64,000 nt of DNA from positions 1 to 64,000 of the forward strand of contig MARA01000024.1 of NCBI GenBank assembly GCA_001792895.1. Reading direction: 5' to 3'. This document shows, piece after piece, positions 1 through 64,000 of the stretch. Source of the stretch: Lentinus brumalis. Lineage: Eukaryota; Basidiomycota; Agaricomycetes; Polyporales; Polyporaceae. Both the position numbers and the translations under genes were made by a program. Positions within the stretch are counted from its first letter, which is position 1. Every line of letters starts with the position of its first letter. Below the pieces are notes generated by a model, which was given only the letters and a program-made list of their open reading frames with translations, searched no databases and was not told the origin of the DNA.

Positions 1-3000
1 TCTGAGGGCGTTGTGAGGTCAGCGAAGGGTATGTAGCCACGGAAGTGAATCAAGAAGTCTGGTCCAATATGAGCAGACCATCAAGACGTGCGTACGAGCG
101 GGCGGCCGCTCGCGGAGCACTTCTGAGGGGTCTGCGCACGATGCGCGGAGGTTGCATGGCAGAGATCGAGTCTCGGGAGCGGGCGACCGCTCGAAAGCAT
201 ACGTCGCACGAGCGCAGCCGGTGAGATGACCGACGGGCAGACCATCAACAAGTCGCACGTACGAGCGGGCGACCCTCGCGAGCACCTCTGAGGGCTCTGC
301 GCACGATGCACGGAGGTTGCATGCAGAGATCGAGTCTCGGAGCGGGCGACCGCTCGAAAGCATACGTCGCACGGCGCAGCCGGTGAGATGACCGACGAGC
401 AGACCATCAACAAGTCGCACGTACGAGCGGGCGACGCTCGCGAGCACCTCTGAGGGCTCTGCGCACGATGCACGGAGGTTGCATGGCAGAGATCGAGTCT
501 CGGGAGCGGGCGACCGCTCGAAAGCATACGTCGCACGAGCGCAGCCGGTGAGATGACCGACGAGCAGACCATCAACAAGACGTGCGTACGAGCGGGCGGC
601 CGCTCGCGAGCACTTCTGAGGGCTCTGCGCATGAAGGACGGAGGTTGCATGGCAGAGATCGAGTCTCGGGAGCGGGCGACCGCTCGAAAGCATACGTCGC
701 ACGAGCGCAGCCGGTGAGATGACCGACGAGCAGACCATCAACAAGACGTGCGTACGAGCGGGCGGCCGCTCGCGAGCACTTCTGAACGCCCTGCGCACTA
801 CACACGGAGGGTTCCGCCACCAAACCGAAGACAGGCCACAATCAAAAGATGAGTACTTACCAAAGTGCGGGAGACCGTATGTGAGCTCCTGAGAGCGCTT
901 CGACACCACGAGCGGCATATATCCGGACGGGGGGCCAGCGGCCACTGGGAGAGCTCGACAAATGGTGCGGTTCTTGTCTCGCCGCCGATGACCAGACCAG
1001 GCCAGAACGCGGGAAAGCCATTGTCGAGAATGCCGCGGGTGACCCACATGTGCCACATCAGATTTCTATTGAGGACCTTGCTGCGCCTGTGTGCGCGAAA
1101 TTGAGGCAGCGCTCGGCCACAGAGGTGAGCTCGACGTAGACAGGATCAGGACGGCCGTTCTCAGCAGGATTCATAAGGTTTGGCTTGACACGCAATGTCC
1201 AGACTCGGTCGAGGAGGCGTGATTGGGTACGTCGTCCACTCCAGGATGCGAGGGTAGACCTGTGAGATGCCGCGCGCAGTCAGCATCATCCACGCAGATC
1301 AAAAGTAAGTGGTGCGTCGTACCGCTGGTTTGAAGATTACCGTCGAGGAACGGAGCGCGTTGTTGACCTCAGGGCTGAAGAAGATCTTGCGGAGCTTCAT
1401 GAGAACGTGCTCGTAGAAACCGCCGCCAGAACGATACTCAGGCTTGATGCGCGCGATGTGGAAGATGAAGTTGTTCTCAAAGCGGAGGGCGTTCTTGTTG
1501 GCATGGTCCTCAGCGGTGCGCATCTGGCGGGCGAGGCGTTCATGGGGCAGCTGCGCAGACGCATAGCCCAACGTATCGAGAGCGGTCTTTTTGGTGGTGG
1601 CGTGCGGTGCCCAAGCACCGGCGGTAGCACAGTGAGCGGCCCGCGCTGCGCGATGTGAGTGCGGGCCTTGTCTCGGACGTGATGGGCGACATTGTTGTAT
1701 GCCTGGGACTTGAAGCCCTCAATGCAGAGGGGCCCGTCCGCAGTGACGCCTATGTCGCGGGCGAGACGGCGCAAGGGACGCAGGAGAGGCTTGATGATTC
1801 CGTCCGCCTGCCACTGACCGATGTTCTTGGAGAAGAACTGGGGGTAGGTGAAGATGGGTGTCATGGGCTCAGACGGGTCCCCAAGGATGTCGGCGATGAA
1901 GTCCTCGTCCTGGAGATCCCTCTCCCCGTCGTCGAGCTCAGGGTCCTGAAGCGGGATGATCGAGGACTCTTGAAAGAGGGGGAGGACCTTGTTGAGATCC
2001 TGGAGCAAGCCGCAGGGGTGTGTCCGGGTCGCGAAACCTGTCTCTGCGGAGGATTGGAAGTCCGTCCTCGGAAGATGGGGATCTCGCGACCGTCACCGTC
2101 GAGGAGGTCGTAGTTTTCCAAGTCCTCGATGAGCTCGCGCGTGTTCGGATCGGCGGTCGTGTATACATGTGTGTAGCGATCGAGGATGCGCTGGGGGTCG
2201 ATAGGCTCGAAGCCGCTTGCCTCAATAGCCTACAGTCAGGATGCGTGTGGTGCAATTGATATGAGAGCATATGTATGAGATGCAGGTGTTAACACGCACT
2301 GGGTATGCACAGCATAAGCCATGTGAATGCGGAGGATGTTGTTGAAGTCGATCATGTCGTTCCAAGTATCGCGATCGGCCTCGAAGGTAGCTGGGGCACA
2401 GATTTTGATGTTTTGGCCATACTTGGCGAGGATGGCAACGGGCTCAGCGTCGATGAACTCTGGGACTCTGTACGAGTCCGGTGCTCCCTGCCACCATTCG
2501 TCGTAATGCTCCTTGATCGCACGGTCGAGGTTCCGAAGAGTCTCGGTAGTGAACTGCCAGATGGGATTGTCGCTGACGAAACGAGTGAGCATACATGACG
2601 TGCAACAAATGTGGAATGGGGAGAATAGCGGGCGACCGCTCACAAGGCATCTTCTGCCACGGGTCAGCCGCTATTAGTACTCGACAATCCATCTGGAGCG
2701 GGCAACCGCTTATGCGGTGTCGTCTGGCGACCTGTCGCACGCTCATGGTGATATGTCGTCTGGAGCGGGCGACCGCTCAGAGCGACACTGATCCATGCGC
2801 TTGCTGTGATCCCAGGGTCACGGTGAGCGGTCGTACGCTCACAATAGTGGGATGTGTCGTTCGGAGCGGGCGACCGCTCAGAGCGACACGTTGTCCGGAG
2901 CGGGCGACCGCTCATCCATGCGCTTGCTATCATCCAAGGGTCACGGTGAGCGGTCGTACGCTCACAATATTGGGATGTATCGTCCGGAGCGGGCGACCGC

Positions 3001-4308
3001 TCAGAGCGACACGTTGTCCGGAGCGGGCGACCGCTCATCCATGCGCTTGCTATCATCCAAGGGTCACGGTGAGCGGTCGTACGCTCACAATATTGGGATG
3101 TATCGTCCGGAGCGGGCGACCGCTCATCGTCAATATCCCTTGTGGTTACCCAAGGGTTAGGGTGAGCGACGAGAGTCAAGACACGCGCCTGCCTCTGATT
3201 GTGCGCGGTAGCAATGGGCGGGCGTCGCAACGACATGGGCAAGACCACATGCGGGAAATGGCAGGACTCACAAGATGTTGGTTTGCAACCGCCATTCATA
3301 CTCCTTCGCGACGTCGGGATACTCTTCCGTCATGTATACCGTACCATAGCCAGCCTTGACGAGCATGTAGGTGATCATGGAGATGGTAATGCGTGCCACA
3401 ACAGAACTCATCGTCGTGGGCACGCGCGTGTGGCGGACGGTCCGGGTCTGCGGCAAAGGCGTCGACAGGCATGAGCGCGATGAACACATCAGCCTGCATC
3501 GGAGCCTGGCCAATGTATAACATCCGGTGGTCGGGCAGGAAACCAAAGACGCGCCGGTCGCCCTTGAACGTCCAATGTCTGCGGTCGAAGCGCATCGTGA
3601 ACGACCAGTCCGGTTTGTCCACTGGCGGCAACACAGCACCGAAGCCGAGCTCCTTCGGGACACGTATGTCGCAGTCCCAGCGCACCTGCACGCCAGAAAG
3701 GGCACAGGGAGCGAGAAGCACGGGTGGGATGAGACACAGAGATGGTAACAGAGGTAGCATCATGTACACACCTCGCTCAGCTTCCAGTAGATCTTGGGAT
3801 CATTGGCGGCGTACAAGTAGCGGCTGTCGACCTTGAGAAGGTTCTTGCGCTGCAGGAGCGAGAGAGCCCTCTCTTGGTTGCGGGAGTTGAAGTTCCGCTC
3901 AAGATCGGAGAGGAGGACGGTTCTGGTCGGCATCTCGACATACCTCTGCGCCAACTCGTCAAAGTGAGCGTCCGCGACGAGATGGCCGCGGGTGACCTCC
4001 TCCTGCGAGACACTGTCCTCGGTCACCATGGTCGGCGGGACGAAGCTGATGTTGAACGGCTCGCGGAGAGGCCCGTCTTCCTCGTCATCGGTGTACGCCG
4101 CCGCGCCGAGGGGCTCGTCGAGTTCGCTATTGAGAGAGGGGGAGGGGTACGATGAGGACGGAGTGCGCAAAGCAGGACAGTGGCCAGATAGATAGATGCC
4201 CTCAGACACGTACTTTACGTCTTCTTCCGGCTGTTCATCTTGTTCGAAGGACGGCTCCTCTTGAGAAAACGTCGGTTGATCATCGTAGAAGGCGAAGTTG
4301 GTGTCCAT
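1..4308 (-). CDS. Large multi-exon gene of unknown function, 3' end beyond the left edge
   Basis: I do not recognise the product. The start ATG is at 4308 and exon 1 (4308-3772, 179 codons) encodes an acidic, Ser/Pro-rich N-terminus. Splice joins whose phases agree are 3771-3686 (86 nt), 3271-2573 (699 nt, phase 2), 2310-2230 (81 nt), 2037-2000 (38 nt) and 860-59 (802 nt, phase 1). After the last join the frame stays open to the window edge, reading FLIHFRGYIPFADLTTPS. Two further frame changes, near 3395-3470 and 1580-1625, need either very short introns or indels. The central part is ordinary globular-looking sequence (for example DNPIWQFTTETLRNLDRAIK) with no motif I can name. The two giant introns hold palindrome arrays. 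Its neighbour at 4763-11479 is on the same strand with the same intron habit, so the two may belong to one accessory module. Confidence 0.6.
59..860 (-). repeat. Intron-borne palindrome array, about 180-bp unit
   Basis: Direct repeats of roughly 180 bp run about four and a half times. Each carries GAGCGGGCGACCGCTC-type palindromes (core also GGCG) joined by unique spacer such as gcagccggtgagatgaccg. The array fills an 802-nt intron: donor GTAAGT at 860 and acceptor CCAG ending at 59 on the minus strand. The upstream exon ends in phase 1 and the downstream exon supplies the two bases needed, keeping the frame open. Confidence 0.85.
2573..3271 (-). repeat. Intron-borne palindrome array in the first large gene
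   Basis: A 699-nt intron (donor GTGAGT at 3271, acceptor GTCAG ending at 2573 on the minus strand, phase 2 on both sides) contains about ten GAGCGGGCGACCGCTC or GAGCGGTCGTACGCTC palindromes. They sit in a direct repeat of about 120 bp, the clearest copies being near 2870-2990 and 2990-3110. Frame continuity across the removed segment supports true splicing. Confidence 0.85.
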
Positions 4309-4429
4309 CGCGAGCAGCAGGAGATATCGCGAGCGGCGGGAGATGGAGATAGAATGCTGGAGGGAGGGGACGACAAGTTGGGGAGTTAGGGTAAGGGTGG
4401 GAGGGGACCGCAGACGACTTTTGACCACG

Positions 4430-4762
4430 CAGCAATGATTTATGCGACCCCAAGGCAGCGGTAGGCTAGAAAGAGCGGATCAGAGGGCTTCAAACGTTCA
4501 AGCAGCGGGAACGCTATTTGGTTGTGCGATCGGGGTGTGTCATTTCAGATGAGTCATCATTTAAAGGGCGAGAGACAATTGCATTCAATTATGGCGAGGA
4601 GAGATATACAGGAACGAGTAGGAGTGGTACATGGGCAGGACTATGCGACGGGAGGGAGGGAAGGATATGCGATACAAGTACAATGAGGAAGCGCGACATT
4701 CAGCGAACGACAAACAGACCGGCGGGCACAGGAGCGCGGAAGGAGAGACGGGGACAAAGAAC
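4430..4762. other. Intergenic gap between the two large minus-strand genes
   Basis: No convincing coding sequence. It holds the 5' flank of the gene starting at 4308 and the 3' flank of the gene ending at 4763. A CATAAATC string near 4440 (minus strand) is a weak TATA candidate about 130 bp before the ATG at 4308. Confidence 0.5.
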
Positions 4763-7700
4763 TCAACCGATCATCGCGTCAGTGTCGTCGTCCTTAACCA
4801 TCGCGGCATTTGCCTTGGACTTCGCGCCGGGCTGAGGACGTTGACGAGTCCTCGCCGCGACAGGCTGCGTCGAGCTGGCCGCGCCAGAGCCAGTCTTGAG
4901 GTCCTTCTTCAGGACCTTGACCGCCTTATCTTCGGGCTCTGCTGTACTTGTCGCGGCACGCTTGCGAGTAATGCGGGCGGTGCCTTGGTTGTCGTCCTTC
5001 TGAGCGTGCGAGACCGGCGGGGTGACCACCATGGAACTGACGTCTGTACAATCATTGCGTGAGCTTCAATGTCGGACAGAAGGTAGTGGAGCGTGGGTGA
5101 GGATGTGTTCGAGCGGTCGACCGCTCGCGAGCATCAGCTGTCGGACAGAAGGTAGCGGATCATGCTCGCGAGCGGACGACCGCTCGCTAGCTCGCAGCGG
5201 CAGATACCGTCTGAGCGGTCGACCGCTCGCTAGCTCGCAGCGGCAGATACCGTCTGAGCGGTCGACCGCTCACGAGCATCCATTGTCGGACAACAGGTAG
5301 TGGATCGTGGGTGAGGATGCTCGCGAGCGGTCGACCGCTCGCTAGCTCGCAGCGGCAGGTACCGTCTGAGCGGTCGACCGCTCGCGAGCATCTTAGCGGC
5401 CGCACGTCATGTTGAGCGGTCGACCGCTCGAAGGCAATGTCGGGATTGCATCCACCAGAAGGGGACCATGCGAGCGGTCGACCGCTCGTTCTGACGTGCG
5501 GCTGCGATCCCCTCTTGAGCGGTCGACCGCTCCGAGAATACATTTGCTGCGTCTTCACCTGTCATTTGCGTAAGACAATATGAGAGAACTCACTATGAGC
5601 GAGGTCCTCAACGCCCTGCTCAGCATCGTCGTCGAGGTCCACCATGCGGTCGGTCCTCCCGTGCTTCTTGAGACGTCGCAAAGGCTGCGGCGCGTCGTCC
5701 TCCGCATCGTCGCCGTTGTCGTCGGGGACCTCAGAGGTAGGGGGGCCGTCTTCGGGCTCGGAAGGACCCTTGTCATCGACCTCCATAGCGTCGCGAGCGG
5801 GCGACCGCTCGCGAGGGACATCCTCGTCAGGCTGAGCCTCCTCAGGGGGAACGGACTTCGCTTCGTCCGTGGCGTGCTCCGAGGCACTCTGCGTTGCCGG
5901 GGCGGTGGAAACCTCGTCGGTGTGCTCACCGCTGGGCTCATCGAGCGTGATGGGACCGACAGAGGCCCAGAGCTTCTCTTCATCGGCATCCTCCCCCTCT
6001 GCGTCGAGGTCCTCGCCGTGAGCCGACTGGTCGTTCTTGCCGTGATTGCCCTGAGGAGGCTCGTCGCTGCTTGATTGGAGCTGGTCTTCGCCGTTCTCAT
6101 CGCCCTCGTCCTCGTCCCCATCCCCGTCCTCGTCGTCGTCCCCGTCGTCGTCCGCGTCCGCGTCGTCGTCCGCGTTCGTCGTCGTCGTCGTCGTCCTCCT
6201 CATCGTCGCCCTCGTCCTTGTCCTTGTCAGCGCCCTCGGACGCGCTCTGGTTGTCAGACTCCCGATCGGCCGGGTCGGTGGGCTCTCCGTGAGTCGCCGT
6301 GCTCGCACCGCTGGGTCCGCCCATCTCCATTTCGACATCCTCGACGTCCGAACGATGTTCCTCCTTCGCGAGCGCCGCCGCCGCGAGTGCGCGCGCAGGA
6401 ACGCTGGCCGCATCGAGCTTCATCGCCCCCACGGGCCCGTTCCAGCCGACGAGGTCTTGCGGGAGAATGTCCGTGTCCTTGTACGGGCCCAAGAGCTGCG
6501 GCTTGGGATAACCAAGCCTCTCCAATGCGCCCTCGTACCGGTCCATCTCCTTCCGCGACCGCGCGGTCCTCTCGGCTTGGATCTGCATATAATTGAGCGA
6601 CGGGTACGCGGAGCTGTCCGCCTTCGCCGCCATAGTCGGGAACTCCTCGTAGAAATGGTCCCGCCGTCCAGACGGCTCGACGTACGGAGCCGTTGTCCCG
6701 CTTGCGCGGGCCACCTGCCGGTTCGCGTTCGTCCAGAGTGTCTGAAAGCACGCGATGCGCAGTGAGTACAAAGCATAGTACATCCAGACGCCGCACTCAC
6801 CTTGATCAAGTCTTCGAAAGAGGTGAGCACCTCGCGGTCGAGGACCACCTGTTTCTTGGCAGCGGTGGGGCCGAAATGCGCGACCTTGGACGACCTGACG
6901 GTCTTGATGATGGTCGAGATCTCCGCGGAGAACGTAGCCCGCATGGTGGCGGACTCGAGGAATGTGTCGAGGTCGAGGTCGAGCACATCCACCGAGACAG
7001 GCAGCGGCGACGCTTGGGTCTCGTACACTTTCCCGAGCTCAGCGTCCCAGTACTTCCAGACACTGACGCGCCGCCCCTCGCGCCCGATGGACTCGAATGC
7101 ACCAATCGCGCTCAGGTGTTTCGCTGCGGCCGCCCGCAGGCTTTTGAACGCCAGAGAGGCGTAGAATGGCGCGACGTGCTCAAGCTGGTACGCCCACCTG
7201 ACCGGAAGCTCGACGCTCAGAGCCTTCAACGCCTTGTCCTCTCCGGCGCTGTTTGCCTTCTTCGCCACGAACGATCGGAACTCGGGAGCGGACGTGGTTA
7301 CGAGCATGCGGAGCGCGGGCAGCTTGTCGAGCTGGGATGTAGTGAACCCCCCGTTCTCCGCATCTGCGTCCTTCCGCATGACGGTCAGAGCCTCCTTCAT
7401 CGCCTGTAGTACGCCTCGCAGGTCGGCTTCCACGGATCGTCCTCCGAGTTGAAGTCGATGAATGCGCCGAAGGGGGACAACTTCGCGTTGACGCCGCCCT
7501 TCCCCCACACAGCTTTGCCGATCTTCTCGAAGATGAACCGCCGAGTACCACGCAGGGCATCGGAGCCAGTTGTTGCCATTGCGTGGACCATGCGGCCTAT
7601 GTCGGTAAGCTTGATGTGCTCGCGGAGCACAAACGACCACCACTGTTGGGCCGTCAGTGTATGAACTGTGAGCGTGCAGAAGGTATCCGATCAGACTTAC

Positions 7701-10700
7701 CCAGACTGAGACACCAGGGACTTGTCGGAAAAGTGTCGCATCTGACAGGAGGGCGTTGATTTGGTCACCGAGGAGGTTATGGGGATTGCCGCCGTGGAGC
7801 GGATCGAGCATGAACATGAGCTGCAGGGAGAGGTGTTAGCACAGCTGTTCACAGTGTAACTCCGCGGCCGAGCGGGCGACCGCTCGAAGTATGTATTCAC
7901 CCTTCGTGCCCTATCTCTTGGCACGAGCGGGCGACCGCTCGCACCGTAACTCTAGGGCCGAGCGGGCGACCGCTCGGAGCACGTCCATGGCATGAGCGGG
8001 CGACCGCTCGCACTGTAACTCTGGGCCCGAGCGGGCGACCGCTCGGAGCACGTCCATGGCATGAGCGGGCGACCGCTCGCACCGTAACTCTAGGGCCGAG
8101 CGGGCGACCGCTCGGAGCACGTCCATGGCATGAGCGGGCGACCGCTCGCACTGTAACTCTGGGCCGAGCGGGCGACCGCTCGGAGCACGTCCATGGCATG
8201 AGCGGGCGACCGCTCGCACCGTAACTCTAGGGCCGAGCGGGCGACCGCTCGGAGCACGTCCATGGCATGAGCGGGCGACCGCTCGCACTGTAACTCTGGG
8301 CCGAGCGGGCGACCGCTCGGAGCACGTCCATGGCATGAGCGGGCGACCGCTCGCACCGTAACTCTAGGGCCGAGCGGGCGACCGCTCGGAGCACGTCCAT
8401 GGCATGAGCGGGCGACCGCTCGCACCGTAACTCTAGGGCCGAGCGGGCGACCGCTCGGAGCACGTCCATGGCATGAGCGGGCGACCGCTCGCACTGTAAC
8501 TCTGGGCCCGAGCGGGCGACCGCTCGGAGCACGTCCATGGCATGAGCGGGCGACCGCTCGCACCATAACTCTAGGGCCGAGCGGGCGACCGCTCGGAGCA
8601 CGTCCATGGCATGAGCGGGCGACCGCTCGCACCGTAACTCTAGGGCCGAGCGGGCGACCGCTCGGAGCACGTCCATGGCATGAGCGGGCGACCGCTCGCA
8701 CCGTAACTCTGGGCCGAGCGGGCGACCGCTCGGAGCACGTCCATGGCATGAGCGGGCGACCGCTCGCACCGTAACTCTAGGGCCGAGCGGGCGACCGCTC
8801 GGAGCACGTCCATGGCATGAGCGGGCGACCGCTCGCACTGTAACTCTGGGCCGAGCGGGCGACCGCTCGGAGCACATCCATGGCTGATGACTGCGGGCGA
8901 GCGGGCGACCGCTCGCATCGTAACCTCGCATCGTAACCTCTTCGAACGAGCGGGCGGCCGCTCACGCTGCGTCTCGGCGATCGAACAGTCCGATGGACAA
9001 AGGCAATACCACTCACCGTCGCGATTCCGTCGTCTGCCGCGGTCAACTTCTCCTTCAGGGCGTCCATGAACGTCTTCGTCGGGACCGGGAGCGCGAAGGC
9101 CAGCCCGAGCCGCTGCAGCTCGAACACCCACTCCAGCTTCTGGGGTGCGTTCTCCAGCGCACGAATGGACTCCGAGTCCGGAGTCGTCGCCCGCAGCTTG
9201 TCGAGGGTCGCCGTCCAGTACTGCGCACACGACCGCCGGATCGAGGCCTGATAGCCACGCAGCGCGTCCATCCACAGAGGCGAGTCGCTGTGCGCCATGT
9301 GCGCAAGCCGGCCTTGAGGCACGACCGGTACGCCGCGTCGATCGTGTCCAGGAGCTCCTTCGGGAACACCTCTTGCACAACTCGTGCGGCCCGCACCGTC
9401 GCCATGACCTCCTCGTACCTATTCTGCGCCTGCCGACGGGCACCCACCGCGGTCTTCGACACCGCAGGGAGAATCGCCTCCTGGCCATTCTGCAACGCCT
9501 CCATCACCGCCGTCCGTTCCTCGGCCTCCTGGATGCTCGCGATCTGGAACGCATACACCTCGCTGCCGAGCGCAGAGGCCTGGGGATTCACCAGCTTCCC
9601 CTGCTGGTTCACCTCCGGCCACTCACAGTCACTCGCGATGAAATGCAGCGCTGCCAGCCCTGAACGCAATATCTCCATGTGAAGCTGACACAAGCAGGTC
9701 AGCACTCGCATCCGCATACACACAAGCCAGAAAAAAGCACGCACCCAGTCACCGTAATCGCCGTCGTCCAGGTAGTCCCCAAATGCCTTCGTGTTGACCA
9801 CGGCTTCGCTCGTGTAGTATGGGAACACACTCATGAGCGACATGAGGTTCCAGGTGGACGGATTATGGAACGGCTTCATGAAGGAGGAATACTTCCGACG
9901 CGTTTTCGGGTCGCCCATCACATCCTCCAGGAGTCGCGAACTCCACCACCCATTGCCGGGGACGAGTGTCTCCACCGGGATATTGTGCGTCTTGGCAAGC
10001 TGCGCTGCCGCGGCCTTCAGCTCGTACACCCACCGCCATGTTCGCTCTACCATCGTCTCCGAGAGCTGGGGATCGATCTTGTTCATGGAGAGATGGCGGA
10101 GGGTTGGCTCCTGCAGCTTATCTATAACATAGCGCATCATCAGTCGTGTGATCTCGTGAAGTACAATCTAAAACAGCCGCAGTGTATGGTCGGAGAAAGC
10201 GGTCACGCCCTCGCGCTCGCCACGCCTCTCGAGCGGGCGACCGCTCACATTGGCGAGGCCGCTCCTACTGACCGAGCCTCGCGAGCGGTCGACCGCTCGA
10301 ATCGCAACATCGCACACGCAGCGGGCGATGCTGGCGACACCTTTTGAGCGGTCGACCGCTCACACTGACCACGCCTCGCGACGGTCGCCGCCGCTCGACC
10401 GAGTCGAGCGGGCGATGCTGGCGACACCTTTTGAGCGGTCGACCGCTCGAACTCGGTCGAGCGGTCGACCGCTCACACTGACCACGCCTCGCGAGCGGTC
10501 GACCGCTCGGACTCGGTCGAGCGGGCGACCGCTCACACTGACCACGCCTCTCGAGCGGTCGACCGCTCGCACTACAACAGCACCGGTCGAGCGGTCGACC
10601 GCTCGATATAAAACAATCTCATACATGCAACACTCACCAATGTCATACAGCTCCACCGTCCACGTCCCTATTTCGCCGAGGAGGCTCTTGATCTTCGCGA

Positions 10701-11479
10701 GCTTGTCCGCCATGTCCGCGAGCTCCGATCGCAGCGCGCCCTCCGCCTCCTTCTTCACGGCCGCCTTGCCCTTCCTGGTGACGTCGCCGCCGTCGCCGAT
10801 GTCGTTCAGCTTCTTCTGCTTCTTCGAGAGCGCCGTCTTCAGCTTCGCCGCCTCAACTTCAAGCTGCTTCTTGAAGCCCTGCACGGCCGCATGTCGGTGC
10901 TGCCCGCCGAGAACGGTGACCTCGGCGCCTTGGACCTTCGACGTCCACTGCACGGCCTTCAAGTCGTTGTCGTCGGCATTCTGAACAAGACAACCGGGGT
11001 CCACCCAGTCCACCTTGACAGCAACCGGCATCGGGTGGTCCTCGTGCTGGATGCCCATGCCGCGGAAACTGTGCACAAGGTCGGAGACGGCCTTCTTGTT
11101 CAAAGCTCGGTTGTTGTATTGACCGAACGACAGCTGGACCCCGGGGTTGAGGAGGTTAACAGTGGCGTACCCAAGTCGCGCCGCTGCCATCTCCTTCTTC
11201 AAAGCCAACTCCTTGCTCTGCTTCTCCGCCATCAGCGCCATCCGCTCAAGGGGAGGCGCAGCCGCGAGCTGTCCAATCCCATCCCTCAGCTCATCCGCAC
11301 TCACACGCGATGCTGCATACAGTACTCACCTCATCGCGACCGGCAGGAGATATATCTCCAGATGCTCGCGGCGCGTCGCCCGCCGCCCCATCCTTCGTTT
11401 TACCAACCCCCGCCGCGGCCTGGGTCTTCGTCGCCTTCGCCTTCTTGCCAGCCTTGCTTGCCTTTGTTGCAGTACTCAT
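4763..11479 (-). CDS. Large multi-exon protein with ParB/sulfiredoxin-like segment and acidic tail
   Basis: Predicted at about 1,400 residues from eight exons. Start ATG at 11479; exon 1 (11479-11330, 50 codons) is Lys/Ala-rich. Exon 2 (about 11300-10638) has NNRALNKKAVSDLVHSFRGM followed about 50 residues later by VTVLGGQHRHAAV. This resembles the N-x-R..L..S...G and G-x-x-R motifs of the ParB/Srx fold, then a Lys/Glu coiled-coil stretch. Phase-checked introns: 10637-10122, 9744-9685, 9016-7821, 7700-7643, 6800-6742 and 5593-5044. Exon 7 ends in a long Asp/Glu-rich tail and exon 8 (5043-4763) is basic with possible nuclear signals. Frame breaks near 9300-9340, 7430 and 6180 need micro-introns or indels. 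The enzymatic or DNA-binding role is unknown; the ParB-like call is by motif only. Three introns carry palindrome arrays. Confidence 0.65.
5044..5593 (-). repeat. Palindrome array in last intron of the ParB-like gene
   Basis: A 550-nt intron (donor GTGAGT at 5593, acceptor TACAG ending at 5044, phase 1 on both sides) contains about ten copies of the perfect 16-bp palindrome GAGCGGTCGACCGCTC. Many are extended by CGCGAG/CTCGCG flanks and separated by spacers such as gctagctcgcagcggcag. Joining the exons keeps the frame into the C-terminal exon. Confidence 0.85.
5791..5814. repeat. Single palindrome inside coding sequence
   Basis: A near-perfect 24-bp palindrome built on GAGCGGGCGACCGCTC with TCGC/GCGA extensions lies inside the acidic-tail exon. 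It is read in frame as RERSPARD on the minus strand. It is the one array-type palindrome I found in a predicted exon rather than an intron or intergenic DNA. Confidence 0.8.
7821..9016 (-). repeat. Largest intron array: 68/69-bp dimer of palindromes
   Basis: A 1196-nt intron of the ParB-like gene. Donor GTGAGT is at 9016; the acceptor CTGCAG ends at 7821 with a CTAAC branch site just before it; both sides are phase 0. Between about 7870 and 8960 lie roughly thirteen tandem 68/69-bp units. Each has two GAGCGGGCGACCGCTC palindromes with two different spacers (one around cgcaccgtaactctaggg, the other ggagcacgtccatggca), so palindromes recur about every 34 bp. Confidence 0.9.
10122..10637 (-). 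repeat. Palindrome array in second intron of the ParB-like gene
   Basis: A 516-nt intron (donor GTGAGT at 10637, acceptor TTATAG ending at 10122, phase 1 on both sides) carries about ten GAGCGGTCGACCGCTC or GAGCGGGCGACCGCTC copies between 10230 and 10600. Spacers such as acactgaccacgcctcgc recur. The join reads ..YDI-DKLQEPTLRH, so the frame is preserved. Confidence 0.85.
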
Positions 11480-11990
11480 CGTGCCAGTAAGAGAGGAGTG
11501 GAGGAGTGTCTGTAGTAGGGGAGTGCGGTCGCTCAGAGGGTGATCGCGGGGAGAGAGAGAGAGAGAGTCGCTCCCCCCGCTCTATCTATCTCTGCCTGCC
11601 TGCGGCCTCATGCCTGCATCGCGGCCCATCGATCGGAACAATCCCAACCTTGTCCTTTTCCGTGCAGGGATCATCTATTCTCTCGAGCACTGCGATTCCC
11701 TTTTTCGTTCGCCATCACGCTCATCCATCTCCTCATCTCCTCATCTCCGGTGTTTCGCACTTGGACGCGACATAATCTGTACCCCACCGCCCATCCCTGC
11801 ACGTCCTTCCCTCTGAAGCGTTCAGCCCGTGATGTCCTCTAACCACACTTCCACAGATGATCGCGTTCCTGATTGATCGACATAAACTGTCACACTCGAT
11901 CACGAATCATCATGACGTACTTGCCACGTGGCTATGCCGCCCACGTGCATCCCTCAAGTGTCAAATCACTATCTCCTCCTGCGCGCGGTC
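11480..11990. other. Upstream region of the ParB-like gene
   Basis: No gene seen. It is pyrimidine-rich on one strand, with a short GA run near 11550-11565, and would hold the minus-strand promoter. I see no clear TATA element. The next palindrome array starts near 11985. Confidence 0.45.
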
Positions 11991-12430
11991 GCCCGATCGC
12001 GACGCGTTGTCTCTGCGTCTCCAATAGTGAACGGTCGGCCGCCCGCAGGCCTCTTTCTGCGTATGTTCGATAGCGAGCGGTCGCCCGCTCGCGGGCATCT
12101 TTCTGCGTATGTTCGATAGCGAGCGGTCGCCGCTCGCGGGCATCTTTCTGCGTATGTTCGATAGCGAGCGGTCGGCCGCTCGCGGCATCTTTGCGTATGT
12201 TCGATAGCGAGCGGTCGGCCGCTCGCGGGCATCTTTCTGCGTATGTTCGATAGCGAGCGGTCGCCGCTCGCGGGCATCTTTCTGCGTATGTTCGATAGCG
12301 AGCGGTCGGCCGCTCGCGGGCATCTTGCTGCGTATGTTCGATAGCGAGCGGTTGGCCGCTCGCGGGCATCTTTCTGCTTATGTTCGATAGCGAGCGGTCG
12401 GCCGCTCGCGGGCATCTTTCTGCTGTTGTC
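11985..12430. repeat. Intergenic palindrome array, about 46-bp unit
   Basis: About eight tandem units of the form palindrome + GGGCATCTTTCTGCGTATG + TTCGATAGC. The cores here are mainly GGTCGGCC and GGTCGCC, unlike the GGGCGACC core of the 8-kb array. Two units lack one base of the core, which breaks perfect symmetry. No open reading frame crosses the array convincingly. Confidence 0.85.
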
Positions 12431-12556
12431 CGCTCGTAACCTCCTGTCGATAGTCACACACAGTTTGCGGTCACAGGTGTATTTATGCCTATCTCCACTG
12501 TAAGCGCCCACTGTGCGTGACTATCGACAGGAGATTACGAGCGGACAACAGCAGAA
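12420..12556. repeat. Inverted repeat at the end of the 12-kb array
   Basis: About 45 bp at 12420-12463 (tgctgttgtccgctcgtaac, then cctcctgtcgatagtcac) recurs in inverted orientation at 12508-12556 with few mismatches, around a spacer of roughly 45 bp. It could form a hairpin. A degenerate array fragment (gtgagcggcggaccactcac) follows. Confidence 0.75.
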
Positions 12557-12925
12557 AGAGGCCCGTGAGCGGCGGACCACTCACTATCGCACACAAGAGG
12601 CCCACAAGCGGCGGAATACTTTGCATTGGCTGATCATAAGTTTCCACCTGACTCTGGTTCCTGACCTCCTGTACTTCTGTCTTGGCTACTGCTCTTCGGA
12701 CTTTTGGACTTTGCCATATAAGCCTCCTTGTAGCGACACTTAGTTCTCAGTTCTAATATCTCGTTACGCTCCCTGTTACAACTGTGAGATCGATCTGTTC
12801 TGTTTGCTCTCCTCTCATAGTCTGATCTTTCCAACCAGACTTCTGATTCCTGACCTCCAACCTCTCACTCTGACTTCTGCTTAACCTCGCACCTCTGGCT
12901 TGACTTTCTTTCCACTTGGTCTTGT
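12557..12925. other. Non-coding stretch left of the hAT-type element
   Basis: AT-richer than its surroundings, with many short pyrimidine tracts. I see no supported gene or repeat unit beyond the array fragment at its left end. Confidence 0.5.
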
Positions 12926-12933
12926 CTCTTGCT
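12926..12933. repeat. Target-site duplication, left copy
   Basis: CTCTTGCT directly precedes the left inverted terminus. The identical octamer directly follows the right terminus at 13698-13705. Confidence 0.88.
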
Positions 12934-13697
12934 TAGTGATGTGCGAGCCCGGCTCGGCTGCAAAGCCGCGGCTACGGCTCGGCCTGGAGAGCTACGGCCT
13001 GCTCGAACTGCAGGCCGGGCTCTTGAAGACGGCTCGAGCTCAGCTCGGCCTGAGCCAGAGCCTGCAGGTGGTGGGTGCTACTTACCTCCTGCCCGCACCT
13101 CTGCACTGCCAGAGTGCAAAGACCCATAATGAGACGTGTCCAACAACGTGTTTCGTTGCACTCCGCCTCTGCACCTGCCCTCCCGCGCTGCTTGACACCA
13201 GGAAGAGCAAGAAGACGTGTCCAATGACGCATCCGTCGTCGACCTCAGGCTGACGGTTCTTGCCCCGGCCTCCTGCGCTGCAAGAGCATGAAGAACGATG
13301 AGAGAACACGTCCAGTGACACTTCTCGTCGCCATCTGCTTTGCCCTGCCCTCTGACCTTTGACCTAGCGTGCACTGCATGCTCTCAGTCCCGAGTAATTG
13401 ATACACAAGAGTGACAAGACTACTTATGAGTCTTCCTGATGAAGAAAATGTGAGTACTGCAGTGCTAACGTATGTTTAAAACCCACATAAATCGCAGTAT
13501 CATTAGTTCAGTGATCAATATTGCTCGCCCTATGCCAGCGTCATTGAGCCCAAGCTCGAGAGCCCAGCTCGAGCTCATTGTGGTCGTGTGCCGAGCCGTC
13601 AGGCTCCCCAGGCGCCTCGAAAGCTCAGCTTGGCTCGGCCTGAATACGGCCGGCTTGGGGAGCCTGATGGCTCAAGACCGGGCGTTGCACATCACTA
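12934..13697. mobile_element. Non-autonomous hAT-type element (MITE), 764 bp
   Basis: The ends are perfect 11-bp terminal inverted repeats TAGTGATGTGC / GCACATCACTA. They are flanked by an exact 8-bp direct repeat CTCTTGCT at 12926-12933 and 13698-13705. An 8-bp target duplication with TAGTG ends is characteristic of the hAT superfamily. Subterminal zones on both sides are dense in GGCTCGG/CCGAGCC motifs, as is usual where hAT transposases bind. There is no transposase reading frame inside, so it would need an enzyme from elsewhere. The perfect TIRs and duplication suggest fairly recent insertion. Confidence 0.88.
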
Positions 13698-13705
13698 CTC
13701 TTGCT

Positions 13706-14320
13706 TTTCTTCTTACTTGTTGCTTGCTCCTGTTATGAATTCCGGATCTCTTGTCCGTCTTACATTGAAGACACCCACGCATCCTCAAGGTGTTGATCCA
13801 TAGCTTTGCTGAATCCTTCTTCCTCCGCACACATCCTTCCGGACTTTGTAAGTCCGTAACTCCCAACTTCACCTGGACTTTGTCCCGGTGTGGACAGTCT
13901 CAACAGTATATCAGCCTGTGATGTAACAAGCTCCACCATACACGTGGAGCCAAGGTGTCTCCGGGTGATAGAACACATAATATATAGACTGGGGTGTACC
14001 TTATGTGTTCATATCTCTGAGGAGTGGCGCTCCGAGGTCCCAGGACCAGCCAGAAGATAGGTGCTTAGGGGCCCATTATCCCTACACATATGGGAAACTT
14101 CTGACACGGTCTCTCTATGTTGTTGCATCACTGCCAGGAGCACAGAGTGCGACTGTGTGCATGTCTGCCTCTGACTCAGATAACTCTTGTATGTAATGCT
14201 ACACCCGAAGTAAGGTACCATAATTGAACCACGCAGCTGACGGCTCCCAGCGGCGGCTCCTGTTGGGCGCTTACATGTGCCGAGGGGATATCCTGGGTGA
14301 CCCTATACTCGAGTGCTCAT
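13706..14320. other. Non-coding stretch between hAT-type element and 212-bp repeats
   Basis: No supported gene: open frames are short and lack splice or start context. No palindromes and no tandem units are visible. Confidence 0.5.
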
Positions 14321-15375
14321 ATTGTATCGTGAACAATATGAGCGGTCGACCGCTCGCACACCTCGCTGTGAGCGGTCGACCGCTCGTACCCTACTGTCCG
14401 CCCTCGCCCGCTCGTACCTCGCTGTGAGCGGTAGGCCGCTCGCTGCGATGTTCTAGGCGAGAACTGCCTGCTGCCGTGCACTGTCCAACTGCTGATCATG
14501 GAAAACGAAGGGACATCTGGTGAATGCATCATATTGTATCGTGAACAATATGAGCGGTCGACCGCTCGCACACCTCGCTGTGAGCGGTCGACCGCTCGTA
14601 CCCTGCTGTCCGCCCTCGCCCGCTCGTACCTCGCTGTGAGCGGTCGGCCGCTCGCTGCGATGTTCTAGGCGAGAACTGCCTGCTGCCGTGCACTGTCCAA
14701 CTGCTGATCATGGAAAACGAAGGGACATCTGGTGAATGCATCATATTGTATCGTGAACAATATGAGCGGTCGACCGCTCGCACACCTCGCTGTGAGCGGT
14801 CGACCGCTCGTACCCTGCTGTCCGCCCCCCGCTCGTACCTCGCTGTGAGCGGTCGGCCGCTCGCTGCGATGTTCTAGGCGAGAACTGCCTGCTGCCGTGC
14901 ACTGTCCAACTGCTGATCATGGAAAACGAAGGGACATCTGGTGAATGCATCATATTGTATCGTGAACAATATGAGCGGTCGACCGCTCGCACACCTCGCT
15001 GTGAGCGGTCGACCGCTCGTACCCTGCTGTCCGCCCTCGCCCGCTCGTACCTCGCTGTGAGCGGTCGGCCGCTCGCTGCGATGTTCTAGGCGAGAACTGC
15101 CTGCTGCCGTGCACTGTCCAACTGCTGATCATGGAAAACCAAGGGACATCTGGTGAATGCATCATATTGTATCGTGAACAATATGAGCGGTCGACCGCTC
15201 GCACACCTCGCTGTGAGCGGTCGACCGCTCGTACCCTGCTGTCCGCCCTCGCCCGCTCGTACCTCGCTGTGAGCGGTCGGCCGCTCGCTGCGATGTTCTA
15301 GGCGAGAACTGCCTGCTGCCGTGCACTGTCCAACTGCTGATCATGGAAAACCAAGGGACATCTGGTGAATGCAGG
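14321..15375. repeat. Five tandem 212-bp units carrying palindromes
   Basis: The unit starts around catattgtatcgtgaacaat and contains two GAGCGGTCGACCGCTC copies, a half palindrome, one GAGCGGTCGGCCGCTC copy, and a unique 100-bp tail ending gggacatctggtgaatgc. Starts recur at about 14317, 14529, 14741, 14950 and 15162 (212, 212, 209, 212 bp). Copies are nearly identical, so the expansion is recent. Part of the last unit is also the outer end of the long inverted repeat to its right. Confidence 0.9.
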
Positions 15376-15725
15376 CCGCGAGCGGTCGACCGCTCACCAC
15401 GGGTGCGTCTGCCGGACATAGCGTTGGACGTGCCGGGATGCAGGCTAGTACACCGGACCTGCAACTCCAAGCGTACAATCCAAGCGGCCGACCGCTCTCG
15501 AATATGTGTTGGTGCGGTATCTCCTGTCGCTCGCGACGCGCCGCCGAGCATGTTCTGAGCACGCCCTGATACAAGACTGATGTGTTCAACGCTTAGTGTA
15601 TCGGCACGCCGCCGGACACGTCTTGAGTGCAAATACCATACTTATGCATCCCGTGCTACGTTCAGCGACCCCCATTACCCTGCCGTGAGCGGCCGACGCT
15701 CGTGGGTGCTCACGGTATTGTATAT

Positions 15726-15808
15726 CAGCCCTCCTGGCTTAGTTGGTAGACCACTTAGAAGCTGTGCCGCTGCACGTCGTGGGCGCAGGTTCGATTCCTG
15801 CAGGGCTG
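15726..15808 (+). tRNA. tRNA-like sequence (left arm), isotype not assigned
   Basis: It contains an A box TGGCTTAGTTGG and a perfect B box GGTTCGATTCC, a paired T arm (GCAGG/CCTGC) and a fully paired acceptor (CAGCCCT/AGGGCTG). The D arm is short and the anticodon arm does not fold canonically in 83 nt. It may be a tRNA-derived (SINE-like) relic or a tRNA with an unusual intron. Its inverted copy is at 16078-16159. Confidence 0.45.
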
Positions 15809-15923
15809 TATTCGTCTTGGGTATCTCGGTTTTTGTCGCCTGGCGACGCGATGAGGAACGGTGGCCCCTACTGGCATCGAGCGGCAGAATCGAACCAGAA
15901 AAAAGTGTTTAGGCGACCATAAG

Positions 15924-15997
15924 AGCCCCACAGGAATCGAACCTGCGACCGCTCGATGCGTTCGCAGAGCGGCTTACCCACTAAGCCAGTAGGGCCC
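15924..15997 (-). tRNA. tRNA-like sequence in the spacer of the inverted repeat
   Basis: About 74 nt, the normal tRNA length. The acceptor pairs fully if G-U pairs are allowed (GGGCCCT/GGGGCTC), the D stem TGGC/GCCG pairs, and A and B boxes (TGGCTTAGTGG, GGTTCGATTCC) are intact. The anticodon stem is not canonical; the best pairing is CGCTC/GAGCG around a 12-nt loop. I therefore do not assign an amino acid. It is related to, but distinct from, the two arm copies. Confidence 0.5.
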
Positions 15998-16077
15998 ACA
16001 ACGGCATCAGTAGAACCCCGCGTCACCCCACTCATCGCGTCGCCAGGCCACAAAAAAGCTGATTCCCAAGCCGAATA

Positions 16078-16159
16078 CAGCCCTGCAGGAATCGAACCTG
16101 CGACCACGACGTGCAGCGGCACAGCTTCTAAGTGGTCTACCAACTAAGCCAGGAGGCTG
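16078..16159 (-). tRNA. tRNA-like sequence (right arm), mirror copy
   Basis: Reverse-complement copy of the tRNA-like sequence at 15726-15808. It lacks one base in the 5' acceptor strand (CAGCCTCC rather than CAGCCCTCC), which weakens the acceptor stem. A and B boxes are retained. Confidence 0.45.
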
Positions 16160-16629
16160 ATATACAATACCGTGAGCACCCACGAGCGGTCGGCCGCTCA
16201 CGGCAGGGTAATGGGGTCGCTGAACGTAGCACGGGATGCATAAGTATGGTATTTGCACTCAAGACGTGTCCGGCGGCGTGCCGATACACTAAGCGTTGAA
16301 CACATCAGTCTTGTATCAGGGCGTGCTCAGAACATGCTCGGCGGCGCGTCGCGAGCGACAGGAGATACCGCACCAACACATATTCGAGAGCGGTCGGCCG
16401 CTTGGATTGTACGCTTGGAGTTGCAGGTCCGGTGTACTAGCCTGCATCCCGGCACGTCCAACGCTATGTCCGGCAGACGCACCCGTGGTGAGCGGTCGAC
16501 CGCTCGCGGCCTGCATTCACCAGATGTCCCTTGGTTTTCCATGATCAGCAGTTGGACAGTGCACGGCAGCAGGCAGTTCTCGCCTAGAACATCGCAGCGA
16601 GCGGCCGACCGCTCACAGCGAGGCACGAG

Positions 16630-17345
16630 CTGCCAACCGCTCATATGGCACGGTACGAGCTGTCGACCGCTCACGGTACGGTACGAGCGGTCGACCGCTC
16701 ATAGCAGTGTACGAGCAGTCGAATGCTCACGACAAGGGGTACGGTACAAGCGGGCAGCCGCTCACGGTACGGTACGAGCGGTCGACCGCTCACGGTACGG
16801 TACGGTCGACCACTCACGACAAGGTACGAGCGGTCGACCGCTCACGGTACAGTACGGTCGGCCACTGAAGGTACATAACGGGCGGTCGGCCGCTCACGGT
16901 ACGGTACGAGCGGTCGTCCGCTCGTAGCAGGCGGTCAGCCGCGCACGGTACGGTACGAGCGGTCAACCGCTCACGGTACGGTACGGTCGACCACTCACGA
17001 CAAGGTACGAGCGGTCGACCGCTCACGGTACAGTACGGTCGACCACTCAAGGTACAGTACGGGCGATCGTCCGCTCACGGTACGGTACGAGCGGTCGTCC
17101 GCTCACAGCAGGCGGTCGGCCGCTCACGACGAGGTACGAGCGGTCGTCCGCTCACGACGAGGTACGAGCGGTCGTCCGCTCACGACGAGGTACGAGCGGT
17201 CGTCCGCTCACGATGAGGTACGAGCGGTCAACCGCTCACGACAGCAGGTGGTCGGCCGCTTGTAACGTGCCGTGGATGGCCGACTGCTCACCATACATTC
17301 TGCAACCGTTTACCTTCTACACAGTTCTGAGCGGTTGCCGCTCGT
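16630..17345. repeat. Irregular palindrome field, right edge of the palindrome domain
   Basis: Some 25 palindromes and degenerate versions are spaced by GGTACG, CACGACAAGGTAC or similar. Cores vary among GGTCGACC, GGTCGGCC, GGTCGTCC and GGTCAACC. A run of identical GAGCGGTCGTCCGCTC units with spacer acgacgaggtac lies at about 17120-17220. The last recognisable copy is near 17330-17343; I find none further right in the window. Confidence 0.85.
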
Positions 17346-17471
17346 TCGCTACTTATACCAATCACACCCACCTCCCTGCCACCAACCGCTCCTCCGCCGC
17401 AATTTATGCTCTCCAGCAACTCGACCGCTCGCAACGTACATTCGGCCCAATAATGCTCACCCTTACCTCCC

Positions 17472-17483
17472 CTAACCCTAAGG
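17472..17483. repeat. Two telomere-type hexamers
   Basis: CCCTAACCCTAA, two units of the common fungal telomere repeat in C-strand orientation, followed by a G run. It sits at the junction between the palindrome domain and the 79-bp satellite. Two units can arise by chance. Confidence 0.5.
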
Positions 17484-17499
17484 GGGTTACAGAAATACC

Positions 17500-20400
17500 T
17501 ATCAATTTTCTCACTCCTTGGGCCCAAAACGCACTCCTGTGTCCCGGCTTGTCCTGTGTCGTGGCTGAGTACGTCTGTGACCTTGTTCGTATATTTTCTC
17601 ACTCGTGGTGCCATAAACTGACCCGGCTTGTCCTGTGTCGTGGCTGAGGGCGGCTTTAACCTCGTTCGTATATTTTCTCACTCGTGGTGCCCTAAACTGA
17701 CCCAGCTTGTCCTGTGTCGTGGCTGAGTACGTCTGTGACCTCGTTCGTATATTTTCTCACTCGTGGTGCCCTAAACTGACCCGGCTTGTCCTGTGTCGTG
17801 GCTGAGTACGTCTGTGACCTCGTTCGTATATTTTCTCACTCCTTGGGCCCAAAACGCACTCCTGTGTCCCGGCTTCTTCTGTGTCGTGGCTGAGTACGTC
17901 TGTGACCTTGTTCGTATATTTTCTCACTCGTGGTGCCATAAACTGACCCGGCTTGTCCTGTGTCGTGGCTGAGTACGTCTGTGACCTCGTTCGTATATTT
18001 TCTCACTCCTTGGGCCCAAAACGCACTCCTGTGTCCCGGCTTCTTCTGTGTCGTGGCTGAGTACGTCTGTGACCTTGTTCGTATATTTTCTCACTCGTGG
18101 TGCCCTAAACTGACCCGGCTAGTCCTGTGTCGTGGCTGAGTACCTCTGTAACCTCGTTCGTATATTTTCTCACTCGTGGTGCCCTAAACTGACCCAGCTT
18201 GTCCTGTGTCGTGGCTGAGGGCGGCTTTAACCTCGTTCGTATATTTTCTCACTCGTGGTGCCATAAACTGACCCGGCTTTTTCTGTGTCGTGGCTGAGTA
18301 CCTCTGTGACCTCGTTCGTATATTTTCTCACTCCTTGGGCCCAAAACGCACTCCTGTGTCCCGGCTTCTTCTGTGTCGTGGCTGAGTACCTCTGTAACCT
18401 CGTTCGTATATTTTCTCACTCGTGGTGCCCTAAACTGACCCAGCTTGTCCTGTGTCGTGGCTGAGGGCGGCTTTAACCTCGTTCATATATTTTCTCACTC
18501 GTGGTGCCATAAACTGACCCGGCTTGTCCTGTGTCGTGGCTGAGTACGTCTGTGACCTCGTTCGTATATTTTCTCACTCGTGGTGCCCTAAACTGACCCG
18601 GCTTGTCCTGTGTCATGGCTGAGTACGTCTGTGACCTCGTTCGTATATTTTCTCACTCCTTGGGCCCGAAACGCACTCCTGTGTCCCGGCTTCTTCTGTG
18701 TCGTGGCTGAGTACGTCTGTGACCTTGTTCGTATATTTTCTCACTCGTGGTGCCATAAACTGACCCGGCTTGTCCTGTGTCGTGGCTGAGTACGTCTGTG
18801 ACCTCGTTCGTATATTTTCTCACTCCTTGGGCCCAAAACGCACTCCTGTGTCCCGGCTTCTTCTGTGTCGTGGCTGAGTACGTCTGTGACCTTGTTCGTA
18901 TATTTTCTCACTCGTGGTGCCCTAAACTGACCCGGCTAGTCCTGTGTCGTGGCTGAGTACCTCTGTAACCTCGTTCGTATATTTTCTCACTCGTGGTGCC
19001 CTAAACTGACCCAGCTTGTCCTGTGTCGTGGCTGAGGCGGCTTTAACCTCGTTCGTATATTTTCTCACTCGTGGTGCCATAAACTGACCCGGCTTTTTCT
19101 GTGTCGTGGCTGAGTACGTCTGTGACCTCGTTCGTATATTTTCTCACTCCTTGGGCCCAAAACGCACTCCTGTGTCCCGGCTTCTTCTGTGTCGTGGCTG
19201 AGTACGTCTGTGACCTTGTTCGTATATTTTCTCACTCGTGGTGCCCTAAACTGACCCAGCTTGTCCTGTGTCGTGGCTGAGGGCGGCTTTAACCTCGTTC
19301 GTATATTTTCTCACTCGTGGTGCCATAAACTGACCCAGCTTGTCCTGTGTCGTGGCTGAGTACGTCTGTGACCTCGTTCGTATATTTTCTCACTCGTGGT
19401 GCCATAAACTGACCCGGCTTCTTCTGTGTCGTGGCTGAGTACCTCTGTGACCTCGTTCGTATATTTTCTCACTCGTGGTGCCCTAAACTGACCCAGCTTG
19501 TCCTGTGTCGTGGCTGAGTACGTCTGTGACCTCGTTCGTATATTTTCTCACTCCTTGGGCCCAAAACGCACTCCTGTGTCCCGGCTTGTCCTGTGTCGTG
19601 GCTGAGTACGTCTGTGACCTTGTTCGTATATTTTCTCACTCCTTGGGCCCAAAACGCACTCCTGTGTCCCGGCTTGTCCTGTGTCGTGGCTGAGTACGTC
19701 TGTGACCTTGTTCGTATATTTTCTCACTCGTGGTGCCATAAACTGACCCGGCTTGTCCTGTGTCGTGGCTGAGGGCGGCTTTAACCTCGTTCGTATATTT
19801 TCTCACTCGTGGTGCCATAAACTGACCCGGCTTGTCCTGTGTCGTGGCTGAGGGCGGCTTTAACCTCGTTCGTATATTTTCTCACTCGTGGTGCCCTAAA
19901 CTGACCCAGCTTGTCCTGTGTCGTGGCTGAGTACGTCTGTGACCTCGTTCGTATATTTTCTCACTCGTGGTGCCCTAAACTGACCCGGCTTGTCCTGTGT
20001 CGTGGCTGAGTACGTCTGTGACCTCGTTCGTATATTTTCTCACTCCTTGGGCCCAAAACGCACTCCTGTGTCCCGGCTTCTTCTGTGTCGTGGCTGAGTA
20101 CGTCTGTGACCTTGTTCGTATATTTTCTCACTCGTGGTGCCATAAACTGACCCGGCTTGTCCTGTGTCGTGGCTGAGGGCGGCTTTAACCTCGTTCGTAT
20201 ATTTTCTCACTCGTGGTGCCATAAACTGACCCGGCTTCTTCTGTGTCGTGGCTGAGTACGTCTGTGACCTCGTTCGTATATTTTCTCACTCGTGGTGCCC
20301 TAAACTGACCCGGCTTGTCCTGTGTCGTGGCTGAGTACCTCTGTGACCTCGTTCGTATATTTTCTCACTCCTTGGGCCCAAAACGCACTCCTGTGTCCCG

Positions 20401-21040
20401 GCTTCTTCTGTGTCGTGGCTGAGTACCTCTGTAACCTCGTTCGTATATTTTCTCACTCGTGGTGCCCTAAACTGACCCAGCTTGTCCTGTGTCGTGGCTG
20501 AGGGCGGCTTTAACCTCGTTCGTATATTTTCTCACTCGTGGTGCCATAAACTGACCCGGCTTCTTCTGTGTCGTGGCTGAGTACGTCTGTGACCTCGTTC
20601 GTATATTTTCTCACTCGTGGTGCCCTAAACTGACCCAGCTTGTCCTGTGTCGTGGCTGAGGGCGGCTTTAACCTCGTTCGTATATTTTCTCACTCGTGGT
20701 GCCATAAACTGACCCAGCTTGTCCTGTGTCGTGGCTGAGTACGTCTGTGACCTCGTTCGTATATTTTCTCACTCGTGGTGCCATAAACTGACCCAGCTTG
20801 TCCTGTGTCGTGGCTGAGTACGTCTGTGACCTTGTTCGTATATTTTCTCACTCCTTGGGCCCAAAACGCACTCCTGTGTCCCGGCTTCTTCTGCGTCATG
20901 GCTGAGGGCGCCTGTGACCTCGTTTGTATATTTTCTCACTCCTTGTGCCCTAAACTGACGCACCTTCTCCTGCGTTGTGGCTGAGGATGTATTTAACCTC
21001 ATTCGTAAATTTTCTCCCTTGTTGTGGTCGAAACTCACCC
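17500..21040. repeat. Satellite of 79- and 88-bp monomers, about 44 copies
   Basis: The consensus runs ctcgttcgtatattttctca, then cgtggtgccataaactgacc, then cggcttgtcctgtgtcgtgg, then ctgagtacgtctgtgac. A second monomer class replaces the middle with a longer segment containing cttgggcccaaaacgcactc, giving 88 bp. The classes are interspersed in irregular order, and local blocks of several monomers repeat. The last three monomers (20880-21040) are clearly diverged, as expected at a satellite edge. Short open frames inside are by-products. Confidence 0.92.
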
Positions 21041-21149
21041 TCGTGTCAAATCACAGTCAGCGAGGTTTATAATAGTCCTGACTGGCTTGCAGCACCACAA
21101 GGAGGTCAGACCAAAATATCTGCCCCGGTACGTCGAGGAAGCGGCCCAC

Positions 21150-21303
21150 GCGAGTCAGGAAGAACTGCATCTACCCTGAATAACTGCCTGAACAACGAGT
21201 TCAGCTTCGCCACCGTCGACCTCGTGCGGGGCACAAAGGTTCAGCTGGAGGCGGACGCGGCGCAGGTTAAGCGTGGAGGAGAAAGCGTAGATGCTTGGTA
21301 AGA
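21150..21303 (+). pseudogene. Decayed copy of the small basic-protein gene, last exon only
   Basis: The frame at about 21170-21303 reads NNEFSFATVDLVRGTK, matching the last-exon segment MNDAFGFATVEFVQGTK of the two intact copies downstream. It then stops early after GGESVDAW, without the long Lys/Arg/Ala-rich tail. The first exon was not found. This looks like the oldest member of a three-copy tandem family at the edge of the satellite. Confidence 0.65.
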
Positions 21304-21648
21304 AGCCACGGGCGGAAGCTGCGGGTTGTGCCAAGGGCAACAACCTGACAAAACGGGTGCGCCGGATTTGAGGAAGCAGGGAATTCATGTGTACGGTGAG
21401 AAGTATGCAGGTTGCAGCAGGGAATTCATGTTTACGGTGAGAAGTATGTAGTTTATGTCACAAAAGCCACGGAAAACGGAGGTTAGTGTGCAACGAGGTA
21501 GGTGCTCATTGGATGATGTTTGTGCATGGACTTCGAACTCGCTGGCGGCCATCACAGCTGCTCGGAGGGTCGCTACAGTCGTATACATATCCCGGAGCTC
21601 GCGCTGGCTGCAGTTGCCTGTTCGAGCGACCTCGCGCAGCGTCACAGG

Positions 21649-21656
21649 CCTATATC
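21649..21656 (+). promoter_or_regulatory. TATA-type element, copy 1
   Basis: The CCTATATC string lies about 80 bp before the ATG at 21737. It is repeated identically before the second copy (about 22761), so it was duplicated with the gene. Confidence 0.5.
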
Positions 21657-21736
21657 AGGCGCCCGCGTACTCGGATGCCTCTCTCACTCATACCTCGACC
21701 ACATACCACGCTACTTAACATCCACACCCTCGCACG

Positions 21737-22388
21737 ATGGTCGCACGCAAGTTTACGGTCGACAAGCATACCCTGGCCGTCATGGAGGCCATCAGAAGCG
21801 GCGGGCCGACGACGCTCACCGAGAACGCGGTTAAGAATGTAAGTATGGGCTGCTCTGCGCCTCGCCGTCGCGCGCGGGTAAGTAACCGGCTCTGTTGCGC
21901 GTGGGTAAGGCGCTGTGGAGCCTTGGAATCGCGAGTCGCGGCAAGAGCGGCTCGCACGAGGTGCTGAGTGCCTGGACATGGCGGGCCCGGAAGGTCTTCG
22001 GGCCAGGGAGCGTCACCGTGGCCTGGGTAAGTCGTCCAGCCCTCCCGTGGCAGTGCTGAAGGTGCTAACTGAGTGTCAGCACAATAAAGAGGTTACTCCG
22101 GCTGACCTCGCTCAGTGCGTTCCTGCCTGCCTTCCATGCGAACCCAAACTGACCGTGCACAGCTTGAACACCAACATGAACGACGCGTTCGGGTTCGCAA
22201 CGGTTGAGTTCGTCCAGGGAACAAAGGACGAACGGAATGCGGAGGCAGGTGAGGTCAAGGCGGAGGAGGAAGCGGAGGAACGCGCTGCGAGGGCACAGGC
22301 GGACGCGGCAGATGCGCCCAAAGGGAAACGCGCTGCCAAGCGCGAGAAGCGCATGAAGAAGATGGCGAAGAACGCCAGCAACGCGTAA
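21737..22388 (+). CDS. Small basic protein, tandem copy 1 (120 aa predicted)
   Basis: Three exons predicted: 21737-21838, 22080-22114 and 22163-22388. Intron 1 has a GTAAGT donor and a CTAAC branch 10 nt before CAG. Intron 2 (48 nt) has GTGCGT, CTGAC and CACAG. The product starts MVARKFTVDKHTLAVMEA and ends in a highly charged Glu/Ala then Lys/Arg tail (KGKRAAKREKRMKKMAKN), suggesting coiled coil and nuclear localisation. Function unknown. Intron 2 is a multiple of three here and could also be read through. Intron 1 (241 nt) is long for this genome and may hide another exon. Confidence 0.6.
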
Positions 22389-22848
22389 GTCATGAGATGT
22401 AGTAGTACTATTACTGTACCAGCGTGCGCCGAGGGTCAGCGAGGTAGGTGGAAATCTCATATCTACTCGGATAACGTGGGGACAACAGCTCGGGCATAGT
22501 TCGATCGTTTGAACGCAATCGAATGACATCGGGAATGCGCACGCACGGTGAGGCATATGTAGTTTACGATACAAAAGCCCCGGAAAACGGGAGCTAACAT
22601 GTAACGAGGGTAGGTGCTCAATGGGTGATGTTGTTGCATGGACTTCGAGCACGCTGGCGGCCATTACAGCTGCCCGGAGGGTCGCTACAGTCGTATACGT
22701 AGCCCGGAGCTCGCGCTGGCTGCAGTTTCCTGTTCGAGCGACCTCGTGCAGCGTCGCAGGCCTATATCAGGCGCCCGCGTACTCGGATGCCTCTCTCACT
22801 CATACCTCGACCACATACCACGCTACTTAACATCCACACCCTCGCACG

Positions 22849-23501
22849 ATGGTCGCACGCAAGTTTACGGTCGACAAGCATACCCTGGCCGTCATGGAGG
22901 CCATCAGAAGCGGCGGGCCGACGACGCTCACCGAGAACGCGGTCAAGAATGTAAGTATGGGCTGCTCTGCGCCTCGCCGTCGCGCGCGGGTAAGTAACCG
23001 GCTCTGTTGCGCGTGGGTAAGGCGCTGTGGAGCCTTGGAATCGCGAGTCGCGGCAAGAGCGGCTCGCACGAGGTGCTGAGTGCCTGGACATGGCGGGCCC
23101 GGAAGGTCTTCGGGCCAGGGAGCGTCACCGTGGCCTGGGTAAGTCGTCCAGCCCTCCCGTGGCAGTGCTGAAGGTGCTAACTGAGTGTCAGCACAATAAA
23201 GAGGTTACTCCGGCTGACCTCGCTCAGTTGCGTTCCTGCCTGCCTCCCATGCGAGCCCGAACTGACCGTGCACAGCTTGAACACAAACATGAACGACGCG
23301 TTCGGGTTCGCAACGGTCGAATTCGTCCTGGGATCGAAGGGCGAACGGACCGCGGAGGCAGCTGAGGTCAAGGCGGAGGAGGAAGCGGAGGAACGCGATG
23401 CGAAGGCACGGGCGGACGCGGCGGATGCGCCCAAAGGGAAACGCGCTGCCAAGCGGGAGAAGCGCATGAAGAAAATGGCGAAGAACGCCAGCAACGCATA
23501 G
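22849..23501 (+). CDS. Small basic protein, tandem copy 2 (120 aa predicted)
   Basis: Second copy, offset by 1112 bp from the first, with near-identical promoter, exon 1 and intron 1. Predicted exons are 22849-22950, 23192-23226 and 23276-23501. A one-base insertion near 23228 would break the frame if the sequence were exonic. It falls inside the predicted 49-nt intron 2, so the spliced product keeps the same length as copy 1. The tail has several substitutions (for example ERDAKARADAADAPKGKR), which argues for two retained, slowly diverging genes rather than an assembly duplicate. Confidence 0.6.
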
Positions 23502-23599
23502 GTGATGAGGTGAGGTAGTAGTAGTACTGTACCAGAGCGCGCCGAGTGTCAGCGAGGTAGGTGGAAATCTCATAGCTACTCGGATGACATGGGGACAGC

Positions 23600-25690
23600 A
23601 GCTTGTGCGTAGCTCGATGATTTGAACATAATCGAATGGCATCGGGACCGCAGCATTGTAGGGCATGTCTTGGAGAATGCTACCCAGGCTCTCGCGTACT
23701 GACATGATACGGACGCGGATCTCTGACCATCGTGACCTGAGGGACTTGAATCGGAAAGGTCTCAGGCCATCAGGCTCCTGCTCAGGATCTTCGACGTCCT
23801 CGGTTGGCGCGGTCTTGCCAAAGAGCATACGCTCCAATGCCAACTTGGCGAAGTACATGTCCTCGTCGTCCTCGCAGGTGCCTTCGGCCACGGGAGCGAT
23901 GGCAGGGACGTTGGGGATAGAAACTGGAAGAGCGACTGCAGGCAAGGGCGCAGGCGAAGGAGAGTATTCGTAAGGAGTGACCCGCGCTTGAGCAGCAGAA
24001 GGCTGATCAAAGAGCAGGTCACCGGGAAGCACTTCGTGAACAACCTCGTCTGCGAAGACACTTGTCCGCCTTGAGTCGGGGACAGTCTCGAGATCGCGAA
24101 CCGGAAATCAAGCGATTGACATATACACATGATACATTGTCTGCGAGTATATTCAGACTGGGACAGATATATCAGACTACGCTGCGCCCTCTTGGCTCTC
24201 GCGGGAGCGCCAGTATAGCTTGCCCTCCGAGCGGTCTGTCAGTTCTCCCATGGAGAAGTCGTGCAGGGCAAGCGCGATGATGTATCTGCAACGCAAGGCA
24301 GTGAGCAAGCGTCGCGCATAGCATCAGGGAGCACGTACGAGATGCAGACAGGATGGTACATCTGCACCTCTGTCAGTTCGGGAACGAGCCTCGCGAGGAC
24401 TACAGTTGCAAGTTGGAAGGTGTACCGCCCGTCGGGAGGGAATGACCCGAAGGTGCGCTGCAACGCAAAGGACCCAGGCGCATAGCGGGTGCGCAGATCG
24501 TCAATGTTGTCCATCTGGCTGTGCGTAGTGTATGGGTCATATGGTCTCTGGGTAATGGCTGGCAGAATCGCACGGAGGAAGGCGATGTGCCACTGGTCTC
24601 GGGCTCTCAGTGCCCTGTCACCTTGAAGGTTGTCAGCACTTACGTGAATGCGAGCCCAGAACACGGTGTCTCTGGCACGCTGAGAAAGCCCTAAGTGGCG
24701 GTGTAGTACGATCGCCCGCACTTCTGCGGGCAGCCGACGGGATGCAAGTTGCCTGGGGACTTCCTTCGTCGCTACATACATGTCCAGTGGGTCTCCTCTG
24801 TATGCTTCGGGAAAGGTGGGGTCCACGCAAGCCGTTGTGACTATGATGTCCCCGAGGCTGCGGACAGGCCGTGTGAGGACAACTGCCAGGAGACCCAGGT
24901 GTACTTACTGCAAACGAGACAGCTGGTCCAAAATGTTCCCCTCAGATCCGCCGCCCGTGTAAAGGACCACCGCCACATGACCGGCGGTGTCCTTGATCAT
25001 AATCGTGCCACCAGTAGGTGAGACCTCCAGCGAGAAGATCTCTCCACATAAGTAAACCTGTGGGAACGTCATGGGCGTGATGTCATTGGCCCCGCGCAAA
25101 CTGACATACCATGTGAACCGGAAGTCCCCATAAGACCGTTTCAGCGGCTGGCGGACCGTGCAAGGCTATGCGCTCAACTCCCTGGTACCATGTGGCAAGC
25201 GTGATCGGCCAAGGGTTGATGGTTCCGAGATTCTGCGGCGGAATTGGAAGGGAAACGTGTTATTGATTGCTAACATGACGTACCATGCGCATGTCAATAT
25301 CCCGAAACTGGTCGGGGTACTTGTTGACATACATGGGCGCCCCACTTGTCTCATAGTGCGCCTCGAGCCTCGCTGTCATGTTGGCTGCCTGCATGAGCAC
25401 TTCAGGGACGAGAATGGCTGGGCGGAATAAGCTTCCATGCTGGATGGGGCGCATGATCGGTGGGTACCTCGTATATCCTGTTCAGGAACGATTTGGAGCT
25501 GCGGCTCGGGAGGGGGGGATGCTGCATGGGGTAAGCACGCTCCCATAAGACCATCATGTACGACAGCCTGACCTGGGGTCGGTGGAAGTGCCGCTGCAAG
25601 AACCGCATAGTTGCTCTGAGTTCTTGGCCAGTACTCGTCCTCTTCCTCTGCTGTGTTCATTAGAGCGTTGGGGGCGCTGGGAGATGACAT
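23600..25690 (-). CDS. Multi-exon gene of unknown function
   Basis: The ATG at 25690 begins MSSPSAPNALMNTAEEEDEY. Coding-like segments follow at about 25690-25468, 25440-25260, 25240-25160, 25099-24905, 24826-24290 and 24060-23600, with plausible splice sites between them. The largest exon reads for example VPRQLASRRLPAEVRAIVLH and has a normal globular look. I recognise no domain. The 3' end is not resolved because the final frame stays open antisense through copy 2 of the small gene. The gene converges on that copy, and exon joins other than the first donor (25467) are approximate. Confidence 0.5.
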
Positions 25691-25743
25691 GATGGGTGGG
25701 AAGAGTGAGGGTGGGAGGGGGAAAGGCGAAGTGGATCTCAACA

Positions 25744-25752
25744 TTATATACA
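25744..25752 (-). promoter_or_regulatory. TATA box of the gene starting at 25690
   Basis: On the minus strand TGTATATAAT lies about 55 bp upstream of the ATG at 25690, the spacing expected for a TATA-driven fungal promoter. Confidence 0.6.
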
Positions 25753-25759
25753 GGCCGCC

Positions 25760-26580
25760 ATGCGGCCAACATGAGGCCGGGGTTCGCTGTCGGATTGGCT
25801 CCTGTCGAACTTAAACTTAGATGGCCTTCTGTACGCTTTGGGAAGGCCACTTGCTGCACTGGCGTGAGAGCCTACACGTCGCTCGGGAGTGTACAACGTA
25901 CAACGATCGGGAGGACGTGCCCACAGGGGTTGCGGTGCAGCGCCGCATGACACGAGGAAGAAGTGCAAGGCCCATGCGGCGGTTCATGTGGGGCGAGGGG
26001 TATCGGGGTGACCTTGTCGTCGCATTAGCAACCTTGGGATTACAGGAAGACACAGCCGAACCTGGCCTGTCCGCACGACGTGAGCGAACTCCGCACCCAA
26101 TGTACATAAGGACAGTGGCAGTTGCGCAGAGAAATCACAAAATGGGCGAGTAGCAGCATGCATGCGCTGTGGGGCGGAGGGCCCTCCACTCGGCGTGTTG
26201 ACAAACTATACATTTAACTCCGAGACATCGTACTGGTGGACACCAGTGCGCCCATCAAGCCATCCCAGTGTGGCATATCGGTGCATCATCAATTCCGGTG
26301 TGGGTATTCAATTCAAAGACCCCAGCAGAAAGATAATATTCGTTGACCTTAAGAGGCACACCAAACAGACGGGGTAATGATCCACACCCAGAAAAGCATC
26401 AGTACGAAGCTAGTGAGGAAGCATGGAAGAGTACACCTGGGACGGACAAACGTGAACCAATTATGACACACCCATGCCGCAAGACCGGCGGGGCGGGTCG
26501 AGTGGCTTGGCATCATCTGCAGACACCCTGCTATGGAGCTCGTTGCCAGGGCCGCAGATGGCGCTCGCGGCGTCGAAAAC
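25760..26580. other. Intergenic stretch without recognised features
   Basis: Upstream flank of the gene starting at 25690, up to the minisatellite. Open frames are short and overlapping on both strands. No splice-consistent gene was found. Confidence 0.45.
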
Positions 26581-26639
26581 CATTCATAACCGTCCTTCAA
26601 TAACCTCTCGTGCTGTGAGAGACCTACCTCGCCCACCTG

Positions 26640-28565
26640 TCTGCCCGCCGCTACCCCTTTCCCACCTGCGCTCGACGAGCGACAGGGCGACCAGCGCACA
26701 GACTGTGCAGCTGGCGGGTCTGGGAGCCGCGCGGGACACGAGTCGCGGCGTTGCTGCGCCTTGCGGGCCCTTTCCCACCTGCGCTCGACGAGCGACAGGG
26801 CGACCAGCGCACAGACTGTGCAGCTGGCGGGTCTGGGACCCGCGCGGGACACGAGTCGCGGCGTTGCTGCGCCTTGCGGGCCCTTTCCCACCTGCGCTCG
26901 ACGAGCGACAGGGCGACCAGCGCACAGACTGTGCAGCTGGCGGGTCTGGGAGCCGCGCGGGACACGAGTCGCGGCGTTGCTGACCTGTTGGGTTGTCGTC
27001 GTCACATGCTGACCGGCTTGCGGGCCCTTTCCCACCTGCGCTCGACGAGCGACAGGGCGACCAGCGCACAGACTGTGCAGCTGGCGGGTCTGGGAGCCGC
27101 GCGGGACACGAGTCGCGGCGTTGCTGACCTGTTGGGTTGTCGTCGTCACATGCTGACCGGCTTGCGGGCCCTTTCCCACCTGCGCTCGACGAGCGACAGG
27201 GCGACCAGCGCACAGACTGTGCAGCTGGCGGGTCTGGGAGCCGCGCGGGACACGAGTCGCGGTGTTGCTGACCTACCAGGTTGTCCTTGTCACATGCTGA
27301 CCGGCTTGCGGGCCCTTTCCCACCTGCGCTCGACGAGCGACAGGGCGACCAGCGCACAGACTGTGCAGCTGGCGGGTCTGGGAGCCGCGCGGGACACGAG
27401 TCGCGGCGTTGCTGACCTGTTGGGTTGTCGTCGTCACATGCTGACCGGCTTGCGGGCCCTTTCCCACCTGCGCTCGACGAGCGACAGGGCGACCAGCGCA
27501 CAGACTGTGCAGCTGGCGGGTCTGGGAGCCGCGCGGGACACGAGTCGCGGTGTTGCTGACCTACCAGGTTGTCCTTGTCACATGCTGACCGGCTTGCGGG
27601 CCCTTTCCCACCTGCGCTCGACGAGCGACAGGGCGACCAGCGCACAGACTGTGCAGCTGGCGGGTCTGGGAGCCGCGCGGGACACGAGTCGCGGCGTTGC
27701 TGACCTGTTGGGTTGTCGTCGTCACATGCTGACCGGCTTGCGGGCCCTTTCCCACCTGCGCTCGACGAGCGACAGGGCGACCAGCGCACAGACTGTGCAG
27801 CTGGCGGGTCTGGGAGCCGCGCGGGACACGAGTCGCGGCGTTGCTGACCTGTTGGGTTGTCGTCGTCACATGCTGACCGGCTTGCGGGCCCTTTCCCACC
27901 TGCGCTCGACGAGCGACAGGACGACCAGCGCACAGACTGTGCAGCTGGCGGGTCTGGGAGCCGCGCGGGACACGAGTCGCGGCGTTGCTGCGCCTTGCGG
28001 GCCCTTTCCCACCTGCGCTCGACGAGCGACAGGGCGACCAGCGTACAGACTGTGCAGCTGGCGGGTCTGGGACCCGCGCGGACACGAGTCGCGGCGTTGC
28101 TGCGCCTTGCGGGCCCTTTCCCACCTGCGCTCGACGAGCGACAGGGCGACCAGCGTACAGACTGTGCAGCTGGCGGGTCTGGGACCCGCGCGGGACACGA
28201 GTCGCGGCGTTGCTGCGCCTTGCGGGCCCTTTCCCACCTGCGCTCGACGAGCGACAGGGCGACCAGCGCACAGACTGTGCAGCTGGCGGGTCTGGGACCC
28301 GCGCGGGACACGAGTCGCGGCGTTGCTGCGCCTTGCGGGCCCTTTCCCACCTGCGCTCGACGAGCGACAGGGCGACCAGCGCACAGACTGTGCAGCTGGC
28401 GGGTCTGGGAGCCGCGCGGGACACGAGTCGCGGCGTTGCTGACCTGTTGGGTTGTCGTCGTCACATGCTGGCCGGCTTGCGGGCCCTTTCCCACCTGCGC
28501 TCGACGAGCGACAGGGCGACCAGCGCACAGACTGTGCAGCTGGCGGGTCTGGGGGCCGCGCAGGG
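26640..28565. repeat. Minisatellite with 113- and 144-bp units
   Basis: About fifteen units share gcgggccctttcccacctgc, cgctcgacgagcgacagggc and a tail ending cgagtcgcggcgttgctg. A 31-bp insert (gacctgttgggttgtcgtcg, then tcacatgctgacc) distinguishes the 144-bp class, which forms a central block at about 26876-27884. The 113-bp class lies on both sides. Each unit holds two perfect odd palindromes centred on A: CGCTCGACGAGCG and GCACAGACTGTGC. Because 144 is a multiple of three, long but meaningless frames run along both strands. Confidence 0.92.
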
Positions 28566-28868
28566 TGTCATATGGCCTGGAACAGATTTTGATGGTTACA
28601 CCAACGATAACAGAGGCACAGATAATGCAATGGAACGCTCACCTGAGCATTATGGCGTAATGTCGAAATTGATGGTCGTGGTTGCTGGTCAAGAGGGACG
28701 CCGGATAAGCGCCGGCGCCGCGGCCAGGTATGCCATCAGTCGGAGTTTCAATCAAGCGCCCGCACAGCCACGACATTGTCGCCCCCTCAAAACGGCCCAG
28801 CGAGCATAATAATCGGGGCATGGCGCGTTACAATAGACGAGCTTCTACTGACTACCATTGCCGGTCTC

Positions 28869-30643
28869 CTACAGGGTGTCTGCTGCCTTGGGGGGAGGCA
28901 AGAGGTCGCCTTCAGTGGGCCATTCGGGTTGCTGGAGCGGATATGCAGCGTAGTACCAGCCGCGAACTTGTGCAGGCTTCACCCATTCTGGCCGGGTGAC
29001 GTACGATACCCTCTTGCAGAAGTTGCACGAGAGCTTATAGATCTTCCCAGGGGGGCGCAGAGATGTGTGAAGGGTGTAGCCCTCGGAGCAGCGATAGGGA
29101 CAACGGATGGTGAGTCCGAACACGCGATGGTGGACATGGTTGAACATGAGGATGCGGGACGAGACTTCGCCGGCGTTGAATTTGTAGGTGAGGATCGGAT
29201 TGGCCGGGCTCTCCATCGCTGTGCGCGTGTAGGCATGGACGAATGCGTCCCATAGGGTGGGGGTGGAGCGGCCCAGCAGGACGAGGTCCTTGTGCACGTC
29301 CGCCACGGCGGCATGGACGGTCTCCGGAATAAGGCCGTCCGTTTCGAACCCCATTATGAACGTGAAGATTTGTCTGGAAGGCATGTCAGCGCCAGGAGAT
29401 CACATAACGGACGGGCAATGCGTACTTGTCCACCATTTGCGTGAGATACCAGCGTGCCTTCCACTTGGTGACCGCGGGGCCGCAGACAATCATGAAGAGA
29501 GCCTTGATGCCCTCGCGCTTGTGCAGGCCGACTCGGAAGAGGTCCCCGAGGAACATCTGAAGGAGCTGGGGCAAAGGTGGCATCAGATACAGGTGGGGCC
29601 TAAGGAAGACGTGGACTTACTGCGGGGACGTAGATGCCAGACGCCTCAATTTTCTCCGGAACGAAGTCCAGCTTCCTGAGAACTGGAGCCGGGGTCTCAA
29701 AAGTCACCATGCCGGTCTCAGTGGCATGCGTGTCCAGGAAGACAGCGAATGGTGTGGACGTGCCGTGGTACTCGAGCATCTCATTGAGATGCGCCATGCG
29801 TTGCTCCACGACCCGCGGTAGCGCTAGGGCCAGAGTGAGTTTTACGTTATCAACATGAAGCTGGTGAGCACGGTAAGCATGCATCTCACTGTTAGCGACA
29901 TCGGAATACTCACATTGGCCGCGTCCTGTCCGAGGGCCATCCTGGTGGCGTTAACGACGTAGTCACGCAGGGTGGTAGTCTCCTGCCAGAGGAAGCAGAA
30001 CGCCGCACATGCGATCTGCCGCCGGACATGCAAGAACCCCATACCGGATTTGGTGAGCGTGTAGGGGAGCTTGTGGTGGAGGCACTGAGGGCACTGGAAC
30101 TCCGCCCTGAAGGCCTCAAGGGTCTGTCCCTCGCGGAGGATGATGCATCCGTCCATAGTCCCCATGCGAACGCATAGTCCCAACTCGCACCCTTCGTTGA
30201 TGCAGGGAACGACATGCGAAACATCGGCACAGGACGAACAAGGCACCTGCGGCCGAGGGTCAGCGGATGCGCACAACACCGCAGCCGGGGACGTCGCTGT
30301 GCGACTCACTTCTGCGACGGCCGCTCTTTTCTTCGACTTCGGGGAAACGGTCGCTGGCAGGGGGACAATGTACTCCTCCTTGAAGTAGCGCACTGGGAAT
30401 GGTTCAGCGGAATGAGCATAAGAGATGCGCGGCACTTACACTGCTCGGTAGGTGTAAGGCGGTTCCACCCTGTCGTGTGGTGAGCAGCTGTCACCGCAAA
30501 CGGCAATTGTGGTACACACTCTGCAAGACCTCGATACCGTCGTCGGCGGCCACGATTGCCTGCGCCCTGCTCAGACGCTCAGGTGTGCCTGTGGGGACGA
30601 CAGCGGCGGCGTTGGCGCCGGCCAGAATAGCGGCGGTGTCCAT
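28869..30643 (-). CDS. Cys-rich putative zinc-binding protein of the accessory block
   Basis: Start ATG at 30643 (MDTAAILAGANAAAVVPTG) with a strong TATA box 48 bp upstream; stop at 28869. Coding segments lie at about 30643-30520, 30390-30310, 30245-29910, 29855-29620, 29575-29430 and 29370-28869, joined by short introns. The central exon contains VPCSSCADVSHVVPCINEGC and then FQCPQC. The last exon contains IRCPYRCSEGYT and SCNFCKR. These paired CxxC clusters suggest zinc coordination. I cannot name the family. It is transcribed divergently from the gene starting at 30925, with a 280-bp shared promoter region. Confidence 0.6.
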
Positions 30644-30690
30644 GACTGTGGGCGCACGGTGAGATGCTGTGCGGCAGAGGAGACGGGGTT

Positions 30691-30698
30691 CTTTTATA
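30691..30698 (-). promoter_or_regulatory. TATA box of the Cys-rich gene
   Basis: TATAAAAG on the minus strand, about 48 bp before the ATG at 30643. This is the best TATA match in the window. Confidence 0.7.
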
Positions 30699-30924
30699 GC
30701 TCTACACCTACAGGGAGGCATGAGGCCCGGGAGGCGGCGATCATGCAGGGACGCGGCGATAGGCGCCCGGATAAGCGTTACATAAGCGGATTGAGTTCAG
30801 ATTGCCAACCCTCCGCCCTGCTGGCAGGATTGATAAGTACCGCTGCAGCTGGGGAGCTCCCTCACGGACTCGCAAGCCCGCCTACAAAACCAAACCACAC
30901 CAAACAACAGCACGAAGAAGCACA

Positions 30925-33900
30925 ATGTCAGCCGAAGCACCCCGCCCGTCCGACATCCGCTGCCAGGACGGCATGACGTGGTTTAGGTACCGACGCCAGG
31001 CCCGCATGTGGGCCCCGGAAAATGAATGGGAAGCGGAGGACATGGTCAAGGCGGCGCAGGTCCGCTTCACCCTGGTGGCCCAGGACTTGATAGCCCTTGA
31101 ATGGGTGAACCCGCAGCTCTGCATGGCGCCCAAGGGCGAGTTCGAGCGCGAGGCTGACGTACTCTGCTTCGTCCCCCAAGGAAACGCCGAGTCTGTTCGC
31201 GTCGTCCTGCGCATGTTCAACATCTACCAGTCGGTGCTCCAGACTGTACCCTGGAACAAGATGCTCGCGGCGACGAAGAACACGGACTGCAAGAAGATTG
31301 TGTCCGCCCTGTACTCGGGACGCGGGGCGTCGTGTGTGCCGGCTATGCCGTCCTTGTCCGGTTGTGGTCTGAGCTTGCGGCTTTAGGCTTGACCGACCCG
31401 GCGATGAACATGGCGGCCCTGCCCACCTTGGAGTTCGCCTGGGTCCTTCAATGGGCGCACGAGATGCTCATTGCGAACGCTTGCGCCCACGCTCGTCTGG
31501 ATGATCCAGCGATGGCGGAGAACTTCCGCGACGGGCAGTGGTACCGTGATCCCATCGAAGGTGCGCATAATTGACACAGTAACCGCTTGTACATACCTGA
31601 TGACCGTCACAGTGCTTGCCGAGAACCCGAACCGCAACTTCTGGTGGCAGGTCGCTTGGGGCGTGAGCTTTCAGGCTGCACGAGTGGACAAATCACTCGT
31701 GGTCAATGACGCGAACATCTTCGACCCGTTGATGGAGAAGTTTATTCAGGAGAGTTGCACGAACATTGCGAGGGCCGCGGAGGCGCAGGTGAACGGGCCT
31801 GAACTGGTAGGTGACATGTAGCATGCTGCAAAGATGGTACTGACGCATGACAGGCTGCCCTCAAGACGTGCATTGAAATCGCAGGGATCAAGCCAACGGA
31901 GATCACACACGTCATCGAGGGTCCGCAGGGCGAGGAGGCGAAGGCCGAAGGCAAACGCAGGAAGGGGAAGAAGACGGCCAAGTCGTCGCGCGGCAGGAAG
32001 GGTAAGGGGAAGGGCCGCGCAGTCGAGGAAGACGAAATGGACCTGGAGCCAGTCACTGCGCCGATGGTGATGATCCCAGAGAACAAGCCGAAGGTTCCTT
32101 ACCGGCCGGAGGACTTCATGCCTAAACGGCTGAAGTTCGGCGTCCCGGGGGACCTGCAGCGCCAGCAGTACCGGCACTTGGGGTTGCGGCGCCTCCGGCC
32201 CAGACAGGGTCGCAGACGGTGGCGGCAGCGGCACCACAGCGAGCCGCTCAGGCTGCGCCGCCAGTGTTGCCTGCTCAGCCCCAGTTCGACTCAGAGCCAC
32301 AGTCCGCCAACGCCTCGCTCGCGCCCCCCACGACAATCCCAGCTGCAGGTGGGCAGTTGCAGATGGCCCAGGCCGGGTCGACGCAGCCTGCGGGTGGACC
32401 AGGTGCGCCCGCGTTGTCTGGACCTCCCGTACCATATCAATTCAGCGCAGGAGCGCGGAAAGCGCCGCCGGGCTTCGAGTTCGGGATGGGGCCACTCCGC
32501 ACGACAATCCCTGCTGCAGGTGGGCAGTTGCAGATGGTCCAGGCCGGGTCGACGCAGCCTGCGGGTGGATCGGGTGCGCCCGCGTCGTCTGGACCTCCCG
32601 TACCATATCAATTCAGCGCAGGAGCGGGGAACGCGGCGCCGGGCTTCGAGTTCGGGATGGGGCCCTCTATGGGAGACGTGCCGGCCCGCCCACCGCCATG
32701 GCATGCGCCGTACCCGTTCAGCGTACCGGCACGCCCTTCTCGCGGCGGCGCAAGTCCTCACGGCTCCTACGACAATGACCTGGGTCTCGGTGGGTGGTCG
32801 GGCGCTGGCGATCGACACGGGAACGCGCGCGACGACAGCGACAGCGACAACGACAACGACAACGACGACGACGACCTCAACGAATACGTGCCCTCCAGGA
32901 CGCGCATGGGGGGTGGAGGCCTCTTTGCATGGCGGGGCGGTCCATTCCAAGGGGGTCCGTCGCAGGCGGGCGGGTCTCGATCGCAGGCTGAGGTGAGCTC
33001 TTCCACAGCCATTGTTGGTGCGATCGTGCCCCAGCCAAGCTGGGAAATTATGCCACAGGACCCCGAGCAGGGCTACGAGGGTGAGGCAGAAGGGAACGAG
33101 GTCGACGAGGATGAGCCAGAAGTGGACGAGGTCGACGAGGGTGAGCCAGAAGTGGACCGGCACTCTCCTGCCCCTTTGGTGGCTCGCAGGAGTTCGCGGA
33201 GACGAGGTGGCATGCCTCCTTCAGCCGCGCGCGGCCCCTCTGCTCGACGCGGGCCAAAGGGCAAGCAGCCGGCGGAGGCATCCGCCCCCCAGGCAGCACC
33301 CGAGCGCAGTGTGGCGCGGCCTAAGAGAGAGACCAAGGCGGAGCAGAAAAAGCGAGAGCAGGCCGAGCGTGCGGCCGCCGGGGCCTCCGTGGCGCCGCCC
33401 AAGGAGACCAAGGCAGAGCAAAAAGCGCGGCAGAAGGCCGAACGGGAGGCCGCGAAGCTCGCTAACAAGGCGCCAGCCCGCCTGACCAGTAGGCAGCGGG
33501 CGTTGAACGAGGCTGAAGCGATGAAGCGATTGGCTGCAAGCGCACAGCCGCTGGGGCAGTCAGCAAAGCGCAAGGAGGCCCCGGTCGAGCTGCCTGTCAG
33601 ACAGATAAGACCGCGCAAGGATACAGGTGAGGGTACAGCAGGTGTGCTGGACCGTTGCCATGCTGATCATACGGTGTCTCTACAGCCTCGGCGCCCAGCG
33701 GGGAATCCGATGCACTGAAGCTCATTGGTGATCCTCCCGAACGAGAGGAGTCTCCCTTAAGCCAGGTGGGCAGTGACGCTGAGCAACCAGCGGCTGAGCA
33801 ACCAGCGACTGAGCAACAAGTGGGAGATGATGACGAAGTGCAGATCACCGGCCAGAGCGGAACCCCGAGGTTGGACCCTCCAGTACGTATCTTTGTGCCA

Positions 33901-34108
33901 TGCGTGCGCGCGGAACTGACGTGCTTTTGATCCATAGGTCAGGAGCGGCGACGGGCAGGGTCAGATTGAGCGGGGGGTGGCGGCGTAGAGGTCAAGCGGG
34001 AGCTTTTGTCCGAGAATGTACGTCACAGCATCAATGCGTGGCGTACGACCGTGTCACTCACCACGTCTGCAGGCCTCAGACGCCTTCATGGAAGAGGGCG
34101 AGGTGCGT
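30925..34108 (+). CDS. Multi-exon protein with long disordered, basic C-terminus
   Basis: Start ATG at about 30925 (MSAEAPRPSDIRCQDGMTWF). The folded N-terminal half spans several exons to about 31815. From 31850 it becomes Lys/Arg-rich (GEEAKAEGKRRKGKKTAKSS). Around 32210-33600 it is Pro/Gln/Ala-rich with two copies of a roughly 65-residue repeat containing IPAAGGQLQM and PYQFSAGA. An acidic patch and a Lys/Glu coiled-coil with KAEQK repeats follow, and a probable last exon reads SDAFMEEGEVRED. At least five introns are needed and exact joins are approximate. No domain recognised; the composition suggests a nuclear or chromatin-associated scaffold, which is inference. Confidence 0.5.
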
Positions 34109-34197
34109 GAGGACTGATTGCGTCGCACCGAGGCTGACATGCGTAACAGGCGGTCATGTCTGGGACTCGCAGCTTAGGTATGGACTGAGGCGTTGTC

Positions 34198-35850
34198 GCT
34201 TGCTCTGTGATCGCTGTTGATCTTGTATCGGATTCTGTGAACTGTTTGTATGTACTACCAGTCGCCCTGGATGAATTGGACCTCCAGTTGCAATCCTTCG
34301 GTGGCGGAGGTGTGTGGTCACAGTACCCGGAGTGCCGCAAACTGATTCACACTCATCAAAGCCGCATCGTCATCCAGGGACGTGGATCCTTCCTCAAGTG
34401 TGGCATCCTCGCCTCCAACGAGTGCTCTGTCATCTGGGCCGCCGGTGTCGTGTAGGTGGCGTTGTGGTTGACATTGCTGCAGATGACTGACTCTGGGCAG
34501 CGCAACTCTCATCCGATGTGGCCGAATTGGTTGAACGCCCGCGGAGGCGTATGTATTTCGCGTCGCTGATGATCACGCGCATCCCGCTGCCCGCGTCACC
34601 ACCGCCTGTAAGTGGCAATTCCCCCGGCATCTCGCCCAACTGCGTCCCGCGCCGCCTTGTCGTGGAAGGCGCGAATGAGAGTGAGGGCCAACGACCCGCC
34701 CGGCACATGTTATATGATGTGGCGGATCAGGACGGTGAGTACCCCCTCTCGGTTGCCCGCATGAAGCTGAGCGAGCGACAGGAGCGGTACAAGACGCAAA
34801 CGTGTCACATACACAGAGCCCTGCTTGGGACGATGTTGAAGCATATCCGCAAATTGCGGGTCCCGACCTGGGCGAACAGGCAAGCCCAGGTGTTGACCCC
34901 ATGGCAGAGTCACCGCTTACATCAGAAGATGATGTCAATGATGTGCGCGACCTGGGTGAGGCGGACAAGGCTGGAAGGTCCAGCGAAAGCGGATCGCAAG
35001 GATCGCTGCGCGACACCTCTCCATGCCCAATGTCTCCTAGTGCGTTCCACGATTGTTCCCACCCGCTCAAGCTTAACGTGCTGTTTAGAAAGTTCGCAGG
35101 GACGGCGGAACGTGAGGCCGTTCACGGGCTCACTTGGCTCAAAGGTCAGAACGAGAGTGGTGCACTCACCCAACTCAACGAGGGCGACCGTGTGTGCACC
35201 ATTCCAACCCCTGACGGCTTCCGCCCGGCTGGCGCGTGTGTCCCGAATGTCTTCCGGGAGGAGTGTACCACAAGGTCGATCAGCACAAATGGAGCCTGAG
35301 CCTGCCGCCTCACCAGCGGCCAATTTATTGCCTCACGGGCTCCCAAATAGGGTGGGGCCAACGGCAACGCCGTCTCGCAACCACGAGTCGGCTATGCACA
35401 CACTACCAAAGGTTTTGGCGGTAGCCCAGGTTATCCTGACCGACTCATTTGCACCCAGGGACATCCTGGATTTCGGGAGGCACACGTCGCATTGGCGTGT
35501 TCTGCATGGGACAGATCAAGAAGAGTTCGTGCGGGCCGCCACACGGGTGCGCGATACTCTGGAGGCATGTTACCAGTCCATCCATGGTCCTGCAGGTCCT
35601 GACACTTGTTACAGGCCGAGGGAACCCGCCAGGAGTGCTGCAGGAGCTTGAAGCGTTTGGGCCGGCGTATTTGTGCGGCAATCGTGCACCTGAAGGGGGC
35701 GGAGGGCCGGGCGGCCGCACTCCGGGCGGCTTACACCACGACATTGGCGGATCTGATCAACATCGCCAATGTACTGGAGACCGGCCGGGACATTCGCAAT
35801 TTGAACTGGGCGGGGGCAACGCGTGCGTAAGGGAGGGGGTAGGGGGGTGA
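34198..35850 (+). CDS. Multi-exon protein of unknown function
   Basis: Coding-like segments at about 34250-34453 (for example HTHQSRIVIQGRGSFLKCGI), 34500-34733 (AELVERPRRRMYFASLMITR), 35390-35590 (LAVAQVILTDSFAPRDILDF) and 35616-35830 (a helical C-terminus, RAAYTTTLADLINIANVLET). They are separated by introns such as GTAGGTGG..GGGCAG at 34454-34500. It could be the 3' part of the preceding gene rather than a separate one; a stop at about 34108 favours separation. No recognised domain. It ends about 30-50 bp from the convergent BAH-PHD gene. Confidence 0.4.
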
Positions 35851-35878
35851 ATACTGGCTATGCGACACATGTATCTAT

Positions 35879-37180
35879 TTACACCAGCCACTTGCATCCA
35901 CGGCATTGATACAGTGCGGGAATGGGCAGGAGCGCAAACTGCTTGATCCGACGCTGCACCTCTGCGACGATTCGCCCATCATCACGGTGCTCCTGAAGAG
36001 CGTGCCCCATGTTGAACATCATCCAGGTGTGCTCGTCTTCAGGCGGAGCGCCACCCGACTTGGCCCAGGAAGCGCGCGCCCGAGTGATCAGTATTTCGAA
36101 AGACACTGGGTAGCTCCGCGTCATGTTTCGGTTGCCGGTCCAGAACGCTGGTGGGGCGCGCTGAATGGGTGACATGAGGGCTTTGGCGAAGTTCGGCGCA
36201 CGCGCCTGCAGCGTCGCGTCATTTGCAGCGTAGAGGGCGAGAGGAGCGGTGGTCGCCCCAATGCTTCCGGTGTACCGCTTCAGGCAGGCGGCATGGTACC
36301 ACCTGCCACAGCGCTCGCACCACCGCACAACGTGTTCGGCGGGGAAATACGCCTGCTTCAGCGTGCAAGCTGTAGGATCGCAGATCCTAGGCTCTGAGTT
36401 GCCCTGTGGCCGTGTGTGAGGATATGTGCAGCTACCCGTGAAGACGCTCACCTTCCATCGCGGCACCCCTTTGACGTTAAATTCCACAACCCCTCTACCG
36501 CTCGCCTCAACCTCGTGGCGTCCGAGCAGAGGTGCTGAAACACTGTAGGTGTCGGTGTGACCGATGGGGCGCAGGTCGCACCTCGCCGCGCTGAAGCACA
36601 CCACCTCGCTGAGGCCGAAGATGCTGTCGGCCTCATTGATGGTGTAGTGTGTGCTTTTGATGAGCTCGTCGCGGCCCATGGCCGCAATAAACTTGGCAAT
36701 GGGCCCGCGGCCCACAGTGCTGCCGAAGTCGCGGGCGCGATAGAACCAGCCAAGCTTGGCGTACGTCTGCGAGACTGATCAGCCCTGGAACCTGTTACAA
36801 CGGGCGCTGCGTGCCTTGCCGTCCTTGGGGTCTGTTCGCAGGTCCTCAACCTCGGCGTGGTACAATTCCTGCGCTATGCAGGTCACTTTCGTCTTACTGC
36901 CTTTCGCCTTTCGGTACTTGAACTCGTGGTACTCGTCGTCGCTGTCAAACGCGCCGTCGGGCGTTGGCGCGGGCGAGGGCGCGTTGTAATACTCCTGCAA
37001 CACGAGAGCTATAGGGGCACCGAAGGCCTGGCTGAGCGTGATGGAGTCCTCGTTGACCAGGAACGGGTCTTCCTCCCTTTCAGTGACATTCTCCTGCAGC
37101 GGTGTAGAAATGTCCTGTGGGAGGGGCAGTGTCACGACACTGCCGGGGGTTGAGCGCCCTGAGCCGCTCGTGAGGCGCAT
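35879..37180 (-). CDS. BAH domain plus PHD finger protein
   Basis: Start ATG at about 37180 (MRLTSGSGRSTPGSVVTLPL). After an acidic N-terminal exon, the BAH region starts near TYAKLGWFYRARDF and continues RDELIKSTHYTINEADSIFG and SEVVCFSAARC. This is the W-x-Y..D...ELI-S-H pattern of BAH modules. A PHD finger follows (ICDPTACTLKQAYFPAEHVV then RWCERCGRWYHAACL), with the Cys4-His-Cys3 order largely visible. The C-terminal part reads to a stop at 35879. BAH-PHD proteins read histone marks, so a chromatin role is expected. The exact exon 1/2 join near 36740-36800 is uncertain. It diverges from the large Ulp1-like gene. Confidence 0.7.
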
Positions 37181-37693
37181 GGAACAGCTCACAGATGAGA
37201 TGGGTAGATCGTTTCGCTGTCGCTGCGATCGGTAGTGTGCACTACACGGATATCAGTTCACTGCATGCATCTGCGAGGGGGCGGTACTCACGCGACACAC
37301 ATGTGCTCAATGGCAAATTCTCAAACACCTTGGGCGGAATCGCGTGAGCCGTCATGGTGTGCGGTGATCAGGAATGGATGCGCATTGGCCTGGCTCGCTC
37401 CGGGCTATATACCTGTGGGAGGGCTGGCCTCATGTTTTCCTCGTGCTCAGGGCATCTGACATGCATTTTGTGCTGATGCGCACATTGGCTTTCCTCATTG
37501 AGCCTGCAGCGATGGTTCTGATACCATGCGGTCTTCGTGTGTGCGGCATTTTCGCCAGGTGGAGGGGGGTGGCTGCCACCCTGGGGGAGCGGCGGAGGTG
37601 GATGCCCAGTTTCGGATTGGTCCCGCGGCTCTATTGCCATGCCATGTCCGCACCCCTCGAAGACCTCGTAATAGATGGGGAGGACAGCAGCCT

Positions 37694-37702
37694 CGTATTT
37701 AA
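37694..37702 (+). promoter_or_regulatory. TATA-like box of the Ulp1-like gene
   Basis: TATTTAAAG lies about 55-60 bp before the ATG at 37754. Confidence 0.5.
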
Positions 37703-37753
37703 AGGAGTTGTGCGTGCGAAGGAAGCTCACATTTTCCCATCGCCCTGCCACAC

Positions 37754-40700
37754 ATGGCCATGCGCCGTAGGTCGGTGTGTTTCGCTTGCGTTCGGCAGCT
37801 GAATACTCCTCCAGGGCGCGGTTCTCGTGCAGAAGCACGCTCCAAGGCGATCAATGACTCTTTGGAGGCCGGAGAGCTTGATCCAGATGTTGTAATGGAT
37901 ATGTTCAACTCGGCTGACTTTTGGGACGGTTCCGACGAGCAGGCAGCAGGCGCAGGGGACCAGGAACAGGACATCATTGATGCGTTTTATGCCATGGATG
38001 AGGACCCATCTCCTGGCGGTAGCGAAGGCTCTGCGATGCGGGTTGACATGCCTGTGTGGGTCCTCACAGGTGTCCTCCCAGAGGATGACACACCACGTTC
38101 TTCACCCGCGGCATCGCCGCAGCGTTCCCACATGGTCCCGTATTTTGGTATGGCATTTGTGCATTTAGTGGATGAGCCTTCCTTCTGATGAGCCACACGC
38201 AGTAACCCCTAGACGTGCCCCAGGGGCGGCTCATGCGGTCACCCCAGTACGCTTCGAACATGCGCAGTGGGAGTTGGTTCCTCCCGTGGAAACAGAGGAG
38301 CAGATACAGACCATGGTGGCGAGACTTAGAAGCAGAGCGCCGCCCATCAGTGCTGGGTCCCCAACCTCGCCCGATGACGAGCCTGAAATGCCCGAGGAAG
38401 ACGGCGAAGACAGTGGAGACGAGTACGTTCCAGCTGCACACACCCCACCCCCAGAGCCGGCACGAAGTCCCACTCCGATTCTCCGCCTGGAGCCTGATGG
38501 ACCGGTCGCGCCTCATGAGGAGCGGTTCAGTGAGTGTCGCTGCATTTTTACCCACTGTATCTGACCGTGCCCCTCAGCCAATTCTTTGTGCAGTCCACAG
38601 ATGTGGGAACACGCCATTTTCAACATTGATTCCCTCGGGGATCGGCAGTGGATTGACTATGGCGCCCTCAACGTCTACCTGTACTACCGCTGGGGCAAGG
38701 TGGCCAACAGACCGGTCCGGTACATGCTTACGCAGCTCCTCAGGGTCTGGGAGGGCTTGGCGCCGCCTGCATACAACCAGGCTATTGATTCGGTCGCAGG
38801 CCCGAACTTTCGATACAACTATGGGCTCCCCCAAGTAGGCGTGCTTCCCCACGAGATTCTGGTCTTCGCGATACACGAGCGCTCCCACTTCTTCATTGTC
38901 GTCATGGACCACGCCAATCGCAAGGTCTGGGTGGTGGGGCGCACAGTGCTGGAACGGAGGAGCGATCGATGGGAGGAATGGCAGGGACCGGCGATCTACA
39001 AGCACCTGTGCCGACTCCATGGGTGGGACGCCGGTGACACAAGCACTGTCCGCCCGCACAGTGTTGTCATCGAGCAGGACGGCATCAACTGCGGGCCGTC
39101 AGCCATTCGTGTGGCGCTCTGCCTGTTCGAACACGGGTTGCAGTTTACTGCTGCGCGCAAACTGCGCTGTCCCCCGCGGCTCTGTGCCCACCTTGCCCGC
39201 ATCATGATTCTCGTGGAACTGTGCAAGATCTTTGCGCTCTGCAAAGCGAATTTTGACGCGCTGCGTCTTCAGAGACCTCGCGAGTGGTTGCTGGTGTCGG
39301 ATCACAACCTGGCGGAAGAGGAATACCGTATCACGGAGGATACCCTCACCTCACTAGCCGCGCTGGCTCTGGCACAACTGCCACAGCATCCCGTCTTTCT
39401 GTCCCTCCGGGAGGCGGTGCTCAGTTGTGTTCGATGCTCCCATGCCGGCACAGTCTACCAGGAATGGCAGAGGCTCTTGCAAAATGCGGACACTGAGGGG
39501 CCGGAGCTGGATAGGGGTGAGCCTGCCGCGCCATGCCCGCAGGAGGCAGGCGGCGAGCGTGCGGAGAGCGTACTTGGCGATACATTGACTGACGAGGAGG
39601 GTGCGCCCTTCGAGGTATACGAGCCCCCCGCACGGAAAACGCGCAAGAAGGTCAAAATCCCCATGAACCGCGAGCTCACCAATCCGAAACGGTTCCCCCG
39701 GCCAATAGAACCTCAGCCTCTGCCATCCCACCTGCGCCCTCGTTTTGTCAAACACGACGAGAAGTTCGACGAATATTACTCAGGCCCCACTCGCGAGGAA
39801 GGTTTCACGGACAATCCCAACCTCGGCGACGCTCACGCCCTCTACACGTTCGATCCTGTCACCAAGACCATCTTCCCGAGCTCCTGGACTCGCTTCGCTG
39901 ACCAAGGCATGCGGCTTCTGGCCGGGTTTGCCCATATGTACTATCAGGGCGATCCGTGGAACATCGTTGCGCACGTTCTCCCCGCCGCCAGGCTGTCCTA
40001 TGTGCTCAGTGACTACTTCGCCAGTCTCCATCGGGCGAATTCTCAACACGAGTACATGAAAGCACGCCGCAGCGTAGTCCCGCAAGACGATCTAGAGGGC
40101 TTCGCGGCCACGGTCTTTGGGCCCCCGGATGATGTGCGCTTTATGGGGCTCCAGAACATGCTCGCCGGACGGGGGGTGCCAGGGTGCAGTGCGAATGTGG
40201 ATCGCTTCATTCGTGGGCGAACGGAGACGGGGAAGTTTATATGCCTCGATATTGAGCGTGACGGCGTTGCGTTGCAGCCGGAGCAGGTTGATGTCCATAT
40301 GGACCTCGACAGTATCATCTGGGTCACCCGAGAACTCAAAGTGAAGTGGAACATTGGCGTCGCGACAACCCCGACCGTCGGAAAGGTCCCACCTATTCGG
40401 AAGAATAACCACGTCTACGTCAGGGTCCTTCAACCTCCAACACACGATGAACGTCTCTCTGGCATCCGCGACTACGTTGAGGTCCCCACATCCCTCAGTA
40501 TTATCCCGCACACCATCTTTGCCCAGGTCGTCGAGGGTGGGTCGCCCGTGAACATCATGATCTGTTTCCCCCGCATGCTGCACAAGAAATATGCCACTGA
40601 CAAGTGGGAGGCGCTGATCCCCTACGAGATCCAGCGTCTGTTCTGGAACGAGGTTCTTCTCCCCGCGTTGCGTGCCAGCCTTCAGGCTCATCACACCCAG

Positions 40701-43398
40701 TACGTCGCGGCGTCGGTTGAGAACATCCAGCTCAAGGCTGGTTCCAAGGAGCAGAAGCAGGGGGGGCTGTTCCGCGCCAAGACCCTGAGTGTCTCCCCAA
40801 GTGTCCTGGAGGACATGCTGGAGCGCATGAACACTGCCGTCCGCAGGGATCCCAACCTCTCGCTCTATGGCTCGTTTTTCTTCGTGCTGGATGCGAAGAA
40901 CTACAAGTTGCAGACGAGCGTGCCGGTCTCGGCGCTCAGCAACCAGGACACACCCTGGGATAGGCTCAAACAGACGCTGCCTCAGCTCGACTTCGACTAC
41001 ATGGCCGACAGGAGATATGGAGAGCTCACCGTGGATCTTGCCATCACCTTCAATCCGCGGGCACCTGACGTGCCTCTTGTCGGGCTGTGGAGACTCGACG
41101 TTTTGGAGGCATCATATGGCGCTGGGGGATACACGCGCGGGAACTTGCACCACATCGCCTCCCTCTCACGGTACGGGGCCATGCAGGCTACCATGGGGGC
41201 AGAGCGCTCGCGACATGGCCATGTGCTCTATCGTTCCTCGTACAACCTGCAGTACGAGGTCATCCGGCCGTCGAATAACCAGCCCTACTTTGCTGAAGAC
41301 GGCGACGCATACGAGGGCCACGTTATCTATCACCAGGAGTGCAATAGGCGGGTCACAGCGTATGCCGGGGACTGTCGGAGGCAGAGCTTTGGCATCCGAG
41401 ATGAGATTCGCATGGGAGGTCAGGCCCTCAAGGAATACCTCGAGGGCTGGCAGGACACGGTGAGTTCATAAAGCCGGACCCATGCGCACACTGTTGACAC
41501 GCATCTGCAGACCCGCGAGTTTTTGGAGAGTGAGCCTGTCCTGTGGATTCCTTCCGACACCTGGTTTCTGTATCTCTCCGTTCGCGTGGATGAGCTTCAG
41601 CATCTCCAGGTGCGCATCAACAGGCAGAAGCCGCCCAATCGGGGGGTGCTAACTAGCCTCCTGTGCCATCTCATCAAGGAGGTGTCGAGCACGGACCTCA
41701 TTCCTCCGGCACACGTCCGAGAATCGTTGGCGCTCCTCGAGGCCCAGACTGTGATGAACTCGTTCGGGGCAATGTTTCTGCACACACTCGATTTTGACGT
41801 CAACGTTATGATCCCGGAGATACAGGAGTACGACACCGAGACGGTGCTGAGCTCCCTGAAATTCTCCAGCGGTCAGACACGACGTGCGCAGCGTCAGGAC
41901 GAGCTGCATCTTGCCCTCCCGTCCGTACGGTACCCTCTTGGGCCTGCCCCGGTGTGGTCAGCAGTCCTCAGCGCCATCGATGCGGATGCTGAGAGCTTCC
42001 TCGAGCCTTTGATGTACCCGCCATGGTTGGATGTCAACGAGGCAGCTTCCCGACTCTTCATGCTGTGCACCGTGCAATTGTACGCCCTCCTCAATGATGC
42101 CTGGACTCTCAAACCCTCGATTGAGCCCATGGAGAGCCTCCAAGATGCGATGGACTTCTGGACCGTGCGAACTTTGCGCGACTACCTCGTCCGGGTGGCT
42201 TTCACTGCGACTAACGGCGGGCTCGAAGGCCCAGTTCGAGGCCACAGGGAGCTCTCCTTCAGGGAGCGCATGGTCATTTTCTTCCCTCAGCCCGACAGCC
42301 ATCACATCCGAAAAGGGTCACAGTGGTGGGTTTTTACGCTGCAAATGGGCTATATCGCCGCATACCACAGGAGCTCGAATCCCGCAATGAGGCGGAGGCT
42401 GAGGACCTGCAAACGGCATTGGAAGACATCTTCAGCCAACTCCAGGTGCTCCCCATGGTCCAGGCACCCACGGCGGAGGGCCATGGCATTGTTTGGCCTC
42501 GTAAGCGAGAGTGTGTCGCACTGGTCGTGAATTCCACCTACTACAAGATGGAGCGGATTGGCAGCGGGGCTGCGACGCGGAAAGGGGGCTCAAGGCTCAC
42601 AGTAGGGTCGACGAAGTTCATGAAGAAACTGGAGGAAGGCTCTCGTGTGGGCATACCTGACCTTGTGGCCTTGAACCGTGTCCAGAACGACCTCCGTGCC
42701 CGGGCGAACAAGGCGCGGACCGGGAAGGCGCTGAACAAGCGTAAGCCACCCCCTAGGAGGACGAACCACATTGGGACGTCAGCGAGTGCCATGCACCAGC
42801 AGCGTCAGAGGCTCGCGGCGCAGGACGAGTCGGACGATGAAATGGACCAGGACCAGGAGGGGGCGCACAATGAAGTCGAGCAAGACCAGGGAGTTTCACA
42901 CAGTCCCGCAGTGGCCAATGGCGGTGGGGGGGTGGTCGAGCGGCTGAGCAGATGGGCCAAGACTTGCCTGGTGGTGAGGACAGGATGCATGTGGAAGAGC
43001 ACGAACAGGAGGGCGCCGCCAATGTGGATAGGGCAGATGCAGAGGACGATGTGGTCCGCAGTGGAGATGAGGAGGATATGCTCGGCGGGGAGGTGGGCAG
43101 TGACTACTGGGGTTCCGACGATGAGGGCGGGGAGTTCCTCCCATTCCCTCTTGGCGAGGATGAGGACGAGGAGGATGAAGACGACTGGGAGGAGCCAGGG
43201 CCTGACAGCCCAATTCCTCATGGGCGAGGTATTAGAGGGCAGGACGCCGCGGACGTGGACATGGGGGGTATGGGTGAGGAACTCTCCACTGATGAAGGAG
43301 AGCCGGAGCTCTCTGAGGGCGAGAGGCCGCTGAGAACACCCACGGTGGTGCGTACGTATGGCCGTGTTAGGAGCTTCAGGTTTGCTGCTAGTCCATAG
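37754..43398 (+). CDS. Large Ulp1/C48-like cysteine protease protein (about 1809 aa)
   Basis: Predicted exons: 37754-38134, 38169-38529, 38578-41459, 41511-42329, 42371-42910 and 42952-43398. The joins at 38530-38577 and 41460-41510 are firm; the other three need introns of only 34-41 nt and could be indels. After an acidic, disordered N-terminus, the protease-like region has HFFIVVMDHANRKVWVVGR (His codon at 38886) and EQDGINCGPSAIRVAL (Gln at 39075, Cys at 39090), matching the His, Gln and Cys of the Ulp1 fold. The usual Asp 17 residues after His is Gly. About 1,200 further residues look globular, with no domain I can name; the tail is Asp/Glu-rich. Large Ulp1-bearing proteins occur in fungal mobile elements, so a selfish role is plausible but unproven. 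Confidence 0.75.
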
Positions 43399-43820
43399 TG
43401 CTCGAACGAGTGCGAGGCTCAAGGACCTGCTTAATGTCTTCTTGGGTTAACCATCTCCCGTACTTTGTCCCTGGGTACCTCCATTACATCGTCATGTCCA
43501 TGTACTAGCGGCTCATCGGTATTCAAATCTAAGAGCACTCAATCCCCCACCAGCTCTCATTGCCCCAGCAGCCCTGGGGGTATAGTAAGCGGTTGCATGA
43601 CATTTCAAAACACAACACCAAGACAGCGCGAGCCTGCGACGGGATAAACTAACTCGATCACCCCCGACCAAGACGGAGCACCATGCAGACACAAGCGTAC
43701 ATGCGCGTACCCACTCCATTGAGGCACTTCCATATGTGCAATCCCACTTGCGCCATCCTGACAACCCTTCGCGCGCATGCAGCGGTCGGGCGGCAACGGC
43801 AAATGCCAGTGCATCTGGCC

Positions 43821-44769
43821 TCATTGCCGGTGATCCAGCCGGCATATGTCTCTAGCATGCGGCGCTGCCAACTCCGGGCGGTCGTAATCTGTGGACGACC
43901 CAGGTAAGTCAGGGTTTGACCCCAGTAATTGCTCTGGAATCGGATTGCCCACCTCCAGTATGCCTGTGAACAGAACACCGACGCAGTACATGTCCCATGC
44001 ATAGGGATCAAAGACGGGCCGGTCTGCGAACTTCGGGACCGCGCTGGGCGGCAGCTCAATGGGCTCTTGCTCCCCTGGGCCACGTGCAAGCACACGGAGC
44101 TACCGAAGTCGATGAGGTAGATGGTTCCCGCCTTCGTGTTTGCATGCTTGGTGGCCTCGTATGATGTGGCCATGAGCACATTGCCCTCATGGATGTCCTA
44201 TGTGGGCTATATCAGAACATTGCAGGCATGCATGCGGGTGGCCGCACATACAAGATGCGCGATCTTGACCGCGTGGAGGTCTTCGATGCCCTAGCGTACG
44301 CCAACCCCGAGTTATCACACGTGAACGGTGACAACACAGTAAGGGAGCCACGAACCTGCAGAACCTGGTGACAAAAATCCAGCACCTCCTCGGTGTCCCA
44401 TTGCCTCGGAATTGCGAACGGATCCAGGAGAGCCGGCATCAGCAGGAAGTCGCTACGTTCATCACGCACAACCTCCGCGGGTATGATGTGGGCGTGGGCT
44501 AATCCGTCTGAAGCCAGCAGTTCGTAGACTGGGGCTTCCACACTACCTGGGACCAGTACCTTAACAACGTAGCACGGTGCGTCCCAGTTACCCTCCACAT
44601 CCTCGACGGTGCGCCACACGCGCGGCTATAAGCAGGCCTTGTCAGCCGTGGTCCATCAAGATATCACCTCTGAAACACCCACCGCTTGCCACCAAGGTGA
44701 TGCGAGGCTGATGGCACGTGCGGCGAGGGCCGGATGGTGAACGAGCCAGTCTGGGGGTGATTCAGTCAT
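43821..44769 (-). pseudogene. FunK1-type protein kinase gene with a one-base frame break
   Basis: The ATG at 44769 starts MTESPPDWLVHHPALAARAI. Exons with matching phases: 44769-44668, 44625-44356, 44290-44252 and from 44197 on. The N-lobe Lys sits in CYVVKVLVPG. The catalytic loop HLDIHEGNVLM is split by the 54-nt intron 44198-44251, and Asp and Asn are both present. The metal-binding DFG lies in YLIDFGSS. Just after it, near 44095, one base is missing from a C run (TCCGTG). The frame then shifts to a segment with FDPYAWDMYCVGVLF, the expected kinase subdomain IX. One C would restore the frame, so this is either a recent pseudogene or a homopolymer error. The 3' end near 43821 is approximate. 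Confidence 0.7.
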
Positions 44770-44926
44770 GGTGGACGTTGTAAATCAAGGAGTGCGCTGG
44801 CAGCAAGCGCGCGTGCTCGCTGGCCGGGTCATGACCGGGCCACCGGGCCGAGAACGGCATCGGACTGGGCAGGCACAAGGTTGGGGCACTGCCTTAAGGT
44901 TAACCTCGCGGGAGAAGTACAGCAAG

Positions 44927-44935
44927 GCATATATA
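44927..44935 (+). promoter_or_regulatory. TATA box of the small gene at 45019
   Basis: GCATATATATAG lies about 85 bp before the ATG at 45019, followed by a CT-rich transcript-start-like stretch. Confidence 0.6.
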
Positions 44936-45018
44936 TAGTCCTGTGAATCGCCGGCACAGGCCAACCGTCTCTCTCTCCCCTGCGCCGATTTCCCCTCTCA
45001 TCCCCGCCCCATACGACG

Positions 45019-45622
45019 ATGGCCGCCGCCGCTGCTCAAACCCCCGAAGTGCGCCACCACCAGAGGCGTGCGGCGTGGGCGGAGGCCAAACAGATATACT
45101 TCCCTGCCCTTAGCTATGAAGGGTTTGTGCACGCCCCTGTTGCCGGCAACCGTAAGTCGTACATTGTGCTCCTGACATCAACGCTCTCATGCGCAGGTAC
45201 AGTAAACGGCGCCGGGAGGCCGGTGAACCTCGCTCAACTCGGCGACGACGGCATCAGGGCCATCGTCGATTTCCTGACGATGCTGATCGTGCGGGAGCCT
45301 CCGTTCTAGGTCAACCCCTCTGGTTTCTACCGGCCGGGCGGAGGCTGTATGAAGGAATCACTATGAACCATGACGGCCCAGGGGCCTATTCCTGCGCTTT
45401 GTGGCGCCGGGACATCACCGCGAGCGAGGCACAAAAGAAGGGGCCGCGCATGCGGTACCTTGTCAGTGTTTGCCGAGAGGCGCAAGGCGTCGGCACCCTC
45501 TGCATCGACGTTCTGACGGCCGATGCCACGGACGCTGCGGCGAACATGGCCAAGTTCTACGCCAATTGCGCAACACTCCGTGGACAAGTCCATCAGGGTG
45601 GGCCGCCCGATATTGCAGCCTA
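45019..45622 (+). CDS. Small multi-exon gene of unknown function
   Basis: Exon 1 (45019-45151) reads MAAAAAQTPEVRHHQRRAAW.. and ends at a GTAAGT donor; the 45-nt intron 45152-45196 ends in GCGCAG. Exon 2 continues in frame (TVNGAGRPVNLAQLGDDGIR). The second half of the product (for example MRYLVSVCREAQGVGTLCID) lies in another frame, so an additional intron or an indel is needed around 45260-45370. The stop is at about 45622. No domain recognised. It is the last gene of the accessory block. Confidence 0.5.
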
Positions 45623-45624
45623 GG

Positions 45625-46200
45625 TGTCATGCACGCTGCTGCGCTGCTGGATTGGGTACGTGCGCACCACCTCGACATTATCTCTCACTCACCGACCCTT
45701 CAGATGTCGCGCTCGCACTGAGCGAAATCCACATTGGTTGGCACGCACTGGTTGCTGTGTCGTCTTTGTCGTGCGTGTTCTCGTGTTCGTGGGCGTCCCG
45801 TCGTGTTCTCGTTTTGCTGTCGTTTTCCTGTCTGCGCTGTACAATCCTCCCTCCCCGTCCGCTTCGTCAAACACGGCCAGTTTCCGTATTTCCGGACATC
45901 GATGCCTCGTAGTTCCATTGTATGTTCTGCCAGCGATGTATATGCAAGCATGTTCATCACGCGTAAATGTCGTGCGTGTGCCGACCTCACCGGTAAGAGG
46001 GCTGGCATAGCCACCTGAGGGGTTTTGTGACGCAGTACTGCACGTCTGCCACATTTGGCTTGCCCCGGGTCGCAATGATGCCGTCGTTTGTGCCCGTCTC
46101 CGCCTACGCATACAAAAGGCCATGCTATGCGTTGCAGGCTGTCTGAAAGAGTTGAAATTGCGATAGCCAGGGAGTGCGCCAGGTACTTTGTCATTTCAGC
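45625..46200. other. Intergenic stretch
   Basis: No supported gene. It is T-rich on the plus strand around 45690-45850. The diverged satellite begins to its right. Confidence 0.4.
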
Positions 46201-46299
46201 CATATCTCCATGAATAGCCGTATCGCTGCCATCCGGATTTACGCAGGCACCATAATGCGCACCCATGTAGATGTATGTGCAAGAGCATACATACATTCA

Positions 46300-47400
46300 T
46301 ACGGGTCTATGAGTCGGCGGGACACACAGGACCCATGTGGGCCTCCTGACAGGCGGACAGAACAGCCATATCTCCACGGCCTGAAGTTAGAGCTCTCTGA
46401 TAGTTCGTACCAACCTGTGCTCATGCGTTTAGAGGGCATGCAAGCTGCTGTGGGGGCTCTCTGAGTGCACGGAACATGTAGGATCCATGCGGCCCTCCTG
46501 GCAAGTGGTCAGAATGGTCGTATGGTGGTTGTCCGGCCTCGGGCAGGTGCCGTACTTTGCACCCATGTGTGTCTATGTGTCGGTAAAAGGATGCAACTCT
46601 TGCCAGGGGTCTACTTGTCCGCCGAACACGCAGGACTCATGTGGCCCTCCTGGCGGGTGGTCAGAATCGCGACACCGCCACTGTCTGCCTTCGTGCAGGC
46701 TTCATGCTTTGCACGCATCTGTATCCATGCATTACAAACGGGGCACAGCCCTGTTTGCTGGCCTATCAGTTGCCAGAACACCCAGAACCCATGCTGCCCT
46801 CCTGGCAGGTGGTTAGAATGGCCATATTGCAGTTGTCCGGCCTTGGGTGGGCGTCGTACTTTCCACCCATGTGTATCTATGTGTCAGTAAGTGGATGCAA
46901 CTCGTGCAGAAGGTCTATTTGTCCGCGGAACACGCAGGACCCACGTGGCCCTCCTGGCGGTGGTCAGCCCAGCCATATCCCTATGGCCCGGGGTTGCAGC
47001 TCTCTGACAATTTGTGCTATTGTATGTGTATGCCCTTGGGGGCCATTAAAACCCTTGGAGGAGGCGTTCGAGTGCATGGAACATGCAGGACCCATGTCGC
47101 CCTCCTGGCGGGTAGGCAGACCAGCCATATCTCCATGGCCAGGGGGTGCAGCTCTCCGACACTGTGTCCAATTGTGTATCTACGTTTAAAGAGTTTTTAT
47201 CTCTTGTTGGGGAGACTTCAGGGGCGGAACATGCAGGACCCATGTGGCCCTCCTGGCAGCCGGTCAAGCTGGCTGTATCAACTGCGTCTGGGATCGAACA
47301 AGCTCCATAATATGGCCCGGTTTGGGTGTATGTATTTGATGGGAGACATAACTCTTTGTGGGGGCCTTTAGATGGGCAGGACATGCAGGACGCATGCACA
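46300..47400. repeat. Diverged copy of the 152-bp satellite
   Basis: About seven imperfect units share the core acgcaggacccatgtggccc tcctggcgg and the motifs ttgcacccatgtgtatctat and ggtcagaatcg with the regular 152-bp array at 49.9-52.0 kb, in the same orientation. Spacing is irregular and identity low, so this is an older version of the same repeat. Confidence 0.75.
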
Positions 47401-47479
47401 GCTCCTGCGTGAGCGCTGAACGTCGCCGTAACTCTGGGGCCAGGCCTTGCTGTGTCACCAGACCTTGTGCAATACCTTC

Positions 47480-47750
47480 TCTGAACATTGTGCACCCCTG
47501 ATGCATGACTGCTGGCCTTGAAGCTAGTAGCTCATTCCCCAGCATAGGTTGCAACACCACGGGGGTGATGGCACTCACTGAGAACAAATGTGCCCCATGT
47601 GGTCCTGTTACTTTCACCCTTGGATGCCCTTGAAGAGCACTCGTTGCAGAGGATGGGCCTAAACATGTATTCGTACTGATTCTACACCATATCAATAGTG
47701 GGCGTATCGCGAACAGCGCCATACCATACAACACAGGAATAGTGATGCGC
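47480..47750. repeat. Tail segment shared with 52.35-52.56 kb
   Basis: Both places carry cacgggggtgatgg/cacgggggccgtgg, gaacaaa..acccatgtggtcctg and ctacaccatat in the same order after the satellite. The satellite together with its downstream tail therefore seems to exist twice, once on each side of the F-box gene. Confidence 0.65.
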
Positions 47751-47801
47751 AGCATATAATAGGGAAGTTGACCTAAGCTCCTACATCCTAGTACACCTGA
47801 A

Positions 47802-49719
47802 TCACCATTCATCGACACGCGAGAGCTTGTACAATATGTCGATACGATAGACGTCGCCCAAACAGATATTCCGGTACCGGGTTCCAGGAAATGTGTCGTG
47901 AAGAAAGTGAGTAATGGACGTTGGATGCGTGGAGCAGATGAAGCCAAAGCGCAGGCTCTGAATGTGTGGGATAGATGGGAATGATGTGTGAAGAATCAGC
48001 TCGGACTTTGGGGGAAAGGGGTCGAACTCGAACTCGGTGGCCAGATATTGAAGTTGCTCCCCAGCCGACGCCGTCGTTGACACCGGATGGTCCCGTAGAG
48101 GATCCCACCCTTCGGTCGTAGCAACCGGCCTCTCGTCGGGCTCTACCTTTTCCGGGTACCAGCAGTAAGGAACTGTCGGCCAATCGCCACAGGTGAATGG
48201 CGTGTGGCGTTCGAGGTCGATTGGATACTCATAGGCAAAGGGATCGCAATCGGGGCTGCGGTCGCCCGCTGGGTCTGGGGTGATGTGATTATGAGGGAAG
48301 GCCATCAACGCAAGCCACCGCGTTCTTGGGGTGCAGTCCCAGAGGCACGGCAGATAGAGGTCGGAGAGTAAGGAGCATCGCTGTGCAAAGTGCACGAGCT
48401 CTCGGACGTCAATCAATGAGTTAATCTTTTCTACGCAGAATGGCGTCGGTTCGAGAGGACTCGAAGAAATGCACAAAACACGCAAGGAACGGTGGAGGAA
48501 CGATGCAAGGGTGTCGAGGTCGGTTCCTGTGACTACCCGTTTGTGGAGGTCGGGGCGGAACACAAGGGAGAGTTCTTGAAGCTGTCCCATGCGGATGAGC
48601 GGGTCAACGTCGGCAATAGGGCTCAGAAATGGGGGTTTCCAAGGTATGACTGGGCGGGATAAGGAAGGAGGAGAAACCGTCAGCCTAACAGTGGTCAGGT
48701 GTGGGAAACGGGCAGCGCACATGAGCGACATGTCGTGAATGTCGCCCGCGTGCCGCATGACAAAGTCAGGGATGTAGAACTCGGCCACTTGCGGACATTG
48801 CACATGGCCAAGCGCGCGAATGACCGCCTGTGCACTGGTGGAGCCATGGAAATCAACACTCAGGAGGTCTGCCAGGGTGACGACCGCAGCCTCCAGGTCT
48901 GCCACTCCCAGAATATCAGAGGATCCCAGTGTGAGACCGAGTCGCCTCAGCCGCGGGAGTGGAGACAGCTCGGGGAGTCCCCAAGCATGCGACTGAGGCC
49001 AGAGAGTTATAGCCTCAAGCGTCGTGCATTGGGCCACACTCTCGGCCATGGCCGCACAGTTCCATCCAGCCCAGGTGAGCTGCAACGTCCGCACTGAGGG
49101 GAGGTGGCAGAGAAGGTCCGCTATTTCCTGTGGAAAGTCAGACGAATCACGGCATGCAAGCCCGTCGATGTTGACAGAGTGCAGGCGAGCCGTGTGCCAG
49201 AACAGCTGCAGGCTCCCACTTCTCGCGTATGGCACCGTCCACAGTAATGTGCGGAGGTTGGGAAAAAGGGCCTCGCCAGCGCGACGGAGGCCCAGAAGCT
49301 GCTGCACTCCGGTGGCCGGCATCGGAGGCTGGGGGTGTGTCTGCACATCGATGAACCGGATGAATTGGTAGACGGTGGGGGGTGAGTATGCCCCGCGGTC
49401 AGATGAGGCCTCGCCGCTGCTTCCAGACTTGTATGTGAACACCACATTAGCTGGAGAGTAAGTGCAGCACCGGTGAGCAACTCACCTCTGCAGCTGCACG
49501 ACCCTGGCTGTTATGAGCTGCTGTGCCGGCAGCGACCAGTAACAGGCGGAGGCTGTAGATATTCTCCCATTGAATGCTGGTACCCAGCAAAGCCAACCCC
49601 TTGCATGCGCAACGGACAGATCGGAGCGGGAGCATTTGTGGTGCTTCATCGAGCTCAGATAGGGCGAGGATACGCAATATCGACGTGGACATCTCAACCG
49701 GGACAGACAGGATGGACAT
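47802..49719 (-). CDS. F-box protein with leucine-rich repeat region
   Basis: Start ATG at 49719. The first exon encodes an F-box-like segment (LSVPVEMSTSILRILALSEL, then LRSVRCACKGLALLGTSIQW). The large second exon (about 49445-47802) has spaced leucine-rich motifs such as LPSVRTLQLTWAGWNCAAM, TTLEAITLWP and LPRLRRLGLTLGS. This is the usual layout of the many F-box/LRR proteins of Agaricomycetes, substrate adaptors of SCF ubiquitin ligases. The exon join near 49451-49485 does not keep phase with the obvious GTGAGT..CCAG pair, so either another splice site is used or the gene carries a frame break. It lies between two versions of the 152-bp satellite. Confidence 0.65.
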
Positions 49720-49889
49720 GACTACTTGGGATGGTCTTCTGAGGTCTAAAATGGCATGTTGGCACAGTGCATAATCCCGTCAATGCAGTCTACTGACCTG
49801 TGATGGCAGATGGTGGTCAGTGGGAGAAGAGAAGGAGGCATGGGGTGAACCTTGTCGGACTTATAGCCTGCCCTAAATGAGCGTGTCAG

Positions 49890-51975
49890 CCAATGAGTGT
49901 GGAGACTTCATACTTTGTGCCCATGTGTATCCATGCATTTCAAAGAGGAGACGACTCTTTCTGGCGGTCTATTGCTCGCCGGAAGGTGCAGGACCCATAT
50001 GGCCCTCCTGGCGGGTAGTCAGAATCGCAATATCGCCATTGTCCGCCATTGTGGAGACTTTATACTTTGTGCCCATGTGTATCCATGCATTTCAAAGAGG
50101 GGACAACCCTTTTTGGCGGTCTATTGCTCGCCGGAAGGTGCAGGACCCATATGGCCCTCCTGGCGGGTAGTCAGAATCGCAATATCGCCACTGTCCGCCA
50201 TTGTGGAGACTTCATACTTTGGGCCCATGTGTATCTATGCATTTAAAAGAGGAGACGACTCTTTCTGGCGGTCTATTGCTCGCCGGAAGGTGCAGGACCC
50301 ATATGGCCCTCCTGGCGGGTAGTCAGAATCGCAATATCGCCATTGTCCGCCATTGTGGAGACTTCATACTTTGTGCCCATGTGTATCCATGCCTTTAAAA
50401 GAGGGGACGACTCTTTTTGGCGGTCTATTGCTCGCCGGAAGGTGCAGGACCCATATGGCCCTCCTGGCGGGTAGTCAGAATCGCAATATCGCCACTGTCC
50501 GCCATTGTGGAGACTTTATACTTTGTGCCCATGTGTATCCATGCATTTCAAAGAGGGGACAACCCTTTTTGGCGGTCTATTGCTCGCCGGAAGGTGCAGG
50601 ACCCATATGGCCCTCCTGGCGGGTAGTCAGAATCGCAATATCGCCATTGTCCGCCATTGTGGAGACTTCATACTTTGTGCCCATGTGTATCCATGCCTTT
50701 AAAAGAGGGGACGACTCTTTTTGGCGGTCTATTGCTCGCCGGAAGGTGCAGGACCCATATGGCCCTCCTGGCGGGTAGTCAGAATCGCAATATCGCCATT
50801 GTCCGCCATTGTGGAGACTTTATACTTTGTGCCCATGTGTATCCATGCATTTCAAAGAGGGGACAACCCTTTTTGGCGGTCTATTGCTCGCCGGAAGGTG
50901 CAGGACCCATATGGCCCTCCTGGCGGGTAGTCAGAATCGCAATATCGCCATTGTCCGCCATTGTGGAGACTTCATACTTTGTGCCCATGTGTATCCATGC
51001 CTTTAAAAGAGGGGACGACTCTTTTTGGCGGTCTATTGCTCGCCGGAAGGTGCAGGACCCATATGGCCCTCCTGGCGGGTAGTCAGAATCGCAATATCGC
51101 CATTGTCCGCCATTGTGGAGACTTTATACTTTGTGCCCATGTGTATCCATGCATTTCAAAGAGGGGACAACCCTTTTTGGCGGTCTATTGCTCGCCGGAA
51201 GGTGCAGGACCCATATGGCCCTCCTGGCGGGTAGTCAGAATCGCAATATCGCCACTGTCCGCCATTGTGGAGACTTCATACTTTGGGCCCATGTGTATCC
51301 ATGCCTTTAAAAGAGGGGACGACTCTTTTTGGCGGTCTATTGCTCGCCGGAAGGTGCAGGACCCATATGGCCCTCCTGGCGGGTAGTCCGAATCGCAATA
51401 TCGCCACTGTCCGCCATTGTGGAGACTTCATACTTTGTGCCCATGTGTATCTATGCATTTCAAAGAGGGGACAACCCTTTTTGGCGGTCTATTGCTCGCC
51501 GGAAGGTGCAGGACCCATATGGCCCTCCTGGCGGGTAGTCAGAATCGCAATATCGCCACTGTCCGCCATTGTGGAGACTTCATACTTTGGGCCCATGTGT
51601 ATCTATGCCTTTAAAAGAGGGGACGACTCTTTTTGGCGGTCTATTGCTCGCCGGAAGGTGCAGGACCCATATGGCCCTCCTGGCGGGTAGTCAGAATCGC
51701 AATATCGCCACTGTCCGCCATTGTGGAGACTTCATACTTTGTGCCCATGTGTATCCATGCCTTTAAAAGAGGGGACGACTCTTTTTGGCGGTCTATTGCT
51801 CGCCGGAAGGTGCAGGACCCATATGGCCCTCCTGGCGGGTAGTCCGAATCGCAATATCGCCACTGTCCGCCATTGTGGAGACTTCATACTTTGTGCCCAT
51901 GTGTATCTATGCATTTCAAAGAGGGGACAACCCTTTCTGGCGGTCTAGCAGTCGCCGGAAGGGGTAGGACCCATA
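49890..51975. repeat. 152-bp satellite, about 14 units in a 304-bp dimer pattern
   Basis: Units start at 49897 and every 152 bp to 51873. Two monomer types alternate over much of the array: A (gcatttcaaagaggggacaa) and B (gcctttaaaagaggggacga). The working unit is therefore a 304-bp dimer. All monomers share ggtgcaggacccatatggcc, then ctcctggcgggtagtcagaa. Open frames of about 141 codons recur but are repeat by-products. Confidence 0.92.
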
Positions 51976-51999
51976 TGGCCCTCCTGGCGGGTAGTCAGA

Positions 52000-52560
52000 A
52001 TCACGATACCGCCGCTGTCTGTGGTCATAGGCATTGCATACTTGGCACCCATGTGTATCCGCACACCCGGCACAGGATGCAGGTGTCCCTGGGGGCCTAT
52101 GGGCCCATGGGAGACGCAGGACCCATGTGGGCCTCCTATCTGTGCGTTTAACCCGGGCATAACTCTGGTTCAAGTGCTTCCTCGGTGCCCAAATCTTGAC
52201 ACCTCGCTCTCCCAATAAATGTCTACCACTGCATGTGTAGGTGAGGGTCTCTGGGGCAGTAGGTCATCAGCTTGCAGGCCAGCTGCAGGCTGCCTACTGC
52301 TATTTGGCAAATTGCTAGATAACCACTCTTCCGTTTGGCTGGCAATTGGTGTTCCCACACATACATAACCCAGTAGCATACAATACAACCTCACGGGGGC
52401 CGTGGCGCGCACTGAAAACAAAATTGACCCATGTGGTCCTGCCACTTTTATGCCTAAACGCCCTCCCCAGGTCGAAAGTGCATCAAATGACCCTAGATAG
52501 GTACTCATAGCACTCCTACACCATATGAGCTGTGCCCGAAGTCACATACACCCTCTTAAG
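52000..52560. repeat. Degenerate satellite unit and shared tail
   Basis: One or two diverged units (ggacccatgtgggcctccta at about 52120) follow the array. After them comes a tail at about 52370-52560 that matches 47.5-47.75 kb in motif order. Confidence 0.6.
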
Positions 52561-53760
52561 GGCCTAGGGGCGGCTATGTAGCACCGACGGGCGCTACCGC
52601 GCCCCATCGGCCATAGCTCGAAAACGGGTCCGCCAATATGGCTAATTTTATTTGTGAATACTCTCCTATGTATGTCCTATATGCATGCCAAATTTCAGGC
52701 CGATCGTCCAACTATCACCGGGGAGATGTCTGGGCACAATGAGTCTAGATAGGCATCGGCTGTACAGAAGCATGGTGCACATGATTCACTATTATGCTCA
52801 GCAGCAATCAATGTTGCTTGGCAGAGGCAGTTGTCAGGGGCGAGAAGTAACAGTACAAGTGCGCTGGTGTAAGATAGGGTATCGACAGGCTAACTCGCCC
52901 TTAAGCCCAAATCCAGGGACGAGCAAAGGTGAGGCAATATCTCCGCGGAATCAAACCCAATTGCAATGCAAATACCCTCAATACGTAGCCAAGAAGTATG
53001 GCTACAGATTATCTAGCCTCGCCCCCAGAAAATATCCAACAGTTGAGGAGGTATGGCCCTCGCCTTTGGCTCGCCCCTGCTCGCCCCTGAGATCTTGGGC
53101 AAACTTCGGGGCATTATATGGATAGAGCAGAAGCCTCTATGAACGGTTTAAGTGACCAGAATCACTTTCCTGATCCTTTTACATATCAGGTATATCTAAG
53201 CTGGAATGCAGGCTCTTGAAGTGATATTTCAGATACTGTTTCTCTATAAAACCTTCCCTTCTTACACAGCCAACAACTTTGCAGTAATATTTCTGATTGC
53301 TGTGATGCCAAGTGCTTGCTATGTGTCTGTTCAGGTTAAACTGTGTAGCGAATTCTGCAGGAAGATATCAGAGAATACATTTACTAGTACCAAGTGATAC
53401 TCACCCTTTTCACATGAGTGACACCTGAACTGTGACATTATAGTAGAGTTTTTACGTATATTGGGGTCATCGCAGTCATCATGTAAAGCACTTCGGGGTG
53501 GAAGGCTGTCGCAGATTGCAGCAGCCCATCCGTAACGGCCACCTCTGTTGTGCTTTGTCTAGAGGGTCTGCCTTGAGGGTCTGCATCATGGTAGCGGTTC
53601 TCATATAGATGCGGAGGCATTTACGTGTCAAAACCCTGACCAGAAGTATCTGGAGGGACAGTGTCACGGTTGTATGGATGAGGCCGCGGCGGCCATTGCC
53701 ATAGCTCTCGGTACAAGGCTACCACAAATCTGTCAGATTGGGTTGGGTGTGGTGGTATTG
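52560..53760. other. AT-richer stretch without a supported gene
   Basis: Clearly lower GC than the rest of the window. The longest plus-strand frame (52685-53125) has no domain or splice support. It may be old transposon debris; no terminal repeats seen. Confidence 0.45.
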
Positions 53761-53767
53761 GACTGCG

Positions 53768-54130
53768 TCAGCCCGAGCTGTTGGTTGGAAGCAACAGAAG
53801 TTGCTGCGACCTGCCAGCGGCCCAGTGCGCGTTAATACTGCCCATGATGCATGTTATATGAGGAGATGAACAGAAACTGTACTTACCGAGGTCGGAAAGC
53901 CCGTGTATTGCACTCTGCCATTGGATGTGGTGTATGTGCCAGTACTGTACCGCCCACGGCGCGCATAGCATCCTGCATCAGCCAGGAAAGTGTCCATGGT
54001 GGCGCGCGTCTGTCCTGGTTGGTAGTTGGCCGACCAGTAATAGATCCTTCCGCGGCTTGTCTGAGTTCATAGTTCCGGCAGGGTGTCACAGACAATGGAG
54101 GTAAAACAGGAACAGGAGTCAGATGAAGGT
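53768..54130 (-). CDS. Fragment of a small minus-strand gene
   Basis: A coding-like exon at about 54125-53887 reads ..VTPCRNYELRQAAEGSITG and ..WLMQDAMRAVGGTVLAHTPH, ending at a good donor (GTAAGT at 53886). A TATATATAC string lies at about 54190-54200 on the opposite side. The start codon and 3' end are not resolved. Function unknown. Confidence 0.35.
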
Positions 54131-54199
54131 TGTCCGAATGAGAGTGCGAGGGACTATGCTGCTGGAGCCTGGAAGGTGGGCTCGGATGTAAGGGTATAT

Positions 54200-55400
54200 A
54201 TACATATACGTGCAGAGACACTGCAATCGCGGCGAGCGGGGTCGTGAAGGACGACTCGCCCCATGGCTCCCACCGCTCACGGCCGCAGGGATGCGGCGGC
54301 GCGGGGCAACGACACTCCGGGGGCAGCGTCCTGAGGCCTGAGGACTCCCATACTGTCCTCCCGCTTTTATGGGAAACGCGACTGTTGACGGTCCTCACGC
54401 CGGTGCGGCTCTCGAGACACGGTGCTCTGTCAGCGCGCGTTCGAACAATTAACATCGTTATCGTTGTTACACTGAGACTCACAGGACAACAAGCCGGTGC
54501 GCCCCGTCTCCATGAGATACTTACGGGCTTGACAACGGGGCAAGTGTGAGTGACAATAGCTGGTCGTCATAAGGACTCGCGACGTACCATAGAGCCTGAG
54601 ATTCCCTCCGCCTCCTCTTCGGATACCAGCGGCGTAGCAAATCGCATGTGGCGTAAAGCCACTGCGCGAAAGCATCCTCCTAACGCGCGTCGTATTGCCA
54701 CAGCCGCGCTGCCAGAACAACTACAAGGCGAGCGAGGGATTCGGTACCATCTGCAACCGAAAACGCTGGGGCGTGTCGCGTTACCGTGAAGCTTCTCTGA
54801 TATCCCACCGGGGCCCGTCTACAGACAGTCTCGTGCTGTAGCAAGGAATGCATTGACGGCGCGAGAGCGATGACAGCGAGCTCTTCGATCGTAGACGGAA
54901 GTTAAGCAGAGCGAGCCGATTGAGGGGAGGATGTCGATAGTGTCCGAGGCAGTGGCTGAGTCCAGGAGTGGAGATCACAGTTCCTCGTGGTCATGAGAAG
55001 ATACTGGATGGAAGCGAGGGAGCGAGCAAGCGGAGCATACGCAGTGGATGCCTGAAGTCAACCCGCCGGACTGCTCTGGCACGGAGCACACCGCCGTCGT
55101 AGGGCGGATAGATGAGGAATAGCGAACATGACCTAGCGTAGTATACGGCAAGAAGTTACGAACAAGTCGAGATGGCGGACATGAGAGACGAGGAGAGCCT
55201 AGCTTGTCTGAGGGAGTAGACGAAAAGCAAGTTGAAGACGTGTCCCAGACAGGCAAGCTAGACGCGCATGTCGATGACGCGACGCGTTCCTCACTCTCTC
55301 ATCCACCGCGATGTCCCGCCTAAAGCGCAAGAGATCGCCCTTGGTGAACACGCCATGACATCACCGCTTGCAGACTATATAATCTCCCACTCGTCTCGCT
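54200..55400. other. Intergenic stretch without supported genes
   Basis: Only short, overlapping frames. A TATA-like ACTATATAATC at 55372-55382 likely belongs to the gene that follows. Confidence 0.4.
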
Positions 55401-55416
55401 CAGCGGGAAATGCTCC

Positions 55417-58049
55417 TTGCTCTCTACTCTGTCGCCCCCGTTCAGCCTCTCGCGCCAAGTCCTCCCAGCTGCCCAACGACTCCTCCCCGGCGAGCACTTT
55501 GAGGTCCGCCAGACGTCCGCCACCGACGACTACAAGCCGGACCCGTCCAAGTCCATCAAGCTGTCCCCCGCCCGCCAGGCTCTCCTCGACGACATCATCT
55601 CCCTCTACTTGTGCCAGCCCACCCGCCGCCCCGTCGAGCGATACACCCCGGACTGCGTGTACGACGACCAGCTCGTCTACGCCAACGACAGCTACAAGAT
55701 GGCCGGGCAGTGGTTTGCGCTCCCGAGCTGTTCTACGCGAGTAAGAACGAGAGCTACAATGTCGTGAAGAACGATCCGCTCCTCATCCAGTTTAAGAACG
55801 AGCCGGTGCGTGCATTCGTGCAATGTCTCTGTCCCCTCCCCTCCATATTGCTGCGTTCCGTGTGCATGTGTTCGGCATGCATTGTAGAGAACGGTCTCAA
55901 TGGACGAGCAAGACTAGCTGCCAGACCGTCCTCTGGGCATACAGTCCCCTCTCTCCGCACCGTCCATTGCGATTCATCGCGTACACACAGACGTTCGCTC
56001 CTCGAACATGCCGTTCTCTGTGTGTGCGGCGAAGAAGTGCAAACGAAAGCGCATATAGTCACAGAAATATGAACATCGTCGGCTCAGAAGCGTTGTACGG
56101 TCCTAGAGTGCAGCCAAGAGCCGGCGTCGGCGTTCCTCGCGCAGCGCATCTCCCTACGTCGATCTCTGTCGGGTCGCCCAGCGCGTACTTATTGAACATG
56201 ACCGCGCATATACTCGCGTTTTGCGACGACGGTGTCCCGGCATGATCCCAGAACTGTGGCGGACGGAGTGTCCCGGTCCTGCATTGCAGAGGACGACGCC
56301 GCGACGCCGGCGGACGAGCAACGCTGGCAGCAGCCGTCCCGTCTCCCTCACGTCGTCCCGTCGCGTGGTATTTGTCGCGCATCCATGCGCTGTTCGTTTT
56401 TGTTCGTCCATCGTGCCGCTTCGTGCGTGGTTCACCCCGAACCTCCCAATCTCTCTGAGCAGAAGGACGCGCATATAGTCGTGAAGATGCCTCGGGACGG
56501 ACGCGTCATGCTTCTCGACATGCGTCCGACTGAGAATGGACTCTATGAACCCCATGCTGTCGTCCCTCGCGCGGAGTATCTGTGCGGCCTACTGGTCAGT
56601 TGCGCGTATATGAGATAGCCGATGACTGCGCATATACTTGCGGTTTGAGACGTCTTCGCTGTGGCGAGATGGACAAGCTGCAGATCAGTGAGTCTGTCCT
56701 CCCGTCAAAGTTGCTCGGCTGCTGTCCTGATTCCGACGGCCGCGTCCCAATTGTGCTTCCTTGACTCCAGCGGATCTGCGACCTGCTTTGCAAGCAGAAG
56801 ATGCACAGACAAACGCTTGGTGGCTCACCCGCACGGGTCCCCTGCTCCGAATACTCTGCAGAGTTGTCCATCGCCCGTCGCGCGCGACATCTCCAAGAGC
56901 GATGGCCGATTTAGTGCCCTGGACTTGCATCGCGTATTGCAGAGGACGAGGTCGCGTCGCCAGCCGACGAGCCACGCTGGCCGCAGCCTTTCCGTCCCTC
57001 ACGCGGTCCCGTTTCTTGGGTTTGTCGCGCATACACAACTGCTCGTCCGAGTGCATGCTTCCAACCTTCCTGCTTTACGAACCTACCGCTCTCTCTGTGA
57101 GGTAGAGAAGGACGCGCAACGGGCACGGAGACACGTTATACGCTTAAGACATGCGTCCGATTGAGATAGATCTGTGAACTCGTTACTCTATGCATCGTCC
57201 TTCACGCTAATTACTCGCGCGGCCTGTCTCCGTCTGGTCAGTTGCGCGTATAAATTGATCGTACAAGCCTGCCACTGACCGCACATATACTCGCGCTCTC
57301 ACATTTCTGTATTATGACAAGGTTCGAAGCTGCGGACCCAGACCGGTGAGTCTGTCGTCCGGCAGTAGGTGCCGCTGCCCACGTAGTAGCTACTACTGTC
57401 CTTGATTGGTGGTGTACCGTGTCTTGACCCGGCGTGTGGCTTTGGAATGCTCCATGCCGTGTCCGTAGAGTTCCTGGTCGTCCGTCGCGCGAAGGATCTC
57501 TGCGCAGTCTAATCCGGTTGAGGCAGTCGCGCGTACTTCTCCGCGCGGCTCGAGATCAATGCTGCGTGCGCATACGTCTCGTATGCTCGTCTCAGTGTTT
57601 CCTTTGTGATGTTGAAGTCCGCAGCGTAGACTTATGGGCCAGCCCGTAGTCTTCGCTCGGACATCCCTAAGACTTCGTCCCTCCGTTCCATCTCTCCCCT
57701 TGACCTCCCGCTAACTCCCATCCCTTCTCCTCGCCCACCCAGACCTGGACCTTCCCGGGCAACATCAAGTCCACGACGATCAGCGCGCTCGTCTCGCTCT
57801 CGCTCTGACTCCGCGGACGCCGACTCGGACTTCCCGCAGGTCAAGTACCACAAGGATCAGGCGAACGGCAAGGACTACTCGCACACGGGCGCCGGGTTCG
57901 CGTTCAAGAAGTATCAGGCGGACGAGGTCATGGGCATGATGGACAGCGCGGACGTGCAGGCGTTCAGGGCGGACGCGCGCGAGGATAACAGGGAGGAGGT
58001 GCGCACGTATGCGAGTGGGACAGACCATGCGCCGCAGAAGACGTACTAG
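55417..58049 (+). CDS. Conserved-looking protein split by a 1.9-kb intron
   Basis: The first coding part (about 55417-55804) includes LPGEHFEVRQTSATDDYKPD, LSPARQALLDDIISLYLCQP and CVYDDQLVYANDSYKMAGQW. The second (57742-58049) includes TWTFPGNIKSTTISALVSLS and VKYHKDQANGKDYSHTGAGF, ending at TAG 58049. The arrangement (a helix, then DCVYDDQ, then FKNE..W) resembles small NTF2/SnoaL-like proteins of basidiomycetes; this is an inference from memory. The 5' start is not resolved. There are two single-base frame breaks, a missing C near 55723 and an extra T near 57803. The donor GTGCGT (55805) and acceptor CCCAG (57741) bound a very long intron filled with repeats. Confidence 0.6.
55805..57741 (+). 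repeat. Repeat-filled giant intron
   Basis: Three related segments of about 160-200 bp lie at roughly 55895-56055, 56276-56480 and 56925-57130, with a possible fourth at about 57450-57620. Shared motifs include attgcagaggacgacg, gcggacgagc(a)acgctgg, gtttgtcgcgcat and aaggacgcgca. Copies 2 and 3 are about 645 bp apart. The sequence differs completely from the left-side palindromes. It may be nested insertions of a small element. Confidence 0.65.
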
Positions 58050-58059
58050 GTTGCGGGGC

Positions 58060-58757
58060 CCGGTGTGGTGAGTTATCCGTGTACGATAGCGAGGCGGACG
58101 GACTGGATTGTATCGGGACTCTTCGAATTGTAGCATCAGACAGTGGGATTGTTTGTCCGACTCGGATCGACGTCGTAATAATGAGATCATGCATTGCAGA
58201 TGAAGAGCGGGAAGAGAACAGATGGTTATAGTACAAGCATTACAACAGACGAGACGCAGACAATGACAGAGGCAACACAGCATCATACGCGATACTTTCA
58301 AGAAGATACAAACCGGGACAACTACCACAAGCAGGATATTGTACAGTTCGCAGTAAGCTCGACGCTCGTATCTATACACGGCGCGTACGCAATTCTTCAC
58401 CGCACGAACGCGTACTCGGGCCGCTCGACAAGAGGGGAACGCATAAGTCCGCCAGGGCTCGACGGGATGCCCGTGCTGAATGACGCAGTCGCGCCGTTAC
58501 CGAGGATGATGACGGGCGCGGACGGGAGGACTTGGAAGCCGACCTGCGTGTCGACGAGTGTCGATCCACGCACGACACGATGTTGATGGGCGGTGAGCGT
58601 GAACGCGAACGCGAACGATGAGGGATGTCAACACGAGCGGCGGTCGATGAGACACAACAAGCACAAGCGATGGTGGCGGTGAGTGCGCATGCCAGCAATG
58701 GCGGATGGTTGCAAAGAACGAAGTTCGGGTATCGAGGAGAACAGGGTCGTTCGGAGG
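58060..58757. other. Intergenic stretch between convergent genes
   Basis: 3' flanks of the genes ending at 58049 (plus) and 58758 (minus). No supported gene or repeat. Confidence 0.45.
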
Positions 58758-60650
58758 TCAGAATCGGGCGTCGGAGGCGAGCGCGAGCGAGTGGGAGAGG
58801 AAGACGGCGCAGAGGACGAAGGCGGCGCCCATGGAGACCCACACGTTGGAACCAGGTGTTCGATCCAGGTCGAGTTCGAGTTCGATTGTCGCGGCGGGGG
58901 CGAGGACGGGAACGGGAACGGGGGCGAGGACGGGAACGGGAGCGAGGAAAGAGAAGACGTCAGTGAGTGCTCGGGGCTACAGAAGATAAACGGAGATGAC
59001 AAGGAATGAGTACTCACCCCAATGTATCGCATGAACTTGTTGAGGTCGTCTTCGCGCGTGCCATCCAGCCCTGCCTCAATCCAGCTCTGTCCTGCGTCGC
59101 TCACGTTCGTCATATGGCTAACTGGCCGCGGCGTCGCACCACCACGACCTGCGCCCATCGCTGTCGCGCCGTCCTCGTCGGACACCAGACCGTACTCGCG
59201 AACAAGAGCCTTGACCTCGTCTGGGCCGAGCGAGACAAGTGTCGAGAGGTTGGTTGGGAAAAGGGGAGACGGGGTGGGCGGGACGAGGGCCGAGCTGGAA
59301 CGCATTCCGCCGGGCGTGGTCGTAGCAGCTCCGACCGCAGATCGCGGCGAGGTGGTGTTACGCGGGGAGCGCAGGTCGGTGTTCACGGAGAGACGCGTTG
59401 AGTCGCGGCCAGTGGCGCCCACCTGTGCCCTGAGGGACGCTGCAGACATTGTCGACGACGCGGTGGCGGGAGGAGTGGGCATCTGCGCATTAGATGTGGC
59501 GGGGATGTCCAGTGGACGCAGAAGAGCTTGAAGCGGTTCCTCGAGGCCGGAAGCGCGGATGAGCGCATTGTGGCGGCGGGCCTCACTGTGGCGGTCAAGA
59601 GCCAACAGAGGTTAGCCGGATCGACAGGGAGAAGCGCGCTGGAGACGTACGAGTTATGAAGCCTAGCCTTTGCTTGCAGAATCTTGAGCTTGTATTCGTT
59701 GACTTCGTCGCGGAGCGATGAAGGGATCCTCTCGGTCAACTGCAACAACACGTCAGCGGTATGGACGATGCGATAGAACACAGACATAACACTCACCTTC
59801 TGCGAGACACGCCCAACCACCTCACGCTGGACGACATCTGCGACGATCCGGTTCGCTAGAGGGCGCAAGTGCTCCCGGATGTGGCCCTTGAGTTGTTCCT
59901 GGAGCCTCTCCTTTTCCTGCTGCGTACGGTCTTCCTGCTCGCGCTGCTGCCGCTCGACCTCGCCTCGTAGTGCCTGGACCTGACCAAGTATCAGCACGAC
60001 ATAAGAGTTCCCAATTGCGCGTCGCCTACCTGCTCCATGGCGTCGATAGCAGGACCAAGTTCCGCGACGCGCGCCGACTGGCTCGCGAGCGCGTCGAGAG
60101 TCTGGCCCACGGCCCCCAGTGTGTCCTTCATCGCCCCGACCAAGCCGACCACGGCCGCCGCAGCGGCGGGATCCCGCCCATTGCCACTGCCTGACGGCCC
60201 CACCGTCGCGGCTGCGGTCGAGGACGTGCCTTTCGGGTTCGCACCGGACGACCCGGGCCCGGCGGATGTCGTATCAAGCCTCGAAGGCTTCTGTCCTTTC
60301 GTGTCGTTGACGAGCGTAGCAGCAAGAGGAGGAGTATCCTTCTTCGGACTCTCCGGCGGCGAGGGAAGAGGGGTTCCGTTCACAGCCTTGTGAAGAACGG
60401 GCCAAGTATCAGCCCATGGAGCAGGACTTCGAGGAGCAGATCGTGCGTGATCGGGTATCAAGCCACGTACCTGCGCTCGCTCTTTCGCCTTCTCGGCGTC
60501 CTTTGCCTTGGCGTTGAGCGGCCACGGCGACGGCTGCTGCTGTTTGCTACCGTTGTTCTTGTTGCCATTGTCGTTGTTGGACGGCTTCTTGGTGTTGTTG
60601 TTGTTCTTGCCCATAGCGGAGTCGAGTGCAGATCCGAGCGCAGAGAGCAT
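58758..60650 (-). CDS. C-terminal membrane-anchor coiled-coil protein (531 aa)
   Basis: All six exons join in phase: 60650-60471, 60386-60030, 59979-59797, 59739-59651, 59585-59018 and 58976-58758. Introns are 84, 50, 57, 65 and 41 nt, three of them with clear CTGAT-type branch points. The N-terminus is Asn/Lys/Gln-rich. Residues about 165-240 form a coiled-coil (ERQQREQEDRTQQEKERLQE, then HIREHLRPLANRIVADVVQR). A Ser/Thr/Pro-rich region follows. The C-terminus has one hydrophobic span (VWVSMGAAFVLCAVFLSH) near the end, so the protein is probably anchored by its tail with the bulk in the cytosol. Family and function not recognised. The clean gene structure shows that 41-nt introns are used in this genome. 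Confidence 0.82.
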
Positions 60651-62520
60651 AGGACGTGCGGGTAGATAGATGAGTCTAGAGTGTGCGCAGGCGATCGAGT
60701 TATAAGTACGCGGCCAGATCGAAGCCGAGCACTAGGAAGGTAATCGCTGTTCGCTGCGCTATCGATAGTCCAGATTCTGAAGCTCCGCTCCCATAGTGGA
60801 AGTCAGCGGCGAAGTCGAAGCCACGCAGTGGAACACGAGCATGGCGCTGCGGTAGGGCACTCAGCGGGAGAGGAGCATGACCGGCAACGTGTTTGCAGCG
60901 TGGTTGAGCGAAGAACCAGGACAGTTGCCTTATCGAGAGTTTCTTCCGTCCGTGTCGCTATGTCGGCTAAGAACAAGAGATAGACACAAATAGTCTTCGC
61001 GGGGTATGGTACGGAAGTGTCGGCGTGTTGCCCATTGCGTTAGGAAGAGTGACGAATCCGGCAAAGGCGTGCAGCGCGTACTGTCGCCGTCGTCGCACCG
61101 GAAACGAGAAGCTTGTTCGGAAACGTAATGTCGCCTGGGGCAGGCCTTGAAACAGCGCTCCGAGACCTGCAGCACCCAGCGGCGCATTCCTGGAAGACTG
61201 TCGGCGTGTTAGTTTGGCCTGTCTTCGTCCTGTCATGGATCGCGCCCCGGGCTCGAGAACCCCACTTGCGACACGTTACCGCAGTCCCTGCTACATGTCA
61301 GGGTGGTATTGCGTCCGGCCATTGAGTAAAGACGGCAGTACTCGGGAGTTTACTGGAATGTTTGTCGTGCCGTCATGATGGTCAAGAGCAAGGCGGGGTA
61401 CTATGCTTAGCGCCGAGCCCGACTCGGGTTGGACTCGGTCCGGGTCGGATGCAACAAGTTCCTGCAGCATGAGTATAGGAACGCGAGCCTTCAACTGCGC
61501 CTGGTAGCTTGTTGGCCCTCCCGGACTTGTCCCGAGAGCGCAGGTATCGCGGTGCGGCATGATGATGTCGGCTGTTGCAGTGGGTCTGTTGGGTCCACGT
61601 CCCATGTTACAGTTCGTGACAGCGCCGTCGACGTAAGGGGCGAACCCGGAGTTGTGAGAGTTGTGTAGGAGAGGCGTGAGGACGATGGAGGCGGCGGTTC
61701 AAGAGGGACAGGCCCTTGTCGAAGGGATCGATGTAAAGAGCTCTTAGGGAGTTGAGATAATATAAGAAGTTGGTGGGACGTTCGTGTTGATGGTGTAAGT
61801 GTTGCGGACCATACGTATTCATAAATCCGATTGGTAGCATTCATCCCGGATATCGAGAGTACCCAGCATGCGCATCCATGTCGTCTGCTGGCTATAGTCT
61901 TCCCGGTCGCCACCAGATCGCACGAGGACAGGTCTGCACGGTCTGCTGTCCTTACAGCAGAACTGGTGGCGAGGGTTTGCTGTACTCCACGATTGAAGGC
62001 CTTCAGCGCGACGCAAAGCGAAAGGCGGTGGCATCGGACCGGAGCGTTTGAATTAGCACAGACATATCGCAAGGACGTTGAGAGATGCGAGAAGATCCGG
62101 ACTAGACTGCTGACTCGGAGTGTTGCATCGAATGTTTGGCATGGTCCGGCTGTCACGAAGTATCGACGAGAACCGCATGCGCCATAAGTACACTGAGCGA
62201 GACGCGTGCCAGGGTAACTTGTCTGCGTCGGCATGACGGAACGATAGCAAGGCGTCGTGGTGCGCGGCCGCGGTAGCCGGGGCGTGAGATTCCAAAGTTG
62301 ACACTCGTCCTGAACGCACGATGCGTGCCCTGGAATCGAACGTTTGAACGCTGTGCGAGTCCCTATATGAAAGCAACCCCGAACTTCGTTAATATCAAGG
62401 ACGGAAGACACAACCGGTGCGTACCTTGCTAGTGTTACAGCTCCTAACCCTGCCGCAGTCGACCTTCCCCAGAGAAGTCCTGCATGAGATAGCGATGCCG
62501 GTGGTATTAGGATCGCGGAG
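60651..62520. other. Long intergenic stretch
   Basis: No splice-consistent gene. A 443-codon minus frame (61491-62822) has a composition unlike protein and is probably chance. No tandem repeats seen. Confidence 0.4.
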
Positions 62521-62521
62521 T

Positions 62522-62737
62522 CTAAGCAGTCCCCGGCGCCCAAGGAGGCACGGCATGTGGTCGTGGTGTACTCGGGTCCGGAGCGCTCGAAGGGCGGAGC
62601 GCGGAGGCGGTGTCCGAGTGCGAGGACTCTTCGGAGACGTCCGAATCGACCGACGTGTTCTCCCGACGGGCGGTGACGGCGTCGTCCTGGATGCGAGTTC
62701 GGTGTGGTATGGGGATCTGCGGTGCCGAGGTATTGAG
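62522..62737 (-). CDS. Possible last exon of an unresolved gene
   Basis: After an acceptor-like CCGTAG, a 71-codon frame reads RIQDDAVTARRENTSVDSDV, then SEESSHSDTASALRPSSAPD, to a TAG at 62522. Ser/Asp-rich disordered composition. No upstream exon could be joined, so this is weak. Confidence 0.3.
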   Translation of the reverse strand, partial: LNTSAPQIPIPHRTRIQDDAVTARRENTSVDSDVSEESSHSDTASALRPSSAPDPSTPRPHAVPPWAPGTA

Positions 62738-62739
62738 CT

Positions 62740-63110
62740 ACGGAAGTACAGGAATAAGTCAGCGAAGATGGAGAGGCAGGGTGCGAAAAGGGGGCCGCGA
62801 GACTTAGCGTGGGCCTGAACACAGGATCGGAAGGAAGCCGTCAATCGTTTCTGACGCTAGGAGAGAAACTTGAACCGCAGCAGCGAGGAGGAATGCGAAG
62901 ATGTATGTATAGGGTATGTTTCAAGCTTCCGCGCTACAGGTTGTTACAGTATTAACAGAGATCGGCGAGAAAGGAGCAGGTGCAAGAGATGTCCGAGATG
63001 CATATCGTACAGGTAGAAGCACAGGATAAAGTAGCTCTACGTACAGAGGGGCGGCGGGCGGCGGTGGGTATAGGGTAGGCTGCGGCGGAAAGACAATCAA
63101 CCGTGACGGC
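62740..63110. other. Intergenic stretch
   Basis: Nothing supported. It is the 3' flank of the two-exon gene to the right. Confidence 0.4.
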
Positions 63111-63117
63111 GTTCAAG

Positions 63118-63711
63118 TCACTCTGCTTTTTTGCCGAACAGTCCTCTTGCCCAGTCCGCCATCGAGCCTGAGCTCGACGGTCTTCGTGCGGCGGGAGACT
63201 GCGACCGTGACCGCGCGATCGCGTTCTTCGCCGCCAGCCGCTGCAGTTCGGGAAGCGGGATGTACTTGTGCCCGGGTGACGGTCCCCGTGAAGGAGCAAG
63301 GTGGAAGTCGCTCGGCTCGCATTTCTCCTTCACGTCTTCGTAGTGTGGCAGCGCATCCACATCGGTGGCGTCTGCGGAATCGATGACGATGTCTGGGTTT
63401 TTGACGACGACTTCGAGGACCTCGTAACGTGCGAGGCCCTGGATGACGGAGGTCCATGCCATAGGACCGATGTAGATGAGAGTGCGCTTTCGCTGCACGC
63501 TGGCGTTCACGCAAATGGATATGCGGTCCGGCTCGAGGGAGGCGAGCTCGGGGAAGACGCTCTGTGCGAACTCGACGCCTTGCTGTAAAGCACGTCGTTA
63601 GAAGGCGCCGCAGCAAAAGATATCCAATCAAAGTACCTCGTAGGACTTGGCTGGGGTAACGTAGACCATGTGTCCGTTGTAGCGGTAAGTGAGGAGATCA
63701 GGACTTGGCAT
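63118..63711 (-). CDS. Two-exon protein of unknown function (179 aa)
   Basis: The ATG at 63711 begins MPSPDLLTYRYNGHMVYVTP. Exon 1 (25 codons) ends in phase 0 at a GTACTT donor (63636); the 54-nt intron ends TTACAG at 63583. Exon 2 (63582-63118) continues QGVEFAQSVFPELASLEPDR. Mid-protein has alternating strand-like segments (ISICVNASVQRKRTLIYIGP) ahead of a helical basic region and a Ser-rich linker. The end reads MADWARGLFGKKAE, a possible amphipathic helix. No family recognised; gene structure is clear. Confidence 0.75.
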
Positions 63712-64000
63712 GGCGGTGGTCGAGGTCGGGTAAGTAGATGGACTTCTTGAATGCCGGGTGCCGCAGGGGTCGATGCAGATATCCGGATGGTAGCAGGTGG
63801 GATATATAGCCCCTCACGCAAGAGCCTCGTGCGGATGAGCGGCGTTGGCTGGCAGTGGTAAGTGGACATCTTCGCCTGCGCGCTGCCTCCGAGGCCGATT
63901 TTGCGCCACAGCCTTGAGCGCTAGTTCGCGAGGCGGTGGTTCGGTGGCGATTCCGGAGCTCTTTCTGCTACGATGACCTGGACGCCTTTCACTCTTCCTC
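63712..64000. other. Right-edge flank
   Basis: 5' flank of the two-exon gene. No feature supported before the window ends. Confidence 0.4.

Follow-up and report, generated by a model that had tools for sequence, protein, structure and literature searches.

Conserved palindromic minisatellites in a probable mobile block at chromosome ends of Lentinus brumalis

Two neighbouring genes with palindrome-filled introns

The window analysed here, a 64-kb stretch of Lentinus brumalis DNA taken from the start of contig C54, begins with two genes on the reverse strand, A (1..4308) and B (4763..11479). Gene A, which extends past the window start in other copies, was modelled with exons at 4308-4212, 4130-3769, 3685-3272, 2572-2303, 2229-1341, 1285-861 and from 58 onwards, and its frames are interrupted by several breaks within the window. 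The exon model of gene B comprises 11479-11330, 11289-10638, 10121-9745, 9684-9017, 7820-7701, 7642-6801, 6741-5594 and 5043-4763. No homologue of either gene was detected among the roughly 8000 candidates scored for each, and a Pfam search with exon pieces returned no family, the two sub-threshold matches being to families of unknown function.

Both genes contain long introns, all on the reverse strand, that carry exact copies of the palindrome GAGCGGN4CCGCTC: 59-860 (166-bp array, 7 copies) and 2573-3271 (6 copies) in gene A, and 5044-5593 (9 copies), 7821-9016 (69-bp array, 31 copies) and 10122-10637 (9 copies) in gene B. An earlier note on this DNA held that each of the five can be removed with matching donor, acceptor and codon phase. 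In line with this, good splice sites were predicted for all five, starting with GTAAGT or GTGAGT and ending in CAG or TAG, and four of the predicted junctions connect two long open frames in phase. The phase is less certain downstream of intron 59-860, where one joined frame is open over the 58 exon bases remaining in the window; a stop follows approximately 41 codons on in the copies on C75, C79 and C107, and the frame continues in C50. The other eight modelled introns of the two genes were, as had been described, short (40-83 nt).

The splice sites of the long introns sit in ordinary sequence outside the arrays, and the repeat unit differs from one intron to another. Among copies, intron 7821-9016 ranges from 345 to 1196 nt through gain or loss of tandem units in steps of roughly 69 bp, and intron 10122-10637 from 429 to 516 nt; these array lengths are possibly affected by contig ends that may be unpolished or misassembled. 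Introners and MITE families had been named as the nearest ideas, and the long introns are those that carry arrays, as would fit an introner or MITE that inserted into the genes and was exapted as introns. We consider such an origin highly improbable, given the position of the splice sites and the arrays found between genes (see below). Instead of a related insert forming introns in many genes, there are five different repeat units.

Across the window, the exact palindrome occurs 99 times, compared to 0.02 sites expected from shuffles. All sites are confined to the first 17.24 kb and none lies beyond, since this is where the window contains a copy of a block repeated at chromosome ends. Within the block, introns (4.27 kb) hold 62 exact palindromes, intergenic DNA (6.48 kb) holds 36 and exons (6.75 kb) hold a single one, in frame at 5795-5810 of gene B. 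The intergenic sites, located at 12.07-17.24 kb, belong to a 46-bp array (12024-12423, 6 exact sites), a 212-bp array (14317-15395, of which 14317-15373 is the array itself, with three palindromes per unit, and 15380-15395 an extra site) and an array adjoining the block terminus (16598-17239). The same region holds a 418-nt perfect inverted repeat (left arm 15255-15672 on the forward strand, right arm 16213-16630 on the reverse strand). Farther out in the block, palindrome arrays also lie 3' of PHD-like genes, as judged from frame translations. A scan of the window against Rfam produced no match at gathering level, and sub-threshold matches were taken as palindrome artefacts.

The earlier statement that the palindromes expanded almost only where splicing removes them is therefore accurate inside the genes (62 intronic vs. 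1 exonic), but not for the block, where 36 of the 99 lie between genes. Target choice of introns, one of the two explanations offered for it, is not supported, given the arrays between genes and 3' of the PHD-like genes. As for the other, selection, the exon depletion is real and fits non-coding DNA tolerating arrays. Nor are A and B two ordinary neighbours that gained insertions independently: both are cargo of one block with the arrays already inside.

A repeated block with one exact inner end

The abundance of the motif extends to the whole genome, with 1459 sites compared to 13 for a reversed control pattern, and 272 of the 273 listed palindrome places are near contig ends. The window copy of the block (1..17506, + strand, towards the chromosome interior) has its telomere side cut off, as contig C54 starts there. 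Block matches on C38, C50, C59, C67, C75, C84 and C86 are mostly 95-99% identical and share an inner end at 17506-17515; identity over the last array is 83-85% in C38, C50, C84 and C86. Gene B is present in 12 copies on 11 contigs, each copy being either close to the end of its contig or on one shorter than 100 kb. When matches covering at least half an exon were compared, the exons of eight other copies differed from those in the window by 0-4 substitutions each, the remainder being gaps, with the exception of one C67 fragment with 12 substitutions. Block copies are stacked head-to-tail and some are shortened on the telomere side: on C38, a copy is joined to another that is cut at C75 coordinate 6934, and on C86, to one cut at window position 16.38 kb. 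If C75:1-34375, which does not include the inner terminus, represents one unit, the block is probably at least 34 kb in size.

On its inner side, the block stops at a single, exact base. The terminus, ...GGTTACAGAAATACCTATCAAT| (17485-17506, + strand), has 41 exact copies in the genome and is preceded, at about 25 nt, by a short telomeric-type tract, CCCTAACCCTAA (17470-17481, + strand). All 25 termini on the 13 contigs longer than 100 kb are either on the + strand near the start or on the - strand near the end, within 48 kb, and face inward, away from the contig end close to them. The remaining 16 are located on 5 smaller contigs and are uniform within each, although two of these contigs hold one terminus only. 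Thus, in a check based on the inner end, the terminus occurred in a single orientation per contig and no inverted partner, as looked for in a MITE, was seen. The introner, MITE and intron-targeting readings were dropped after these checks of where the arrays lie, which repeat units they have and how the termini are oriented.

The DNA beyond the terminus was different at each of the 15 termini inspected, one flank being a Cdc48 fragment, and short copies of the block stop at the same exact base. Contig C79 begins with (CCCTAA)n and its block matches start 10.2 kb inside, which places the real telomere outside the block; C79 was the only contig on which a true telomere was seen.

Taken together, we propose that window 1-17506 is probably the inner portion of a mobile block that is giant, telomere-facing and end-attached, with the palindromes as its internal minisatellites. 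A passive process would be different: break-induced replication could have copied an old palindrome-bearing end to other ends, with gene conversion making the copies uniform and no transposition involved. Near-identical exons on many ends and array-length differences, both typical of recombining subtelomeres, agree with such duplication, and subtelomeric RecQ genes of A. bisporus include one group of 10 with identical proteins (PMC7473861). That near-identical block copies could arise by recombination alone counts against a mobile block. However, recombination would not easily place one and the same inner base next to 15 different flanks, or produce short copies ending at that base, and we judge passive subtelomeric duplication to be unlikely.

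Conservation and possible role of the palindrome

The 834 exact palindromes in the analysed DNA sort into 48 flank families. In families chosen on their flanks, 27 of 264 arm columns were polymorphic vs. 229 of 880 flank columns, and the arms were 2.5 to 3.7 times less variable than the flanks. In one outlier family (C38 8788), 8 of the 12 arm columns were variable, probably through an indel. Two further measures were set aside: pairwise arm and flank identities (0.97 vs. 0.80 in 9080 ungapped pairs), which are inflated by shifted array units and alignment anchoring, and within-array rates, in which misaligned end units were included.

The conserved core, about YGAGCGGnCGnCCGCTCR, covers approximately 18 bp and is two-fold symmetric. 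Judging from the sequence, our best guess is that the palindrome would most simply be recognised by a DNA-binding protein acting as a dimer, perhaps a zinc-cluster protein. Zn2Cys6 zinc-cluster proteins such as Leu3 have sites of the form CGG-N4-CCG. The core of the palindrome is likewise CGGN4CCG with two-fold symmetry; unlike those sites, it has a conserved core as long as approximately 18 bp and lies in arrays near chromosome ends.

Alternatively, the palindrome itself could be a tiny mobile or hairpin-driven element multiplying in arrays by template switching, in which case its conservation would reflect recent copying and not function. Several observations agree with this, namely one array unit with an extra piece of approximately 22 nt that bears a palindrome and resembles the flank of its neighbour, the many array periods, and the folding of the long introns, four of which were more stable than 12 shuffles each (z -5.4 to -12.8; -1.1 for the fifth). 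However, the arms are conserved relative to the flanks within flank-chosen families, and no clean empty site outside arrays was present among the listed gap cases. Correction templated by a hairpin should leave compensated arm pairs, of which there were 0 of 26; this is weak evidence, with approximately 1.4 expected by chance. We regard this alternative as rather unlikely.

The folding result would also be in line with intronic RNA hairpins selected for shortening the effective intron length in splicing, an explanation to which we give very little weight: arrays between genes are filled with the identical motif, and the count of compensated changes speaks weakly against it. As the palindrome is no less exact in intergenic DNA, selection for hairpins or RNA structure was not retained as the principal cause.

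Penelope-like elements and known telomere-attached systems

Elements encoding a Penelope-like reverse transcriptase (RT) were found at the same ends (C50:19191-24656; C107, starting at or before 44401 and reaching 49867). Among 7998 scored candidates, the RT had 391 homologues with E up to 0.001, the best-scoring one being 59% identical over 99%, and several of those listed contain PF00078 or bear the name reverse transcriptase domain protein. The RT also carries what we take to be Penelope motifs. The Pfam signal was weak: RVT_1 reached E 4e-4, below the cut-off, in a C50 piece, was absent at E up to 0.1 from the intact 1185-aa frame of C107 and was found in one of four rescanned homologues. 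Searched against the PDB, the RT piece matched nothing but a retron RT (E 0.97). No GIY-YIG endonuclease domain was detected by Pfam in the C50 pieces or the intact C107 frame, which is not strong evidence because Pfam also missed the RT in the same frame. The elements have direct repeats of 558-621 bp and a hammerhead-like core, CTGATGAG...CGAAAC, present in 11 genomic copies, for which Rfam gave no match at E up to 1.

Eight RT matches were obtained, on C50, C94, C21, C107 and C61. On C107, the Penelope-like element is followed by the last 53 bases of the block; on C50, the DNA after the RT element (24.66-27.52 kb) has 206 bases in common with window 14.1-17.5 kb at 94%, plus pieces at 71-78%. 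The RT elements resemble Coprina, the telomere-associated Penelope-like elements of basidiomycetes, in their Penelope-like RT, direct repeats, possible hammerhead-like core and lack of a detected endonuclease domain. They are approximately 5.5 kb long and distinct from the block, a separate and far larger unit. Among the papers that it listed, our literature search found no direct precedent for fungal palindromic minisatellites or subtelomeric repeats of this kind, nor did one emerge by way of Coprina.

The block has four traits in common with the HeT-A/TART arrays of Drosophila, namely a single polarity, exact inner ends, outer truncation of varying extent, and stacking; unlike there, telomerase-type repeats exist here (C79), and no non-LTR driver was seen. 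Subtelomeric RecQ-helicase gene blocks (Y', UTAS, TLH) resemble the block in their near-identical gene copies at many ends. They differ from it in that the block has an exact terminus with unrelated flanks, and Pfam detected no helicase family in those pieces of A and B that were scanned.

There is also a close likeness with rotifer terminons, which PMC6431247 describes as giant, endonuclease-deficient Penelope-like elements of telomeres, forming head-to-tail units at chromosome ends with telomere-side shortening, one defined chromosome-facing end, a C-rich telomeric tract near that end, and extra genes. The block is similarly giant, head-to-tail, cut on the telomere side and provided with cargo genes; it has the telomere-facing polarity and exact chromosome-side end (25 of 25 termini, 15 of 15 flanks), and its attached end bears a C-rich telomeric tract (17470-17481). 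Unlike terminons, it has genes A and B antisense to the attachment polarity, a terminus approximately 25 bases past the telomeric tract and a dense packing of the conserved palindrome. A Penelope-like RT within the block was not found, C54, whose copy lacks the outer part of the block, having no RT match.

We infer that, when a chromosome end has eroded or broken, a new copy of the block would be joined to it through the exact terminus, possibly by the RT of the Penelope-like elements at the same ends, and that homologous exchange between ends would then spread and homogenise the rest. The palindromes would be internal, sequence-constrained minisatellites whose arrays shift in length by unit gain and loss, and they would lie in introns of the cargo genes and in intergenic DNA because they are tolerated there. 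The lack of an RT match on C54 and the antisense placement of A and B, relative to the polarity that an attached RNA copy should have, count against this explanation for a block of 34 kb. More tentatively, and as a possibility that we hold doubtful, the block may be a new fungal telomere element with orphan genes and a PHD-type family, exact-end attachment by borrowed Penelope-like machinery and a palindrome bound by a dedicated protein, which builds and controls host subtelomeres.

Giant telomere-attaching elements are documented in rotifers, and a fungal counterpart with cargo and without its own RT would broaden this class of elements and indicate a way for giant non-autonomous units to spread. 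The block termini would be a natural test of chromosome healing, each different flank recording one attachment. Finally, a motif of approximately 18 bp, with more than 1000 copies in the genome, near contig ends in 272 of the 273 listed places and conserved against drift, may point to a factor that recognises subtelomeres.

Palindrome sites and long introns

In the window, GAGCGGN4CCGCTC occurs at 99 exact sites where dinucleotide shuffles predict 0.02, and none was found past 17.24 kb in the rest of the 64 kb. An earlier note had placed these sites almost only where splicing removes them. In the first 17.5 kb, introns (4272 bp) have 62 sites, exons (6753 bp) one and intergenic stretches (6481 bp) 36, so the depletion from exons is real but the restriction to introns is not.

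The five long introns predicted on the minus strand, in genes A (1-4308) and B (4763-11479), are credible. All open with GTAAGT or GTGAGT and close with CAG or TAG, and removal of four of them connects two long open frames in phase; the claim that each can be spliced out in phase therefore stands for the splice sites of all five and for four of the frames. For the fifth, at 59-860, the joined frame is open across the 58 bases remaining in the window, while in copies on other contigs it continues in C50 and meets a stop about 41 codons on in C75, C79 and C107 (three of four).

The assembly searched (53.4 Mb in 136 contigs, the window being C54:1-64000) contains 1459 sites compared with 13 for a reversed control pattern. 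Among the matches listed, 272 of 273 entries (100, all in C21, plus 12 of 12, 100 of 111, 8 of 8 and 53 of 53, partly overlapping) are no more than ~50 kb from the end of a contig, or are on contigs shorter than 100 kb. The single exception, C47:421861, is unusual in its centre and appears to match by chance.

The motif had been described as a 6-4-6 palindrome. It is present, but the conserved stretch is longer: A precedes GAGCGG in only 2 of 96 half-sites, C takes the second position of the centre in 93 of 96, and AA never precedes the motif genome-wide, vs. one and two occurrences in two controls. Sorted by flank, the 834 exact sites of the window and the fetched DNA form 48 families. Within the 22 families with at least three distinct members, picked by their flanks only, 27 of 264 arm columns were polymorphic compared to 229 of 880 flank columns (odds ratio 0.32; p ~1e-8, which is optimistic since the families share ancestry and some are adjacent). 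Variation per base was 2.2% in arms, 8.2% in flanks and 6.2% in the centre; one family, with eight variable arm columns, ran contrary to this trend. Further, none of 26 near-matches with one change per arm was compensated (background included), against ~1.4 by chance; nothing here points to pairing of the arms being maintained as such, though the evidence is weak. Taken together, arm conservation and the lack of compensated changes argue for recognition of the DNA sequence itself. The core shares the layout CGG-N4-CCG with zinc-cluster dimer sites, and a factor of this type is a candidate for binding here.

A repeated block at contig ends

By blastn, window positions 1-17506, or the portion still on the contig, recur on C38, C50, C59, C67, C75, C84 and C86. 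Identity is 95-99% for the most part, falling to 83-85% over the last array in C38, C50, C84 and C86. A 200-aa piece of gene B was found in 12 copies on 11 contigs. In matches that span at least half an exon, both genes in those seven contigs and C107 carry 0-4 substitutions per exon and copy relative to the window, the other differences being gaps, with the exception of a C67 fragment with 12 mismatches. From this, the broken frames of the window genes would appear to be small assembly indels.

The intron at 7821-9016 is longest in the window (1196 nt), followed by C75 (828), C86 (692), C38 (684), C107 (622), C67 (484), C59 (414), and C50 and C84 (345 each). For that at 10122-10637, the lengths are 516 nt (window and C59), 515 (C38), 456 (C67) and 429 (C50, C75, C84 and C86). 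The arrays thus lengthen and shorten by units with the exons unchanged, although part of the difference could be assembly error.

On its telomere side (C75, C31, C79 and C107), the block continues with PHD-like genes and palindrome arrays, the outer arrays coming after the genes in our reading of frame translations; four pieces matched PHD at E 0.0016-0.0031, under the Pfam cut-off. The palindromic portion covers 0.4-34 kb of C75, and no palindromes were found farther out in C31 15562-20000 or C107 51401-61400. C79 starts with a (CCCTAA)n telomere, and block matches run from 10.2 kb inward. The interval between them (C79:301-10000) holds a tandem array at ~9.1-9.8 kb and ORFs that we take to be KDZ-type transposase-like.

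In the window, a 418-nt inverted repeat encloses tRNA-like sequences between its arms (15728-16158; Rfam tRNA matches below threshold); in C50, a (CCCTAA)n tract of ~110 bp replaces part of this centre. Past the block, the window carries a 1.1-kb tandem duplication (21434-22534 and 22545-23647, 93% identical), 113/144-bp and 152-bp minisatellites that lack the exact palindrome (26655-28441 and 49898-52019), and ORFs that by eye show a PHD-like Cys/His pattern and are similar to those of the block (29842-30435 and 35879-36715). A 961-aa open frame at 38586-41471 gave no Pfam match and has what we presume to be an Ulp1/C48-protease-like motif.

The inner terminus

Block copies finish in ...CCCTAACCCTAAGGGGGTTACAGAAATACCTATCAAT, with other DNA beyond, and the genome has 41 copies of the final 22 bases. 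On the 13 contigs longer than 100 kb, all 25 termini are either plus near the contig start or minus near the contig end, at most 48 kb away; the other 16, on five smaller contigs, keep one orientation within each contig, two of these having one terminus only. The 15 termini in fetched DNA, including a one-base variant (C75:34775) and one with only ~27 shared upstream bases (C59:15352), lead into 15 different downstream sequences. These include a 79-bp satellite of ~43 copies directly after the terminus in the window (17543-21016), a Cdc48 fragment (C84), a retroelement RT gene (C107) and further block copies. In C107:51401-61400, the RT/gag retroelement, presumably DIRS-like and without a Pfam match, is interrupted exactly at the terminus; a gene with weak SNF2/ResIII helicase matches lies farther inward.

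Copies are also stacked: in C38 the terminus abuts a second copy in identical orientation beginning at C75 coordinate 6934, and in C86 it abuts a copy beginning at window ~16.38 kb. Random insertion, or recombination alone, would not readily produce exact inner ends, variable outer ends, uniform polarity and stacking, which are what attachment to chromosome ends gives.

Penelope-like elements and a possible route of attachment

Rotifer terminons are described as giant units of the Penelope-like class that form head-to-tail stacks at telomeres, with telomeric repeats in reverse complement where they attach (PMC6431247), and in Agaricus bisporus Penelope-like elements were observed at two chromosome ends without telomeres (PMC7473861). 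No earlier report of a block such as this was found in the open-access literature searched.

Retroelements with a Penelope-like RT are present at C50:19191-24656 and in C107, ending at 49867. Of 7998 candidates scored, 391 are homologues of the RT, the top one with 59% identity over 99%; among those named are Trametes, Armillaria, Mycena and Sanghuangporus. Pfam support was weak, with RVT_1 at E 4e-4 in a C50 piece and in one of four homologues rescanned, and no match at E up to 0.1 to the intact 1185-aa C107 frame. Neither that frame nor the C50 pieces showed an endonuclease domain in Pfam. Eight genomic matches, seven loci by our count, lie on C50, C94, C21, C107 and C61, all near contig ends or on contigs below 100 kb. 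Direct repeats (558-621 bp) are present in the elements, with 11 occurrences of a hammerhead-like core, for which Rfam gave no confirming match.

In C107, C-rich telomeric repeats come directly after the element, and beyond them stand the final 53 bases of the block. In C50, window 14.1-17.5 kb is matched over 206 bases at 94%, and in pieces at 71-78%, by the DNA that follows the RT element. Judged from these alignments, the block and the RT elements have exchanged 3' sequence or hold it in common. Unlike in rotifer terminons, no RT match was found on the window contig C54, and we therefore do not class the block among the terminons. Rather, it behaves like one, perhaps with a borrowed RT. In such a scheme, the RT would attach a short 3' piece to a chromosome end and recombination would then copy in the rest of the block, two steps that would account for both the identical exons and the exact ends.
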